Shown: positions 1-64,000 of the stretch, piece after piece | How the letters are laid out: every line of letters starts with the position of its first letter | Numbering within the stretch: position 1 is the first letter of the stretch | Source of the DNA: Chthoniobacterales bacterium | GTDB lineage: Bacteria; Verrucomicrobiota; Verrucomicrobiia; Chthoniobacterales; JAATET01 | Reading direction: 5' to 3' | Assembly: GCA_015655545.1 (NCBI GenBank) | Contig: JAATET010000071.1 | Span: 85,390 to 149,389, forward strand | DNA: 64,000 bases | The notes under the pieces: generated by a model | The model's input: the letters and a program-made list of their open reading frames with translations, nothing else | Database searches by the model: none | Told to the model about the DNA's origin: nothing | Position numbers and translations under genes: made by a program

Positions 1-805
1 TGAATCTCACCGCCGGGAGAGTCTTCGATTCCAGCCGGCCTGGCTCAGGATTCCACCAGTCGTAACGGATCGCGGGGAGCGTGTAGGTGCCGGGCCTTTC
101 GACGAGATACGTTAGCGTCTCGGTTCGCTGGCCGGAGAAATCACCGCGCTCGGTTTTGTCCTCTACTTCCGGATTTCCGGGATAGACATGAATCCCTTCC
201 GGCGCGGTGGTCGGGGCCGGCGCGAGCGCCATACCTGTCATGTCATCGGCGCTTTGGGTGATGGTGCGCTTGAACACCGCCCCGGTTTTGACTTCTCCGG
301 ATGGCACCGGATTCCATCTTTCCTCGACCGAGAAATTCTGCGCGGTGACGAGAAACCGCTGCGGATCGGTCCCCGCCGGACGCTCGATCTCGACCGAGAG
401 CATTGGAACCTTGGCCTCCATTTCCATCACCGGACCGGAGATCGCCTCGCGCGATCCGAAGCGAACCGGAAACTCGGGAATTCGAAGCGGACCCTCGTGC
501 TGGGAAAATAGCGCGAACTCGTGGGTCTGGACGAACCAGCTTTGTCCATCGACCTCATCCGATGACACAACCGGATCGCCTACCTTGACGAGGATCGAGC
601 CCGGCACCTCCGGGAGTGTGAAGCTGGTCGCCCCTCCGAACGGCCCCTTCGAGCGCAGCTCGACGAAGAACGGAAGCCGCTGTCCGACATAGGCCTTCGC
701 CAAGGGAACCTTGACAGCAACAAGCTCCGCCGCTGCCCGTGCAGAAATCACGCTCGTCACAAGCCATGCAAATACCAGTGCCAAAACGGGAAACTTCGTC
801 GTCAT
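1..805 (-). CDS. BatD-like oxygen-tolerance protein (3' end beyond window start)
   Basis: Minus-strand frame from ATG at 805 reads MTTKFPVLALVFAWLVTSVISARAAAELVAVKVPLAKAYVGQRLPFFVEL... and near the window edge TLTYLVERPGTYTLPAIRYDWWNPESG, typical of BatD; last gene of the Bat operon; truncated by window edge. Confidence 0.75.
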   Translation of the reverse strand, partial: MTTKFPVLALVFAWLVTSVISARAAAELVAVKVPLAKAYVGQRLPFFVELRSKGPFGGATSFTLPEVPGSILVKVGDPVVSSDEVDGQSWFVQTHEFALFSQHEGPLRIPEFPVRFGSREAISGPVMEMEAKVPMLSVEIERPAGTDPQRFLVTAQNFSVEERWNPVPSGEVKTGAVFKRTITQSADDMTGMALAPAPTTAPEGIHVYPGNPEVEDKTERGDFSGQRTETLTYLVERPGTYTLPAIRYDWWNPEPGRLESKTLPAVRF

Positions 806-1383
806 TTTCCTTCCCCCGCTTCCTGATACTGCCAGGCGAATTTCGCCTTCAGAAAATCCGCCGGCTTCGTCGTCACCTTGCGCAGCCAGAGCGCCTGCAT
901 CTGCTCGGAGTTCATCGCCTTTTCGCCGGCGACCTCCGTGTCCTGGCCCTTGGGATTTTTTTCGTTCCGATCGAAGACGACCTTGTCCGCGCCCTCCTGC
1001 TGATCGCCGAAATCGCCGCCTTTTTGCTCCCTGAGCTTGGCTCGCGCCATGGCGAGATCGCAATTCTCCTTCGCTTCCTCCCAACCCGGCCGTGCATCGA
1101 GGGCCTTGCCGTAAGCCTCGACTGCGGCATCGTAGCTGCCGCTCATCACGAGAGCGTTGCCCTTGTTGAAAAAGGCCTCCGGCGTTTCCCTTCGCGCGAA
1201 CGCCGCCGCTGCCAGCTTGAAATTTCCGGAGCGATACCACGCTGCTCCCTGCCACATGGGGTCGTGAAACGCCTTCGCTGCTTCCGCACATTTCCCGCTG
1301 TCGAACAGACGGCGCCCTTCCTGATCGGGCGTGAACCAGAGGCTCGTCCAGCTCAGAGCCAGCGCGAAAAAAATAGTTTTCAT
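802..1383 (-). CDS. TPR-containing BatC/BatE-like protein
   Basis: TPR-like stretch EAFFNKGNALVMSGSYDAAVEAYGKALDARPGWEEAKENCDLA; lies between VWA genes and BatD; overlaps BatD start by 4 nt. Confidence 0.75.
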   Translation of the reverse strand: MKTIFFALALSWTSLWFTPDQEGRRLFDSGKCAEAAKAFHDPMWQGAAWYRSGNFKLAAAAFARRETPEAFFNKGNALVMSGSYDAAVEAYGKALDARPGWEEAKENCDLAMARAKLREQKGGDFGDQQEGADKVVFDRNEKNPKGQDTEVAGEKAMNSEQMQALWLRKVTTKPADFLKAKFAWQYQEAGEGK

Positions 1384-2327
1384 GCCGTCGCCCCCTCCCG
1401 CCGCTGGTTGCCGTCCCGTCGGAATGCATACGCCGCCGCAAGAGCAAGAATCGGCAGCAGATACCAACCGCTTTCCTGCCATTGGACCTGTTGTTGCGCG
1501 CCAGCGGTGCGGGATACGGGCGTGTGCGCCGCCGCCCGCACGAGCGCGGCGATGTCGGTGCCGTCCGGAGTGAGCGATTCGACCCGCGCATTCAAGGCAT
1601 TCGCGGCCTTTCGCAACGCGTCGTCCTCGGAGGAACCGGGCACGTTGAGCGCCAGAAATTCGACCGACGGTACTCCATGCGCATGTCGGGCCTCCACGAT
1701 GGCCTTCGTATCGCCGTCGACGGTATCGGCGATCACGAGGACCGAGCCGGAAATTCCCTGCCTAGACAGAAGGTCGCCCGCCTTTGCCAGCGCGAGTTCC
1801 AGATGATCTCCCGGTGCAGGCATGATCGCGGGGCTAATCTCCGCCGCCATCTGCGCCACGACCTTCGTGTCCTTGGTCGGCGGGAGGACGAGATGAGCGG
1901 AGCCGGCATAAGCGATCAAAGCCATGGGCTGGCCTTTTCGCGCCTCCGCGAGATCGGCGATCTTCAATCGCGCCCGCTCAAGCCGCGAGGGCGCGATGTC
2001 GGTGTTCTCCATGCTGGCGTCGGCCTTCAGCAACACGATCAACGACGATGCGTCCTCGGCAAAGGGATTCGGCTCCGGCTTCCAGGTCGGTCCGGCGATG
2101 ACGATGACCGCGAGCATCCAGCAGCCCAGGATGGCAAAATCTTTCCAGCGTCCTCCGCGTTCCGCTCCGATGACAAGCGCGCCGAGCAGGTCGGCGTCCA
2201 TTTGCTCGCTCCATCCGCGCAGGGGATCCGCGCTTTGCCTCCACGCCCACCAAATCACCGCCGCGGGAACAACCAGCAGCAGCCAGATCGGCCGGATGAA
2301 GTGGAACTGCGCCAGCGTTTCGATCAT
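1380..2327 (-). CDS. von Willebrand factor A domain protein (BatB-like)
   Basis: VWA-like ORF with N- and C-terminal TM segments; 4-nt overlaps with neighbours. Confidence 0.8.
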   Translation of the reverse strand: MIETLAQFHFIRPIWLLLVVPAAVIWWAWRQSADPLRGWSEQMDADLLGALVIGAERGGRWKDFAILGCWMLAVIVIAGPTWKPEPNPFAEDASSLIVLLKADASMENTDIAPSRLERARLKIADLAEARKGQPMALIAYAGSAHLVLPPTKDTKVVAQMAAEISPAIMPAPGDHLELALAKAGDLLSRQGISGSVLVIADTVDGDTKAIVEARHAHGVPSVEFLALNVPGSSEDDALRKAANALNARVESLTPDGTDIAALVRAAAHTPVSRTAGAQQQVQWQESGWYLLPILALAAAYAFRRDGNQRREGATA

Positions 2328-3355
2328 GCCGGTATCTCCAATTTTCCGGTGATCGGATGAACGCGCACCAATTCGGACTTCGCCCGGGCGACCGCCTGAC
2401 CGCGTGTCTGGCGGACGATCAAAATGAGTTTCTCACCGAGCGCGAAAACGAGCGCGGCGAGGACGAACCATGGAAAGAGATCGAGCCGAGGACGATGGCT
2501 GATGACCTCGACCTTGCGCGTCTCGATGCGGTCCAGTTCGTCGTAAATTCCCGCAAGCGATTGACGATCGGCGGCGAAGAAATATTTGCCGCCGGTCGCC
2601 TCGGCGGTGGCGCGCAGCGTGGGCTCGTCGAGTTTGTCTTCCCCAACCGTCGTCGGATCGCCGATGGCGACCGTGTGAATGCGGATGTTTCTCCCAGCCG
2701 CGACGCGCGCCGCTTCCACCGGGGGAACCTGGCTGGCCGTGTCGTTGCCATCCGTGAGCGCGATAATCGTCTTCGCGGGGGCCTTGCTGTCATCGAAGAG
2801 GCTGATCCCCAGGCCGATCGCGTCGCCGAAGGCCGTGCGCGGCCCCGCCATACCGACCACGGTTTCATCGAGCAGCTCGCGGGAGAGATTGAGATCGGTC
2901 GAGAACGGAGCCTGCAAAAACGGCGCATCGCCAAAGACGACCAGTCCGACACGATCGCCCTTGCGCCTCGAGAGGAAGTCGCCGAGGACCTCCTTCACGG
3001 CGGACAGGCGATCCACCTTCCTGCCGACCGCATTCGTGAAGTCCTCCTGCTTCATCGATCCCGAGAGATCAACCAAGAGAAGCAGATCGCGGGTCGGCTG
3101 CTCCTTCGTTACCGGGGGCTCCAGCCATTGCGGACGGGCCATGGCTGCGACAAGCAGCAGCCAGACAAGAGCCGGAGCAACGAGACTGCGCGACCGGGAA
3201 ATGCCGACCGTGCCCCGACCCATCGCCCGATGGAGCCGCTCGCCGAAAGGCACGCGCACCGAGACCGCCGAGACCGGGCGCGGGGGCAGAATCCTCCGCA
3301 GCAGCCAGGGAAGCGGCAGCAGAGCAAAGACCCAAAGATATGCGAACGAAAACAT
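2324..3355 (-). CDS. von Willebrand factor A domain protein (BatA-like)
   Basis: RDLLLLVDLSGSMKQEDF (MIDAS DxSxS), TIIALTDGNDTAS; N-terminal TM segments. Confidence 0.88.
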   Translation of the reverse strand: MFSFAYLWVFALLPLPWLLRRILPPRPVSAVSVRVPFGERLHRAMGRGTVGISRSRSLVAPALVWLLLVAAMARPQWLEPPVTKEQPTRDLLLLVDLSGSMKQEDFTNAVGRKVDRLSAVKEVLGDFLSRRKGDRVGLVVFGDAPFLQAPFSTDLNLSRELLDETVVGMAGPRTAFGDAIGLGISLFDDSKAPAKTIIALTDGNDTASQVPPVEAARVAAGRNIRIHTVAIGDPTTVGEDKLDEPTLRATAEATGGKYFFAADRQSLAGIYDELDRIETRKVEVISHRPRLDLFPWFVLAALVFALGEKLILIVRQTRGQAVARAKSELVRVHPITGKLEIPA

Positions 3356-3798
3356 CAGGCGTTATGGGAGGCGATCCAGCGTGCGGTCCAAGCGCGCAGG
3401 GCCTCAAGGTTCGTTGTCGCGTCCGCGGAATAAGCACCGGTGGTGAGTTGCCCGCGAAGCAGCGGAGGCATCGGTTCTCGACTGCGGGCGGAGAGCCAGT
3501 CGGCCCAGGCGTCGCCGTGCAAGACGGCGATCTCTTCACGGGGGAATTCCGCGAGCGCCGTGCGACGAAGCAGCATCGCGATTTCGGCGACGTCATTCGC
3601 GGTATGGAGCGAACGGAGCGCCTCGCGCCGATACGCGGTGCGCCGCCGGCGAAGCCACGCTCGAAAAGCAAGCGCGAGCAGGAGGAGGAGAACGACTACT
3701 CCGAGCACATACCATCCCGGCGCGAGCGGCCACCAGGGCACGGGCGGCGGCAGAACAATGTCGTGCAGACGATCCAGGCTGGCGGCGTCTTCGTTCAT
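3355..3798 (-). CDS. DUF4381-type membrane protein
   Basis: MNEDAASLDRLHDIVLPPPVPWWPLAPGWYVLGVVVLLLLLALAFRAWLRRR; position between DUF58 and BatA. Confidence 0.75.
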   Translation of the reverse strand: MNEDAASLDRLHDIVLPPPVPWWPLAPGWYVLGVVVLLLLLALAFRAWLRRRRTAYRREALRSLHTANDVAEIAMLLRRTALAEFPREEIAVLHGDAWADWLSARSREPMPPLLRGQLTTGAYSADATTNLEALRAWTARWIASHNA

Positions 3799-4724
3799 GC
3801 GGTGGGAATTTGCGCCGCCCCAAAAAGACCGCGGAGCTGATCGGCCACCGGCTCCGCCGTGCTGATGGGGAGAAGCGGAACCTTCAAGGCGCGAAAGACC
3901 TCCCGCCACTCGTCGAGCTTGGCGGCAAAGGCGTCGCGAAACGCCGTGCGGAATTGGGCTCCCGCAGGAATCTCCCACTCCTGCCCTCGGTCGCTGGCCC
4001 GCATGCCCGGATGTCCCTGCAATGAAGCGCCGAGCGGATCGTAGACGAGGACGATGAGGACATCGTTGTGCGCGGCAATCTCCATGGCCAGACGGCGGGT
4101 GTCCTCGTTCACGCCGTCGAGATCGCTAATGAGCACCACCAGGCAATCGTGACGAGCCATCCGGTGGACGGCCTGGAGCGCGTCGTTGAGGCCGACCTTT
4201 CCCTCGGCTGGGTGACGGGAGGCGAGCCGCTGCCCCAACCGGACCGTCTCCTGGAGAAGCACCATTGCTCGCGCCGCGCTGCGGTGGGGACGAACTTCGA
4301 CGACTTCCTCCTCGTTGAAAACAATCCCGCCGATGCGATCTCCACCATCGAGGGTGCGCCAGGCCGCCAGCGCCGCGGCCTCTGCCGCGACCACCGACTT
4401 CATGGCCCGTCGGCTTCCGAAGAACATCGGAAATCTTTGATCAACGACAAGCAGGACGGGACGCTCGCGCTCCTCGTCATAGACGCGCACGTGCGCCGCG
4501 CCGCGCCGCGCCGTCGCGCGCCAGTCGATCAGATGCACGTCGTCGCCGGGCTGGTAACGCCGCAGCTCCTCGAAGGAAAGTCCTCGCCCGCGCAGCCGCG
4601 AGGCATGACGGCCGGACAGCAGCGAATGAACCGGCTGCCTGGGCAGAAAACTAAACCCGCGCGCCTCGGCCTTGAGCCGGACAAGTTCGTCGATCGATGC
4701 CGTGATTTGCGCGCCCGTTCTCAT
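3795..4724 (-). CDS. DUF58 domain protein
   Basis: SFEELRRYQPGDDVHLIDWRATARRGAAHVRVYDEERERPVLLVVD is the DUF58 signature. Confidence 0.9.
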   Translation of the reverse strand: MRTGAQITASIDELVRLKAEARGFSFLPRQPVHSLLSGRHASRLRGRGLSFEELRRYQPGDDVHLIDWRATARRGAAHVRVYDEERERPVLLVVDQRFPMFFGSRRAMKSVVAAEAAALAAWRTLDGGDRIGGIVFNEEEVVEVRPHRSAARAMVLLQETVRLGQRLASRHPAEGKVGLNDALQAVHRMARHDCLVVLISDLDGVNEDTRRLAMEIAAHNDVLIVLVYDPLGASLQGHPGMRASDRGQEWEIPAGAQFRTAFRDAFAAKLDEWREVFRALKVPLLPISTAEPVADQLRGLFGAAQIPTA

Positions 4725-4739
4725 GACCGTTCGGCAAAC

Positions 4740-5699
4740 TCACACCGCCACCACTTTCTCCAGCAACGCATCGATCACGTCGGTGCGGGTCTTGCCGAGC
4801 GCCTCCGCTTCGTAGGAAAGATGCACACGGTGCGCGAGGCACGCCGGGGCGACGGCGCGAATATTGTCGGGCGACACGAAGTCCTGCCCGTGCAGCCAGG
4901 CATGGGCGCGGGCGGCGGCGTCGAGGGCGATGGTTCCCCGCGGACTCGCGCCAAGGCGAATCCATTTCGCGAGATCGTCCCCGTATTTCTTCGGATCGCG
5001 GGTGGCGATGACAAGGTCCACGATGTATTGCTCCGCCGCGTCGGCGACGTGAACGGCCGCGACCTCGCGGCGGGCCGCAAAGATGACATCCGGCTCCACC
5101 GCAGGCGGCGACTGCGGCGCGTTGCCGCTTTTTTCGCCGCGCACCAGACGCAGGATCGCCGCCTCGTTTTTCGCGGGCGGATACGGCACGTTCACATACA
5201 GGAGAAACCGATCCATCTGCGCTTCGGGCAGAGGATAAGTGCCCTCCTGCTCGATCGGATTTTGCGTGGCGAGCACGAGGAAAAGCTCGGGCAGCCGGTG
5301 CGTGGTGCCCGTGACGGTGACCTGCCGTTCCTCCATCGCCTCGAGCAACGCGGCCTGAACTTTTGCGGGCGCGCGGTTGATCTCGTCGGCCAGAATGAGA
5401 TTTCCGAAAATCGGGCCGGATTGGAAATCGAACGTGCCGGTCTGCTCGCGGTAGACGTCCGAGCCGGTGACATCCGAGGGCAGTAAATCGGGCGTGAACT
5501 GAATGCGGCTGAAGTCGCTCTTGATGAGTTTCGAGAGCGTCTTGATCGATCGCGTCTTGGCCACGCCGGGCAGGCCCTCCATGAGGACGTGTCCATCCGC
5601 GAGAAGCGCGATGAGCATGCGCTCGACGACGGTCTCCTGCCCGATGATGGCGGCATTCATGGCGTCCTGAATCTGGCGAATGGATTCCCGGGGCGTCAT
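4740..5699 (-). CDS. MoxR-family AAA+ ATPase
   Basis: Walker A LPGVAKTRSIKTL, Walker B LILADEINRAPAKVQAALLEAMEERQVT, LATQNPIEQEGTYPLPEAQMDRF. Confidence 0.93.
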   Translation of the reverse strand: MTPRESIRQIQDAMNAAIIGQETVVERMLIALLADGHVLMEGLPGVAKTRSIKTLSKLIKSDFSRIQFTPDLLPSDVTGSDVYREQTGTFDFQSGPIFGNLILADEINRAPAKVQAALLEAMEERQVTVTGTTHRLPELFLVLATQNPIEQEGTYPLPEAQMDRFLLYVNVPYPPAKNEAAILRLVRGEKSGNAPQSPPAVEPDVIFAARREVAAVHVADAAEQYIVDLVIATRDPKKYGDDLAKWIRLGASPRGTIALDAAARAHAWLHGQDFVSPDNIRAVAPACLAHRVHLSYEAEALGKTRTDVIDALLEKVVAV

Positions 5700-5798
5700 G
5701 AGGTCGAAGCAGGTGCGAAATCGGGTTTCATCTTTTCAAGCCTAGAGGACGCCCTGTTTTCAGGACGCCCTTCGGTAAATCCGCGGTGGACGCCGGAC

Positions 5799-7379
5799 CT
5801 AACGCGGGCTGAGGGTTTCGAGATCCTTGAGGCGCTTGAGGGCGTCCTGCTTTTCCAGGGTGCCGTAGTTGATATTGCCGGGATTGAGCGAGGAGCCGGT
5901 CTGGAACGGATACCGGTTGAAGTCGGCGAAGAAGTCCTTGACCTTCTGCTGGATCGGCACGAGCAGCCACATCTGTTGTGCATACCAGTTGAGGTATTGG
6001 CCGCCCTCCTCCATGGCGCGCTCATAGGGATCCATGCGGAGGTTCTCGATCATCGCCCAAGAGGTGGACTTGCGGGAGCCTTCGGCGATGTTGCCATCGT
6101 TGACGGCGAAGTTCACCTTCCAGTCGTTCCAGCGGACGGCGTTGAGATTTCCGCCCTGGTCGAAGTAATAGATCACGTCGCGAGGCCCCTTCTTCTCGTC
6201 GCCTTTGAAGTAGGGCACGAAATTGTAGCCATCGAGGTGGACCTTGAAGTCCTTGCCATCGACCTTTGCTCCCTTGGCCAGCTGTTCCTTGATGTCCGAG
6301 TTTCCTGCGGCCGCGACGAGCGTTGGGAACCAGTCGATGTTCGAAATGATCTCGTTCGAGACGGTGCCGGGCTTGATCACGCCGGGCCAGCGAACCATCA
6401 TCGGGATGCGGAAGCCACCCTCCCACGTCGTGCCTTTTTCACCGCGGAACGGCGTCATGGCCCCGTCCGGCCAGAGCGCGAGCTCCGCGCCATTGTCGGT
6501 GCTGTAGATGACGATGGTGTTGTCGGAGATCTTGAGCTTGTCGAGCAGATCGAGCAGTTGGCCAACCATGGCATCGTGCTCCACCATTCCATCGGCTTCG
6601 ATGCCCTTGCCGGTCTTACCCAATGACTCTTTCTTGAGGTGGGTGAAGACGTGCATGCGCGTGGTGTTGAACCATACGAAGAACGGCTTGTCCGCCTTCA
6701 CCTGGCGCTCGATGAAATCCTCGGCCGAGCCCAGGAATTCCTCGTCAACGGTTTCCATGCGTTTCGTATTGAGCGGGCCGGTGTCCTCGATCTTGCCGTC
6801 GGCACTCGACTTGATGACGCCGCGCGGTCCGTATTTTTTCAGGAACTCGGGATCTTTCGGGTAGAAGTAGCCCTCGGGCTCCTCCTCGGCATTGAGATGG
6901 TAAAGATTGCCGAAGAACTCGTCGAAACCGTGCTTGGTCGGAAGATGCTGGTCGCGATCACCAAGATGGTTTTTGCCGAATTGCCCCGTGGCGTAACCCA
7001 TGCTCCGAAGCACGTTGGCGATTGTGGGCATCCAATCAGTGATCCCGTGAGGATCGCCGGGCATTCCAATGGTCAGCAAACCGGTGCGAAACGGTTCCTG
7101 CCCGAGGATAAAACTCGCGCGGCCCGCCGTGCAGCTTTGCTGCCCGTAAGCATCGGTGAAGAGCATGCCTTCGTTGGCGATCCGGTCGATGTTGGGCGTT
7201 TGATAGCCCATTAGACCCTTCGTGTAGGCGCTAAGCTGTGAAATACCAATGTCGTCGCCCCAGATGACAAGGATGTTCGGCTTTTTCGTGTTTTGTGCGG
7301 GCGTGCTCTCTTGCGCCCGAATGGATGGCAGCGAAAGCGCACCAAACACGACGGCGGCGAGAAGGTGTGGGATTTTCAT
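5799..7379 (-). CDS. Sulfatase (arylsulfatase family), secreted
   Basis: NILVIWGDDIGISQLSAYTKGLMGYQTPNIDRIANEGMLFTDAYGQQSCTAGRASFILGQ: sulfatase motif CTAGR; signal peptide. Confidence 0.93.
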   Translation of the reverse strand: MKIPHLLAAVVFGALSLPSIRAQESTPAQNTKKPNILVIWGDDIGISQLSAYTKGLMGYQTPNIDRIANEGMLFTDAYGQQSCTAGRASFILGQEPFRTGLLTIGMPGDPHGITDWMPTIANVLRSMGYATGQFGKNHLGDRDQHLPTKHGFDEFFGNLYHLNAEEEPEGYFYPKDPEFLKKYGPRGVIKSSADGKIEDTGPLNTKRMETVDEEFLGSAEDFIERQVKADKPFFVWFNTTRMHVFTHLKKESLGKTGKGIEADGMVEHDAMVGQLLDLLDKLKISDNTIVIYSTDNGAELALWPDGAMTPFRGEKGTTWEGGFRIPMMVRWPGVIKPGTVSNEIISNIDWFPTLVAAAGNSDIKEQLAKGAKVDGKDFKVHLDGYNFVPYFKGDEKKGPRDVIYYFDQGGNLNAVRWNDWKVNFAVNDGNIAEGSRKSTSWAMIENLRMDPYERAMEEGGQYLNWYAQQMWLLVPIQQKVKDFFADFNRYPFQTGSSLNPGNINYGTLEKQDALKRLKDLETLSPR

Positions 7380-7678
7380 GGGAGTGGATCGGGTTGGGGG
7401 TGAGAGTATCGAGGAAACTTTTACATCAGGCCGTCACCCGTGAGATGCCAGGGGAACGATCGCGGCGGAATTGTGGGTTCGCTGGCAGACATGGAAACGG
7501 AGGTTTTCAGCCCAGGAAAGTGTTCATATTCCCGGCAGCATTTTTCCATTAAGCCAATTCGGCCCGCCGTTGAAAAGTGCGCTGTCTATCCGATTAGCGA
7601 CAAACCACAGGCTTTTCACTTGTGCTTTTTCCTCTACTATTGATCGCGGTCAAATTCGCTTTAACCAGCCCTTGACGC

Positions 7679-8644
7679 ATGGCCCATCCTCCCATTGCAA
7701 AACATTCTCTGCATTTGCAGGATTTCAGTCCCGAGCAATTGCTGGAGGCCGTGCGCGGGGCGAACTTCGAACACTACATTCTCACGCGCGCCCGCTGCGA
7801 CGCCCGACTCGAACGCTGGAGCTGCGAGAATTTCACCGTCGACGTCGGGCGCTACAGTTTTCCCGTGCGGGCCATCGGCGCGTTTCCTTCGCGAAAGCTC
7901 TTCATCGGCTATATGCGGAAATCTCCGCAGCCCGCCTGGGTGAACGGAGTCGAGGCGGATCAACGCACCATGGAATTCTACCCCGAGGGCACCGAGCTGA
8001 ACTACCGCGCCGCGCCGAACAGCGAATGGCTGGCGATCGAGTTCGACGAACATGCGCTGCAAGCCGCCGCGCAAAAACGACTCGGCCATAATTTGGAACT
8101 GCCATGGAAGCATGTGGTGAGCTTTCGCGTGCCGCGCAGCGAGCGTGCCGCCCTCGACCGAATGGTTCGCTGTCTTTGGACCCATCCCGTTTCCGGAGCG
8201 CTCATGATCGGGCCGATTCTCGGAAAGATCGCCGAAATCCTCGACGGCCTGCGGCGCAAATTATCGAGAGAGGCAGACAGCGGGGAAATCCGCCGCGTCG
8301 CATTGCTCACCCGCGCCGACGATTATCTGCGGGCAAGCATTGCCCATCCGTTCGACTTGAAATCTCTCGCGAACGCCGTCGGAGCGAACGCGCGCTCGCT
8401 CCAGCGATATTTCATGGATGCCTACGGCCTTACGCCCCTGCAATGGGCGCGCTGCCTGGCCCTGCACCATGTGCGGAAACGGCTCCTCGCCAGCAACCTC
8501 AAAAAGTTCACCATCGAGGGCGCGGCGAGGGAATACGGCTTCCGCCACATGGGCCGCTTCTCCATCCACTACCGGGAATTGTTCGGCGAATCGCCGATCG
8601 AAACACTACGTCGTGGGGTTGAACCCCAGCCGCGATGTATTTAG
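7679..8644 (+). CDS. AraC-family transcriptional regulator
   Basis: C-terminal double HTH LKSLANAVGANARSLQRYFMDAYGLTPLQWARCLALHHVRKRLL...AAREYGFRHMGRFSIHYRELFGESPIETLRR. Confidence 0.88.
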   Translation: MAHPPIAKHSLHLQDFSPEQLLEAVRGANFEHYILTRARCDARLERWSCENFTVDVGRYSFPVRAIGAFPSRKLFIGYMRKSPQPAWVNGVEADQRTMEFYPEGTELNYRAAPNSEWLAIEFDEHALQAAAQKRLGHNLELPWKHVVSFRVPRSERAALDRMVRCLWTHPVSGALMIGPILGKIAEILDGLRRKLSREADSGEIRRVALLTRADDYLRASIAHPFDLKSLANAVGANARSLQRYFMDAYGLTPLQWARCLALHHVRKRLLASNLKKFTIEGAAREYGFRHMGRFSIHYRELFGESPIETLRRGVEPQPRCI

Positions 8645-8912
8645 CCGGGAACAAAGCTGGCAGTTCACTTCTAAACCGAGAAGCTCGCCCATGGGCCGTA
8701 GTCGGCCAAAAACACATCCATCGATCGGCATGGAAACTCGACCTTAGTCTTAGGTCCCGACCGGCATTGAGTTGTGCATCAGAAATCGTCGACTTGAATG
8801 ACCTACCTGTCTTCTGCGTAAGAGTTCCTTGCTCACATCTCCTGATCGCGCTTGATATGGATTATGCAAAAGCCGCACGCTCCCCTATGCTGTGCGGCCC
8901 CTCTTTCACTGC

Positions 8913-9323
8913 TCAGAGCAGATAGAGAACGATGAGAGCTCCCAACACCAACAGAAGAACCGCACAGATTGCCACCCCTGCAATGCGGATTAACCTTTCA
9001 TTGATTTTCCCTTGAAGCGCAGTTCCGATGGCCGCGTAGAGGATAGGAATCGCGAACAGCCAGAGCACATGAGCCGCCAGAAACTGGGCCAGTTTGGCAA
9101 GCACCTCGGGCTGCACATTCTTGTGCTCGATCTTCACGAGCAAATGCAGGACGGGGCCTCCCAAGGTGACGATCAGAAGTTGAGTAAGAGCAAGAACTCG
9201 CGCCTTCGACATGGGATTGAACTCAGGCATATCCCTTGAAATATTCAGAAGCAACCTTTCGCTGGTTGGTGCGACTCGGGCCGCAACGCAAGCGGGAGCA
9301 TTATCTTTATCATTGCCCCACAC
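8913..9323 (-). CDS. Small multi-pass membrane protein
   Basis: Hydrophobic segments VLALTQLLIVTLGGPVLHLLV, FAIPILYAAIGTAL, VAICAVLLLVLGALIVLYLL. Confidence 0.55.
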   Translation of the reverse strand: MWGNDKDNAPACVAARVAPTSERLLLNISRDMPEFNPMSKARVLALTQLLIVTLGGPVLHLLVKIEHKNVQPEVLAKLAQFLAAHVLWLFAIPILYAAIGTALQGKINERLIRIAGVAICAVLLLVLGALIVLYLL

Positions 9324-9366
9324 GCGGGGCTAGTCCTCGCGATGTATTGCTGGTTAACTATCGGCT

Positions 9367-9684
9367 ATGAATATGGACGCGATCATCGAAGCCCGCCGCA
9401 AGTCCATCGCAGCGTCGATTCATTCGATCAATACAGCGGAGATGAAGACGCTCGGCGAAACGCTCTTCCCGTATCACGACGATCCATGGCGCGAGGCGTT
9501 CTTCGAATTCCTCGCGCAAAACCCCCACGGCAGCTTTTACCACGCGACGACCGGCGACGGCGTGGAAATTCTCTATTGCCACGACAAGAGCAAAGGCATC
9601 TGGTTCGTGCCGAAAAGTGGCGTCGGTCCCTTGCAGGCCACCGGCCTGAAAGTCATGAACGAGGCCGTCCTCGGCGGCGGCTGA
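9367..9684 (+). CDS. Conserved hypothetical protein
   Basis: Coherent 105-aa ORF upstream of and co-directional with PPK2. Confidence 0.6.
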   Translation: MNMDAIIEARRKSIAASIHSINTAEMKTLGETLFPYHDDPWREAFFEFLAQNPHGSFYHATTGDGVEILYCHDKSKGIWFVPKSGVGPLQATGLKVMNEAVLGGG

Positions 9685-9714
9685 AATCCTCTCCAACGCC
9701 ATTCCCTCCCCCCA

Positions 9715-10620
9715 ATGAAAACCAGCAAAGTCATCGAAGCCGCCCGCCGCCTTTCCAAACCCTACCGCGTCACGAACGGGAAAAAATTCCGGCTCGAGGA
9801 CTTCGATCCCGGCGACACGGGCGAATTGAAATCCGATGACAAGCCGCGCGCAAAGGAGGCGCTGCGGACGGGCATCGAGGCGCTCGCAAAGCTGCAGGAC
9901 GTGCTCTACGCGCAGGATCGCTGGTCGCTGCTGCTTGTCTTCCAGGCGATGGACGCGGCCGGCAAGGACGGGACGATCAAGCACGTCATGTCGGGCATCA
10001 ATCCGCAGGGGTGCCAAGTCTCGTCGTTCAAGTCGCCGACCAGCACGGACCTCGATCACGACTACCTCTGGCGCTGCATCAAGGAATTGCCCGAACGCGG
10101 ACGCATCGGCATTTTCAATCGCAGTTATTACGAAGAAACGCTCGTGGTGCGCGTGCATCCCGAGTTTCTCGCGGGGCAAAAACTTCCGGAAGAATGTGTG
10201 ACGAAAGCCATCTGGGACGAGCGGTTTCAGGACATCCGCGGCTTTGAGCGCTACCTGCGCCGCAACGGCACCATCGTCCTTAAATTCTTTCTCAACGTCT
10301 CGAAGGAGGAGCAGGAAAAGCGCTTTCTTGCGCGGCTCGACCTGCCCGAGAAGAACTGGAAATTCTCCGCCAGCGACTCGAGGGAGCGCGGATTCTGGGA
10401 CGACTACATGAAGGCCTACGAGGACATGATCCGCAAGACCGCGACGAAGGAATCGCCGTGGTATGTCGTGCCGGCGGACAACAAATGGTTCACGCGCGTG
10501 GTCGTCGCCGCCGCGGTGATCGATGCTTTGGCCTCGCTGGATCTTCGCTATCCGAAGGTCGGCGCGGCGAAGAAAGAGGAACTCGCCGAGGCTCGCAAAC
10601 TCCTGCTCGAGAGCAAATGA
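9715..10620 (+). CDS. Polyphosphate kinase 2 family protein
   Basis: FQAMDAAGKDGTIKHVMSGINPQGCQVSSFKSPT, IGIFNRSYYEETLVVRVHPE: PPK2 signature. Confidence 0.93.
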   Translation: MKTSKVIEAARRLSKPYRVTNGKKFRLEDFDPGDTGELKSDDKPRAKEALRTGIEALAKLQDVLYAQDRWSLLLVFQAMDAAGKDGTIKHVMSGINPQGCQVSSFKSPTSTDLDHDYLWRCIKELPERGRIGIFNRSYYEETLVVRVHPEFLAGQKLPEECVTKAIWDERFQDIRGFERYLRRNGTIVLKFFLNVSKEEQEKRFLARLDLPEKNWKFSASDSRERGFWDDYMKAYEDMIRKTATKESPWYVVPADNKWFTRVVVAAAVIDALASLDLRYPKVGAAKKEELAEARKLLLESK

Positions 10621-12329
10621 GCGCGACCGCAGCCAGCGAAGTGCGGCGCTGGTGCGGAATTTTTCCCGCAGCCCAATGGCTGCGAAATTACGATCGGTCG
10701 TGGTTGCGGGGCGACACGGCGGCGGGTGTGACGCTCGCGGCCTATCTGCTGCCATCCGCGCTCGGCGATGCCTCGCTGGCCGGACTTCCGCCGGAGGCGG
10801 GCCTTTACGCGTGCCTGTTCGGCGGGCTGGTGTTCTGGCTCTTTTGCAGCTCGCGGCATACGTCGATCACGGTCACCTCCGCGATCTCGCTGCTCGTCGG
10901 TTCAACGCTCGGTGGACTTTCGGGCGGCGATCCGTCGCGCTATGCCGCGCTGGCGGCGGGCGCGGCGCTGCTCACGGCGGCCATCGCATTCCTCGCGTGG
11001 CTGGCGCGCGCGGGTTCGGCGGTGAGCTTCATCTCGGAGAGCGTGATGACCGGTTTCAAGGCCGGCGTCGCGCTGCATCTGGCGAGCACGCAACTGCCGA
11101 AGCTCTTCGGTGTGACGGGCGGGCACGGCGATTTCTGGGAGCGCATGCACGTCTTTCTCCGGCACCTCGGCGAAACGAACGCGACCTCGCTCGTGCTTGG
11201 CTGCGCCGCGCTCGCACTGCTCCTGCTCGGAAAAAAACTTCTGCCGAACAAGCCGGTCGCGCTCTTCGTGGTCATCGCCGGCATCGCCGCGGCGACGTTC
11301 ATCGACCTCGGCTCGCACGGCGTAAAACTGCTCGGCGAAGTGCCGCGCGGCCTGCCCATGCCGGCGTTGCCCGCGGTGAATTTCGACGACCTCGACGACC
11401 TGCTGCCGCTGGCGCTCGCCTGCTTCCTCCTCGCGGCGGTGGAGACGGCGGCGATCGGGCGGATGTTTGCCGAGAAGCACGGCTACCGCCTCGACCCGAA
11501 CCAGGAATTTCTCGCGCTCGCCGGCGCCAATCTCGCCTCGGGCCTCGGCCGCGGCTTCCCGATCAGCGGCGGCATGTCGCAGTCGCTCGTGAACGAAAGC
11601 GGCGGCGCGCGCACGCCGCTCTCGGGCTTGATCGCGTCGGGCATCATCCTGGTCGTCGCGCTCTTTTTCACCGACCTGCTCCGTAATCTCCCGCAGCCCG
11701 TGCTCGCGGCCGTCGTGCTCATGGCCATCGCGAGCCTCGTGAAGGTGAAGGAACTCGCGCGGCTCTGGCGGGTGCATCGCGGGGAATTCCTCGTCGCCAT
11801 GGCCGCGCTGCTCGGCGTGCTCGGAGCCGGATTGCTGAAGGGCGTGCTCATCGGCGCGGTGATCTCCATCGTTCTGCTCATCCGGCGCGTTTCCAAGCCG
11901 CACGTCGCCTTTCTCGGCCGCATTCCCGGCACGCGCCGCTACTCGGACCGCGAACGCCATGCCTCCAATGAACCGACGCCCGGCGTGCTCGCCTTCCGCG
12001 TCGAGGCCGGCATCGTCTATTTCAATGCCGAGCATGTCTTCGACACCGTGCTTGCCCGTCTCGACACCGCGCCGGAGCCCATCCGCATCGTGATCGGCGA
12101 TCTCTCCGCCTCCCCGCAGGTGGACATGGCCGGCGCGCGCATGTTTCTCGCGCTGCAGACGGAACTCGCCAAACGCGGCATCGCTTTCCGCCTCGTCGAG
12201 GCGCGGTCCGCCGTGCGCGACATGCTGCGGGTCGAGGGCATCGGGGAGAAAGCCGGCCATATCGACCGCTTCACGATGCTCGCCGACGCGATTGACGATT
12301 TCCAAAACGAAAACGACACCAAGCCATGA
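10617..12329 (+). CDS. SulP-family anion transporter (STAS domain)
   Basis: ITVTSAISLLVGSTLGG, GFPISGGMSQSLVNESGGARTPLSG, C-terminal STAS-like stretch; ATGA overlap with PPK2 stop. Confidence 0.9.
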   Translation: MSATAASEVRRWCGIFPAAQWLRNYDRSWLRGDTAAGVTLAAYLLPSALGDASLAGLPPEAGLYACLFGGLVFWLFCSSRHTSITVTSAISLLVGSTLGGLSGGDPSRYAALAAGAALLTAAIAFLAWLARAGSAVSFISESVMTGFKAGVALHLASTQLPKLFGVTGGHGDFWERMHVFLRHLGETNATSLVLGCAALALLLLGKKLLPNKPVALFVVIAGIAAATFIDLGSHGVKLLGEVPRGLPMPALPAVNFDDLDDLLPLALACFLLAAVETAAIGRMFAEKHGYRLDPNQEFLALAGANLASGLGRGFPISGGMSQSLVNESGGARTPLSGLIASGIILVVALFFTDLLRNLPQPVLAAVVLMAIASLVKVKELARLWRVHRGEFLVAMAALLGVLGAGLLKGVLIGAVISIVLLIRRVSKPHVAFLGRIPGTRRYSDRERHASNEPTPGVLAFRVEAGIVYFNAEHVFDTVLARLDTAPEPIRIVIGDLSASPQVDMAGARMFLALQTELAKRGIAFRLVEARSAVRDMLRVEGIGEKAGHIDRFTMLADAIDDFQNENDTKP

Positions 12330-12982
12330 CGAACCATTCCTCCCGCAACCGCATTCTCGACCCGCTCGAACGCTTCTCGGAGATCGTCTTCGGGCTCATC
12401 ATGGTGCTCTCTTTCACCGGCGCATTGAGCGTGGCGAACGTCGGACGTGACGACATCCGCGTCATGCTGATCGGCGCGATCGGCTGCAATCTCGCGTGGG
12501 GAATCATCGACGCGGCATTTTATCTCATCGCCTGCGTGGCCGAGCGGGGGCGCAACGCGGACATCCTGCGCCGCGTGCAACAGGCCGCCGATCCGGAGCG
12601 CGCGCAGCGCATCATTGCCGAGGCCCTGCCGGAGCCGGTCGCCGCGGCTTTGCAATCCGCGGACTTCGAGCGGGTGCGCGAACATTTGAAGACATTGCCA
12701 GGGCCTGCCGGCAGGCCGCGGCTCACGGTAGAAAACTGGCGGGGCGCAGCGGGCGTGTTTCTGCTCGTCTTTCTCTCCACGTTCCCGGTGGTCGTGCCAT
12801 TTCTTTTCATGCAAAACACAGGGCTGGCGTTGCGCGTCTCGAACGGTGTTGCCATCGCGATGCTCTTCGGCGCGGGCTATATGCTGGCCGGTTACGCCGG
12901 AATGCGACGCGTTCCCACCGGCCTCGTGATGGTCGGCATCGGAGCCGCACTCGTCGCGATCACCATTGCCCTCGGAGGCTGA
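12326..12982 (+). CDS. VIT1/CCC1-like membrane protein
   Basis: PLERFSEIVFGLIMVLSFTGALSVAN plus multiple TM; ATGA overlap with SulP. Confidence 0.65.
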   Translation: MTNHSSRNRILDPLERFSEIVFGLIMVLSFTGALSVANVGRDDIRVMLIGAIGCNLAWGIIDAAFYLIACVAERGRNADILRRVQQAADPERAQRIIAEALPEPVAAALQSADFERVREHLKTLPGPAGRPRLTVENWRGAAGVFLLVFLSTFPVVVPFLFMQNTGLALRVSNGVAIAMLFGAGYMLAGYAGMRRVPTGLVMVGIGAALVAITIALGG

Positions 12983-13037
12983 TTTTCATGCGAATAATCT
13001 CGAAAAGCCGCAGAATGCACGATCCACTCACGTTGCC

Positions 13038-13403
13038 ATGGACGGCCTAAGTTACTTCGCGCTCGCGATCCTCTTTTTTGTCGTGCTGGTCCTCGCCTAC
13101 GGGATGATCGCGATTCACGACATCCCTTACCATATCGCGAAGGCGCGGAATCACCCGCATCAGGACGCCATCCACGCCGGCGGCTGGGTGAGCCTGTTCA
13201 CGCTCCATGCCATCTGGCCCTTCCTCTGGCTCTGGGCCTACTCCTACCATCCCGAGCACGGCTATGCGGGGAAGCCTCGCGACAGCGCCGGCAAAGCCGC
13301 GCCGGACATGGCACCCACCACGCCCGCGACAGCCGCGCTCGAAAAGCGAATCGCCGAACTCGAGGCCGAGCTGAAGCAGTCAAAAGCTCCGAAGTCCGAA
13401 TAG
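13038..13403 (+). CDS. DUF3302-like inner-membrane protein
   Basis: MDGLSYFALAILFFVVLVLAYGMIAIHDIPYHIAKARNHPHQDAIHAGGWVSLFTLHAIWPFLWLWAY; adjacent to HlyD-like gene as is usual for this family. Confidence 0.75.
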   Translation: MDGLSYFALAILFFVVLVLAYGMIAIHDIPYHIAKARNHPHQDAIHAGGWVSLFTLHAIWPFLWLWAYSYHPEHGYAGKPRDSAGKAAPDMAPTTPATAALEKRIAELEAELKQSKAPKSE

Positions 13404-13404
13404 C

Positions 13405-14538
13405 ATGGACCTCCTACTCATCCTCACCTACGCCGCGTTTGCCTACGCCGCCTTTCGGATTTTCCGCATTCCGGTCAACGGCTTCACCCTCCTCACCGCA
13501 GCGCTTGGCGGCATCGCGCTTATCGGCGCGTTGCTGCTCGGGATGAATTACAACCATCCCTTCACGAGCCAGGCCCGGTTTTACTTCACCACCACGCCGA
13601 TCGTTCCCGGCGTGAGCGGCGTGGTGACCGAGGTGCCTGTCGAGCCGAACACGCGCCTGAAGGCAGGCGACGTGCTTTTCCGCATCGATCCGGAGCCGTT
13701 CGAAAACGCGGTGAAGGCGAAGGAAGCCGCGCTCGCCGATGCCCGGCAATCAACCAGCGAGCTGCAGGCGGCGGCGGAAACCGCGCAGAGACAATATCAA
13801 TCCGCCCAGTCGGTCCGCAACGTGGTGAAGGATATTTTCGACCGCGCTACGAAGCTCATTGCGAGCGGCTCGATCTCACAGGCGCAGTTCGAGAAGGCGA
13901 AGAACGACTATCAAGCCGCCGACGCGTCCGCCCAGGCGGCCAAGGCTGAAGCCGAGCGGGCGCGCCTCCAGGCCGATGCCGTGATCCTCGGCGTCAATAC
14001 CGAGGTCGCCCGCCTCCAGGCCGAACTCGACACCGCGAAGTTCAACCTCGAGCAGTCGGTCGTCCGCGCGCCGTCGAATGGCACGGTCGTGCAGATGTTC
14101 CTGCGGCCCGGCATGTATGCGGCATCCCTGCCCCTGCGGCCGGTCATGATTTTCATGCCCGACGAACCGCCGGTCTTCGCCGCGGCGTTCCTGCAAAACA
14201 GCGCCCAGCGCATCGAAGAAGCCTCGGACGCCGAGGTCATCCTGCCCTCGGTTCCGGGCCGTTTTTTCAAGGCCAAGGTCGATGCCGTCGGCGCCTACAT
14301 CCCTCAGGGCCAGCTCCAGCCCAGCGGCAACCTCGTCGATCCCGAGCAGATCAAGGGCCATGGCCGCATGCTTGTTGTCGTTAAATTCACAGACGATCTC
14401 TCAAAATATCAAATCGTACCCGGTAGCACTGGCGAGGTGGCCATCTACACGCACCACATGCACCACCTCGCCATCATGCGAAAGGTGCTGCTGCGGATGA
14501 AGTCGTGGCTCTACTACATCTTCGGCGACGGCCATTAG
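13405..14538 (+). CDS. HlyD/EmrA-type membrane fusion (periplasmic adaptor) protein
   Basis: TPIVPGVSGVVTEVPVEPNTRLKAGDVLFRIDPEPFENAVKAKEAALADA..., coiled coil, VRAPSNGTVVQMFLRPG. Confidence 0.9.
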   Translation: MDLLLILTYAAFAYAAFRIFRIPVNGFTLLTAALGGIALIGALLLGMNYNHPFTSQARFYFTTTPIVPGVSGVVTEVPVEPNTRLKAGDVLFRIDPEPFENAVKAKEAALADARQSTSELQAAAETAQRQYQSAQSVRNVVKDIFDRATKLIASGSISQAQFEKAKNDYQAADASAQAAKAEAERARLQADAVILGVNTEVARLQAELDTAKFNLEQSVVRAPSNGTVVQMFLRPGMYAASLPLRPVMIFMPDEPPVFAAAFLQNSAQRIEEASDAEVILPSVPGRFFKAKVDAVGAYIPQGQLQPSGNLVDPEQIKGHGRMLVVVKFTDDLSKYQIVPGSTGEVAIYTHHMHHLAIMRKVLLRMKSWLYYIFGDGH

Positions 14539-14573
14539 CCTCGCCGGCCTTTCAATCCAACCCAACCTTCCCC

Positions 14574-16163
14574 ATGAGCACCGCATCCCTCGACCTGTCC
14601 GCCCACGGCCTCACCGTCGCCGAGGTCCATCACAACCTCGCCCCGAGCGCGCTCTACGAGCACGCGATCCGCTTCGAAAAGGACGCGAGCATCGCCGACA
14701 ACGGCGCGCTCGTCGCCTACTCCGGCGCCAAGACGGGACGCTCGCCGAAGGACAAGCGCGTGGTCGAGCACCCCGAATCGAAGGACGACGTCTGGTGGGG
14801 CCCCGTAAACATCCCGTGCGACGAGCACACCTATCAAATCAACCGCCAGCGCGCGCTCGACTACCTCAATACCCGCGACCGCCTGTATTGCTTCGACGGC
14901 TTTGCGGGCTGGGACCCGAAGTATCGCATCAAGGTACGTGTCATTTGCTCGCGGCCCTACCACGCGCTTTTCATGCACACCATGCTCATCCGCCCGACGA
15001 AGGCGGAACTGGCGGGCTTTGGCGAACCGGACTTCGTGATCTTCAATGCAGGCGCGTTTCCTGCAAACCGGCTGACGACCGGCATGGGCTCGACCACGAG
15101 CGTCGATCTGAACATCGAGGCGAAGGAACTCGTGATCCTCGGCACGGAATACGCCGGCGAGATGAAGAAAGGCGTGTTCTCGGTCGCAAACTACCTCGCC
15201 CCGAAACAAGGCGTGCTCTCGATGCACTGCTCGGCGACGGCCGACAAGGAGACCGGCGCCTCGTCGTTGCTCTTCGGCCTGAGCGGCACAGGCAAGACGA
15301 CGCTTTCCGCCGATCCCAAGCGCCACCTCATCGGCGACGACGAGCATTGCTGGAGCGACGACGGCATTTTCAACATCGAAGGCGGCTGCTACGCCAAGGC
15401 GATCAATCTTACTCCCGAGAGCGAGCCGGATATTTTCCAGGCCCTGCGCTTCGGAGCCGTGCTGGAAAACGTGGTGCTCGATGAGGATCACGATGTGGAC
15501 TACACCGACACCAGCATCACGCTGAACACGCGCGGCGCGTATCCGATCGAGTTCATCGCCAACGCGAAAATCCCCTGCACCGCCGGTCACCCGACCAACG
15601 TGATCTTCCTCACCTGCGACGCCTTCGGCGTGCTGCCGCCGGTGAGCGCGCTCTCGCCCGCGCACGCGATGTATCACTTCATCAGCGGCTATACCGCGAA
15701 GGTCGCCGGCACCGAAATGGGCGTGACCGAGCCGCAGACCGTGTTCTCGCCGTGCTTCGGCGGGCCGTTCCTCGTCTGGCATCCGAGCAAATATGCCGAG
15801 CTGCTCGCGGAAAAAATGACGAAGCACAACGCGCGCGTCTGGCTCGTGAACACCGGCTGGGGCGGCGGCGGCCCCGGCGTCGGAAAACGCATCAGCCTCA
15901 AAAACACCCGCGCCATCATCGATGCGATCCACGACGGCTCGCTCGCGAAATCAAAAACGGAGAAGGATCCGGTATTCGGCTTCGACATCGTCACCGAATG
16001 CCCGAACGTGCCTTCGGAAATCCTCATTCCGCGCAACGCCTGGACCGACAAAGCCGCCTACGACGCCACCGCAAAAAAACTCGCCGGCCTCTTCAACAAA
16101 AACTTCGAGACCTACGCTCCTGGAGCGAGTGCGGAGGTCAAGGCTGCGGCACCCGCGGCTTGA
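14574..16163 (+). CDS. pckA: Phosphoenolpyruvate carboxykinase (ATP)
   Basis: GLSGTGKTTLSADPKRHLIGDDEHCWSDDGIFNIEGGCYAKAINL: ATP-PEPCK kinase-1a/2 motifs. Confidence 0.96.
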   Translation: MSTASLDLSAHGLTVAEVHHNLAPSALYEHAIRFEKDASIADNGALVAYSGAKTGRSPKDKRVVEHPESKDDVWWGPVNIPCDEHTYQINRQRALDYLNTRDRLYCFDGFAGWDPKYRIKVRVICSRPYHALFMHTMLIRPTKAELAGFGEPDFVIFNAGAFPANRLTTGMGSTTSVDLNIEAKELVILGTEYAGEMKKGVFSVANYLAPKQGVLSMHCSATADKETGASSLLFGLSGTGKTTLSADPKRHLIGDDEHCWSDDGIFNIEGGCYAKAINLTPESEPDIFQALRFGAVLENVVLDEDHDVDYTDTSITLNTRGAYPIEFIANAKIPCTAGHPTNVIFLTCDAFGVLPPVSALSPAHAMYHFISGYTAKVAGTEMGVTEPQTVFSPCFGGPFLVWHPSKYAELLAEKMTKHNARVWLVNTGWGGGGPGVGKRISLKNTRAIIDAIHDGSLAKSKTEKDPVFGFDIVTECPNVPSEILIPRNAWTDKAAYDATAKKLAGLFNKNFETYAPGASAEVKAAAPAA

Positions 16164-16166
16164 TGG

Positions 16167-17837
16167 ATGAGTTGGCTTTTCGAGCTGCATAAGACGCAGC
16201 CCATCGTATTCGCGATCGGCATGCTCGCGTTCGTGTGCGTGCTGGGCATGGCGCTTGGCAGCGTCAAGTTTCGGGGCATTGGGCTTGGCACGGCGGGCGT
16301 GCTTTTCGCGGGAATCCTGATTGGGCATTTCAGCGAGGAGGTGGATCACAAGACGCTCTCCTTCGTGAAGGAGTTCGGATTGATCCTGTTCGTATTCACC
16401 ATCGGGCTTCAACTCGGTCCCGGCTTCTTCGCGGCGCTGCGCCAGCAAGGCGTGAAGATGAACGTGCTCGCCGCCTCCATTGTTGTTCTGGGCGCCATCG
16501 GGGCACCGCTGTCCGGCTGGCTGGCGGGCTTCGACCCCGCGGCGGTGCTGGGCATTTTCTCCGGAGCTTCAACAAATACACCTTCTCTCGGAGCGGCTGC
16601 TCAAACACTTGGCACCATGCCGGGCATTTCCCCGGACCGCCTCACGCTTCCCGCACTCGCCTACGCGGTCACATATCCCGTCGCCATCGTCGGAATTATT
16701 GGCACGCTTCTCTTGCTCAAACAGATTTTTCGCATCGATCCGGTCCGGGAAGCTGCGGAGTTCGCCGCCAAAAATCAGCGACGCATAGAACCACTGGAAC
16801 GTCGCACGCTCATCGTCACCAATCGGAATCTGGAGGGCATTCGTCTGGACGCCATCCCCGGGCGCCTGGAATCCGGCATCACTGTTTCCCGCATTCGCCA
16901 CGGCGAGGAAACCCATGCGGCGACAAATGCGACGACGATCCATCAAGACGATCTCCTCGTCGTCGTCGGCACCCCCACCGGCCTCGACCAATTCGAACGC
17001 GTGGTCGGCCAGCGAAGCGATGCCGATCTCGTCCTGTCGGACAATACGCTCACGACCCACCGCGTTTTTGTGACCGACCGCCAGGTGCTCGGCAAAACCG
17101 TGAGCGAACTCAACCTCGACGACCGCTTCGGCGTGGCGGTGACCCGCATCACCCGCGCCGATCTCGAAATGTCCGCCGTGCCCGGCCTGCGACTGCAGTT
17201 CGGAGATCAAGTCGTGATCGTGGGCCGCGAGGCGGATTTGGATCAGGCGGCCATCGCGGTCGGCAATTCGCTCAAGGAACTCAATACGACGCAATTCATT
17301 CCCTTTTTCATCGGCCTCGTTCTTGGCGTGATCCTGGGCACCATGCCCATTCCTTTTCCCGGACTGCCGCATCCCATCAGCCTCGGCCTTGCCGGAGGCC
17401 CGCTCATCGTCGCGCTCATCCTGGGCCGCATCGGTCGCATCCGCCGTCAGGTCTGGCACATGCCGGTCAATACCAACCTCGCCTTCCGCGAATTCGGCAT
17501 CGCGCTCTTCTTCGCCGCCGTCGGCCTCACCGCCGGCGCGAATTTCTTTGCCACGGTTTTCAGCGCGACCGGATTCAAATGGCTGATCACGGGCGCGTGC
17601 GTCACGGTGATTCCGCTCGTGCTCGTCGGCATCTTTGCGCGGGTGGCCTTGAAAATGAATTTTATGGACCTCAGCGGCCTGATCGCGGGAAGCATGACCG
17701 ATCCCCCGGCTCTCGCCTTTGCCGCGAATATCGCGGGCTCCAATGCTCCCGCCGTCGGCTATGCCACGGTCTATCCGCTCACCACGCTGCTGCGCATCCT
17801 CGCGGCCCAGATCCTCGCAATACTCCTCTTCCGATAA
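16167..17837 (+). CDS. AspT/YidE-type antiporter with RCK-C (TrkA-C) domains
   Basis: Two membrane halves flanking soluble RCK-C-like domains (IHQDDLLVVVGTPTGLDQFERVVG; LQFGDQVVIVGREADL); ends VGYATVYPLTTLLRILAAQILAILLFR. Confidence 0.85.
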   Translation: MSWLFELHKTQPIVFAIGMLAFVCVLGMALGSVKFRGIGLGTAGVLFAGILIGHFSEEVDHKTLSFVKEFGLILFVFTIGLQLGPGFFAALRQQGVKMNVLAASIVVLGAIGAPLSGWLAGFDPAAVLGIFSGASTNTPSLGAAAQTLGTMPGISPDRLTLPALAYAVTYPVAIVGIIGTLLLLKQIFRIDPVREAAEFAAKNQRRIEPLERRTLIVTNRNLEGIRLDAIPGRLESGITVSRIRHGEETHAATNATTIHQDDLLVVVGTPTGLDQFERVVGQRSDADLVLSDNTLTTHRVFVTDRQVLGKTVSELNLDDRFGVAVTRITRADLEMSAVPGLRLQFGDQVVIVGREADLDQAAIAVGNSLKELNTTQFIPFFIGLVLGVILGTMPIPFPGLPHPISLGLAGGPLIVALILGRIGRIRRQVWHMPVNTNLAFREFGIALFFAAVGLTAGANFFATVFSATGFKWLITGACVTVIPLVLVGIFARVALKMNFMDLSGLIAGSMTDPPALAFAANIAGSNAPAVGYATVYPLTTLLRILAAQILAILLFR

Positions 17838-17970
17838 ACTCCGAATCTGATCACGCATTTGTTTCCGCGGACATTGGCGAATTAGCGCGCGTCATCCCGT
17901 GATGGCAAAACAGTCCTGAACCTCAAACGAAACTCTTGCCTTTGCCGCCGACGCCCGGCAAAACGCCGGA

Positions 17971-18195
17971 ATGCGCCCCCTTCCCGCGATTTCTTCCCTT
18001 TTGACCCTTCTCCTTGCGTTCGGCATGGCGACCGCCTTCGTGAGCGGCACGACCGGCTGCTCGAATGCCCGGACGGAAGCGCTCCAGCGGCGGCAAGGTT
18101 GGTATAACGAGCGGTCCGCTAAGCGTGATCAGCGACGTGCCATCCGAGCTCAGAACATGGATGAACGGACGGGCTTCACCCTGCCGGACATGTGA
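17971..18195 (+). CDS. Small putative lipoprotein
   Basis: Hydrophobic N-terminus SSLLTLLLAFGMATAFVSGTTGC with a lipobox-like Cys; only 74 aa. Confidence 0.4.
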   Translation: MRPLPAISSLLTLLLAFGMATAFVSGTTGCSNARTEALQRRQGWYNERSAKRDQRRAIRAQNMDERTGFTLPDM

Positions 18196-18263
18196 TTTTC
18201 CGGGATGGTTCCACGCTTCGGCGAAGAGCTGGAGGCGGCATTTTTCCGAGCTGATTTGTCGGG

Positions 18264-18330
18264 GCTACGCCATCGTCTATCCGCTCACCACGCTGCTGCG
18301 CGTCCTTGCGATTCTTCTTTCCATCAACGT
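18264..18330 (+). pseudogene. Duplicated 3' fragment of the AspT-type antiporter gene
   Basis: GGCTACGCCATCGTCTATCCGCTCACCACGCTGCTGCGCGTCCTTGCGATTC versus GGCTATGCCACGGTCTATCCGCTCACCACGCTGCTGCGCATCCTCGCGGCCC at ~17758. Confidence 0.75.
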
Positions 18331-18349
18331 CGAATCCCTGTCCGCGGAA

Positions 18350-20026
18350 TTAATTCGCGGCGGCGCGGGCGTTGGTTTCCTGGATGGCGACTTTCGTGAG
18401 GAGCTTGAGACACGCCGAGTAATAGTCCTCGCCCTTGCCGAGGGCAGGAATGTTCTCCACTCGAATGGGCCGATTCTCGACGCAGGCGGTGATCCATTGG
18501 GCGATGGCCTTCATACCTGGGGACGCCGGGTGCCCGAGCGGTTGATTGGTCTCCAGGTTGACACCGGCCGGAATCCGCGAGGAAGGAAACGAATGCCAGA
18601 AATTGTAAAAAGGCCGCAGCAGCGGAGAGCGTGGATCACGCCAGGCGAGGTAGAGCGGCACCCGGACGGCGTTATAGCCGAATTCCTTGGGAAATTGTTC
18701 GGGCAGGGAGATCGATTGCGGCGAGACCGTCAGCCAATCCGGAGGGAGCTTCCACTTCCCCACCTGCCCATGGCTGATCACTTTCAGTCTGCAGTTCTCC
18801 AAGCTCTTCCATTCGTCGCTCGAGTTCGCTTCGCCCAATTCCCGATAGGCCTCGAAAATGAAATACGACGGGTTCAGGGTCGCCTGCTGCCCCTTCAAGA
18901 AGCCGATCTCCGCGGGCAACAACAACGGTCCGTGCCGGGTCTGCAAGACGCACTTCCGTTTCAAGTCCTCGACGATGGCCCTGCTGGCCTGGTGGTAGGA
19001 TTGGTCACCCCAGGCCTGGCAGGCCCGGAACAGCGCCCACGCGATGAGCAGACCACCGTCCGAGGCATTGTTCGGATCGCTCACCGCCGAATCTCCGGGC
19101 GCGGGATTCGGACTCCATCGCCAGCTGAAGAGATGGTCGCCTCGCACCTGCAGATGCGTTTGCGTCCATTGCCACATTCGGTCGAAAGTCGGGCGGTCCC
19201 CATAGGACTCGGCCAGCAGCATGCCATAGCCCTGGCCCTCGGAGTGGCTCACGTTTTTGTTGCCCGTGTCGATGACCCTTCCATCGCGGGAAACGAACTT
19301 TGCCTTGAAGGTTTTCCAATCGCCGACCGGCAGTCGATCGGTCTTCCGGTCGACCTTCTTTTTCGCGGTCGCGGCCTGCCGACCGTCCGCGCTCGGCTGG
19401 TCAGGGGCGGCGCGGTTGAGCATCTTGAAGATGCGCTCCGCATCGTCATTCCGCTTGAGTTTCAGGTAATCGTCGGCCTTGACGGTCAACTCCGCATGAG
19501 TGAGAGGCCGATACTTTTGGGCGTGTTTGAATTGCTCGACACTGAGTCCGTAATCGAGGCTCTGATGGCTTTGGAATCCCCTCTGCGCATAGATGTCGCC
19601 GTAGAGCGTGCGCATCCTGGGATCGTGGTTGGGATGGGCCAGGGCGACCGATTCCGCTTGGTCAAGGTGCCCTGCGTGGAGAAACGAGGCCGTCAGTCCA
19701 TATACGCCGTCCGGATCCTTTGGATCCAATTTCAGGGCGTGCTCGAACCAGACCTTGGCGGTGGCGTAGTCCTTGTGGTGGAAATAGGCCCAGCCGACCT
19801 GATCCGCATCGACCGCTTTCTGAGAGGCATTTGCCGTCTGCACCATCTGCACGATCTGATCGTGCGAAGGAAGGGTCGAAGCCGGCGCACCGTTCCTTGC
19901 CAAGGCAGGACTTTGCGCAAAAAGGAAAATGCCGCAGATTGCAAGTCCCGCGACAAAGCTCCGCCCGGGCAGGAAGCAGACTGAAGGTTCTGATTTCATC
20001 TCGCGTTTCAGATTAAGGTGAATCAT
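18350..20026 (-). CDS. TPR protein fused to glycoside hydrolase family 8 (endoglucanase-like)
   Basis: N-terminal TPRs (AWAYFHHKDYATAKVWFEHALKLDPKDP) then GH8 motifs HSEGQGYGMLLAESYGDRPTFDRMWQW, NNASDGGLLIAWALFRAC. Confidence 0.85.
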   Translation of the reverse strand: MIHLNLKREMKSEPSVCFLPGRSFVAGLAICGIFLFAQSPALARNGAPASTLPSHDQIVQMVQTANASQKAVDADQVGWAYFHHKDYATAKVWFEHALKLDPKDPDGVYGLTASFLHAGHLDQAESVALAHPNHDPRMRTLYGDIYAQRGFQSHQSLDYGLSVEQFKHAQKYRPLTHAELTVKADDYLKLKRNDDAERIFKMLNRAAPDQPSADGRQAATAKKKVDRKTDRLPVGDWKTFKAKFVSRDGRVIDTGNKNVSHSEGQGYGMLLAESYGDRPTFDRMWQWTQTHLQVRGDHLFSWRWSPNPAPGDSAVSDPNNASDGGLLIAWALFRACQAWGDQSYHQASRAIVEDLKRKCVLQTRHGPLLLPAEIGFLKGQQATLNPSYFIFEAYRELGEANSSDEWKSLENCRLKVISHGQVGKWKLPPDWLTVSPQSISLPEQFPKEFGYNAVRVPLYLAWRDPRSPLLRPFYNFWHSFPSSRIPAGVNLETNQPLGHPASPGMKAIAQWITACVENRPIRVENIPALGKGEDYYSACLKLLTKVAIQETNARAAAN

Positions 20027-20047
20027 GCGCTGCGCCCAAAGACGGCG

Positions 20048-20725
20048 TCAGCGTTTTGCAGCGAGAGCGGTTTCGGTGGAGTGCAGCGCGGAGAGTTCGT
20101 TGATAAATGTATTGTATCGCTGAAAGAGAGTCGTGAACTCCGAATTCAGTTCCTTGATCGCGGTTTGCATCGCTTTGTCCAAATCCATGGCCTCGTTCAG
20201 CGCCACCTTCCGCGCGGCCGTTCCCCCCGGCATGAGCGTTTCAAGGCGCTGCTTACGGCGCTCCGCAACGAGCGCATCGTTCTTCGCCAGTTCCTCATTG
20301 AGCGTTGCTCGCTCGACCGGATCGGCAGTCGCGGCGAGTTTGGTTTTCAACGTGCGGTTCTGTCGATCGAGGCGCGCGAGACTGGCATCAAGCTGCTTCA
20401 CGATCGCGTCGCGTTGCTTGTTGCCATGGGAAGTCATTCGGCGGTTCTGCTCGAAATCCCTATTCCTTTCGTATTCCGTGCCCCACCAGCCACCGCCCGT
20501 GGCCCGGTAGCGTTCCTGATCCTCAAACTCGGGCATAGACTTGTAGAGCGCGAGGATCTGCGCGGTGCGCTTCGCAATCCGGTCATCGAAAATGGAAATC
20601 ATCTTTTCCTTTTCCGACTTGGTGAGGCGCAGCCGCGGATTTCGGAGCTCTTCCTTCAACGCCGCGCGCTTTTGGTCGTAATACGTGATCGTTTTCATCA
20701 GCCCCTTGCCGATGGATTCCTTCAT
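20048..20725 (-). CDS. Coiled-coil hypothetical protein
   Basis: 225-aa charged alpha-helical ORF co-directional with the GH8 gene; 4-nt overlap with next ORF. Confidence 0.6.
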   Translation of the reverse strand: MKESIGKGLMKTITYYDQKRAALKEELRNPRLRLTKSEKEKMISIFDDRIAKRTAQILALYKSMPEFEDQERYRATGGGWWGTEYERNRDFEQNRRMTSHGNKQRDAIVKQLDASLARLDRQNRTLKTKLAATADPVERATLNEELAKNDALVAERRKQRLETLMPGGTAARKVALNEAMDLDKAMQTAIKELNSEFTTLFQRYNTFINELSALHSTETALAAKR

Positions 20726-20973
20726 CTGCGCGACCCTGGTGCGGGAGTCTTCGAGTCCGTCACGCTTTCGAGCGTAGCGACGAGAATATCGAGGCGGGAC
20801 TCGAGCCGCGCATCGGTCTGCTTGATTTCATCGCGCAGCAAGTCCACGCGTTGCTTCCGGATCGCGATCCATGATTTCAACTGCGCGGCGGTTGGCGATT
20901 GCGCGGCAGCCGATTCGGCAAAAACGAATGCGGCAAACGCGAGAAAAAGAAACCGAAACGTGAGGGCGTTCAT
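20722..20973 (-). CDS. Small exported hypothetical protein
   Basis: Signal peptide MNALTFRFLFLAFAAFVFAESAAAQ. Confidence 0.55.
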   Translation of the reverse strand: MNALTFRFLFLAFAAFVFAESAAAQSPTAAQLKSWIAIRKQRVDLLRDEIKQTDARLESRLDILVATLESVTDSKTPAPGSRR

Positions 20974-21114
20974 AAGTTAAAGTTAACAGGCTTGGCAGCG
21001 GGCGGGAAGCCAGACACTCGCCGGTCAAGGCAATCTATTTCCAAGCGGTATTCCTTCAATGGTCGATCGTCGAACAAACTCTTTATGACATTTCGACCCT
21101 AAGCGCGTGTTCAT

Positions 21115-21300
21115 TATTTCATATCGTCAGGCTCCAGGGCTTTTTTCGATCTTGGCCTGAGAAGTCCCCCCAACTTTTGAAGGATACCCCAAGCAACCTC
21201 GCCAACGGCGTCCTTGCCATTCTTCAAATGAGCTTCAAGCAATTCCTGAGCAGACTTCAAGCGTCGTTCCGCCTTCTCTTTCGCCGTGACGAGCGAGCGC
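21115..21300 (-). pseudogene. Possible 3' remnant of a protein-coding gene
   Basis: Start-less open frame reads RAILRSLVTAKEKAERRLKSAQELLEAHLKNGKDAVGEVAWGILQKLGGLLRPRSKKALEPDDMK*; no ATG/GTG in frame upstream before a stop. Confidence 0.4.
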
Positions 21301-21322
21301 AGAATCGCCCGGGCGTCTTCCG

Positions 21323-21370
21323 CGTCAAGGACACTACGGCCCCGCGGGGCGGGGCCGTTCCTCCTTGACG
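21323..21370. other. Large imperfect hairpin
   Basis: CGTCAAGGAcactACGGCCCCGcggggCGGGGCCGTtccTCCTTGACG: two nested 9-bp stems. Confidence 0.75.
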
Positions 21371-21829
21371 CTCACAATTGTGGACGCCCGATCTTACGCG
21401 GCTACATAATTTCGCTGGTCACTACGATGGAACAAAAAACAGCATTGAAGCTATTGAGGAACACCTGTCGCCCCGGATTTGAACTTGATTTACACGGAAG
21501 CGCCAAGCTTTAGGAATGGCGGGTCGGACGGCAGGTGGTTCTGTCGAGAACATGCGCTGCATGTTCACACCGTATGTTCGGCATGGGGGTGGATTCCGAC
21601 ATTCGCAGCGGCCATTTCCATGTGTGCATGGCCGACTATCGGGTCATTACGACGCTCGCCAGCGATTCAGGACATTCATGGTGCCGGGTAGATTCCATGA
21701 CACCTGTTGATCTCAGCATGACCTTTTCGATATTACGGCATCCCCTCTCAACTCCGGGCGCCCATTGCCGGGCACGGACCAAACGGCAGTTTCATTGTCC
21801 ACTACTCAGCCGACGAGGCTGTGGCGCGG

Positions 21830-22099
21830 TCACACGACAACGGTTGTCAGCAGAACATTATCTACTTCATTGAGCGTGAGACTCTGAGGGTGCCCGTCGA
21901 TGGTCCTCGCGTTGCTTTGGACTTCGATGTCGTAGTGAGCTGGGATTTCCTCGAGGAAAGCTTTGTTGAACTTCACGCGTGAGACCGTGTAGCGCTCAGA
22001 CTTCTCCGAGCTGATAGGTCGATCGATCGTGTCCCCAGCTTCCACGTCGAGATCATCAGTCCAGATCGTAAAGGTCGTGTGATCAAACCCAGCCTTCAA
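21830..22099 (-). CDS. Hypothetical protein
   Basis: 89-aa ORF FDHTTFTIWTDDLDVEAGDTIDRPISSEKSERYTVSRVKFNKAFLEEIPAHYDIEVQ; balanced composition, no recognised family. Confidence 0.4.
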   Translation of the reverse strand: MKAGFDHTTFTIWTDDLDVEAGDTIDRPISSEKSERYTVSRVKFNKAFLEEIPAHYDIEVQSNARTIDGHPQSLTLNEVDNVLLTTVVV

Positions 22100-23075
22100 C
22101 GGCCCGATGCGGCCGCCACTGGATAAATTGATAAGATTTCCTCGGTGCTGAATTCTTCGAACGGATTTTCCATAGAGGCTTGGGAGGTGCGTGACCGTAT
22201 CAGGAGCACGGCCCAGTGACTAGGATTGACCGGCTGCCACGGTAAACAGCAGGTTGGCGACGGCATGCCGCGCTTCATAATCGAACCTTCGAAGGATTCT
22301 CCAACAAGCCAAAACAGTCTACTCTGTGCTGGCACGATTTTAACTCAATCCGGGGAAATCGACCCGGTTTTCATTTTCATGAATAAAACAAAGTGTATTG
22401 CCACTTTGAAACTATTCCGGATAACTCGATAAATAGAGGCTCGGGCTTCCACCTTGATTCAAAACCAGCAATTCAAAAGTAGAATTATTGAGTTGGTTTG
22501 GAGCCTTCTGAAATCAATAGAATTTGGGACTTCGGGAATCTAATATATGGAATCGCTTGGATCACTGCGGGAATTTGTATTCTTGCGGTATCTGAAGACG
22601 AACTGGGCTGCAGTTCTTTTCTTCTCCGGCAACTCGCCGATCCACCTCCTTCCATGGCACATGGCCCATGAGAAGCGAAGGTTTCTACTGCTTCCAGAGC
22701 TTTTCGCGGCAGAGTTCTTTTCGCAACGGATACGAAGGCGACCTTCCTGTCCTCACACACCCTTCCTTCGTCTCAAACGAGATTGGATTAGGTAACTACT
22801 CAAAAAAGATTAAAAAAGTGCATTTTTGCCACCCCACCCCGTAGACGATCCGAATCGGCGTATTTATACTGGAGCATGTCACGCCCCAGCCAATTTGGAA
22901 GATTAATTGTCGTCGCGAGCATTATTAAATCAAGCTTGCCAAGCGACGTAAACGGACGCCACGAACCGATTCTGCTGAAGGTCCAAGCTCAAGCTCCAAA
23001 AATCGTAAAAGCACAACTTCGAAAGACAAATCCGCCGGAGCGAAGTCTGACCAACCCCCAAAATCACAAAATAAG

Positions 23076-23618
23076 TTGGAGAGCATCGCCAAAAGGCAAG
23101 AATTAGAACTCGTCTTAGATCTTTTGCCCACTAACTCCGCTCCAATCGTCCAAGAGGGCATTGGCTCGTCGAGCGATCCAGAAACATCCCTTTCCGTCGA
23201 GTCCGTCGAGTCCACCGAGTCCGTGGAGCACATCCTGTCTGTGGAGCCAGCCTTGTTTGTGGAGCTCGTTCCGTCCACGGAATCCACATCGCGTGCGGGA
23301 TCCAACACACCTCAAACCTCTGGGGCATTAACCATCATTGAACACCAAATCACCATCAGGAAAATCATCGAAGAAACAGATCCCTATGCCGCGATTCGGA
23401 GGCTGGTGCCGTTGGATAACAATAAGGTAGCACGCGATAACGTCAGCGACGTAATGCGGCTGATTTACAAACTTCCAAAACTCAAAATTGAGAATCCAAC
23501 AGCCGTCCATTCAGAGCGCGAATCGAAATACAAGAAATATGCCCAATCAGCATTCATGTATGCTCCGACGCTCTATTACGAATCTTGTGCTTTAGGGAGT
23601 ATTAACACTAAATCGTAA
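23076..23618 (+). CDS. Hypothetical protein with SVESVESTESVE low-complexity stretch
   Basis: 180-aa ORF; codon composition and coherent C-terminal half (TIIEHQITIRKIIEETDPYAAIRRLVPLDNNKVARDNVSDVMRLIYKLPKL). Confidence 0.4.
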   Translation: MESIAKRQELELVLDLLPTNSAPIVQEGIGSSSDPETSLSVESVESTESVEHILSVEPALFVELVPSTESTSRAGSNTPQTSGALTIIEHQITIRKIIEETDPYAAIRRLVPLDNNKVARDNVSDVMRLIYKLPKLKIENPTAVHSERESKYKKYAQSAFMYAPTLYYESCALGSINTKS

Positions 23619-23730
23619 AGCATCGACGATGAGTGCAAAAAGGACAAAGGCGGCAAAAATGACGTCGAGTTTGTCGTAGCGGGAGAAGACGCGGCGGAAG
23701 CCCTTGAGGCGTCGGAAGTGGCCGTTATCA
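23613..23730 (-). mobile_element. IS5-family transposase 3' remnant
   Basis: Minus strand reads HFRRLKGFRRVFSRYDKLDVIFAAFVLFALIVDALRF*, a typical IS5-group transposase C-terminus; no upstream remainder. Confidence 0.75.
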
Positions 23731-23916
23731 AAAATACTGGGACGGTTTTTTACAAAACCGTGGGACAGGATTAACGGAATAAATGGGACGCTTCTGGTGA
23801 AGCGGGTTCACATCCTCGATTTCGTCCCGCTATTTCCGTAAATATCTCACTATTCGCGAGCCCGACCGATTCGGAATCCGGCCGCGAATTCGAGCTTTTA
23901 GACATTTTCCTTCTCG

Positions 23917-24735
23917 TTGATGTCGGGGATGTCCTTCGGAGAATCAGTCAATTCCCGAGGTTCAGTTTTCCGCTCGGACCCGCTACAGGCGCATTGGTGC
24001 GTCAGGCAACGTGGCATGCACGTGGCCGGATACGATCCCCGCCCCATTCCCTTGATCGTGGGACCGTCGGGCAGCGGAAAGAGCGCCTTGGTGCGCCATT
24101 TTGCGAAGATCGAAAAGCTGCCGATAAAGGACTTCAATGTCGGCACATGGGTCGTCACTGGCGCGAAGGCTGATCCGCCCACGCTCGATGAAATCGCGGA
24201 TTTTATCCGCGGCAATGAGCGCGGCGTGCTCTTCATCGACGAGGTGGACAAGCTCGTGGCCACCACCGATTGGTCGCGCAACATTCAGCAGGAAATCTAC
24301 GCCTTGCTCGACGGCCGCACCGATTCCTTTCCGGGCTGGGACGAGGCGGTGACGAAAAAGCTCGCACGCGACTTCTTTCTCGTCGGAGCGGGCACATGGC
24401 AGACGCGATATGCGGGGCGGCAGCACGCCCTCGGCTTCGGCGCAAAAGAAGCCAGCAACGTCTGGGCCATCGAGCTCGACCGGCAGGACGAGATTCCCGA
24501 GGAACTGCTCATGCGATTCAACGCCGACGTGTTGTATCTGCGCCCGCTCACGAAGGCGGAATTCGGCGAACGCATCGCCTCCATCCACGATGCTCTGGCT
24601 CTTGCCCGTCCGACGAGCGAGCGGCTCGATCAACTGTCGGAGAAGGCGGTGGCATCCCGCCGGCACAATCGCTGGCTCGAAGCCTACGCCAGTCGCATCA
24701 TTCGCAGGGAAGTCTTTGCCGTCATGCAATCTTAA
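23917..24735 (+). CDS. AAA-family ATPase
   Basis: Walker A LIVGPSGSGKSALVRHF, Walker B RGVLFIDEVDKLVATTDWSRNIQQEIYALLDG; true start uncertain (possibly MHVAGYD). Confidence 0.8.
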   Translation: MMSGMSFGESVNSRGSVFRSDPLQAHWCVRQRGMHVAGYDPRPIPLIVGPSGSGKSALVRHFAKIEKLPIKDFNVGTWVVTGAKADPPTLDEIADFIRGNERGVLFIDEVDKLVATTDWSRNIQQEIYALLDGRTDSFPGWDEAVTKKLARDFFLVGAGTWQTRYAGRQHALGFGAKEASNVWAIELDRQDEIPEELLMRFNADVLYLRPLTKAEFGERIASIHDALALARPTSERLDQLSEKAVASRRHNRWLEAYASRIIRREVFAVMQS

Positions 24736-24832
24736 TACGCCACCGATGCGAGAGCGGTTGTTGTTGCAGGTGTCGTGGAGCGTGTCGTAATCCGCGATCA
24801 GGGCTGCGAGCCATTCAAGGAATCGCTGTGTC

Positions 24833-25027
24833 TCACCCGTTGCCGAGATGCTTGCGGATCGTGGCCAGGAACTCGTCGTTTCCGATGTCCCAGACTGACT
24901 CCTGCGGGTCCTCCGGACCACGAGCGAATATCGCAACATTGGTGACAAGCTGGCCGATGCGCATTTCGGGGTATTTATCCCACATGCGTTCCAGGGCCTC
25001 GATCACCTCGACTCTCGTGGCTGCCAT
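24833..25027 (-). CDS. Small conserved hypothetical protein
   Basis: MAATRVEVIEALERMWDKYPEMRIGQLVTNVAIFARGPEDPQESVWDIGNDEFLATIRKHLGNG, recognisable small soluble family of unknown function. Confidence 0.6.
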   Translation of the reverse strand: MAATRVEVIEALERMWDKYPEMRIGQLVTNVAIFARGPEDPQESVWDIGNDEFLATIRKHLGNG

Positions 25028-25128
25028 CGTCAGGCGTCATTTACTGCGTCATCGACGAGCTTGCGAACCTTTTTCAGGCAGTGTCGGCTTCGCTTTTTCG
25101 TTGAAGGGAAGGAGGAGGCACCACCGCA

Positions 25129-26130
25129 TTGGCGGCCGGGTCGAAAGCAAAATCCAAACCACAGTTCAGCTTCTTTCTCAAGGTCACCGCCCGCCTGTAT
25201 CTCATGGCGATGAAAACACAACTAGCCACCCGCCGTATCAACACCCGCATCCTCCGCTCGAGTCAGGCCATCTACCGGTGGCATCCCGCGCTGATCGATG
25301 CGGCTCTCGCGAGCAGCCAAGGCTTTCAAACATTGGAAGACCTCGTCGCCTCGACGGAGTTTCAGCTCCGGTGCCAGGCCATCGCCGCCCGGTATCTCTC
25401 GTTGCGAGCAATCCTGAGCGGTAGCAGGGTCGCTCTGCTCGATCCGATGCAGACCTGCACCGAGCCCTTCCTTTTCAGCACGCTCCGCAAGGCATGTCCT
25501 GATCTCGATCCCTCGCAGACATTCCTCTGGCCGCACCTGTTCGAGTTCCTCCGCTATCGGTATCTGGCGGACGTGAACCGTTTTCTTCCGGGCCTGGTGG
25601 AAAACGGCCGGGTGATTATCTATTGGTTCTTCAACTTCCAGCGCAAGCGGCTCACGCTTTTTGCCCGTGCGGAATACCAGCGGCTTCGCCGGGCCGCTGA
25701 CCGCACCGAATCGCTCGATATCGTCGATCAACCCTGGCGCGAACCCGGGGAGCCCGATTGCTCGCTCGAGCCCATCCGCGAAGCCTTGCTCCCGAGCATC
25801 CAGTCGCGTGAAGACGCCTGCCTTGTCTGGTTGACCGTGGCTTGCGGGGCCGGCCTCGCCGAGTGCGCGGAGGTCTATGGCTGCTCGCTGGCGACCATTC
25901 AGCGTCGCGTTGCGGTCGTGATCTGCCGGTTCGCGCGCAATTACGTGGGCGACGAGAAACGCGCGCTCAACGTGGACGTGACGCGTTGCCGAAACGAACT
26001 CGCCAGCGCCATTCCACCGGAGGCGCTTTCCGCCTGGCTGCAAGAACGGGTCGCCAGCCTCGAAAGCTCATTCAGCCTGTCGCAATCATGCCTCAGCGCG
26101 AAAGTGCCGGTTCAGCAGATTCGACGCTAG
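25129..26130 (+). CDS. Putative sigma-70-like / HTH protein
   Basis: 333-aa ORF; C-terminal DACLVWLTVACGAGLAECAEVYGCSLATIQRRVAVVICRFARNY resembles sigma region 4-type HTH; start uncertain. Confidence 0.5.
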   Translation: MAAGSKAKSKPQFSFFLKVTARLYLMAMKTQLATRRINTRILRSSQAIYRWHPALIDAALASSQGFQTLEDLVASTEFQLRCQAIAARYLSLRAILSGSRVALLDPMQTCTEPFLFSTLRKACPDLDPSQTFLWPHLFEFLRYRYLADVNRFLPGLVENGRVIIYWFFNFQRKRLTLFARAEYQRLRRAADRTESLDIVDQPWREPGEPDCSLEPIREALLPSIQSREDACLVWLTVACGAGLAECAEVYGCSLATIQRRVAVVICRFARNYVGDEKRALNVDVTRCRNELASAIPPEALSAWLQERVASLESSFSLSQSCLSAKVPVQQIRR

Positions 26131-26274
26131 CCCCTTTCTGCTATATAAGGCATTAGTTCATTTGCCACTGGCGCGCCACTAAATTGGGTGACGTTAATAT
26201 TATGATACTGGCGATAAGAAAGCGCCGATCAAACTACCCCACCCATTTGGCGGCTATCCATTGATGTATAAGGG

Positions 26275-26652
26275 TTAAACCCATCGCAAGGCAGCATAGT
26301 TAATCGACAGGTGAAGGGTGTTGTCGCAGATGATGGCGAGGCCGGTGGAAAGGAAGACCGGCAGTTCATTGCTATAGCCTGTGACCGAGCATTCGCTCCA
26401 TGGCCTCCAAGTGGATCTGGGGCCGAGCCGATCCTTGGCGAAGATGACATAGCGGGCGAGCCGCAGGCGATCGATCGCAAGATGGGTAAGTCCAATGACC
26501 GCGACGGCACTCGCCGAGCCGATTAAAAAGAAAGGCAGGCTATAAACCAACGCATGACAGAACGCGGGCCACGTCGAGCGGCTTTTGTTCTCGGCCATCC
26601 AGGTGCTCTGGAGAAGATAATCGCCGATCAGATGTAGGATGAGTTGATCCAT
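26275..26652 (-). CDS. DUF3307-like membrane protein
   Basis: MDQLILHLIGDYLLQSTWMAENKSRSTWPAFCHALVYSLPF...IGLTHLAIDRLRLARYVIFAKDR. Confidence 0.75.
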   Translation of the reverse strand: MDQLILHLIGDYLLQSTWMAENKSRSTWPAFCHALVYSLPFFLIGSASAVAVIGLTHLAIDRLRLARYVIFAKDRLGPRSTWRPWSECSVTGYSNELPVFLSTGLAIICDNTLHLSINYAALRWV

Positions 26653-26677
26653 TGGGGGACTCTGAAAGTCAGTTCTG

Positions 26678-27871
26678 TCAGAACCCGTTTCTGCACCTAT
26701 CTCCCGGCTCTTGGAATAAAATGGACTCGAGATCGGTTCGCGTCAGGGGCTTGCTCAGACAGTCGTCCATACCAGCTTCGAGAAGATTTTGGCGAAGTCC
26801 ATTGAGAGTGTGCGCCGTGAGGGCCACAATCCGGGCTTTCTTTTCGAGTCCCCTTTCCCGCTCGGCCTTACGGATCAGCCGCGTTGTCTCGATCCCGTCG
26901 ATCTTGGGCATCTGGATGTCCATGAAGATGAGCTCATACGCGGATCGATTATGCATATCCAAGCACTCCTTTCCATTCGCGGCCTCGTCGGCCGTGATAC
27001 CCATATCACTTAGAACGTGGCGAGCCAGACGGCGATTTATGCTGTGGTCATCGACGACCAGCACACGGGCATAGGGAGAAACCCTTTCCCTCTCGATTCG
27101 CAAACGCGGAACGCGATTATTCACACGCTCAAGCTCGGCCACAAAACAAAACACGCTTCCCCTTGGAGTGGATTCTTTTATTTCGATTTTGCCCCCCATC
27201 AGTTGGGCGAGCCTTTGGCTGATGGCCAATCCCAGACCGGCTCCCTCGTGGGCCCGGGAACGCGACGCGTCAAGCTGGGTAAAGGGTCGGAAAACCTTCC
27301 CTATCTGTTCAGGAGGTATGCCGCCCCCCGTATCCCGCACTTCGATCCGCAGCCGGAATCTTGTTTGGTCCAGGTTCCTGCCTTCCATGATGGCCACGAT
27401 ATCGACACTCCCCCGCTCCGTAAACTTCAGGGCGTTTTCGATCAGATGGGAAAGGACTTGCCTAAGCCTATCGGAGTCAAATTTCGCCATTTGAGGAATT
27501 GTTTCGGCGATGCGCAGGGATAGCGAGACCGGCTTGGCAAATGGGATATTAGAATAGTGAGTGTGGACTACCCCTTCGAGCACTTCATGTAAATTAGCTT
27601 CCTTGATTTCCAGGACGCATTTTCCCGAAGCGATGTGGGCGTAATCGAAGACGTCCTCAATCACCTCTCGCAAGACATTGCCGTTGATCCGAAGCTGATC
27701 GAGACATTCGCGCTGTTCATCGTTCAGATCACCCGAGGCAAGCTGATTGGCCATCCCGATGATGCTGCTTAACGGAGTGTAGAGTTCATGGCTCATCATG
27801 CCGATAAAGTCATCTGTCAATGCGGGGATTAGCTCCGCCTCATCTCGGCATCCGTTTGGCGAACCACTCAT
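26678..27871 (-). CDS. Hybrid histidine kinase (HisKA-HATPase-receiver), no membrane or sensor domain
   Basis: H-box FIGMMSHELYTPLSSIIGMA; GTG VRDTGGGIPPEQIGKVFRPFTQLD; receiver RVLVVDDHSINRRLARHVL...YELIFMDIQMPKIDGIE. Confidence 0.9.
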   Translation of the reverse strand: MSGSPNGCRDEAELIPALTDDFIGMMSHELYTPLSSIIGMANQLASGDLNDEQRECLDQLRINGNVLREVIEDVFDYAHIASGKCVLEIKEANLHEVLEGVVHTHYSNIPFAKPVSLSLRIAETIPQMAKFDSDRLRQVLSHLIENALKFTERGSVDIVAIMEGRNLDQTRFRLRIEVRDTGGGIPPEQIGKVFRPFTQLDASRSRAHEGAGLGLAISQRLAQLMGGKIEIKESTPRGSVFCFVAELERVNNRVPRLRIERERVSPYARVLVVDDHSINRRLARHVLSDMGITADEAANGKECLDMHNRSAYELIFMDIQMPKIDGIETTRLIRKAERERGLEKKARIVALTAHTLNGLRQNLLEAGMDDCLSKPLTRTDLESILFQEPGDRCRNGF

Positions 27872-28125
27872 GAATTCAAAACACGCCTAACTAAAGAAGG
27901 TCTTCAAAGACAGAACCAGTTCCCGCAGGCGGTCTTCCCTTGACTTCCTTCTTGAATCTCCCGGCTCAAGATGAAATCCAGATTCATCCTCATACCCAAT
28001 TGGAGTGCGCGACAGCGCGATTGCCATTAACAATATACCCAGCGCGTATAGCGCCAGGACACTCGACAAAATAATTATCCCCACCATTTTTTTCCCTTTT
28101 ATTTTGGCTGGGCCACTCGTGTGGC

Positions 28126-28491
28126 TCAGCGTGTTTCCTTAAAGGTCCACGCCAGTGAACGCTTCCAACGAAATTGGACATGAATGCCCATCTCGATTGA
28201 TCTCGGGGGAGAAATAGGGCCGCTGGTTTTGAAAAGCGCCTTCGCGCACAAGAAAACGCCGACGTTTTCATAGAGAAAACAGTATTTCCATGGCGGCATG
28301 CTCGCATGGACTGCAGGAAGCCCCAATGGGGGGGATTCCACATTCCGCTTGTAGAAATCATCCCAGTGTTGCTCGATGAAAAAGAACCCGAGACACGCGC
28401 CGACCACGGAGGATCGCCTTGGCCAGCCCCGGCGTCGGGCTCGTATAGCGCGCCACCGTGAGCGAGAGCCCGAGGAGGGGTTCACCAACAA
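28126..28491 (-). CDS. Hypothetical protein (start uncertain)
   Basis: ORF containing DDFYKRNVESPPLGLPAVHASMPPWKYCFLYENVGVFLCAKALFKTSGPISPPRSIEMGIHVQFRW; overlaps one copy of the dispersed TTTCTAC motif. Confidence 0.35.
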   Translation of the reverse strand: MLVNPSSGSRSRWRAIRARRRGWPRRSSVVGACLGFFFIEQHWDDFYKRNVESPPLGLPAVHASMPPWKYCFLYENVGVFLCAKALFKTSGPISPPRSIEMGIHVQFRWKRSLAWTFKETR

Positions 28492-28535
28492 GATGATTCA
28501 CTCTGAGCGCCTCCGATTGTTTCGCAATGGCGGAG

Positions 28536-29789
28536 TTATGACCCGCCCGCGCCGCCGGCGAGTGCCCTGCGGCGCAGCAGCACCATCACGCCAAGCAAGA
28601 AAGAGATCGCCACGGCCGAGGCTGGTGGCTCGGGCACGGCAGATGGCTCCGGCACGGCGACAATATTCAATGTGCCGATTCCGCCGGTGAAGCTGAAGCC
28701 GACGTCATACTGGGAGACGTTGTAGCCGAGGATGCTGGTGAAACCGCCGCTCGAGGCCGCATCGAACCCGGTGAAGACCTGATAGGAGCCTGCCGTAAGC
28801 GTGCTGCCGGTCAGGTCCAGGATTCCACTCGTGATGGTAAATTTCCCGCCATTGCCGCTGAGGCGGTCGTAGCTGCCGGAGCTGAGGATGTTCATGGCCA
28901 GCGTGCCGTTGCTCACCACGACATTCGCGCCCGTGCCGAGCGTGAGGGTGAGCGCGTCCGCACCGCCGAGATCGAGCACTCCTCCCAAGAGACCGATGGA
29001 GCCTGCGCCAAGCGCGCTGGAGCTGCGGGCCTGCAGCGTGCCGGCCTTGATCGTTGTCGGGCCGGTGTAGGTATTCGCCCCGGTGAGAATGGTGACTCCG
29101 GCATTTTGAACCACGGAGGACGTGCCGGTGATCGCGGCGCCGAAGGAATAGGCAGTGCCGGTGTGGTTGAAGTTCACCAGCCCCGTGCCGAAACTGGAAG
29201 TCACCGTTCCGGCATTCACGATGCCGGGCGCCACGGCGGCGGAGCCTGCGGCGGCGCCGATATTCAAGGTTCCGCTCGAATTGGGAACGCCGGTGATGGT
29301 GGCGCCGAGGAAAATCGTGCCCGCGCCCTTGGTTCCGACCGTGAGAGCCGCGCCCTTGGCGACCGTGACCGTGCCTGTCCTGGAGCTGCCGACGTTGAAG
29401 GACGCCCCCGTGTTCGTGAAGGTCGTGCCGTCGTCGGTGATGAGGATGGTGCCTACGCCCCCACTGCCGATCGTCGTAGCGCCGGTGGTAAGGCTCGCGC
29501 CGCTGCCGATGGTCAGGGAACTCGTGCCGGAATAACCGACATACAATGCAAGGGCATAGGCGGCGCCGCCGGATATCAATGGATTGTTTGCCGTATTTGG
29601 CACCAAGACCACATCGGAGGCCGTCGGCGAGGCCGCCAGGCTCCAGTTCGCCGGGGCAAACCAATCCGCGCCACCACTCCCCTTCCACGTATTGCTCGCG
29701 GCGCCGGCATCATGCGCCGCAAGCAAGGCAACGCAAAGTCCGCTGCGGAAATATGGAATCGGCGTTCTCAAAAAGGCGTGAAGCTTCAC
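28536..29789 (-). CDS. Autotransporter-associated beta-strand repeat protein with PEP-CTERM anchor
   Basis: GANTYTGPTTIKAGTLQARSSSALG repeat; C-terminus VPEPSAVPEPPASAVAISFLLGVMVLLRRRALAG. GTG start. Confidence 0.85.
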   Translation of the reverse strand: MKLHAFLRTPIPYFRSGLCVALLAAHDAGAASNTWKGSGGADWFAPANWSLAASPTASDVVLVPNTANNPLISGGAAYALALYVGYSGTSSLTIGSGASLTTGATTIGSGGVGTILITDDGTTFTNTGASFNVGSSRTGTVTVAKGAALTVGTKGAGTIFLGATITGVPNSSGTLNIGAAAGSAAVAPGIVNAGTVTSSFGTGLVNFNHTGTAYSFGAAITGTSSVVQNAGVTILTGANTYTGPTTIKAGTLQARSSSALGAGSIGLLGGVLDLGGADALTLTLGTGANVVVSNGTLAMNILSSGSYDRLSGNGGKFTITSGILDLTGSTLTAGSYQVFTGFDAASSGGFTSILGYNVSQYDVGFSFTGGIGTLNIVAVPEPSAVPEPPASAVAISFLLGVMVLLRRRALAGGAGGS

Positions 29790-29921
29790 GCCCTCGACGC
29801 TTGCAGCCCGGAAGTCGCGCGCCTATGGGGCGATCCCCACATTCACTGTGTAGAAACCATTGGAGGTTCCGTGAAACAGCCGATTGCCAGCCGAGAGCTT
29901 CAGCCGTTATTGGAGATCTGG

Positions 29922-32900
29922 CTACCGCGTGCGGGTGACGGTGATCTTCGCGGGAGCGGAGTCGCCGCCGGGACCGTGGGCGGTGACGGTGATTTTGTTT
30001 TTGCCTGGCTTGAGCTTCCGGGCGGTGAATTTCCACGCGGAGGTGCCGGTGGCTTGCTTCGGCTTGGCTTTCTTGCCGCTGCCGATCTGGTAGGTGACGC
30101 TCGTCACCGGGCCTGTCGTGTGGCCCGCGATCTTGATCTTCGCTTTGTCGGTGGTGCGTTTTTTCGCGCCGGCGATGGTGAGCGTCGGCTTGGCGACGCT
30201 CTGGGGCGTGTCGGTGCCGGGGAACGCTTCTTCCGGAATCGGCTTGCCGACCGCGCTGATGCTGAAGCGGAGCAGGCCGGCGCTGTCGGCCTGGTAGGCT
30301 CCGCCGCCGGGCTGGATGGTGATGTCGGCTCCGTCGCCGGCGGCGGTCGGCGTGGTGGTGACGTTGTAGCTGGTGCCGGGGGTGAGGCCGCAGATGTAGT
30401 GCTTCCCGGGAATGGGCGGCGCGGGGTAGGTGGTGCCGGTGAAGGTGCCGCTCACGGCGGCCTTGGCATCGACGGGAAACAGGACGGTGGAGGTGCCGAG
30501 GGTGACGCCGTCGAAGGCGGCGCCGGATGTGCTGGCGAGGCGGCCGGGCACGATGCGGTCGGCGGCGGTGTCGGTGCCCTGGAGGACGTGGAGGAACCGG
30601 ACGTCAGTGGGGTTGCTCGGGTCCTCGACGACGAGCCGGCCAACGGAGGGCTCGAGCCCCGCGATGATGGTGATAGTGTGCTTGTTATTCGCGTCGAGTT
30701 CAGAAACGTAGCTCACCGTAGCGGCGGCGGGCAGCATGGTCTGCACGGTGAAGTGCTGGCCGCCCGGGGTGACGGCGGTAGCGAGCTTCCTGGTGGCATC
30801 GATCGTGGGGACGACGGTGAGGCAGAGATTAAACCGCTTGAAAAGCCCCGGGTGGAGGCTCGTGGCGCGGTCGTAGACGACGGCGATGTCGGGCGCGTCC
30901 GTGGAGGCAGGCCGCAGCCACACGACGGAGCGGCTGGCATTCTGGATGTCGGTCAGGACGTTGCCAGCGACGAAGGGGTCGGCGTGGTTGAAGAGCAGCG
31001 TCATATCCGTCTGCGCATAGGCGTAGTCGGGACCAGTGGTGGCAAGGGTGACGGGGTCGCCGGCGTTGCCGCCGTTGTTGTATTGCGAGCCGAGCGCGAA
31101 GAAGGTCTTGAGCCGCGAGTCGGTGAAGGGCGGCGTGCCGGTGGAGGACCAGTTCTTCAGCGACAGGGTGTTGTGCCAGAGCGTCGATTGGCCGACGTTG
31201 TAGCCGTCGTAGTTCGAGAGTTCTTTGGTGAGCCACTCGCCCTTGCGGTAAAGCTCGAACTGGCCGCCGTCGCAGTTCTGGTGATTGATGGTGATGTAGC
31301 CGCTGCGGAAAGTGAACATGCTGGCCTGCGGACCCCAATCGGTGCGGCTGAGCAGCCGGCCCATGCCGGGATCGTAGAAATCGACGGGCAGGCTGGGGCG
31401 CGGATCCGTCGGGGTGAGTGCGGCGGGGTCGGTGGGGTCGAAGAGCAGGAAGTAGACGATCGACTCGCTGGTGCCGTAGGGGTTCTGGACGCGGGAGATG
31501 AGCTTCGCGGCGCCGCCCTCGACGCCGTGGAGGGCGAGCCAACGAGCGGCCTGGAGGTGGGTGGTGAGTCCCCTGCTCTGCTCGTTGAGCGCGATCAGGG
31601 CGAAGTTCAGCATGAAGTCGGGGCTGACATAGATGCGGAGGGAGTCGCCGAAATTCGCGATCTGATACACGGGGCCCATGTAGGCGAGGCCGAGGGGCAC
31701 CTGCGCGGCGGGCACCATGGTGGAGAGGAAGCCGTGAATGTAGCGGTCCCACACCGGGGCGCCGATGAGGGCGATTTGCTTGCCGCTGATCGCGGGGTCG
31801 TCATACCCGGCGGTCTGGAGCGCGAGGAGCTGGCCGAGGGTGTAGGCGACGGCGTGGCTGTAGAACCCGCCCTCGGGGGCGATGCCGCCGCTGGCGAGGC
31901 CGACGTCACTATCGGCGGGCAGACCGGGGTAGGCGGCGCGCACGGCGGCTGGCTCGCCGAGCATGGAGTATTGCTGGTAGAGCCAGGCGCCGGTGGCATT
32001 CGCCAGATAGCTGCGCAGGGTGTTGCCGAGGATGGCCTCGGGCTTGGCGGCATCGAGCGGCGGGTCGTCCGCGGGATCGAGCGCGAGGGGCATCATGGTA
32101 ATGAGGCGGGCGTGGTTCTCGTAGAAATTGTTGGTCGCGACGCGGCGGGCCTTGCCGCCGGGTAGGAGCGCAGTGCTGTTCATCACGCCCACGGGCTCGG
32201 GGTGGCCGGTGATGTCGGGGACGACGGCGTGGAGGCAATCGTCGGCCCACAGCATGAAGACCTGGCGGATAATGGCCTTATCCTGCGCGGTGAGGATGGT
32301 GACGGGCTGGCCGTTCGCATCGGTCACGCCCTGGAGCCAGTCGACGACGAGCGGCAGAGCCTCGCCGATGCCATTCTGGCGCTCGCGGAGGGCGAAGAAG
32401 GGGTCTCGGAAGGGCTGCCCGGCCGCGTGGCCAAGCTTCGCCAGGTTCATCTGATACATGAGGAGGTCGCGCGCGTAACCGGCGTAGGTCGCGCGGGCGG
32501 CGGGGTCCGGATCGATAAGGGCGAAGAAGGCGAGGATGAGCGCGTGGTGGTCGCTCACGAGATCGTAGTTCGCGGGGGAGTTGCCCGAGAGGTTCGAGCC
32601 GGAGTAGCCGTAAACGTCGCCTTTGTCGGGATACGGCGAGGCGGCCTGGCCCGGGGAACCCGGTTGGCTATTCGGGAAGCACCACTGATGCGCGGTAATG
32701 GCGGTCTTGAGCGTCTCTCGCAGACCCTTTTGATAGACGTCGTTCCCCGTCACGGCCCAGCTCCGCAAGCGGGCGATGTCGCCCTTCGTCACCCACATGC
32801 GCGGGTGCGTCGCCACGGGCTGCGGGATGGGCGCGGGCGTGAAGTAGAGCGCGCTCACGCTCACATTGGCGGCGGGCATCTTGAACGTGGTCGTCGTGCT

Positions 32901-33152
32901 CGTGGCGCTGTCGAACGTGGCGTTGCCGGCCCAATTCTGGAACCACTGTCCCGCGGGCGCGGGGTTCGCCACGAGCGTGATGACCGCGCCCTGCGAGTAG
33001 TTCCCGCTCGCGGCGCCGTTCGCGGTGCCATTGGCGACAGTCACGGTGTAAGCGCCGGCCTGCGCGGCGAGCCCGGCTAGGGCCGCGAGCAGGGCGGCTG
33101 CGCGGCGGAGCTTGAGTGGGGATGGGTAAACTGCGCGGCGTGGTTTTTTCAT
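29922..33152 (-). CDS. Secreted heparinase/alginate-lyase-like protein with C-terminal array module
   Basis: Large ORF with THPRMWVTKGDIARLRSWAVTG..., HQNCDGGQFELYRKGEWLTKELSNYDGY, HNTLSLKNW (polysaccharide-lyase-like); ends LTIAGAKKRTTDKAKIKIAGHTTGPVTSVTYQIG...LKPGKNKITVTAHGPGGDSAPAKITVTRTR. Confidence 0.8.
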   Translation of the reverse strand: MKKPRRAVYPSPLKLRRAAALLAALAGLAAQAGAYTVTVANGTANGAASGNYSQGAVITLVANPAPAGQWFQNWAGNATFDSATSTTTTFKMPAANVSVSALYFTPAPIPQPVATHPRMWVTKGDIARLRSWAVTGNDVYQKGLRETLKTAITAHQWCFPNSQPGSPGQAASPYPDKGDVYGYSGSNLSGNSPANYDLVSDHHALILAFFALIDPDPAARATYAGYARDLLMYQMNLAKLGHAAGQPFRDPFFALRERQNGIGEALPLVVDWLQGVTDANGQPVTILTAQDKAIIRQVFMLWADDCLHAVVPDITGHPEPVGVMNSTALLPGGKARRVATNNFYENHARLITMMPLALDPADDPPLDAAKPEAILGNTLRSYLANATGAWLYQQYSMLGEPAAVRAAYPGLPADSDVGLASGGIAPEGGFYSHAVAYTLGQLLALQTAGYDDPAISGKQIALIGAPVWDRYIHGFLSTMVPAAQVPLGLAYMGPVYQIANFGDSLRIYVSPDFMLNFALIALNEQSRGLTTHLQAARWLALHGVEGGAAKLISRVQNPYGTSESIVYFLLFDPTDPAALTPTDPRPSLPVDFYDPGMGRLLSRTDWGPQASMFTFRSGYITINHQNCDGGQFELYRKGEWLTKELSNYDGYNVGQSTLWHNTLSLKNWSSTGTPPFTDSRLKTFFALGSQYNNGGNAGDPVTLATTGPDYAYAQTDMTLLFNHADPFVAGNVLTDIQNASRSVVWLRPASTDAPDIAVVYDRATSLHPGLFKRFNLCLTVVPTIDATRKLATAVTPGGQHFTVQTMLPAAATVSYVSELDANNKHTITIIAGLEPSVGRLVVEDPSNPTDVRFLHVLQGTDTAADRIVPGRLASTSGAAFDGVTLGTSTVLFPVDAKAAVSGTFTGTTYPAPPIPGKHYICGLTPGTSYNVTTTPTAAGDGADITIQPGGGAYQADSAGLLRFSISAVGKPIPEEAFPGTDTPQSVAKPTLTIAGAKKRTTDKAKIKIAGHTTGPVTSVTYQIGSGKKAKPKQATGTSAWKFTARKLKPGKNKITVTAHGPGGDSAPAKITVTRTR

Positions 33153-33191
33153 CGGGTGGTTGGAAATGGGAGTCGAAGGGATGACCACGGC

Positions 33192-34913
33192 CTACGCGCG
33201 TCGAGTGTGCGCGGAGCGCCAGCGAGTGAGGGCGAGGATGCCGAGTGCGACGCCGAGGAGGCCGTAGGTGCCGGGCTCGGGCACCGCGGCATAGTTGAGC
33301 TGGAGGCTGTTGCCGACCTGCGAGAGTGTCCAGATGCTGCCGGGCTGGGTGGAGTTCGCGAAGCCGGCGAGGCCGATGGCGAATTGATCCGGGTCGAACG
33401 CCCAGCCGGTGGCGGCGGTGGCGATGATCCAGCTTTGGCTGAGGGCGGGGTCGAAGTGGACGGCGGCGCCGACGGCGGTGCCGTTCAAGGACTGGACGTG
33501 AATGGTGAACCTGGCCTCGGAGGTGCTGGTGATCGTGAGGGGGCCGCCGATGGAGAGGAAGTCCCAGCCCGCGCCGGCGGCGCCGGTCGCGTCGGCGAGA
33601 TTCCAGACGTATCGGCCGCCGGAGCCCCATGTCTCGGCGCCGGTGGTGAGGGTGGTGGGGAGGTAGCCGGCGGTGCTGCCGGAGGCGCCGGGGGAGATGG
33701 CGCCGCCGTCGAGGATGCTCAAGGGGCCGGTGATGCCGTGGCCGCCGAGGGTGCCCGCGCCCTGGATGACAATGGGCGAGCCGGCGGAAAGGGAGCCATG
33801 CACGATGAGCCTGCCTCCGGTGACGTTGGTGGGGCCGGTGTAGGTGCTCGCGCCGGTGAGGATGGTGGCGCCGGGGCCGGCCTGGGTGAAGCCGCCGTCG
33901 CCGCTGATGACGCCGCCGAGGGTGGTGGTAGTGCCGGCGCTCTGCCGGCCCTCGACGAGGCCGGCATTCGCGATGTTGTTGGGCAGGGTGGCGGTGGTGT
34001 TGAAGGCGAGTGTGCCGCCGGGGGCGATGGAGACGGCACTACTAACGAGGATGGAGCCGGCGGCGCCGTTGCCGATCTGCAAAGTGCCGGCGTTCACGGT
34101 GGTGGCGCCGGCGTAGGAATTCGTGGCGGTGAAGAGGGTGGTGCCGGGGCCGGTCTGGGTGAAGCTGCCTGAGATGCCGAGTATGGCGGCGGAGAAGGTG
34201 GTGGTGACGCCGGCGCTCTGGCGGCCCTCGACGAGGCCGTTGTTGTTGATGAAGCTGGAGTAGGTGCTCGGGGTATTGAAGGCCACGGTCGCGCCCACGG
34301 ACACGACGATGGCGTTGCTGGCGAGCGAGCCGGAAATGCCGTCGCCGATCTGCAAGGTGCCTTCGGTGACCTGGGTGGCGAAACCATAGGTATTCGCGCC
34401 GGTGAGGATGACGGTGCCGGGGGTGGTTTTCGTGAGCAGGGCCAGGCCCCCGAGGCTGGCGGAGACGGTGCCGGACTGAACCACGAAATCGGAGCCGCTG
34501 AGCGTGCCGCTGCCGATGATGGAACCGCCGGCGAGGGTGACGGCGCCGACGGTCTCGGTGTAGCCGGAGAGGTCGAATGTGCCGCCGGCGCCGATGGTGA
34601 GGGCGCCGGTATTGGCGATGCGCTCGTTGGCCGAGATGGCAAGGGTGCCGGCGCTCACGGTGGTGAGGCCGGTGTAGGTGTTGCTGCCGGAAAGGAAGAG
34701 GGTGCCGAGGCCGACTTTGATCACCTGGCCGTTGCCGCTGATGATGCCGCTCTGGATGGCGGTGCCGCTGGCGACGGAAAGCGTGATCGCGCCCGGCGCG
34801 GTGGTGGTGTAGTTGGTCGAATCGGCCAGGCCGTTCAAGTAATCGACGGTTTGCTGGGCGTGGAGCGAGGCGGCCGAAGCGAGAAACGCCAGGACAAGGG
34901 AATGTTTTTTCAT
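33192..34913 (-). CDS. Autotransporter-associated beta-strand repeat protein with PEP-CTERM anchor
   Basis: Repeated GANTYTGxTTVxAGTLQIG units; C-terminus AAVPEPGTYGLLGVALGILALTRWRSAHTRRA. Confidence 0.87.
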   Translation of the reverse strand: MKKHSLVLAFLASAASLHAQQTVDYLNGLADSTNYTTTAPGAITLSVASGTAIQSGIISGNGQVIKVGLGTLFLSGSNTYTGLTTVSAGTLAISANERIANTGALTIGAGGTFDLSGYTETVGAVTLAGGSIIGSGTLSGSDFVVQSGTVSASLGGLALLTKTTPGTVILTGANTYGFATQVTEGTLQIGDGISGSLASNAIVVSVGATVAFNTPSTYSSFINNNGLVEGRQSAGVTTTFSAAILGISGSFTQTGPGTTLFTATNSYAGATTVNAGTLQIGNGAAGSILVSSAVSIAPGGTLAFNTTATLPNNIANAGLVEGRQSAGTTTTLGGVISGDGGFTQAGPGATILTGASTYTGPTNVTGGRLIVHGSLSAGSPIVIQGAGTLGGHGITGPLSILDGGAISPGASGSTAGYLPTTLTTGAETWGSGGRYVWNLADATGAAGAGWDFLSIGGPLTITSTSEARFTIHVQSLNGTAVGAAVHFDPALSQSWIIATAATGWAFDPDQFAIGLAGFANSTQPGSIWTLSQVGNSLQLNYAAVPEPGTYGLLGVALGILALTRWRSAHTRRA

Positions 34914-34927
34914 AGGGTGTGGGCTGG

Positions 34928-34975
34928 TTATGGTTTGCGGGTGACGGTGAGTTTGTTTCTGCCGGGCTGGAACGG
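34928..34975 (-). pseudogene. Internally deleted relic of the C-terminal array module
   Basis: Minus strand reads FQPGRNKLTVTRKP*, equal to module end KPGKNKITVTAHGPGGDSAPARLTVTRKP with 16 codons missing between the two (I/L)TVT repeats. Confidence 0.75.
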
Positions 34976-34987
34976 GCCTTTGATTGG

Positions 34988-35090
34988 GGAAACGCGTTGC
35001 GCCGGGTTGGAAACGCGTTGCACCGGGTTGGAAACGCGTTGCGCCGGGTTGGAAACGCGTTGCGCCGAATTGGAAACGCGTTGCGTTTGG
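34988..35090. repeat. 21-bp tandem repeat, ~5 copies
   Basis: GGAAACGCGTTGCGCCGGGTT repeated at 34988, 35009, 35030, 35051, 35072 (last partial); each carries the palindrome AACGCGTT. Confidence 0.95.
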
Positions 35091-35115
35091 AGCCGCCCGT
35101 CTTTAAGGTGCGGGC

Positions 35116-35313
35116 ATGAGCGCGAGCGAGATACTGGTCTCCCTGCCGAGCCTCTCGGACGAGGATTTGCGGCAGGTCGCGTATTCGCTCGACCGCGTGC
35201 TGCGGGAGCGCCGCCCTCCGGTGATCGACGATGCCTACGGCACGCTGACCGAGGAGGACGTGACGACCGTGGTGGCGGAGGCGTGGGACGAGCTCGATGG
35301 GCGCGGAGCCTAG
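35116..35313 (+). CDS. Putative antitoxin partner of MazF/PemK-like toxin
   Basis: 65-aa acidic ORF MSASEILVSLPSLSDEDLRQVAYSLDRVLRERRPPVIDDAYGTL...; overlaps the MazF-like ORF by 17 nt. Confidence 0.7.
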   Translation: MSASEILVSLPSLSDEDLRQVAYSLDRVLRERRPPVIDDAYGTLTEEDVTTVVAEAWDELDGRGA

Positions 35314-35617
35314 GCGCGGCGAGGTCTGGCAGGTCGATCTCGGCATCGCCGGAAAGGTGCGCCCGGCCCTCGTGGTAAGCGCGCCGATCTCCGAGGCGGA
35401 CTACGCCTTGATCGCCGTGGTGCCGCACACCACGCAGCTCCATCGCACCCGCTACGAAGTCGTCCTCGCCGTGCCCGCGCTCAAGGAGGGCTGCTTCAAC
35501 CTCCAGGGTCTCGCCGCCCTCCCGCCCAGCCGTTTTCTGCGCCGCATCTGCACGCTCCCCGAGCCGCAGATGGCGGAGATCGCCGCCGGCCTGCGCCGCT
35601 GGTTGCCGGTGGAGTGA
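35297..35617 (+). CDS. MazF/PemK-like toxin
   Basis: PRRGEVWQVDLGIAGKVRPALVVSAPISEADYALIAVVPHTTQLHRTRYEV: PemK/MazF fold signature. Confidence 0.87.
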   Translation: MGAEPRRGEVWQVDLGIAGKVRPALVVSAPISEADYALIAVVPHTTQLHRTRYEVVLAVPALKEGCFNLQGLAALPPSRFLRRICTLPEPQMAEIAAGLRRWLPVE

Positions 35618-35635
35618 GACAGGCATGTCGGATAG

Positions 35636-37018
35636 CTAGGGCTTCCTCGTGACGGTGAGCCGCGCGGGGGCGGAGTCGCCGCCGGGGCCGTGCGCGATCG
35701 CGGTGATTTTGTTTTTGCCGGGCTTGAGCGCGGCCTTGAGGCTCCACGAGGCGGTTCCCCTCGCCTTCACGGTTTTCCTGCCGATCTTGGCCGTCACGCT
35801 CGTCACCTGCCCCGTGGCCTTGCCCTTGATCGTCACCTTCGCCTTCGCCGTGGTGAGCTTCTTCGCGCCGGTGATCTTCACCGCCGGCCTGGCGGCGGGC
35901 GCGGGCGGCGGCACGACCGTCTTTACGGGGCGGAGCAGGAAGCCGAGCTGCGTGGTGCCGTCGGGCGCCGTGCCGTAGCCGCAGATCTCGCCGGCGGCGT
36001 TGATGCCGGTCGCCTCGGTATCCGTCCAGCCGGAGTTCGGCACGAGGTCGTCGAGGTCGTAGAGCGTGCCTCCCGTGTAGAGAAAGACACGCGACCCATT
36101 GTTGTCTGACACGGTTCCCACGACCTGCCCCGAGTCGTTGATGCCCGCCGCGTAGCTGTCGGTGCCGCTCGGGAGGTCGCCCAGCTCGCGCATCTTCGGC
36201 GTGGCTTTCTCGTCGTAGAGGAACGCGCGCTTGGTGGCATCGCCGGCCGGCCGGGAGACGCCGACGATTTGCCCGGAGCCGTTGATCGCCGTCGCCTCGC
36301 TGCCGCTGCCGCCGAGAGTGCCCAGCTCCGCCGGAGGGGGGCGCACGCCGTGCGAGCCGGGCAGCCAGCGCACGGCACGGCGAACGACGAAATTGCTCGA
36401 GGAAGATGTCGCGCCGACGACCACCCCCTGGTCGTTGATCGCGGCGGCGGCAGAATAGGGAACGCCCGCGACGGCGGGCAGCGCGACCATCCCCCCGGCG
36501 GCCGTCCAGATAAATGCGCGATTCTCGCTGCCGACGTAGGAATACCCGACGACGGCCCCGCTTTTGTTGATGCCGCGGGCCTCGCTCGCGAGGTAGCCCG
36601 CCAGGTAATCCCCTTGATTGGCGGCTGGCGCACTGGGGGCGGTAAGGCTGCCGAGCGTGGCCATCGCGCCGCCGGCGGGCACGAGAATGGCGCGCAGGTT
36701 GCCGCTGGCCGTGGCGTTCGACGAGCCGGCGAGCTGCCCGGCGGCGTCGATGGCAAACGCGAAGCACAGGTCGCCAGTGCCGGGCAGGCTGCCGTGGTAG
36801 GCGAGCTTGCCGTCGCGGCTCCAGAGGGCGCCTTGACCAAGATTCTCGGTATCGTAGGAGTTCCCCGCCATCTGCCCGGAGGCATTGATGGCATTTGCCT
36901 GGCTAAAGCCGCCGCCGAGATCCTCAAGCGGGATGAGCGTGTAACGCGGCGCGGCGGCTTGGGCGAGGCCGAGAGCGCCAAGAAATGCGAGGGCGTGGGC
37001 GAGGAATGGGGTCTTCAT
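35636..37018 (-). CDS. Secreted HAF-repeat protein with C-terminal array module (K-subtype)
   Basis: Signal peptide MKTPFLAHALAFLGALGLAQAA; AINDQGVVVGATSSS / AINGSGQIVGVSRP repeats; VKITGAKKLTTAKAKVTIKGKATGQVTSVTAKIGRKTVKARGTASWSLKAALKPGKNKITAIAHGPGGDSAPARLTVTRKP. Confidence 0.88.
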   Translation of the reverse strand: MKTPFLAHALAFLGALGLAQAAAPRYTLIPLEDLGGGFSQANAINASGQMAGNSYDTENLGQGALWSRDGKLAYHGSLPGTGDLCFAFAIDAAGQLAGSSNATASGNLRAILVPAGGAMATLGSLTAPSAPAANQGDYLAGYLASEARGINKSGAVVGYSYVGSENRAFIWTAAGGMVALPAVAGVPYSAAAAINDQGVVVGATSSSSNFVVRRAVRWLPGSHGVRPPPAELGTLGGSGSEATAINGSGQIVGVSRPAGDATKRAFLYDEKATPKMRELGDLPSGTDSYAAGINDSGQVVGTVSDNNGSRVFLYTGGTLYDLDDLVPNSGWTDTEATGINAAGEICGYGTAPDGTTQLGFLLRPVKTVVPPPAPAARPAVKITGAKKLTTAKAKVTIKGKATGQVTSVTAKIGRKTVKARGTASWSLKAALKPGKNKITAIAHGPGGDSAPARLTVTRKP

Positions 37019-37032
37019 GGGCGTGGGTTTTT

Positions 37033-38475
37033 CTATTTGCGGATGACGGTGAGGCGCGCGGGGGCGGAGTCGCCGCCGGGGCCGTGGGCGATCACGGTGA
37101 TTTTGTTTTTGCCGGGCTTGAGTGCGGCCTTGAGGCTCCAGCTCTCGGTGCCTTTCGCTCTCACAGTTTTCTTCCCGACTTTGGCGGTGACGCTCGTTAC
37201 CTGCCCCGTGGCCTTGCCTTTGATCGTGAGCTTGGCCTTCGTCGTGGTGAGCGCTTTCTTGCCGGTGATCTTCACTGCCGGCCTGGCAGCGGGCACGGGC
37301 TTCGGCGGCGCGGCTGGCTCCAGGGTGGCGCGCCAGGCTTCGTCGTATCCGTTGTGGCGGCCGACGCCGACGATGACCTTGCCGTCGGCGCTGATGGCGG
37401 TGGCGGAGGTGAGCGTCCACCCGGCGAGGTCGATGCCGGCGGCGGCCAGCACCTCGGGGATGGAGCGCATGCCGTGCTCCGCGTCCCAGACGAAGGCCTC
37501 GTAGCCGCTTTCAACCGCGCCCTGGCCCACGACGATCGCGCCGTCGGCCGAGACGCCGTCGGCCGAGCTGTTGAAATCCCCGCCGGGCAGGTCACCGAAA
37601 CCCACCATGCCGTCCCCCTGCGTCCAGCGGAAGGCCTCGTAGCCATCGGCGCCAAGGCCGCCGTAGCCGACCACGACATTGCCATCGGCCGAGACCGCGA
37701 AGGCGGAGCTGTCGGAGATGCCGACGGCGAGATTGCCGAGGCCCACCATGCCGCCGGCGGCCGTCCAGCGGAAGGCCTCGGTGCCATTCACGACGTGGCT
37801 CTGGCCGACGACCACGCTGCCATCGGCCGAGACGGCATAGGCGTAGCTCTCGGGCGTGGCGCTGGGCGCGATCTCGCCCAGCCCCGTGAGGCCCACGAGT
37901 GCATTCACCCACCGGAAGGCCTCGATTTTGCCGCTGGCGCTGTAGCCGACGACGACCTTCCCATCGGCGGAGACGTCGGTGGCGGAGCTGTAAAACGTGC
38001 CGCCGGGGAGATCGCCCAGCCCCACCATCGGCCCGCCCACGACGAGGCGGAAGGCAACGGTGCCACTCGCGCTCGTGCCATAGCCGACGATCACGCTGCC
38101 GTCGGCCGAGACCCCGGAGGCGGAGCTCTCGAAGCCGCCGTTATCGAGGTCGCCAAGGCCCGCCATGCCTCCGGCGGCCGTCCAGCGGAAGGCCTCGATG
38201 CCGTTCCCGCTGTAGCTATCGCCGACGATCACGCCGCCATCGGCCGAGACGGCGGAGGCGTAGCTCCCGACGGGGCCGTCGTCGAGGTCGCCCAGCCCCG
38301 TGAAGGTGGCGGCGCGGCCGAGGGTGAGCGTGGCCGCCGCGAGGGCGGCGAGGAGGAATGGGGTGAGTGAGGTCTTGCCTCCCGGCCACGCGGAAGTCTT
38401 GCCCTGTGGTTTGGAATGCGCTGTGGGGGAGAAGGGGCCCCCTCCCCTTCTGGCGCTGGCGTTCATGGTTTTCAT
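37033..38475 (-). CDS. Secreted HAF-repeat protein with C-terminal array module (K-subtype)
   Basis: Repeated GLGDLPGGxFxSSAxxVSADGxVVVGxSxSxxGxEAFRW; module VKITGKKALTTTKAKLTIKGKATGQVTSVTAKVGKKTVRAKGTESWSLKAALKPGKNKITVIAHGPGGDSAPARLTVIRK. Confidence 0.88.
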   Translation of the reverse strand: MKTMNASARRGGGPFSPTAHSKPQGKTSAWPGGKTSLTPFLLAALAAATLTLGRAATFTGLGDLDDGPVGSYASAVSADGGVIVGDSYSGNGIEAFRWTAAGGMAGLGDLDNGGFESSASGVSADGSVIVGYGTSASGTVAFRLVVGGPMVGLGDLPGGTFYSSATDVSADGKVVVGYSASGKIEAFRWVNALVGLTGLGEIAPSATPESYAYAVSADGSVVVGQSHVVNGTEAFRWTAAGGMVGLGNLAVGISDSSAFAVSADGNVVVGYGGLGADGYEAFRWTQGDGMVGFGDLPGGDFNSSADGVSADGAIVVGQGAVESGYEAFVWDAEHGMRSIPEVLAAAGIDLAGWTLTSATAISADGKVIVGVGRHNGYDEAWRATLEPAAPPKPVPAARPAVKITGKKALTTTKAKLTIKGKATGQVTSVTAKVGKKTVRAKGTESWSLKAALKPGKNKITVIAHGPGGDSAPARLTVIRK

Positions 38476-38501
38476 AAGGTGAGTGGATTTGTTGTGCTGC
38501 C

Positions 38502-40067
38502 CTATTTGCGGATGATGGTGAGGCGCACGGGCGCGCTGTCCCCGCCGGGGCCGTGGGCGGTGACGGTGAGCACGTTCCTGCCGTGCTTCAGCGCGGCCTT
38601 GAGGCTCCACGAGGCCGTGCCTTTGGCCTTCACGGTTTTCCTGCCGAGCTTCGCGGTGACGCTCGTCACCTGCCCCGTGGCCTTGCCCCGGATCGTGAGC
38701 TTCGCCTTCGCCGTGGTGAGCTTCTTCGCGCCGGTGATTTTCACCACGGGCGCGGGGATTACGGGGTCGGGCACGGCGGTGGCGAGGTAGCGGGCGACGG
38801 TAAGGGTGGCGCCGCCGCTCTCGCCGGCGGCGAGGATGTCGCCATTGGGCTGCAGGGCGAGGCTGGTGATGCCGCCGCCGGTGCCGACGGGGGTCTCGAC
38901 CTTGCCGCCCGCGCCGAAGCTGGCGTCCAGCGCGCCATCGGCGGTGTAGCGCGCAAGCGCGAAGCCGCTATTCCCGGACTGGGTGTGCCGGGCATAGCCG
39001 CCGGCGAGGATCCTGCCATCGGGCTGGATGGCGAGACATGCAACGCCGTCGTCGAACCCGGCGAAGTCGGTGGTGACGCGCCCGCCGTCGCCGAAGGTGG
39101 TGTCGAGCACGCCGGCGGCGGTGTAGCGCGCGAGCGCGAAGTCGGTCACGCTGTCGCCCGCCAGGCCCGCGACGAGGATCTTCCCTCCCGGCAGCACAGC
39201 GATGGCGGCGGCGTAGGCCTCGCCGGTGAAGAAGGGCGTGGTGACGATGCCGTTCGTGCCGAAGCTGGCATCGAGCGTGCCCGAGGGCAGGTAGCGCGCG
39301 AGGGCAAACCGGTTGGCGGAGGAGATGTTCGCGTGGCCGGCGGCCACGATCTTCCCATCGGGCTGGATGGCCACGGCGAAGGCGGCGGCACTGTTGCCGC
39401 CGCCGGGGGCGGTGGTGAGCTTGCCCCCGGTGCCGAAGGCGGCGTCGAGCGCGCCTTTGTCGGTATAGCGGGCGAGGGCGAAGAAGCTGCTATTCGCCTC
39501 CCCTGCCCTGCCGGCGGCCACGACCTTCCCATCGGCCTGCACGGCGGCGGCGTAAAAATCCTCGAAGGTCTGGCCGAAGCTGGTCGCGACACCGCCGGTG
39601 CCGCCGAAGGCGGTATCCGCCGAGCCGTCGATCTCGCAGCGGGCGAGCGCGGCGTCGAAGTTCTGGACGGTGCTTTGATGGATGCTGCCGAGCAGCAGCA
39701 GCTTGCCATCGGCGGGGAAGGCCAGGTGGTTCGAAACGATCGGCAAGTCATACCCCGCGACCTTGAAAGAGCCGCTGCCCTTCTGGCCGCCGGTGCCGAA
39801 GGCGCCGTCGAGCGCCCCGCCGGGCGTGAGCCGCACCATGCCGCAACCGTTGCTGGCGGTGGCAGCGACGAGGAGCCTGCCATCGGGCAGGAGCCGGAGC
39901 TGCGGGGAACTCGCGCTGGTGACGCCGGCGAGGGTGACGACGGTCTTGCCGCCGCTGCCGAAGGTGGGGTCGAGCCCGCCGACGCCGATGGCGAAGGCGG
40001 GGCCCGCGGCGGCGGCGAACAGGCCTGCGAAGCAGGCATTCCTAAGGGCGATGGTGGCGGTGTGCAT
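38502..40067 (-). CDS. Secreted delta-60 repeat protein with C-terminal array module (K-subtype)
   Basis: Repeats FALARYTxxGxLDAxFGxGGKVxTxxGxGxxxxxLAIQPDGKIVAAG; module VVKITGAKKLTTAKAKLTIRGKATGQVTSVTAKLGRKTVKAKGTASWSLKAALKHGRNVLTVTAHGPGGDSAPVRLTIIRK. Confidence 0.9.
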   Translation of the reverse strand: MHTATIALRNACFAGLFAAAAGPAFAIGVGGLDPTFGSGGKTVVTLAGVTSASSPQLRLLPDGRLLVAATASNGCGMVRLTPGGALDGAFGTGGQKGSGSFKVAGYDLPIVSNHLAFPADGKLLLLGSIHQSTVQNFDAALARCEIDGSADTAFGGTGGVATSFGQTFEDFYAAAVQADGKVVAAGRAGEANSSFFALARYTDKGALDAAFGTGGKLTTAPGGGNSAAAFAVAIQPDGKIVAAGHANISSANRFALARYLPSGTLDASFGTNGIVTTPFFTGEAYAAAIAVLPGGKILVAGLAGDSVTDFALARYTAAGVLDTTFGDGGRVTTDFAGFDDGVACLAIQPDGRILAGGYARHTQSGNSGFALARYTADGALDASFGAGGKVETPVGTGGGITSLALQPNGDILAAGESGGATLTVARYLATAVPDPVIPAPVVKITGAKKLTTAKAKLTIRGKATGQVTSVTAKLGRKTVKAKGTASWSLKAALKHGRNVLTVTAHGPGGDSAPVRLTIIRK

Positions 40068-40097
40068 AAATCGGTAGAGGCGAGGCGCGTGGTGGTG

Positions 40098-41462
40098 CTA
40101 GGGCTTGCGGATGATGGTGAGCCGCGCGGGCGCGGAGTCCCCGCCGGGGCCGTGGGCGGTGACGGTGAGCGTGTTTTTGCCGGGCTTGAGCTCGGCTTGG
40201 AATTTCCACGCTGCCGTGCCGTGCGCCCGCTTCGCCGGCCGGCTGCCGAGGCGGTAGGTCACGCTCGTCACCTGCCCGGTCGCCTTGCCCTTGATCGTGA
40301 GCTTCGGCTTCGTCGTGGTGAGCTTCTTCGCCCCGGTGATCTTCATCACGGGTGCGGCGGCAGTGAGTGTGGGCGTGGGGGGCGGTGGCGTGTAGGGCGT
40401 GAGGAGGAAGCCGTGGGCCTTGTCCTGCGGGTTCGTTCCCCGACCGACGATTTGTCCGGCGTTGTTGATGCTCGTCGCGCTGTGGAGCGTCCAGCCGCTG
40501 CCGGCGGGCAGGAGCTCGTCGAGATAGGTGACCTGCCCGTCGGTGATGAGGAACAGTCGAGGTTCGGTTTCGTCGCCGGCCGAAGTGTAGCCGATGATCT
40601 GGCCGGCGTCGTTGATGCCGGTGGCATGGCTGTCGATGCCGGCTGGGAAAGTGGCCACGGGCCGCATGCCCGCGCCGTCGTTCTGCCAGAGGAAGGCGAC
40701 GAAGTGTTCCGTGGATGAGGTGACGAAGGAGCAATAGCCGACGACCTGCCCGGGGTTATTGATCGCCGTGGACTCGCTATAGGCGGCGAGCGTGGGGAGC
40801 GCGCCGAGGTCGGCGGGCTCCTTGGTCTTATCCGCGCCCCAGAGCACGGCGTGGCTGTTGCCGTCGGGGAGGGCCGTGCCTTTGGAGACGCCGACGGCGA
40901 GGCCCGAGTCGTTGATGGCGGCGACCTTCGGCCGATGGCCGCCCGCAAGCGGCTTCAGAGCCGCCATGCCGGCTGCTTTCGTCCAGTAGAAGGCTTGCTC
41001 GGTGTTGCCCATCTCGTTGGAGACTCCGACGACCTGCCCGAGATTATTGATGTCGAGCGCCTTGGCCTGGTTATCGCCGGGGAGGAACTCGATCTTGTTC
41101 GTATCGGCCAAGGTGCCGAGGGAGGCCATCGCGCCGCCTACCGGAGCAAGGACCGGCAAGGGGCCCGAGGAGCCGGCGACGGTGCCGGCGTCGTTGATGC
41201 CGTAGCCTTGGCTGTTGGTATCCGTGCCGAGCACGCCGAGGTCGGCGGGCGAGCCGCCCTCCGGGCTCCAGCGCGCGGCGTGCTTGGATGCGGAGCCTTG
41301 GTAATCGGTGGAGCCGGCCACCTGCCCGGAGGCGTTGATGGCCGAGGGGAAGACATCTCCTGCCGCATCGCCGATGGCACCGAGATCGGTGATGGTGTAT
41401 TGCGGCGTGGCGCCGTGGGCGAGGCCTGCGGCGGCGAGAAGGGCAAGGAGTGCGGGCTTCAT
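40098..41462 (-). CDS. Secreted HAF-repeat protein with C-terminal array module (Y-subtype)
   Basis: AINDSGLAVGVSKG / AINNPGQVVGYCSF repeats; module VMKITGAKKLTTTKPKLTIKGKATGQVTSVTYRLGSRPAKRAHGTAAWKFQAELKPGKNTLTVTAHGPGGDSAPARLTIIRKP. Confidence 0.88.
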   Translation of the reverse strand: MKPALLALLAAAGLAHGATPQYTITDLGAIGDAAGDVFPSAINASGQVAGSTDYQGSASKHAARWSPEGGSPADLGVLGTDTNSQGYGINDAGTVAGSSGPLPVLAPVGGAMASLGTLADTNKIEFLPGDNQAKALDINNLGQVVGVSNEMGNTEQAFYWTKAAGMAALKPLAGGHRPKVAAINDSGLAVGVSKGTALPDGNSHAVLWGADKTKEPADLGALPTLAAYSESTAINNPGQVVGYCSFVTSSTEHFVAFLWQNDGAGMRPVATFPAGIDSHATGINDAGQIIGYTSAGDETEPRLFLITDGQVTYLDELLPAGSGWTLHSATSINNAGQIVGRGTNPQDKAHGFLLTPYTPPPPTPTLTAAAPVMKITGAKKLTTTKPKLTIKGKATGQVTSVTYRLGSRPAKRAHGTAAWKFQAELKPGKNTLTVTAHGPGGDSAPARLTIIRKP

Positions 41463-41469
41463 AAAAATG

Positions 41470-42744
41470 CTAGGGCTTGCGGGTGACGGTGAGTTTCGCG
41501 GGCGCGGAATCGCCGCCCGGGCCGTGGGCGATCACGGCGATCTGGTTTTTCCCGGGCTTGAGCGCGGCTTTGAGGCTCCAGCTCGCGGTTCCCCTCGCCT
41601 TCACGGTTTTCTTCCCGACTTTGGCGGTGACGCTCGTCACCTCGCCGGTCGCGCGGCCTTTGATCGTGAGCTTCGCCTTGTGCGTGGTGATCTTCTTCGG
41701 CCCGGTGATCTTCACCGTGGGCGCGGTGGATGGGATGGGCGTGAGGACGAAGCCGAGGTATTTGCTGCCATCGGTGGTGTAGTAGCCGGCGATCTGGCCG
41801 CTGGCGTTGATCGCGGCGGCGATGCTCTGAACTGTGCCGGGGGGCTCGGGCAGCCGCGCGGCAACGCCGCCCTGCCAGATGGTGGCGCGACTGACATGGA
41901 AGCCGGCGTCCGAGGAAGTGCCGACGATGAGGCCGGCGTCGTTCACATCGAATGCTGCGCTATTGGCGAAGCCGGCGACGGGGGGCAGCTTCGAGGGCTG
42001 GCCGGCGGCCCAGGTGCAACCGTAGGAGGTGTTATTCGGCAGGCTGTAGCCGCCGACGATGAGGCCGGATGCGTTGACCTTGCGTGGGGAGGCGGTCGTG
42101 GCGTTCGCTTCGGGAAGGGGTAGCGGGGCGAATACGCCGTTCAGCCAAGTGCAGGGGCGGGTCGGGGAGCCGTAGATGCCAATGACGAGGCCGGAGCCGT
42201 TGCCGCAGTAGGCGCCGGAGTCGGTGATGCCGGCCGGCACGGCGAGCGGAAAGGGTGTGCCGAGATACCACTGGACGGCGTGGATGCCAGTGGAGTCGTA
42301 GTAACTGCCGACCACGCGCCCGGCGCGACCGTATCCGTAGGCTTCGTTGCTGGTGACGCCGGCGGGCTTTGCGAAGGTCGATATCTCGCCGTCGAGCCAT
42401 AGGCACGCCGTTGAGATGATTTTATCGTCGTCGGTGGCGTAGCCCACGATGGCTCCGGCGGAGTCGATGGCAAGGGCGGCGTAGCTCTGGGTGGTGCCGG
42501 GGGGCAGCGGGAGCTTGGCGGGGATGCCATTCCTCCATACGCAGGGGCGCGAGGAGGTGAATACGCTGGCCTGCGAATAGTAGCCGGCGACGATGCCGGA
42601 GTCGTTGATGGCCTGCGGCACGACCGATGTGGCGGCGGGGTCGGGCGCGGGGAGGACGGTGATGGTGTATCGGGTGGCGGCGGGCGCGGGCTGGATCGCC
42701 GCGGCAAGGGTGGTAGCGAGGGCCATGATGTGGAGATGTTTCAT
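41470..42744 (-). CDS. Secreted HAF-like repeat protein with C-terminal array module (K-subtype)
   Basis: AINDSGIVAGYYSQ... CVWRNGIPAKLPLPPGTTQS repeats; module VKITGPKKITTHKAKLTIKGRATGEVTSVTAKVGKKTVKARGTASWSLKAALKPGKNQIAVIAHGPGGDSAPAKLTVTRKP. Confidence 0.86.
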   Translation of the reverse strand: MKHLHIMALATTLAAAIQPAPAATRYTITVLPAPDPAATSVVPQAINDSGIVAGYYSQASVFTSSRPCVWRNGIPAKLPLPPGTTQSYAALAIDSAGAIVGYATDDDKIISTACLWLDGEISTFAKPAGVTSNEAYGYGRAGRVVGSYYDSTGIHAVQWYLGTPFPLAVPAGITDSGAYCGNGSGLVIGIYGSPTRPCTWLNGVFAPLPLPEANATTASPRKVNASGLIVGGYSLPNNTSYGCTWAAGQPSKLPPVAGFANSAAFDVNDAGLIVGTSSDAGFHVSRATIWQGGVAARLPEPPGTVQSIAAAINASGQIAGYYTTDGSKYLGFVLTPIPSTAPTVKITGPKKITTHKAKLTIKGRATGEVTSVTAKVGKKTVKARGTASWSLKAALKPGKNQIAVIAHGPGGDSAPAKLTVTRKP

Positions 42745-42750
42745 GGCGGG

Positions 42751-44091
42751 CTATTTCTTGCGGGTGACGGTGAGGCGCGCGGGCGCGGAGTCGCCGCCGG
42801 GGCCGTGCGCGGTGACGGTGATTTTGTTTTTGCCGGGCTTGAGCGCGGCCTTGAGGCTCCAGCTCGCGGTTCCCCTCGCTTTCACGGTTTTCTTGCCGAC
42901 CTTGGCGGTGACGCTCGTCACCGCGCCCGTGGCCTTGCCCTTGATCGTGAGCTTGGCCTTCGCCGTGGTGAGCTTCTTCGCTCCGCTCACCTTCACCACC
43001 GGCGCGGCGGGCTTCGGCACGGGCGGGGGCGTGACCTCGGGGATGGGCGTGAGCAGGTATGCGTGGTCCGAGGGGGCGCCGGCGGGACGGTAAACGCCGG
43101 CGATCTGCCCGGCGTCGTTGATCGCGGTTACGGTGCTCTTCGTCCCATCCCCGCCTGGCTCGGGGAGCGGGGAGAATTCCCCGGCGAACCATGTGCAGGC
43201 ATGGCCGATCGCGCCGCCGGGAGCGACGCCGGAGGCGCCGACGACGCGGGTGCCGGCGGCATTGATCTTGTAGGTGTAGGTATTCCCCGCCCCGTCGGGG
43301 ACCGGCAGCAAGGTCGGCGGGGTGGTGGGCGTCGAGTTCGCGGGCCACACGCAGGGGCGCACCTCCCCGGCATCGGCGTAACGCCCCGAGACCTGCCCGG
43401 AAGCGTCGATCGCGGTGGCCGCCACCCCGGTGATCTGCCCCCCGGTGGGGCTCACCGGGTCGGCGAGCGGGGTGACCGTGGCGGTGGCGGTGGCGTCGGA
43501 CCAGATGCAGCCGTGGCTGCCGGTCGCATCCGAAAAATTCCCGAGTATCCTGCCGTCGGCGTTTACCCCGGAAGCGGTCGCAGAAGTGGCGCCCGCGGGG
43601 AGCGGGAGCGGGACAAAGGCGCCGCCTGTCCAGGCACAGGGGTGGAAAGGGCTGCCGTAGAAGCCGACGACCACGCCGGAGGCGTTGATCCCCCGGGCGA
43701 AGGAACTCATCCCGGCCGGGAGCTCGAGCACGGGTTCGGAGGCGCCGCCCCAGGCGTAGGCGTGGGAGCCGTTCGCATCCTGGACATACCCGACGACGAT
43801 GCCGGAGGCATTGACGCCGAAGGCGAAACTGTTGGTCACGTCCGCCGCCACGGGCAGCGGTGCGAAGGTCCCGCCCTGCCACTGGCAGGCGTAGGTAATG
43901 TTGCCCGAGGCTCTGTAATGCCCGACCACGACGCCCGAGTCATTCATGTCCCCGATGGTGATGATGGCATCCACCGGCGGGTCCTGGAACTCGGTGATGA
44001 GGTAGTTTTGCGCCGCGTGGGCGGCGGCGGTGAGGCCGAGCAGGCCTGCGAGACTGGCGATTCCAAGGGTGGTGCGGAGGGTGGTGTGCAT
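42751..44091 (-). CDS. Secreted HAF-like repeat protein with C-terminal array module (K-subtype)
   Basis: MHTTLRTTLGIASLAGLLGLTAAAHAAQ; DMNDSGVVVGHYRASGNITYACQWQGGTFAPLPVAADV repeats; module VVKVSGAKKLTTAKAKLTIKGKATGAVTSVTAKVGKKTVKARGTASWSLKAALKPGKNKITVTAHGPGGDSAPARLTVTRKK. Confidence 0.87.
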   Translation of the reverse strand: MHTTLRTTLGIASLAGLLGLTAAAHAAQNYLITEFQDPPVDAIITIGDMNDSGVVVGHYRASGNITYACQWQGGTFAPLPVAADVTNSFAFGVNASGIVVGYVQDANGSHAYAWGGASEPVLELPAGMSSFARGINASGVVVGFYGSPFHPCAWTGGAFVPLPLPAGATSATASGVNADGRILGNFSDATGSHGCIWSDATATATVTPLADPVSPTGGQITGVAATAIDASGQVSGRYADAGEVRPCVWPANSTPTTPPTLLPVPDGAGNTYTYKINAAGTRVVGASGVAPGGAIGHACTWFAGEFSPLPEPGGDGTKSTVTAINDAGQIAGVYRPAGAPSDHAYLLTPIPEVTPPPVPKPAAPVVKVSGAKKLTTAKAKLTIKGKATGAVTSVTAKVGKKTVKARGTASWSLKAALKPGKNKITVTAHGPGGDSAPARLTVTRKK

Positions 44092-44135
44092 CGGGATTTT
44101 TTGGGCTTTTTTTGAGTGTGGAGACGCAGGCGCTC

Positions 44136-44750
44136 TCAGCCGCCGTAGAGGACGCTCACGATGTCGCTGGGCTGGCCGATCTCCTCGTCGGCCACCACGC
44201 CCACGGCGCGGTATTCGCGCGTCTCGGGCGCGCCGGCGACGGCGAGCGGGCTGTCGTCGTCGAAGGGGAATTTCGTGCGGCGGGCGATGAGGAGCCGCCA
44301 CTCGGCCTGGCCCTTCAATCTTGTGTAGAGGTTCATGGCGCTGGCGCCGGCTTTGCGGGCCTTCAGCCGCACGTGGCCGAGGTGCGCCTCGGCGCCGAGC
44401 GCGGGCTTGTAGTGCTCGGCGTCGAACTCCCCCGCCCCGCCGATCACCTGCAAGTCCTCGCCGATGCCGATGGTGTAGGCGGGCACGGCCTTGAGGTGGC
44501 GGATGGCGGCGCGCAGCTTCGGCAACTGGTCGGCCTCGCTCTGGCGGAAGGCGCCGAGGGCGGCGTCGAGCTCGATCTCCTGGGCCATGAGGACGTCGAG
44601 CGGGGCTTGCAGGGCGGCGATCTCGGCAAGCAGCGCGGTGACTTGCGCGGGGGGCAGCCCGAGGGCCGGGCCGATGGTGGGGAGCTTCGCGGCGAGGTTC
44701 GCGAGCCAGTCGGAGAGGGCGGCGTGGGATTGCGGGATGTAGTCTGTCAT
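44136..44750 (-). CDS. Conserved hypothetical protein (204 aa)
   Basis: MTDYIPQSHAALSDWLANLAAKLPTIGPALGLPPAQVTALLAEIAALQAPLDVLMAQEIELDAAL...VVADEEIGQPSDIVSVLYGG; a relic of its 3' end recurs at 51785-51880. Confidence 0.75.
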   Translation of the reverse strand: MTDYIPQSHAALSDWLANLAAKLPTIGPALGLPPAQVTALLAEIAALQAPLDVLMAQEIELDAALGAFRQSEADQLPKLRAAIRHLKAVPAYTIGIGEDLQVIGGAGEFDAEHYKPALGAEAHLGHVRLKARKAGASAMNLYTRLKGQAEWRLLIARRTKFPFDDDSPLAVAGAPETREYRAVGVVADEEIGQPSDIVSVLYGG

Positions 44751-44879
44751 GGCGAGTTTGGGTGTTTGGGTTTTGGTGCTTGGTTTTGGTCTTCCTGGTG
44801 TCGGTTTATGGCTGCGAAATGGTGCGCGGGCGCGGCTGCCCGGCGCGGGCGCGAGGGAGAAAGCGGACGAGCGAGAGCG

Positions 44880-45110
44880 GCGCGCGCACCCGCGAGGGCG
44901 GCTCGCACCGGGGCATGGAGGCCTCGGGCTCCCGCACGGCGGCCTCGGGCCCCTGCGAGGGTGCCTTGGGCTCCTGCGCGGAGAGATCGCACATGTGCGA
45001 GGCGGCCTCGCACTCGCGCCGGGGGAAATCGCACCCCTCCGAGGCGGCCTCGCACCCGCGCGAGGGCGGCACGGACTCGTGCGAGGATGCCTCGGGCGCG
45101 GGCCGGTGGG
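44880..45110. repeat. Degenerate 21-bp (heptapeptide-period) tandem repeat
   Basis: Minus frame reads PEASSHE SVPPSRG CEAASEG CDFPRRE CEAASHM CDLSAQE PKAPSQG PEAAVRE PEASMPR CEPPSRV; period 7 codons. Boundaries approximate. Confidence 0.75.
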
Positions 45111-45255
45111 CCGGGGAGACGGCCGGGAGCGCCAGCGGGGCGGGCGGGCCGCAGGGCGCGGCGGGAGTTTTACGGATGCGCGTTTCCATGGCGGGCGGCG
45201 ACGGCAAGGACGTTCCGGCTTGCGGCGAGGGCCGCGCACGGCTTAGCTTCCCGGC

Positions 45256-45570
45256 ATGGCCGTCGCCGACCCGATCCATCACATCCGGCTGGATGACCGC
45301 GACCGCGCGTGGATCGACGACACTCGCGTGAAGGTCGTCGAGGTGGCCATGGATCACCTCGCCCACGGCTGGAGCGCGGAGGAAATCCACCGCCAGCACC
45401 CCGATCTCTCCCTGGCGCAGGCGCACGCCGCCCTCGCCTACTACTACGACCACCAGGCGGAGTTCGACGAAGCCATCGCGCAGAGCGCCCTCGCGGCGGA
45501 AAAGCTCGCCGCCGCCACCGCGGACTCCCCCGGCCGGCGCAAGCTGCGCGCCATGGGCCTGCTGCATTAG
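45256..45570 (+). CDS. DUF433-like protein (putative antitoxin)
   Basis: HIRLDDRDRAWIDDTRVKVVEVAMDHLAHGWSAEEIHRQHPDLSLAQAHAALAYYYDHQAEFD. Confidence 0.85.
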   Translation: MAVADPIHHIRLDDRDRAWIDDTRVKVVEVAMDHLAHGWSAEEIHRQHPDLSLAQAHAALAYYYDHQAEFDEAIAQSALAAEKLAAATADSPGRRKLRAMGLLH

Positions 45571-45573
45571 GCC

Positions 45574-45924
45574 GTGGGCCTTCCATTCTACATGGACGTG
45601 CACGTCCCGCTGGCCATCACGGAGGCCCTGCGGCGCAAGGGCGTCGATGTGCTCCGGGCGCAGGAGGACGGCGCCGCCCGGCTGGAGGATGCCGCGCTGC
45701 TCGACCGCGCAACGGCCCTGGAGCGCGTGCTCTTCACCCAGGATGAGGACTTCTTGGTTGAGTGCGCACATCGGCAGGCGCGGGTCACGGCATTCTACGG
45801 CGTCGTCTATGCCCACCAGATGCGGGTGACGATCGGCCAATGCGTGGCCGATCTGGAACTCATCTCGAAAGTCTATGCGCCTGCCGACATGGCGGGGCGC
45901 GTCGAGCATCTGCCGCTGCGGTAG
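45574..45924 (+). CDS. DUF5615 PIN-like protein (putative toxin)
   Basis: [61 protein letters not shown] start 3 nt after DUF433 stop. Confidence 0.85.
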
Positions 45925-45938
45925 GTTCACGGTCGCAT

Positions 45939-47405
45939 TCATTTGCGGATGACGGTGAGCCGCGCGGGCGCGGAGTCACCGCCCGGGCCGTGCGCGGTGA
46001 CGGTGAGTTTGTTTTTGCCCGGCTTCAGCGCGGCCTGGATGCTCCAGCTCGCGGTGCCTTTCGCTTTCTTCGCGGGCTTGCTGCCGATCCGATAGGTCAC
46101 GCTCGTCACCTGCCCCGTCGCCTTGCCCTTGATCGTGAGCTTCGGCTTTGTCGTCGTGAGGTTCTTTTTGCCGGTAATTTTCACCGTGGGCACGGCGGGG
46201 GCAGGAACAGGCACGACGATCTCGGTGGGGCTGAAGCGCAGCACGCGGTTGTAGCCCTGGTCGGCGATGAAGAGGCTGCCGCCGGGGCCGCCGCAGATCT
46301 GCCACGGATGGGAAAAATTGCGCTCGGAGGGGGACGCCGGGGCCCCGCCGGAACCGAGACCGGGCTGGCCGATCACGCGGGTGGCGCGGGCTCCGCTCGC
46401 CAGGGCAAGCGCGGCGGCGGGAAAGCCGAGCACCCGGTAGCCGGCGTAGTCGCTCACCCAGAGGGTGTCCTCGGCGTCGAGATAGACGCTGGTGCAGAGG
46501 TTCACGTGGGCGTCGTCGAAGGTGTCGCTGCCGGCGCTGGCGGAGAGGCCGGGCTGGCCGATCACGGCATCGGCCGTGCCGCCATTGACGGTGGCCGTCG
46601 CGGCGGCGTCGGTGAAGCGCAGCACGCGCGAGTTGCCGCTATCGGCGACCCACAGGCGGCCGGCGGCATCGGCGCACAGGCCGTAGGGGCCGTTCATGCG
46701 GGCGGGGCCGGTGGCGCCCTGGTCGGCATTCGCGCCCGGCTGGCCGAGCAGGCCGGTGGCGGGGGAGCCGGTGGTCTTCGAGGAGATATTCTTGAAGCAC
46801 AGTACGCGGTTATTGCCGTAGTCCGCCACCCAGAGCGTGTCGTCGGGGCCTACGGCCACGGCGGCGGGCAGATACATGCGGTCGAGCGCGGAGCCGGCGG
46901 TGGGCTGGCCGAGCACGATGGTGGCGGCGGGGCCGCCGGTGCCGTCGGGGCCGGTGCCCTGGACTCCGGCGGCGTGCTCGAAGCCGAGCACGCGGTTGTT
47001 GGCGCTATCGGCCACCCAGAGCCGCCCCTGGGCATCCAGGGTAATGGCGCGGGGGGCGGACAAGGTATTCGCCCCGGCGGCGCCGCCCTGGTTGGCATGG
47101 CCGGAGTTGGAGTTCTTCTGCCCGAAGGCGATCTCAGGCTCGGCCCCGCTCTGCGCGGCGGCCATGCTGGAGAAGCGCAGCACGCGGTTGTTGTCGCTGT
47201 CGCTCACGAAAACCTTGCCGGTGGCGGGGTCGCTGGCCACGCCGACGGGGCCGGCGAGGTAGGTGGACTTGTCGTCTTGCGCCATGCTCTTGAAATCGAC
47301 CTGGCCGAGCACGACGTCGGCGGGCTGGTAAGTCTGGATGCTGGCGCCGCGGGCGAGGCCGATGGCGCCGACGAGCGCGGCGAGGAGAAGGGTGGAGTTT
47401 TTCAT
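45939..47405 (-). CDS. Secreted NHL beta-propeller protein with C-terminal array module (Y-subtype)
   Basis: Repeats GRLWVADSGNSRVLRF / DTLWVADYGNNRVLCF; signal peptide; module VKITGKKNLTTTKPKLTIKGKATGQVTSVTYRIGSKPAKKAKGTASWSIQAALKPGKNKLTVTAHGPGGDSAPARLTVIRK. Confidence 0.9.
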   Translation of the reverse strand: MKNSTLLLAALVGAIGLARGASIQTYQPADVVLGQVDFKSMAQDDKSTYLAGPVGVASDPATGKVFVSDSDNNRVLRFSSMAAAQSGAEPEIAFGQKNSNSGHANQGGAAGANTLSAPRAITLDAQGRLWVADSANNRVLGFEHAAGVQGTGPDGTGGPAATIVLGQPTAGSALDRMYLPAAVAVGPDDTLWVADYGNNRVLCFKNISSKTTGSPATGLLGQPGANADQGATGPARMNGPYGLCADAAGRLWVADSGNSRVLRFTDAAATATVNGGTADAVIGQPGLSASAGSDTFDDAHVNLCTSVYLDAEDTLWVSDYAGYRVLGFPAAALALASGARATRVIGQPGLGSGGAPASPSERNFSHPWQICGGPGGSLFIADQGYNRVLRFSPTEIVVPVPAPAVPTVKITGKKNLTTTKPKLTIKGKATGQVTSVTYRIGSKPAKKAKGTASWSIQAALKPGKNKLTVTAHGPGGDSAPARLTVIRK

Positions 47406-47411
47406 GAGTGG

Positions 47412-48929
47412 TTATTTGTTTCCCAACTCTGCGGAAGTGTTGCCCCGTAGGTTGGGATGCGCTGCCGCGCGGGCAGTGCGGGTGAGGGTGAGCCGCGCGG
47501 GCGCGGAGTCGCCGCCGGGGCCGTGCGCGATGACGGTGATCTTGTTTTTGCCGGGCTTCAGCGCGACGGTGAGCTTCCACGAAGCCGTGCCCTTGGCCTT
47601 CCGCGCGGGCTTGCCGCCGATGCGGCAGCGCACGCCCGTCACCGGCCCCGTGGCGCGGCCCTTGATCGTGAGCTTCGCCTTCGCCGTGGTGAGCTTCTTC
47701 GGCCCCGCGATCTTCACCACGGGCGCGGCGGGGGCGGGCACGATGGTCTCGATGGGGCTGAAGCGGAGCACGCGGTTGCAGCCGGAATCGACAATGAGCA
47801 GGCTCTCCCCCGGCCCGCCGCTCACTTGCTCGGGCGTAACTATTTTGCCTGTCTCCAAGATGCTGCTAGTTCCCTCGAAGTTCGGCTGGCCGAGCACGGT
47901 GGCGGCGGGGGCGCCGGGGGCCAGGGCGGCGGCGGCGGGGAAGCCCAGCACACGGCTGTAACCCGCATCGCACACCCACAGGGTGCCCGCGGCATCGAGA
48001 TACACGCCGCGGCATTCATTCACATGGGTTTCATCCGTATCCGTGCCGGCGGCGCCGAAGGTGGACTGGCCGAGCAGGCCGCTGGCCTTCGCGCTCGTCC
48101 CGGTGGTGATCGCCGTCTTCGCCTTCGCCGCCGCGCCATCGAATCGGAGCACCCGGTGGTTGTATTTATCCGCCACCCAGAGCCGGCCCGCGGCATCGGC
48201 CCAGAGGCCGTGGGGATTATTCATCCCGCCGTCGCCGAGCGCGGGCGGGTTCGCCGTGAAGCTGGGCTGGCCGAGCACGCCATCGGGGGCGGCGCCGGTC
48301 GTCTTCGCCGAGATGTTGGCGAAGGCCAGCACCCGGTTATTGCCGGTATCCGCCACCCAGAGCGTGTCGTCGGGGCCGAGGCTCACCGCCTGGGGGAAAT
48401 TCATCTTGTCCTTCCCGATGCCTTGCCCGCCGCCGAGCACGATGCTCGCGGCAGGGCCGGGCATGGCGGCGGTGGTCGCCGCGAAGTAGCCGACCACGCG
48501 GTGATTACGCGTATCGGCCACCCACAGGCGGCCCTTGGCATCCACGGTGATGGCGCCGGGGCTATACAAGCCGCTCGCGACGGGGCTCGCGGTGTTGTCC
48601 TGGTTCGTCCAATGGGAGGTATAGTCCGGCTGGCCGAAGACCATGTCGGGGTCGAGGTGGGCCTCGGCGGCGGCGATGCTGGCGAAACGCAAGACGCGGT
48701 GGTTAAAACTATCGGAGACGAAAACCTTGCCGCTCGCGGAGTCGCAGGCCACGCCAAGCGGCATCGAAAAACGGTTCACCTGGCCGAGGTAGGCGTCTTT
48801 TGTCTTGAAATCGGGCTGGCCGATCACGCCGATGGCGGCCTGGCCATTCTGGAAGCTGCCGGCCGCGTGGGCGCCGCCCACGAGGGCGAAGGCGGCCAGG
48901 GAGGCGAGCGTGAGGAGAGTCGTTTTCAC
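47412..48929 (-). CDS. Secreted NHL beta-propeller protein with C-terminal array module
   Basis: NHL repeats; module VVKIAGPKKLTTAKAKLTIKGRATGPVTGVRCRIGGKPARKAKGTASWKLTVALKPGKNKITVIAHGPGGDSAPARLTLTRT plus tail ARAAAHPNLRGNTSAELGNK. GTG start. Confidence 0.9.
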   Translation of the reverse strand: MKTTLLTLASLAAFALVGGAHAAGSFQNGQAAIGVIGQPDFKTKDAYLGQVNRFSMPLGVACDSASGKVFVSDSFNHRVLRFASIAAAEAHLDPDMVFGQPDYTSHWTNQDNTASPVASGLYSPGAITVDAKGRLWVADTRNHRVVGYFAATTAAMPGPAASIVLGGGQGIGKDKMNFPQAVSLGPDDTLWVADTGNNRVLAFANISAKTTGAAPDGVLGQPSFTANPPALGDGGMNNPHGLWADAAGRLWVADKYNHRVLRFDGAAAKAKTAITTGTSAKASGLLGQSTFGAAGTDTDETHVNECRGVYLDAAGTLWVCDAGYSRVLGFPAAAALAPGAPAATVLGQPNFEGTSSILETGKIVTPEQVSGGPGESLLIVDSGCNRVLRFSPIETIVPAPAAPVVKIAGPKKLTTAKAKLTIKGRATGPVTGVRCRIGGKPARKAKGTASWKLTVALKPGKNKITVIAHGPGGDSAPARLTLTRTARAAAHPNLRGNTSAELGNK

Positions 48930-48935
48930 AAAGTG

Positions 48936-50246
48936 CTACGGTTTCCGCATGACGGTGACTCTCGCGGGCGCGGAGTCGCCGCCGGGGCCGTGGGCGGTGA
49001 CGGCGATCTTGTTTTTGCCGGGCTTCAGCGCGGCCTTGAGGCTCCACTTCGCCGTGCCCTTTGCTGCTTTGGCCGGCCGGCTGCCGATGCGGTAAGTCAC
49101 GCTCGTCACCGGCCCGGTGGCGCTGCCCTTGATCGTGAGCTTCGCCTTCGCGGTGGTGAGATTTTTGGCGCCGATGATCTTGACGACGGGCGCGGCGGGC
49201 TTCGGCGGCGGCACGACCTTGGGAGTCATCTTCCAGACGACAGCCTCGGTGCGGTTGACGACCGAGTTACGAGCACTGCCGGCGACCAGGATCGTGGCGC
49301 CGTCCGTCCATACGCTCCTGGCTTCCGAGGTTGAATAGTCCGCCGGGAGCAGAACGTGCAGGTCGATAAAACTGCCAGCCGTGCCTGTCCAGATACCGGC
49401 GTGGGAAGCCCCATTGATAATCGCGTAACCGGCCTGCTGCGTGCCGTTCGTATCGTAGAGGTAAGACGAGGTTGCACCGGTGCTCTCCGGGTGGAGATCG
49501 ACAAAGCTGCCCTTGCTGCCCGCCCAGATGGCGGCGCGGGAGACGCCGTCCACCACGGTGCGCCCGGCCTGCTGCGCGCCAGTGGTGGCTCTGATGACAG
49601 AGGCGGTCGTGACGGCATCGGCCGCGTAGGGGTGGAGATCGACGAAGCTGTCTTTCGTGCCAGCCCAGATACCCGCATGGGCGCTGCCGCCGATGGTGGC
49701 GTATCCGGCCTGCTGCGTGCCGGTGGTGGCATTGAGGCCGGAGGCGGTCGCGCCGGAGCTGTCGGGATTCAGGTCCAGAAAGCTGGCCTTGCCGCCGGCC
49801 CAGATGCCGCCGTGCGAAACACCGCCAGTCATGATGTTGCCCGCCTGCTGGGTGCCGCTGGTCGCTTGAACGATGGAATAGGTGACGTTTGGATCGTCGG
49901 GATGGAGATCGACGAAGCTCTCCTTCGTGCCGGCCCAGATGCCCGCGTGGTTCGTCCCTCCGATGGTGGCGTAGCCTGCCTGCTGAGTGCCATTGATGGC
50001 GTTGAGGCCGGAGGCCGTGGCTCCGACGCCCCCATCCGGATGGAGGTCGATAGGGGACGCTGCCGTGCCGCTCCAGATCGTCGCATGGCCGCCTGAGTAT
50101 CCGACCTGCCGGGTGCCGGTCGTCGCGTAGGCCGAGGCTGCGGAATTAAAAGCGCCGTCGGGGGTGAGATACGTCACCGTCCACGTCTGCGCGTGCAGCG
50201 TGGCGGCGGTGAAGGCGGCGGCGAGGGTGAGAAATGAGGTTTTCAT
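48936..50246 (-). CDS. Secreted repeat protein (TGTQQAGYATIGG...HAGIWAGT..SFVDLHP) with C-terminal array module
   Basis: At least six imperfect ~45-residue repeats; module VVKIIGAKNLTTAKAKLTIKGSATGPVTSVTYRIGSRPAKAAKGTAKWSLKAALKPGKNKIAVTAHGPGGDSAPARVTVMRKP. Confidence 0.87.
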   Translation of the reverse strand: MKTSFLTLAAAFTAATLHAQTWTVTYLTPDGAFNSAASAYATTGTRQVGYSGGHATIWSGTAASPIDLHPDGGVGATASGLNAINGTQQAGYATIGGTNHAGIWAGTKESFVDLHPDDPNVTYSIVQATSGTQQAGNIMTGGVSHGGIWAGGKASFLDLNPDSSGATASGLNATTGTQQAGYATIGGSAHAGIWAGTKDSFVDLHPYAADAVTTASVIRATTGAQQAGRTVVDGVSRAAIWAGSKGSFVDLHPESTGATSSYLYDTNGTQQAGYAIINGASHAGIWTGTAGSFIDLHVLLPADYSTSEARSVWTDGATILVAGSARNSVVNRTEAVVWKMTPKVVPPPKPAAPVVKIIGAKNLTTAKAKLTIKGSATGPVTSVTYRIGSRPAKAAKGTAKWSLKAALKPGKNKIAVTAHGPGGDSAPARVTVMRKP

Positions 50247-50252
50247 AAAATG

Positions 50253-51755
50253 CTATGGCTTGCGGATGATGGTGAGTTTCGCGGGGGCGGAATTAAGGAC
50301 CGGGCCGCCGGGGCCGCCGGTGGAACCAGTCCCTATTGCGGTGACGGTGATCTTGTTTGGGCCGGGCCTGAGCGCGGCGGTGAATTTCCACGAGGCCGTG
50401 CCCTTGGCCTTCCGCGCGGGCTTGCCGCCGATGCGGTAGGTGACGCTCGCCACCTGCCCTGTCGCCTTGCCTTTGACGGTAAGCTTCGCCTTTGCGGTCG
50501 TGAGCTTCTTCGCGCCGCTGATCTTCACCACCGGCCGGGCGACGGCAGGCGGGGCAACGATCTCGACCGGCGCGAAGCGCAGCACGCGGTTGTTGCTGCG
50601 ATCGGCTACGTAAAGGCTGCCCGCCGGCCCGCCGGCTACCCGCCAAGGCGGGCCAAAGGCCTTGTCCGACAACCCCGGATCTCCCGTTTTGAAATCCGGC
50701 TGCCCGAGCACGTAAGTGGCGGGGGCGGCGGGAAGCAGGGCGGCGGCGGCGGGGAAGCCCAGGATATGCGCGAAGCTATTGTCACTCACCCACAGGGTGC
50801 CCGCGGCATCGAGACAGACCCCGTAGCACTTGTTCACATGGGTTCCGTCCAGCGCCTGCGTATTCGCGAAGAATGTCTTCTGGCCGAGCACGCCGTCGGC
50901 CTTGGCGTTCGTCACCGTGGGGATCGCCGCCCTGGCCTTCGCGATGGCGTTGTCGAAGCGCAACACCCGGTCATTAAAGGTATCCGCCACCCACAGCCGG
51001 CCCGCGGCGTCGGCGCAGATGTCAAGGGGCGAACTCATCCCTCCGGGGCCGAACGCGGGCGTCTTCGCCCCGAAGGAGGGCTGGCCCAGCACGCCGTCGG
51101 CGGGGTCTCCGGTTTTCTTCGCCGAGACGTTGGCGAAGGCCAGCACCCGGTTGTTGCCGGTATCTGCCACCCAGAGCGTGTCGTCGGGGCCTACGGCCAC
51201 CGCGTAGGGAGCATCCATCCTGTCCTTCGCGAGGCCGCTCTGGGTGCCGAATACCGTGGACTGGCCGAGCACGATGTCTGCCGCGGGGCCCATCACCAAG
51301 GTCGTGGTCGCCTTGAAATAGCCAACCACGCGGTGACTCCCGGTATCCGCCACCCAGAGGCGCTCCTTGGCATCCACGGCGATGGCGCCGGGGATGGTGA
51401 TGTGGCTTGCCGACGAAGCCAGCGACGAATGGGAGGTGAAATCCGGCTGGCCGAAGACCATCTCGGGATCCTCCCCGCTCTCGGCGGCAGCCACATCGGC
51501 GAAGCGCAACACGCGGTGATTGAAGGCATCGCAGACGAACACCTTCCCGCTCTCGGCATCGTAGGCCACGCCTTGCGGACTCACAAAGCGGTTCGGCTTT
51601 GCAGCGGTGCTGCTATCGGCGGGGTATGGGTCGCCGGATTTGAAATCGGCCTGGCCGATCACGCCGATGGCCGGCTGGCCATTCTGGAAGCCGGCGGCGG
51701 CGTGGGCGAGACTGGCGGCCGCGAGAAATGCGAGGGCGAGAAATGAGGTCTTCAT
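50253..51755 (-). CDS. Secreted NHL beta-propeller protein with C-terminal array module
   Basis: Signal peptide MKTSFLALAFLAAASLAHAAA; NHL repeats; module VVKISGAKKLTTAKAKLTVKGKATGQVASVTYRIGGKPARKAKGTASWKFTAALRPGPNKITVTAIGTGSTGGPGGPVLNSAPAKLTIIRKP (with insertion). Confidence 0.9.
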   Translation of the reverse strand: MKTSFLALAFLAAASLAHAAAGFQNGQPAIGVIGQADFKSGDPYPADSSTAAKPNRFVSPQGVAYDAESGKVFVCDAFNHRVLRFADVAAAESGEDPEMVFGQPDFTSHSSLASSASHITIPGAIAVDAKERLWVADTGSHRVVGYFKATTTLVMGPAADIVLGQSTVFGTQSGLAKDRMDAPYAVAVGPDDTLWVADTGNNRVLAFANVSAKKTGDPADGVLGQPSFGAKTPAFGPGGMSSPLDICADAAGRLWVADTFNDRVLRFDNAIAKARAAIPTVTNAKADGVLGQKTFFANTQALDGTHVNKCYGVCLDAAGTLWVSDNSFAHILGFPAAAALLPAAPATYVLGQPDFKTGDPGLSDKAFGPPWRVAGGPAGSLYVADRSNNRVLRFAPVEIVAPPAVARPVVKISGAKKLTTAKAKLTVKGKATGQVASVTYRIGGKPARKAKGTASWKFTAALRPGPNKITVTAIGTGSTGGPGGPVLNSAPAKLTIIRKP

Positions 51756-51784
51756 GAAATGGGCAGCGCTTCTGCGGGCGGAAA

Positions 51785-51880
51785 TCAGCCGCCGCAGAGG
51801 GCGCTCACGATGTCGCCGGGCCGGCCGATTGCCTCGTCGCCCCCCATGCCGGCGGCGCGGCATTCGCGCGTCCCGGGCGC
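51785..51880 (-). pseudogene. Relic of the 3' end of the 44136..44750 gene
   Basis: RECRAAGMGGDEAIGRPGDIVSALCGG* versus REYRAVGVVADEEIGQPSDIVSVLYGG*; DNA is alignable over ~90 bp. Confidence 0.8.
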
Positions 51881-52151
51881 GCCCGGCCGGAGAGAAGATC
51901 CGCGCCCCGCCCATTCGCACGGAGAGACAACCAACGGTGAGCGGGCGGGGGCGGAAAGCCGGCGGCGGAAGGGAAAGAGACTCCGCCTCCCCTTCTGCGC
52001 ATGCCCTGCCGGGAAAGGTTTTCGCTTGGCCGGGGGGCCATGCCCGCGCGCGCCCATCCCCGGGGAACGGGAGGCAAAACGAAAACGCGAGAAAAGCGCC
52101 TCCGCCAGGGTGGCGGGGCGGAGCGGGCGACTCGGTGAAAGAGAGAGAGTA

Positions 52152-52262
52152 GCGCCCAGGTTGTCTCTTAGGCTGCAAGCGAGGGAAGTTCGCAGCCGCA
52201 GGAGCCGCCGCCTATGTGCCGATCACCACAATCGCCTCGTAGAAACCATCCTGCGAGCGGGG
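52152..52262. repeat. ~110-bp dispersed repeat, copy A (hairpin + TTTCTAC motif)
   Basis: GCGCCCAGGTTGTCTCTTAGGCTGCAAGCGAGGGAAGTTCGCAGCCGCAGGA...CCTATGTGCCGATCACCACAATCGCCTCGTAGAAACCATCC; near-identical to 54777-54880. Confidence 0.9.
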
Positions 52263-52334
52263 CTGAAGATGCCTCACGCAGAGGCGCGGAGATGCGGAGG
52301 GGCCGCTGGCGCCTTTCCGCCCGGGCTCCTCTTC

Positions 52335-52696
52335 CTAGATGGGAAGCACTCTGGCTTTCGTGCGATCGGGGAGGATGGTAACGATCGCTCCCCTCTCCAG
52401 TTCCTCCCGGAATTGATGCAGTGCGGCGAGGATGATAGGTCCGAGAACGCCGGGCGTGACGTCATCCACCCGGGCTTGAATGACGCTTGGTTTATGCGAG
52501 GCGGCGTGGGCCAGGAGGGTGCCGAAATCCAGATCGTGGGTGAAGACGATATATCCTCGGACGCTGGCGTGCTCGAAGATGACTTTATCCTCCACATCCA
52601 CCGCACCGACCGAGGACCAGTGGATGGAGGCTATGTGATGAAGATCGAAGTAGCCGACCCACTCGGGGTGAGGCAGACGTCGATAAGCAGCGTCAT
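52335..52696 (-). pseudogene. DUF5615 PIN-like toxin, apparently frameshifted
   Basis: ATG at 52696 (ATGA overlap with DUF433 stop) gives MTLLIDVCLT; the continuation PEWVGYFDLHHIASIHWSSVGAVDVEDKVIFEHASVRGYIVFTHDLDFGTLLAH... is in another frame; adding one C in the CCCC run restores it. Confidence 0.75.
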
Positions 52697-52917
52697 GCGG
52701 GCTGCAAGTCCGCATCAAATGCCTCCGTGAGCCATGTGGCGTAGGAGAGTGCGGCGGGGATGTCTTCCTGCTCGAGGTAGGGATACATCTGGAGAATATC
52801 CGCATGGGTGCGCCCGGCGGCCACCAGGCCGGTGATGGTGCCGACGGTCACCCGCAGGCCGCGGATGCATGGCTTGCCGCCCATCACGAGGGGATTTCTG
52901 GTGATGCGTGGATGCAT
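52693..52917 (-). CDS. DUF433 protein (putative antitoxin)
   Basis: MHPRITRNPLVMGGKPCIRGLRVTVGTITGLVAAGRTHADILQMYPYLEQEDIPAALSYATWLTE: DUF433 signature. Confidence 0.92.
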   Translation of the reverse strand: MHPRITRNPLVMGGKPCIRGLRVTVGTITGLVAAGRTHADILQMYPYLEQEDIPAALSYATWLTEAFDADLQPA

Positions 52918-52985
52918 GGCGGAAAGCTACGTGACGGGCGATAGGCTGGCAAGCTCGCAAGCCGGCCGGAGCGCGCTGGATGCGG

Positions 52986-54317
52986 CTAGGGCTTCCGCGT
53001 GACGGTGAGTTTCGCGGGCACGGAGTCCCCGCCGGGGCCGTGGGCGGTGATGGTGATCTTGTTTTTGCCCGGCTTCAGCGCGGCCTGGATGCTCCACGAG
53101 GCCGTGCCCTTGGCCCGCTTCGCCGGCTTGCTGCCGATCTTGTAAGTCACGCTCGTCACCTGCCCCGTCGCCTTGCCTTTGATCGTGAGCTTCGCCTTCG
53201 CCGTGGTGAGCTTCTTCCTGCCCGTGATTTTGATGGCCGGCGCGACGACGGCGGGCGGCGAGGGAGGCGTGCCCGGCGTGAGCACGTAGGCGAAGAGCTC
53301 GGTGGCGGTCTGGTAGAACCCGGCGATCTGGCCCGAGGCATTGATCGCGCTGGCATCGCTGCCGAAGGCGCCTGCCGGCTCGGGCAGCGGGGAGACCTCC
53401 CCGCCCTGCCAGGTGCAGGCGTGGGAATACATGTCGGTCGTCTCGTATGCGCCGACGATGCGGCCCGAGTCGTTCGCGGCCCGGGGCTCGGCCAGCGTGC
53501 CGTTCTCCGGCAGGGGCAGGATGGCGGGCTCGTATGCGGCGCCGGCCTTGCTCCAGGTGCAGGGGAGGGAAACGCCGCCCTGGTCGTAGGTGCCGAGGAT
53601 GAGGCCCGAGGCATCGATGGCGATGGCCCGGGTGGAGGTGGCGCCGGCGGCGGGATCGGGCAGCGGGACGAATACGACTCCCGCCTCCCAGACGCAGGCG
53701 CGGTCGCCCATGCCGGCATCGTAGGTGCCGACAGTGTCGGTGTTGCTCATCCCGAGGGCCTGGCTCTCGATGGCGCCCCCGTCGGTGAGCTTGAAGACTG
53801 CGGTGTCCAGCCAGTAGCAGGCGTGCTTTTTGTTGCCGCTGTCGATGTAGTAGCCGCTGGATATCCCGACGCCATTCACGGCCTGCGCGCGGCTGCCCGT
53901 GTTGAATTGCGGCAGTGGCCCCGGCTCCGGCAGCGCCTTGGGCGCGGGGATGGCGCCCGCACCGGGTGCGACGTCGGGCCAGCGCATCGCGGTGTCTCTG
54001 CCGCCGACGACCGAGTAGCCGACGGCCACCGCCGAGTCATTCACGGCGAGGGCGTAGCTCTGCCCGGCCGGCGAGAGCTCGGGCAGTGCGGCGCCGGTGC
54101 GATCCCCCAGCCACCGGTAGGCATGCCGGCTGCCGGACGTGTGGATCGAGCCGACCACGATGCCGGCGGCGTTGATTGCCGCGATGCTGTCGAAGCCCGA
54201 CCCTGCCGGCGGCGGATCGAGCAGGGTGCGCGTGTAATACGGGAGGGCCCCCTGAGCGAGGCCGAGGCCCGCGGCGCAGGCCATGCCCAGGATGAGGATG
54301 AGAGCGGATTTTTTCAT
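52986..54317 (-). CDS. Secreted HAF-like repeat protein with C-terminal array module (Y-subtype)
   Basis: AINAAGIVVGSIHTSGSRHAYRW, AINASGQIAGFYQT; module IKITGRKKLTTAKAKLTIKGKATGQVTSVTYKIGSKPAKRAKGTASWSIQAALKPGKNKITITAHGPGGDSVPAKLTVTRKP. Confidence 0.88.
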   Translation of the reverse strand: MKKSALILILGMACAAGLGLAQGALPYYTRTLLDPPPAGSGFDSIAAINAAGIVVGSIHTSGSRHAYRWLGDRTGAALPELSPAGQSYALAVNDSAVAVGYSVVGGRDTAMRWPDVAPGAGAIPAPKALPEPGPLPQFNTGSRAQAVNGVGISSGYYIDSGNKKHACYWLDTAVFKLTDGGAIESQALGMSNTDTVGTYDAGMGDRACVWEAGVVFVPLPDPAAGATSTRAIAIDASGLILGTYDQGGVSLPCTWSKAGAAYEPAILPLPENGTLAEPRAANDSGRIVGAYETTDMYSHACTWQGGEVSPLPEPAGAFGSDASAINASGQIAGFYQTATELFAYVLTPGTPPSPPAVVAPAIKITGRKKLTTAKAKLTIKGKATGQVTSVTYKIGSKPAKRAKGTASWSIQAALKPGKNKITITAHGPGGDSVPAKLTVTRKP

Positions 54318-54640
54318 GGATGGTTACTGAGGCCCCGGAGATGGGACTGCGCTATCGCGCGGGCAGTGCGGATGACGGTGACCTTCGCAGGCGCGGAGTC
54401 GCCGCCGGAGCCGTGCGCGGTGACGGCGATTTTGTTTTTGCCGGGCTTCAGCGCGGCTTTGATACTCCACGAAGCGGTGCCCTTGGCCCGCTTCGCGAGC
54501 TTGCTGCCGATGCGGTAGGTCACGCTCGTCACCTCGCCCGTCGCCTTGCCTTTGATCGTGAGTTTCGCCTTCGCCGTGGTGACCTTTTTCGCCCCGCCGA
54601 TCTTCACCACCGGCGCGGAGGCACGCGGCTTGGCGGCGGG
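54314..54640 (-). pseudogene. Orphan C-terminal array module lacking ectodomain and signal peptide
   Basis: ASAPVVKIGGAKKVTTAKAKLTIKGKATGEVTSVTYRIGSKLAKRAKGTASWSIKAALKPGKNKIAVTAHGSGGDSAPAKVTVIRTARAIAQSHLRGLSNHP fused directly to VVGCLSVRMGGVRTSPAAKPR. Confidence 0.8.
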
Positions 54641-54776
54641 AGAGGTCCGCACCCCGCCCATCCGCACGGAGAGACAACCAACGACGAATGGACGGGGGCG
54701 GAAGAGGAAAGCGCGACGAGCCACCGCCACGGGCGCGGTGGATGGATGGCGGGCGACTCGGTGCGAGAGTGAGAAG

Positions 54777-54880
54777 CGCCCAGGTTGTCTCTTAGGCTGC
54801 AAGCGAGGAAAGCTCGCAGCCGCAGGACGCCCCGCCTATGTGCCGATCACCACAATCACTGTGTAGAAACCATCCGGCGG
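54777..54880. repeat. ~110-bp dispersed repeat, copy B (hairpin + TTTCTAC motif)
   Basis: GCGCCCAGGTTGTCTCTTAGGCTGCAAGCGAGGAAAGCTCGCAGCCGCAGGACGCC...CCTATGTGCCGATCACCACAATCACTGTGTAGAAACCATCC. Confidence 0.9.
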
Positions 54881-54927
54881 GCGCGGGCCGGCTCGCTGCG
54901 AGATGCCCAATCGCAGGTCATGATCGG

Positions 54928-55311
54928 CTAATGATCCAAGGGCAGCGGCAATTGCTCCTCTCTTCCGCGTTTGCGAGGCAGAAGGAGTATCTGGAGCTGC
55001 AAGGCGGCGACCCAGGTAAAGAGCGCGAGAAATAGCGCCAGCAGGGTGAGGCCGCCTTTCGTCGCGAGCCAGGCGGTGGAGGCGTTGGCGAGGACGGCGG
55101 CGGCCTTGAGGCTGCGGACGTCCTGTATGACGAGGCGGGAGTCGAAGTCGGGGGGCTTCGCGGCCTCTCGCTCGTTGATCGTGCGGGCCTCGGTAATCAT
55201 CGACCGATAGTCCACCGCCCATCGCGTGAGCGCGGCGACAGCCAGAACCGAGAAGCCAATGGCGAGGAATGTGACAACCGCCGCCGAAAGGGACAGGGCG
55301 CGGGATGCCAT
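54928..55311 (-). CDS. Small two-TM membrane protein
   Basis: MASRALSLSAAVVTFLAIGFSVLAVAALTRWAVDYRSMI...GGLTLLALFLALFTWVAALQLQILLLPRKRGREEQLPLPLDH. Confidence 0.6.
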   Translation of the reverse strand: MASRALSLSAAVVTFLAIGFSVLAVAALTRWAVDYRSMITEARTINEREAAKPPDFDSRLVIQDVRSLKAAAVLANASTAWLATKGGLTLLALFLALFTWVAALQLQILLLPRKRGREEQLPLPLDH

Positions 55312-55312
55312 C

Positions 55313-55522
55313 TTAGTTTTCCATATCCGGACATTCGATCTCGGCGCCCTGCGACCAGGCCAGGAGAACGCAAAATGCCGCGATGACGGCGAACAGGAAG
55401 AGCTGAAATGTCGAAATCTTCCCTCTCCTTTGCGACTCATCGAGCGACGACCCGAGAAGGATTGGCCGGAGACGGCGACCGACTTCCTTTCCCGATGCCA
55501 AGGATGGACGGGCGATTCCCAT
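55313..55522 (-). CDS. Small single-TM protein
   Basis: STFQLFLFAVIAAFCVLLAWSQGAEIECPDMEN; immediately upstream of and co-directional with 54928..55311. Confidence 0.5.
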   Translation of the reverse strand: MGIARPSLASGKEVGRRLRPILLGSSLDESQRRGKISTFQLFLFAVIAAFCVLLAWSQGAEIECPDMEN

Positions 55523-55538
55523 GATGCGACCCGCCTTG

Positions 55539-56876
55539 CTATTTGCGAGTGACGGCGACGTTCACGGGTGCGGAATCTCCGCCGGGGCCGTGCGCGGTGA
55601 CGGTGATCTTGTTTCTCCCGGGCTTGAGCTTGGCCAGGAACTTCCAGCCCGCCGTGCCGGTGGCGACGCCGCTTTTCTTGCCGATGCGGTAGGTGACGCG
55701 GGTCACCACGCCGGTGGCCGAGCCCTTGATCGCGAGCTTCGGCCGGGTGGTGGTGAGTCTGGCCTTGCCCCGGAGGGCGATGCCGGGCGCGGCGGGCTTC
55801 GGCGTGACCGTGACGCCCGGAACCGGAGTCGGCGGAGGCGGGATCTCCAAGGACGTCACGGTCCAGAGCATCGCTTCCCAATGGGAAATATCGGACTTGC
55901 TCGCGCTGCCGGCGACGTAGGTGGTGGTGCCATCGGTCCATACGCCGCGGGCTTCCGAAATCTGATAATCGGCGGGCAGGAAGGCGTGGAGATCGATGAA
56001 GCTGTCGCGCTTGCCCAGCCAGATGCCCGCGTGGCCGCGGCCTCCGATCGTGGCGGTGCCGGCCTGCAATGAACCGTTCGTGGCATAGATGTGGGAGTCC
56101 GACGCCGCGACATTGGTGGGGTTGAGATCCTGGAAGCTGCCGGCCGTGTCGGCCCAGATGGCGGCGTGAGGCGCACCGCCGACCGTGGCATAGCCCGCCT
56201 GCTGCGTCTCGCTCATCGCCTCGACGCGGGAGGGAGCCTCGGTGTTGGGATTCAGGTCCGCATACTGGCTGCCGCCGGACCAGAGTGCTGCGTGAATGGT
56301 GCCGCCATTATTGACAATGCCGCCCTGTTTCGTGGAGCTGATGGCGTAGATGGCGGAGGCTGCAGCGCCCGTGGGATGGAGGGGGATGTAGGATTGGTCC
56401 GTGTCGCCGGTCCATATCGCGGCGCGGAGTCCGCCAACCGTGATGACGTAACCGCCCCGGGTATTCCCCGCGTAGGAGGTAATGACCGACGCCGTCACGC
56501 CGGAGATCGTCGGATGGAGAGGGATATAGGTTTTTCCCCCGGAAAAAATGGCGGCACGAGCGAAGATATCGCTATATGCAGCGCCGAACTGCTTCTCGCC
56601 GCTCGTGGCATTCAGGACGGATGCGGAGGCGTCGTCGGGGTTGACGTCCTGGAAGCTCTCGAGCGTGCCCGACCAAATGGCGGCCTGCTGGCTGTTGTCG
56701 AATGTGGCGTAGCCGACCTGCTGGGTGCCGGTGGTGGCGTAGGCCACGGACTGGGAGGCACCTGCGGGGTGGAGATTCGTGACGGTGACCGTCTGTGCCA
56801 GAACCGGCGCGGCGGCCAGCATGGCCGACAGGGCCAGCGAGGCGGAAGGCAGGGCGATGCGGGATTTTATTTTCAT
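55539..56876 (-). CDS. Secreted repeat protein (TGTQQVGYATF...AAIWSGT..SFQDVNP) with C-terminal array module
   Basis: Signal peptide MKIKSRIALPSASLALSAMLAAAPVLA; module GIALRGKARLTTTRPKLAIKGSATGVVTRVTYRIGKKSGVATGTAGWKFLAKLKPGRNKITVTAHGPGGDSAPVNVAVTRK. Confidence 0.87.
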   Translation of the reverse strand: MKIKSRIALPSASLALSAMLAAAPVLAQTVTVTNLHPAGASQSVAYATTGTQQVGYATFDNSQQAAIWSGTLESFQDVNPDDASASVLNATSGEKQFGAAYSDIFARAAIFSGGKTYIPLHPTISGVTASVITSYAGNTRGGYVITVGGLRAAIWTGDTDQSYIPLHPTGAAASAIYAISSTKQGGIVNNGGTIHAALWSGGSQYADLNPNTEAPSRVEAMSETQQAGYATVGGAPHAAIWADTAGSFQDLNPTNVAASDSHIYATNGSLQAGTATIGGRGHAGIWLGKRDSFIDLHAFLPADYQISEARGVWTDGTTTYVAGSASKSDISHWEAMLWTVTSLEIPPPPTPVPGVTVTPKPAAPGIALRGKARLTTTRPKLAIKGSATGVVTRVTYRIGKKSGVATGTAGWKFLAKLKPGRNKITVTAHGPGGDSAPVNVAVTRK

Positions 56877-57012
56877 GTTGATCGTAGGGTTATGCGAGCC
56901 GTGCGGATGGTTGGGCCCGGCAGGCACGGGCGGAATGCGAAGGCACTCGCGAGGCGATGCTCGAGAAAACCGCCTCCCGCCCTGCCGCGACGCAACGGCA
57001 AGGGACGGAAGG

Positions 57013-57036
57013 GGTTTTCTCGGGGGGGAGAAAACC
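57013..57036. other. Intergenic hairpin with 9-bp perfect stem
   Basis: GGTTTTCTC GGGGGG GAGAAAACC. Confidence 0.7.
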
Positions 57037-57251
57037 ACCGCTCGCCCACCGTGGGACAAGGCGAAGCACCGTGAATAAGCGAGGGTGGAAAGGGTATCTG
57101 CCAGGCTTCAAGGCGACCAAGGTGGCAGCACGCGGGCACTCGGCCCATGGGTTGAACGCCACATTCCGCCCGTAGAAACCATCGGGAGAAGTTGAGCTCC
57201 AGGGAGCAGGAATCCGGACAGTCCTTGCAGCCGGATGAACTGGCGCGACCT

Positions 57252-58625
57252 TCATGGAAGGCGCGAAGACGGCGCGCGGGGCTGACGGATCACGGTGAGC
57301 TTCGCGGGAGGGGAATCAAGGATCGGGTTCCCCGGGCCACCCGGGCCATGGGCGATGACGGTGATATTGTTTTTCCCCGGCTTGAGCGCGGCTTTGAATT
57401 TCCAATTTGCCGTGCCGGCCACGCGGCCGGATTTCCTGCCGATCTTGCAGGTCACGCTCGTGACACTGCCACTCGCCGTCCCCTTGATCGTGAGCTTCGG
57501 CTTATCGGTATGAACCTTCTTCCCGCCCTTGATGAGGATCGATGGCGGGGCGAATGAAGGCGGCGGGGCGACGGCCTTGACGGGCGTGAGGAGGAAGGCG
57601 TGCGGCTCGCCCTCGGGATTTGCGCCATAGCCGGCGATCTGGCCCGAGGCATTGATCGCATTGGCGGAGATAAGAAGCCAGCCGGAGTGCGGCGGAACAA
57701 GTCCGTTCAAATCCTTCATCACGCCATCGGTAATGAGGAACGCGTGAAAGCCGGTTCCCCCGCCGCCACTGAAGGAGCCGACGATCTGCCCGGAATCGTT
57801 GATGCCGTAGGCCCAACTGGTAACGCCGAATTGGAAGAACCCGAGCCCCTGCAGCTTCGGCGTGGCATTTTCGTCGTAGAGGAAAGCCCTTTCGGCCGTG
57901 CCGGTGCCGGAGGCGGTCTCGGAATAACCGACGATCTGGCCATGACGGTTGATCGCGGTCGCCTCGCTGTAATTGCCTCCCGGGAGCACGCCGAGGTCCG
58001 TGGGGTGGTCTTCCATGATTCCTTTGTCCTTGTGCGACCAGCGAACGGCGTGACGGGCATTCCGCGACTCGGTCTCGCCAGACCCGACGATAAGACCCAG
58101 GTCATTGAGAGCGTTTGCCGCCGCACCCTTTTCGGTCACAAGCGGGGCGAGCAGTTCCATGGCGCCGCTCGCCGATCGGATGAACGCGTGGTTTACCGTG
58201 GCGCCCGACGAGATGCCGACGACCTGCCCGAGATTATTGATGCCGTGGGCCTCGCTTCGCAGGTCGCCTCGCAAGGGATCGAAAGTTGTCGAGCTGCCGT
58301 CCGCGTTCACGACTACCGAGATGGTCGAATCCCCGTCGGCAACCAAATACCCGCATATCTGGCCGGCATCGTTAATGCCCGTGGCGGAGCCCAGTTGCGA
58401 GCCGAAGGCGCCGGGCGTCGCCATTCCGCGCTCCGCACTCCACAGGAAACCTCGAGACCGGCTGCTGCCCGCATAGCCGACAATCTCGCCCCCGGAATTG
58501 ATGGCGGCGGGCGTGCTGAAATTTTCCAGCGCCCCGAGATCGGCGATCGTGTATTGGGGATCGGCAAATGCGGCAGCTTCGACCGCCCCCAAGGCGACAA
58601 TGACGAAGGCGGCTGTTGTTTTCAT
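57252..58625 (-). CDS. Secreted HAF-repeat protein with C-terminal array module
   Basis: AINSGGEIVGYAGSSRSRGFLWS, GINDSGQIVGSFSGG; module ILIKGGKKVHTDKPKLTIKGTASGSVTSVTCKIGRKSGRVAGTANWKFKAALKPGKNNITVIAHGPGGPGNPILDSPPAKLTVIRQP. Confidence 0.87.
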   Translation of the reverse strand: MKTTAAFVIVALGAVEAAAFADPQYTIADLGALENFSTPAAINSGGEIVGYAGSSRSRGFLWSAERGMATPGAFGSQLGSATGINDAGQICGYLVADGDSTISVVVNADGSSTTFDPLRGDLRSEAHGINNLGQVVGISSGATVNHAFIRSASGAMELLAPLVTEKGAAANALNDLGLIVGSGETESRNARHAVRWSHKDKGIMEDHPTDLGVLPGGNYSEATAINRHGQIVGYSETASGTGTAERAFLYDENATPKLQGLGFFQFGVTSWAYGINDSGQIVGSFSGGGGTGFHAFLITDGVMKDLNGLVPPHSGWLLISANAINASGQIAGYGANPEGEPHAFLLTPVKAVAPPPSFAPPSILIKGGKKVHTDKPKLTIKGTASGSVTSVTCKIGRKSGRVAGTANWKFKAALKPGKNNITVIAHGPGGPGNPILDSPPAKLTVIRQPRAPSSRLP

Positions 58626-58631
58626 CGCCTG

Positions 58632-59972
58632 CTAACGTTTGCGGATCACGGTAAGCTTCGCGGGAGCCGAGTCGCCGCCCGGGCCACGGGCGATCACGAG
58701 AATCTTGTTTCGGCCGGGCCGCAGCTTGGCTTGAAACTTCCAGGCCGCCGTTCCCTTCGCCGTCTTATAGGCTCGCATTTTGCCCACGCGGTAGGCGACG
58801 CTCGTCACCGCTCCGCCGGCACTGCCCTTGATCGCGAGGGTGGCTTTCGCAGTCGTGATCTTCTTTTTCCCTTTGATAAGCACCGTCGGCCGGGCGGGCG
58901 GCGGTGGCGGCGCGACCGGCGTAAGCACATAGGGCTGGTAAAAAACTCCATTCTCTGCGTCGGTAGCCACGACGTAGCCGGCGACCTGTCCGCGCTTGTT
59001 GATGGCATTTGCAAAGCTATGAATCGCATTCTTCGGCACCGGCAACCTGAAGGGAACGCCATCCAGCCATGCACAGGCAGCAGTCAGTGCATTGGCGGTG
59101 AGGGAATAACCAACGATGACGCCCGACTCATTCAAAGCCGTGACGTCACTGCTCCCCCCGGCCGTTAAATCGGACAAAACGGCGATCGCGGAACCGGCAT
59201 TGCTGCGAAGCCAGGTGCAGCCATGGATGGCCGGCGCCACAAAACTTCCCACGATCAAGCCGGCGGAATTTGCAGCGAGGGCGGACACGCCGGCCACATC
59301 GGCGCTTTGATCCAGCCCGGCGGGATTAAGCGGCACGCCATCCTGCCATGCGCATCCATGCAAGCCGGAGGCATCCGTGAAATTGCCGACGATGAGGCCG
59401 GTTTCATTCATCCCAAGCGCGGACGACGAGGTGGCGTTCTCCGGCAGCGGAAGCAGGACCGGATCGCCACTTCCCTGCCAGGTGCAAGCTCTCGTGCTCG
59501 TGCCGGAGGCATCGGTAATCTCCCCGGCAACGAGGCCGGCGTCATTGACCGCATGCGCGACGCTGCCAATAATGCCCATCGCCGCCGGCTCGCTCAAAGG
59601 GGTGAGCGCCCCATTTTGCCCCTGCCAGATGCAGGCATGATTCTTGTTGCCGGTATTGAAATGACCGGCGATCAAACCGCCGGAATTCACAGCATAAGCG
59701 GCACTGAAAGAAGTGCCGGCCGGCTCCTGAAGACGAGCGCCGGCATGGCCGGAGCCATCGCTTCCCGTGAACCACGCGGCCGCGTGATCCCCACTATTGC
59801 CGGAAAAATATCCCACCACCAGACCCGAGTCGTTCATGGCCGTCGGGAAGCCTGCAAGGCTGACGGACTCGACGTTCAGAATGGTGGTTTTGTATTCCGG
59901 AAGCGTCGCCGCCCCGAGGGTGGTCGCGCCGAGGCCGAGCAAAACCAAAGCAAATGCGTGGGCGGCTTTCAT
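58632..59972 (-). CDS. Secreted HAF-like repeat protein with C-terminal array module
   Basis: AMNDSGLVVGYFSG, AVNDAGLVAGEITD, CAWQDGVPLNP; module VLIKGKKKITTAKATLAIKGSAGGAVTSVAYRVGKMRAYKTAKGTAAWKFQAKLRPGRNKILVIARGPGGDSAPAKLTVIRKR. Confidence 0.87.
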   Translation of the reverse strand: MKAAHAFALVLLGLGATTLGAATLPEYKTTILNVESVSLAGFPTAMNDSGLVVGYFSGNSGDHAAAWFTGSDGSGHAGARLQEPAGTSFSAAYAVNSGGLIAGHFNTGNKNHACIWQGQNGALTPLSEPAAMGIIGSVAHAVNDAGLVAGEITDASGTSTRACTWQGSGDPVLLPLPENATSSSALGMNETGLIVGNFTDASGLHGCAWQDGVPLNPAGLDQSADVAGVSALAANSAGLIVGSFVAPAIHGCTWLRSNAGSAIAVLSDLTAGGSSDVTALNESGVIVGYSLTANALTAACAWLDGVPFRLPVPKNAIHSFANAINKRGQVAGYVVATDAENGVFYQPYVLTPVAPPPPPARPTVLIKGKKKITTAKATLAIKGSAGGAVTSVAYRVGKMRAYKTAKGTAAWKFQAKLRPGRNKILVIARGPGGDSAPAKLTVIRKR

Positions 59973-60044
59973 GGGATGGCGGGTCACAAGCTCGGCGGCC
60001 TTATTTTTGCCAGGAGACATCAGGTGCATGCGCAGTGACGTGCC

Positions 60045-63020
60045 TCACGGGATCTCCTTGCGCACCGTGGCCGCTTTCACCGGCGCGGGGGCGGCTTGTC
60101 TAATAACCGTGACCTTCACCGGGGCGGAGTCGCCGCCCGGGCCGTGCCCAATGATGGTGATGATATTCCTGCCAGGCTTGAGCTTCTTGGCCTTCACAGT
60201 CCAGGCGATCGTGCCAGTGGCTTTCTTATAGGCACCCTTATTGCCGATGCGATAGGTCACGCTGGTCACCGTGCCGGTCGCCTTGCCCTTGATGGCGAGG
60301 TTAGCCTTGGGAGTCTTGACCTTTTTCTTGCCGGTGAGGGTAAGGACTGGCTTGGCGACGGGTTCCGGCGTGGGGTCTGCGCCCACCACGGATGCCGTGG
60401 GGACCACGACGATGCCGTAGGGCCCGCTCAATCCGGAAACGAGCATGGAGTTCACCGCCTGGCCGGTGGAGACGTCGTATTCACCGATCGTGCCGTTGGA
60501 GTAGGCGACGAATAGCACCCCGCCATAGGCCGCGATCGCCAAGGGGCTGACCGAGGAGGTAATGAACGCCGCATTTTTCGGCGAACCGCCGTTCGTGCTG
60601 TATTGCGCGACGCCGTTGGGGGAGTCGGCCCTGGCGACAAAAAGATCGCCTGCGGAGACCGCGATACCGGTGATGTTGTTCAATCCGGAAATGATCTGCG
60701 TTCCCACGCCGGTATCCGCATTGTATTTGCCGATCGTGCCATTGGAGTAGGCGACGAAGATGCTGCCGCCGGATACCGCCAGGGCGATCGGATTGTTCAA
60801 GGTGCCGCCGATGAACGAGGCACTGACCAGCCCCCCTGCGGAGTTGTATCTGGCCACCGCGCTCAAACCGAAATTTGCCACGAAGATATCCGAACCGGAG
60901 ACTGCGATCCCACGCGGAGTGCTACCCACACCGGTGTTGATAAAGGAGGCGTCGATCAACTTTCCGCTGGCAAGATCGTAGGCGGAGACGGTGTTGCTGC
61001 CTGTATTCGTGACGAGCAAGTTCGGCCCGGCCACCGCAATGCCGTAGGGATTCGTCAAGCCTTCCTTGATGAACTGCGCCGACACTGTGCTTCCGGACGC
61101 GACATCGTGCGACGAGACCGAATTGGCCAGGCCATTCGTTACGAAAATCCGCCCGGTTTCCGATGCCGCCGCCGCCTGCGCGAGGGAACCTGCACCCAGA
61201 ATGGAAGTTGCCGCGCCGTCGCCGGTGTAGGTCGAGTTCGCGCCCCAGGTCTTCGTGCCCGTTTCGCTCGAGGGCGGTGTGGCGGTGTAGGTCAATGTCT
61301 GCGCCGTGCCATTGCCGAAGCTCCAGCTCACTTTCCCCGGGCCTGAGAAATAGTTGCCGCCATTGCTGATGTTCGTCACCGACCAGCCTGCCGGCGGATA
61401 ATCCTCCACCGTCTGGGAGCCATCGCCGTTGGGGCTCGTCGTGATCGTCACCGTCAGGCCTGTGCCGGGCGTGTAATTCGCGGGCAGGACGCGCGTGGCG
61501 CTTCCCTTGGTCGTCGGGACCGAAGCCTGCGCGATCGAGCTCGCACCTCCGATCGTCTTCGCGGTTCCGTCACCAGTGTAGGTAGAGGCTCCCCAAGTTT
61601 TGGTTCCTGAGTCGCTCGAGGGCGGCGTCGCCGTGTAGGTCAAGTTCTGGGCCGTTCCATTGCCGATGCCCCAAGTCACCTTCCCGGAAGCAAAGCTGCC
61701 ACCGTTGCTGATGTTCGTCGCCGTCCAGCCTGCCGGCGGGACATCGACCACCCCCTGCGTGGCGTCTCCATTGGGTGCCGTCGTGATCGTCACCGTCAGG
61801 CCTGTGCCGGGCGTGTAAGTCGAAGGCAGCGCGCGTGTCGCACTTCCCTTCGTCGTCGGCACCGCTGCCTGCGCGATCGAGCTCGCACCTCCGATCGTCT
61901 TCGCGGCTCCATCGCCGGTGTAGGTAGAGGCTCCCCAGGTTTTGGTTCCCGAGTCGCTCGAGGGCGGCGTCGCCGTGTAGGTCAACGTCTGCGCCGTGCC
62001 ATTCGCGAAATTCCAAGTCACTTGGCCGGAACCAAAGCTGCCGCCGCCGGAAATATTGGAGACTGCCCAGCCTGCTGGCAGTGCATCCGAAATGGTTTGC
62101 GTGGCGTCCCCATTGGGCGCCGTCGTGATGGTCACCGTCAGGCCTATGCCGGGCGTATAAGTCGAAGGCAGCGAACGCGTGGCGCTTCCCTTGGTCGTCG
62201 GCACCGATGCCTGTGCGATCGAGTTCGCGCCACCGATGGTGTTGGCGGCTCCGTCGCCGGTGTAGGTCGAAGCGCCCCAGGTTTTGGTTCCCGAGTCGCT
62301 CGAGGGCGGCGTGGCCGTGTAGGTCAAGGTCTGGGCCGTTCCATTGCCGATGCTCCAACTCACCTTCCCGGAAGCAAAGCTGCCACCGTTGCTAATGTTC
62401 GTCACCGTCCACCCCGTCGGCGGGGCATCGGCCACCGTCTGCGTGGCGTCCCCGTTGGGCGCTGTCGTGATCGTTACCGTCAGACCTGTGCCGGGTGTAT
62501 AAGTCGATGGCAGAGCGCGCGTCGCGCTCCCCTTCGTCGTCGGCGCGGGAGTGCCTTTCACTATACTAAGACTTCCACCGATGAAGACGTTGCCTTCAGC
62601 ATCGTCACCGTCATTGTCGCCAAAGTTTACGACACCATCGAAAGCCAATGCGCTGGTCGCGCTGGCAGGGGGAGTGATGGTGTAAGTGTAAGTTTGATTT
62701 CCGCCGCTGAAAACAATCCAGGCAATCGTCGTCTTTGGCGGTGTGGACGTGTCCGTCGTTGCTTTGCCACCGTTGTTGATGTTCGATATGATCCAATCGG
62801 CAGGAAGCACGACATGCTCTTCCGCTCCCTGTGCAACACTGACCGCAGGTGTATTCGTGGTAACAATTACTGTGAATGGAGACCCTGCAATGTAGCTCGC
62901 AGGCGAAAACGAACGAGTCGCACTACCTTTAGCTTGAGCGGATACAGCGACGGAAAGCAAGGCTGCCACTACGATAAATAATAGCTTGGCTAGAGAGCGA
63001 ATTTCGAATCGTGTTTTCAT
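60045..63020 (-). CDS. Large secreted protein: DUF11/CARDB-like ~114-aa tandem repeats, beta-propeller, then C-terminal array module
   Basis: TTKGSATRALPSTYTPGTGLTVTITTAPNGDATQTVxDxPPAGWTVTNISNGGSF... repeated; propeller VTNTGSNTVSAYDLASGKLI; module LTLTGKKKVKTPKANLAIKGKATGTVTSVTYRIGNKGAYKKATGTIAWTVKAKKLKPGRNIITIIGHGPGGDSAPVKVTVIRQAAPAPVKAATVRKEIP. Confidence 0.87.
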   Translation of the reverse strand: MKTRFEIRSLAKLLFIVVAALLSVAVSAQAKGSATRSFSPASYIAGSPFTVIVTTNTPAVSVAQGAEEHVVLPADWIISNINNGGKATTDTSTPPKTTIAWIVFSGGNQTYTYTITPPASATSALAFDGVVNFGDNDGDDAEGNVFIGGSLSIVKGTPAPTTKGSATRALPSTYTPGTGLTVTITTAPNGDATQTVADAPPTGWTVTNISNGGSFASGKVSWSIGNGTAQTLTYTATPPSSDSGTKTWGASTYTGDGAANTIGGANSIAQASVPTTKGSATRSLPSTYTPGIGLTVTITTAPNGDATQTISDALPAGWAVSNISGGGSFGSGQVTWNFANGTAQTLTYTATPPSSDSGTKTWGASTYTGDGAAKTIGGASSIAQAAVPTTKGSATRALPSTYTPGTGLTVTITTAPNGDATQGVVDVPPAGWTATNISNGGSFASGKVTWGIGNGTAQNLTYTATPPSSDSGTKTWGASTYTGDGTAKTIGGASSIAQASVPTTKGSATRVLPANYTPGTGLTVTITTSPNGDGSQTVEDYPPAGWSVTNISNGGNYFSGPGKVSWSFGNGTAQTLTYTATPPSSETGTKTWGANSTYTGDGAATSILGAGSLAQAAAASETGRIFVTNGLANSVSSHDVASGSTVSAQFIKEGLTNPYGIAVAGPNLLVTNTGSNTVSAYDLASGKLIDASFINTGVGSTPRGIAVSGSDIFVANFGLSAVARYNSAGGLVSASFIGGTLNNPIALAVSGGSIFVAYSNGTIGKYNADTGVGTQIISGLNNITGIAVSAGDLFVARADSPNGVAQYSTNGGSPKNAAFITSSVSPLAIAAYGGVLFVAYSNGTIGEYDVSTGQAVNSMLVSGLSGPYGIVVVPTASVVGADPTPEPVAKPVLTLTGKKKVKTPKANLAIKGKATGTVTSVTYRIGNKGAYKKATGTIAWTVKAKKLKPGRNIITIIGHGPGGDSAPVKVTVIRQAAPAPVKAATVRKEIP
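61180..62545 (-). repeat. ~342-bp tandem repeat (4 units) inside the 60045..63020 gene
   Basis: TTKGSATR anchors recur at about 61496, 61838, 62180 and 62521; DNA near-identical between units (e.g. GAGTCGCTCGAGGGCGGCGTCGCCGTGTAGGTCAA). Confidence 0.9.
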
Positions 63021-63071
63021 TAGACTATGCAGTTAGTGCCTGATTTGGATACGTGAGCCGGGCGCGTATGA

Positions 63072-64000
63072 CTATGGACCCGTCACCCATCTGCTTGGCG
63101 TCCCGGGAGTGGCATTGAGATCCTCATGATATGATTGCCCATTTTGGTAGAGCGTGGCGGCATTCACCGCCCAGCTAATCGTTACGGTTGTCGGCGTCGT
63201 GGGCCACGCACTCTTGTTCTGATAGGCAGTGGCATAGGCGACCGCTTCACTTATACTTATCTTGAAATCTGGAGGGATGTTCGTGTCAGCCGGGTGGGCA
63301 GGCGTCCCCATGGTGCCTTGCGCGATCGAGTTCGCGCCACCGATCGTGTTGGCGGCTCCGTCGCCGGTGTAGGTCGAAGTCACTCCCCAGGTTTTGGTTC
63401 CCGAGTCGCTCGAGGGCGGCGTGGCCGTATAGGTCAACGTCTGGGCTGTTCCATTGCCGATGCTCCAGCTCACCTTCCCGGAAGCGAAGCTGCCGCCACC
63501 GATAATATCCGTCACCGTCCAACCCGCCGGCGGGACATCGACCACCGTCTGCGTGGCATCCCCGTTGGGCGCCGTCGTGATCGTCACCGTCAGGCCTGTG
63601 CCGGGTGTGTAGGTCGCTGGCAGCGCGCGCGTCGCGCTTCCCTTCGTCGTCGGCGTTGGCGTGCCTGACTCATCGATCGTTTGGTCGCCGGTGATCGCCG
63701 GTGAGACCGACGTGCCGTCGACATTGTAAATCCCCGAAAAGGTCTTCTGCCCGCTCGCGCTCGATGGGGGCGTTACCGTATAGCTAAGAGTCGTCTGCGT
63801 ATCTCCGTCGATCGACCATGTGATCTTGTTCTGCGTCGCGTTCGTAACATAGGTTCCGTCATTGGCAACCGGCGTGCTCACCACCCATCCCAGCGGCACG
63901 TTCTCCACCACCGCCCAGGTCACGCTTCCGGCAGCCGGCGTCACGACGATTTGCACCGGGAACGCCACTCCGGGAACGTAATTCGCCGGCAAATCCCGAA
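63072..64000 (-). CDS. Secreted repeat protein sharing the 114-aa unit, with a different C-terminus (partial)
   Basis: Contains one TTKGSATRALPATYTPGTGLTVTITTAPNGDATQTVVDVPPAGWTVTDIIGGGSF unit; ends DFKISISEAVAYATAYQNKSAWPTTPTTVTISWAVNAATLYQNGQSYHEDLNATPGTPSRWVTGP* instead of the array module; start outside window. Confidence 0.8.
   Translation of the reverse strand, partial: RDLPANYVPGVAFPVQIVVTPAAGSVTWAVVENVPLGWVVSTPVANDGTYVTNATQNKITWSIDGDTQTTLSYTVTPPSSASGQKTFSGIYNVDGTSVSPAITGDQTIDESGTPTPTTKGSATRALPATYTPGTGLTVTITTAPNGDATQTVVDVPPAGWTVTDIIGGGSFASGKVSWSIGNGTAQTLTYTATPPSSDSGTKTWGVTSTYTGDGAANTIGGANSIAQGTMGTPAHPADTNIPPDFKISISEAVAYATAYQNKSAWPTTPTTVTISWAVNAATLYQNGQSYHEDLNATPGTPSRWVTGP

Follow-up and report, generated by a model that had tools for sequence, protein, structure and literature searches.

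Domain-limited gene conversion is known from mammals, where it has affected the two paralogues TLR1 and TLR6 by independent events in nine species (PMC2077338). Rhs proteins consist of a conserved core followed by variable C-terminal tips, and core and tip are decoupled, for which recombination has been proposed (PMC2935791). Long-lasting concerted evolution in prokaryotes has been described with genes as the units, paralogues within a genome being more alike than homologues elsewhere (PMC6053082).

Here we analysed a window of 64 kb (G000:C10:85390-149389, the whole stretch of DNA under study) from a 3.0-Mb genome in 134 contigs; the contig stops at the window's right edge. PEPCK gave mixed matches, most of them in PVC bacteria with Fuerstiella and Verrucomicrobium as the best, so that the organism would belong to the PVC group, probably to the Verrucomicrobiota. 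A run of secreted-type protein genes occupies the minus strand from 29.9 to 63.0 kb, and 17 open frames in the window all close with one common C-terminal module of ~83 residues. In most of these genes (named by their first coordinate) the ectodomains are otherwise different, and one, 54314, is approximately the tail alone. As in TLR1/TLR6, the C-terminal part of neighbours is kept alike and the N-terminal part diverges, with the boundary inside the gene; unlike that case of two paralogues with homologous ectodomains, this one concerns a bacterium, up to 17 copies and several unrelated ectodomain families, and conversion is a probable process rather than one shown by independent events in nine species. 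The locus resembles Rhs in having two protein parts with separate histories and dissociated fragments remaining in place, but in this array it is the C-terminal part that is conserved and shared, and the ectodomain that varies. With the concerted evolution of prokaryotic genes it shares copies that are more alike within the genome than homologues elsewhere, although the unit here is only an 83-residue domain and not the whole gene.

We put at about 0.7 the probability that the modules of this tandem array have been homogenised or exchanged as a domain, by gene conversion or unequal crossing-over. One domain of these bacterial genes tracks the genomic neighbourhood and the rest of each gene tracks its own family, a pattern backed by synonymous sites and by a second cluster, and domain-level homogenisation in tandem arrays thereby becomes testable. 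Gene trees of such proteins blend two histories, and the undescribed basic C-terminal module is a possible surface-retention domain.

The array, its modules and its ectodomains

The module genes, together with a remnant of a further module, are:

29922-33152, minus strand: large secreted protein with Flg_new_2 N-terminal domain; outer module 29928-30188
34932-34984, minus strand: what is left of an additional module after an internal deletion, reading FQPGRNKLTVTRKP
35636-37021, minus strand: HAF family A secreted protein; K-subtype module 35639-35887
37033-38475, minus strand: HAF family E protein; K-subtype module 37036-37281
38502-40067, minus strand: delta-60/DUF5122 propeller; K-subtype module 38505-38750
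40098-41462, minus strand: HAF family A protein within the K run; Y-type module 40101-40352
41470-42744, minus strand: short-HAF family B protein; K-subtype module 41473-41721
42751-44091, minus strand: short-HAF family B protein; K-subtype module 42754-43002
45939-47405, minus strand: NHL propeller, family C; module 45942-46190
47412-48929, minus strand: NHL propeller, family C, whole-gene duplicate of 50253; module 47475-47723
48936-50246, minus strand: family F ectodomain, whose homologue on contig C106 bears a different module; module 48939-49190
50253-51755, minus strand: NHL propeller, family C; module 50256-50534, which has short inserts close to its C-terminal end
52986-54317, minus strand: short-HAF-like family B protein; module 52989-53240
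54314-54802, minus strand: orphan module without ectodomain; module 54365-54613
55539-56876, minus strand: family F protein; diverged (outer) module 55542-55787
57252-58625, minus strand: HAF-like (DUF3466) family A protein; outer module 57282-57545, VTCKIGRKSGRVA
58632-59972, minus strand: family B protein; outer module 58635-58889
60045-63020, minus strand: long repeat protein with 342-nt tandem repeats; outer module 60096-60350

All-against-all comparison of the ectodomains gave family A (35636, 40098 and 57252; identity 39-42%), family B (41470, 42751, 52986 and 58632), family C or NHL (45939, 47412 and 50253) and family F (48936 and 55539), with singletons in 37033, 38502, 29922 and 60045 and no ectodomain in 54314. 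HAF repeats were matched in 35636, 37033, 41470 and 42751, and delta-60/DUF5122 in 38502; the literature that we found on these repeats held incidental mention only. The same ectodomain families also occur at dispersed loci, joined there to modules of their own.

Many of the array genes are separated by 6-nt gaps, and 42751 to 35636 make up one tightly spaced six-gene unit (gaps of 6-30 nt) with 42751 as its first gene. A 99-nt element lies just upstream of the first genes of two units, 42751 and 50253 (44136-44234 and 51785-51883, 87% identical), and could be a common promoter or leader; a non-module gene at 44136-44760 (MTDYIPQSHAALSDWLANLA...) separates two array units. An Rfam scan of the window returned zero RNA families.

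Elsewhere in the genome there are 18 dispersed, weaker module copies (28-81 bits, against 123-152 bits for those in the window). The three other genomes of the genus carry 13-19 copies each, order-mates have essentially none, and in a phylum-wide sample of 388 genomes the others gave at most 1-3 weak matches. Nearly every module protein of the genus carries the module at its C-terminus or very close to it. The same-genus genomes yielded distant homologues only and no syntenic or orthologous array; as synteny probes, the histidine kinase found only ~40% matches to many paralogues, and PEPCK none. As relatives yielded no array that is truly orthologous, the timing of events is relative only.

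AlphaFold models the module confidently as an all-beta, Ig-like fold (mean pLDDT 89), and Foldseek places this predicted model near glucodextranase domain B (1ug9; TMq 0.79, rmsd 1.8, 29% identity) and also close to FnIII/PKD-like domains. Glucodextranase domain B (PF09136; PDB 1ug9) and the bacterial Ig-like domains Big_7/Big_13 are similar in predicted fold and weakly similar in sequence, but the module falls below the Pfam cut-offs (for Glucodextran_B, 27 bits against a best score of 26.2 in 41470 and 13-21 in others), is C-terminal and very basic, and across the sampled genomes occurs in multiple copies in this genus alone. Its net charge is +14 to +20 (pI ~11.6), and the ectodomains are acidic (pI ~5.3). 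In the proteins scanned against Pfam or NCBIfam, the module was matched by neither PEP-CTERM nor type IX sorting-signal models. Most likely, the basic module would hold the protein on an anionic surface or matrix.

Module trees, the K-subtype and gene position

The sequence-only reading, whose list covered a few of the 17 module copies, held that five genes of the array share a K-subtype in spite of carrying HAF or delta-60 ectodomains. Read directly, the five motifs are as it described: VTAKIGRKTVKA in 35636, VTAKVGKKTVRA in 37033, VTAKLGRKTVKA in 38502 and VTAKVGKKTVKA in both 41470 and 42751, four of them behind HAF-repeat ectodomains and one (38502) behind a delta-60/DUF5122 one. Its observation that 40098 and 57252, with ectodomains related to that of 35636, are non-K also holds (VTYRLGSRPAKRA and VTCKIGRKSGRVA, respectively). 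Since 40098 sits between 38502 and 41470, the K run is interrupted and comprises five of six consecutive genes; by our own count, five marked genes of 17 fall within six consecutive positions in 61 of 6188 arrangements (0.01).

Separate phylogenies with a topology test, which the same reading had proposed, proved incongruent, with AU rejecting in both directions. When all ectodomain families were forced to be monophyletic in the module tree, AU gave p=8.9e-6, or p=0.002 with a 13-codon patch removed. Taken singly on the full module alignment, family A was rejected at p=0.0017 and family B at p=1e-4; without the patch A (p=0.03) and C (p=0.04) were rejected and B was not (p=0.10). Monophyly of C on the full alignment and of F within the window was not rejected by AU. 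In the other direction, the ectodomain alignment of A and B rejected a grouping of the K genes (p=2e-54) as well as that of the outer genes 57252 and 58632 (p=4e-6). Module distance across the 17 genes is unrelated to ectodomain family (r=0.02, p=0.38), as had been claimed. The larger tree was built with FastTree. Separate histories for module and ectodomain are well supported.

The K genes form a clade in the module nucleotide tree (support 96.3/96) that is gone once the patch, a single beta-hairpin in the AlphaFold model, is removed, and K monophyly is also not rejected without the patch (AU p=0.26). The K-subtype could therefore be a selected or convergent variant of this hairpin and not a marker of exchange between neighbours, a reading that we consider possible if somewhat unlikely: clade support and the PHI signal both hinge on the patch, and the patch corresponds to one structural element, yet the K genes have its codons in common and not its residues alone, and the decoupling from ectodomains outlives its removal. 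That subtype goes with immediate neighbours is a claim that depends on this single patch.

Gene position does matter at a coarser scale. Module distance is correlated with gene order over the 17 genes (r=0.43, p=0.0002); among the 12 core genes the effect is weak, with p=0.10 for gene order, p=0.07 for distance and p=0.03 for unit, and it disappears without the patch. The robust effect, then, is one of array core against array ends, so that the statement that subtype tracks gene position stands coarsely and not for fine neighbour order. The five least typical modules belong to exactly the array-end genes, 55539, 57252, 58632 and 60045 at one end and 29922 at the other, an arrangement that would arise in 6 of 6188 cases if random (our own count, for a test picked after seeing the data). 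In families A and B, the ectodomains of the outer genes have diverged from their core relatives no further than these have from one another. Diverged ends are what an incompletely homogenised tandem array predicts. Core modules are ~0.76 identical to each other and 0.41 identical to dispersed copies, including those with homologous ectodomains; array copies are more alike than the same part of homologous genes elsewhere, as in concerted evolution. In other parts of the genome, adjacency is seldom accompanied by module likeness, which counts against homogenisation: of ten pairs of adjacent genes with unrelated ectodomains, one showed it strongly (p=0.04).

Recombination inside the modules is weakly supported. 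PHI at short range gave p of about 0.002 or less in the core, 0.02-0.20 when the patch was excluded, and nothing significant on third positions only. A single conversion-like tract reached global significance, and it lies between 47412 and 50253, the whole-gene duplicates.

Synonymous codons, block edges and competing explanations

Whole-gene duplication would leave silent sites equally old in module and ectodomain. Core pairs from different families instead share 72.7% of the synonymous codons in their modules, where 52.9% would be expected from ectodomain usage or 57.3% from module usage, an excess that is stable whichever gene is dropped. Codon bias (GC3) as the sole cause of this sharing was rejected. 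Modules of the cluster and dispersed modules share 0.51 of codons (expected 0.45), and this closeness to expectation argues against a general constraint on silent sites.

Individual pairs behave differently. The modules of 41470 and 42751 agree in 84% of amino acids and in 78% of codons at conserved residues, and their ectodomains in 33% of amino acids and 50% of such codons, near the usage expectation; their silent-site breakpoint (p=0.001) falls at residue 269, the module beginning at 341. For 48936 and 55539, codon sharing is 74% in the module and 48% in the ectodomain, with a silent-site breakpoint at residue 347 (p=0.006) and the module start at 352. In the NHL pair 47412/50253 the two parts share codons equally (0.75 and 0.74) and there is no breakpoint, which marks it as an evident whole-gene duplication. 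The pair 41470/52986 shows the opposite trend (68% in the ectodomain, 61% in the module). Several related ectodomain pairs are near synonymous saturation, and in several gene pairs the module has a more recent ancestry than the ectodomains attached to it. Breakpoint scans on amino-acid identity were left out as evidence because a more constrained domain yields the same signal.

The edges of the similarity are sharp. Core pairs with different ectodomains are mostly 0.7-0.9 identical in the module (0.60-0.69 in the patch), and identity drops within about 30 nt upstream, to 0.56 in the 15 nt before the module and then to the background of 0.35; downstream, it is 0.38 past the stop codon and then background. 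The shared block is the module itself, from linker to stop codon. Core modules differ at roughly 20% of nucleotides, so homogenisation would be old or incomplete.

A second cluster, on contig C106, repeats the decoupling. Its homologue of 48936 has an ectodomain 51-53% identical (45% for 55539), but the modules of these two genes share only 37-40% identity. The C106 module is 67% identical to the one next to it, which belongs to an FG-GAP protein whose ectodomain is unrelated. Grouping by ectodomain was rejected for the C106 F pair (AU p<1e-15).

Homogenisation or exchange between neighbours, as first proposed from the sequence, is partly supported: the decoupling of modules from ectodomains is upheld (AU in both directions, a synonymous-codon excess in modules beyond that of most ectodomain pairs, edges at linker and stop, second cluster), with breakpoints within modules its weak side. 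In the array, unrelated or long-diverged ectodomains (HAF, delta-60, NHL and others) are joined to one basic Ig-like C-terminal module. As the likeliest process, homologous recombination between module copies would even out the modules of the array core, passing subtypes such as K among neighbours while the ectodomains diverge. Modules at the array ends would escape and look older, and the basic module would be retained for one common job.

The chief alternative is ectodomain capture: the modules would first have multiplied in tandem, and different ectodomains would afterwards have entered upstream of them or taken the place of earlier ones, the module staying where it was. It predicts module/ectodomain incongruence equally well, many genes abut at 6-nt gaps, and the orphan 54314, with a 50253-like leader and no ectodomain, resembles an intermediate or a deletion product. 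Capture requires, however, that old ectodomains were placed many times, precisely and in frame, between a stop codon and a module; these families are already joined to their own modules at dispersed loci, and capture alone leaves the divergence of array-end modules unexplained; we judge it unlikely. Whole-gene tandem duplication with faster ectodomain divergence, module identity reflecting stronger purifying selection, suits the NHL pair and the non-rejection of family C monophyly on the full alignment, but clearly accounts for that pair only and is otherwise very improbable, as module codons are shared where ectodomains of several of the same pairs approach saturation, and as AU contradicts the congruent trees it entails, jointly as well as for A and B (full alignment) and the C106 F pair.

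Orphan and remnant modules and neighbouring elements

The leader of orphan 54314 is 84% identical to that of 50253, and its frame overlaps the start of 52986. The remnant at 34932-34984 matches the module of 42751 at 87% over 47 nt (E 7e-10). Both would fit deletion via recombination between modules or leaders. A bolder extension of homogenisation, which we hold to be rather doubtful, is that the genus-specific basic Ig-like module is a common anchoring cassette, and that recombination between modules both homogenises tails and reshuffles ectodomains, which would yield novel surface proteins and leave decapitated modules behind.

Adjoining the remnant, 34988-35085 holds 4.7 copies of a 21-nt tandem unit, GGAAACGCGTTGCGCCGGGTT. 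A leader or intergenic element, ATGGTTTCTAC...GATCGGCACATAGGCG, is common to 29799-29860, 52098-52262 and 54690-54900 at 83-84% identity; contig C64 has a weaker copy, and Rfam gave no match. It could encode a conserved C-terminal peptide, DGFYTVIVVIGT.

Beside the array, 33192-34913 encodes a protein of PATR repeats that bears a PEP-CTERM signal (Pfam), and 28536-29789 resembles it by eye, with a possible PEP-CTERM-like end. At another locus (L094:8180-11338), one frame runs without a stop from a PATR protein whose end is PEP-CTERM-like into a second protein that is complete, comprising signal peptide, F ectodomain and module.
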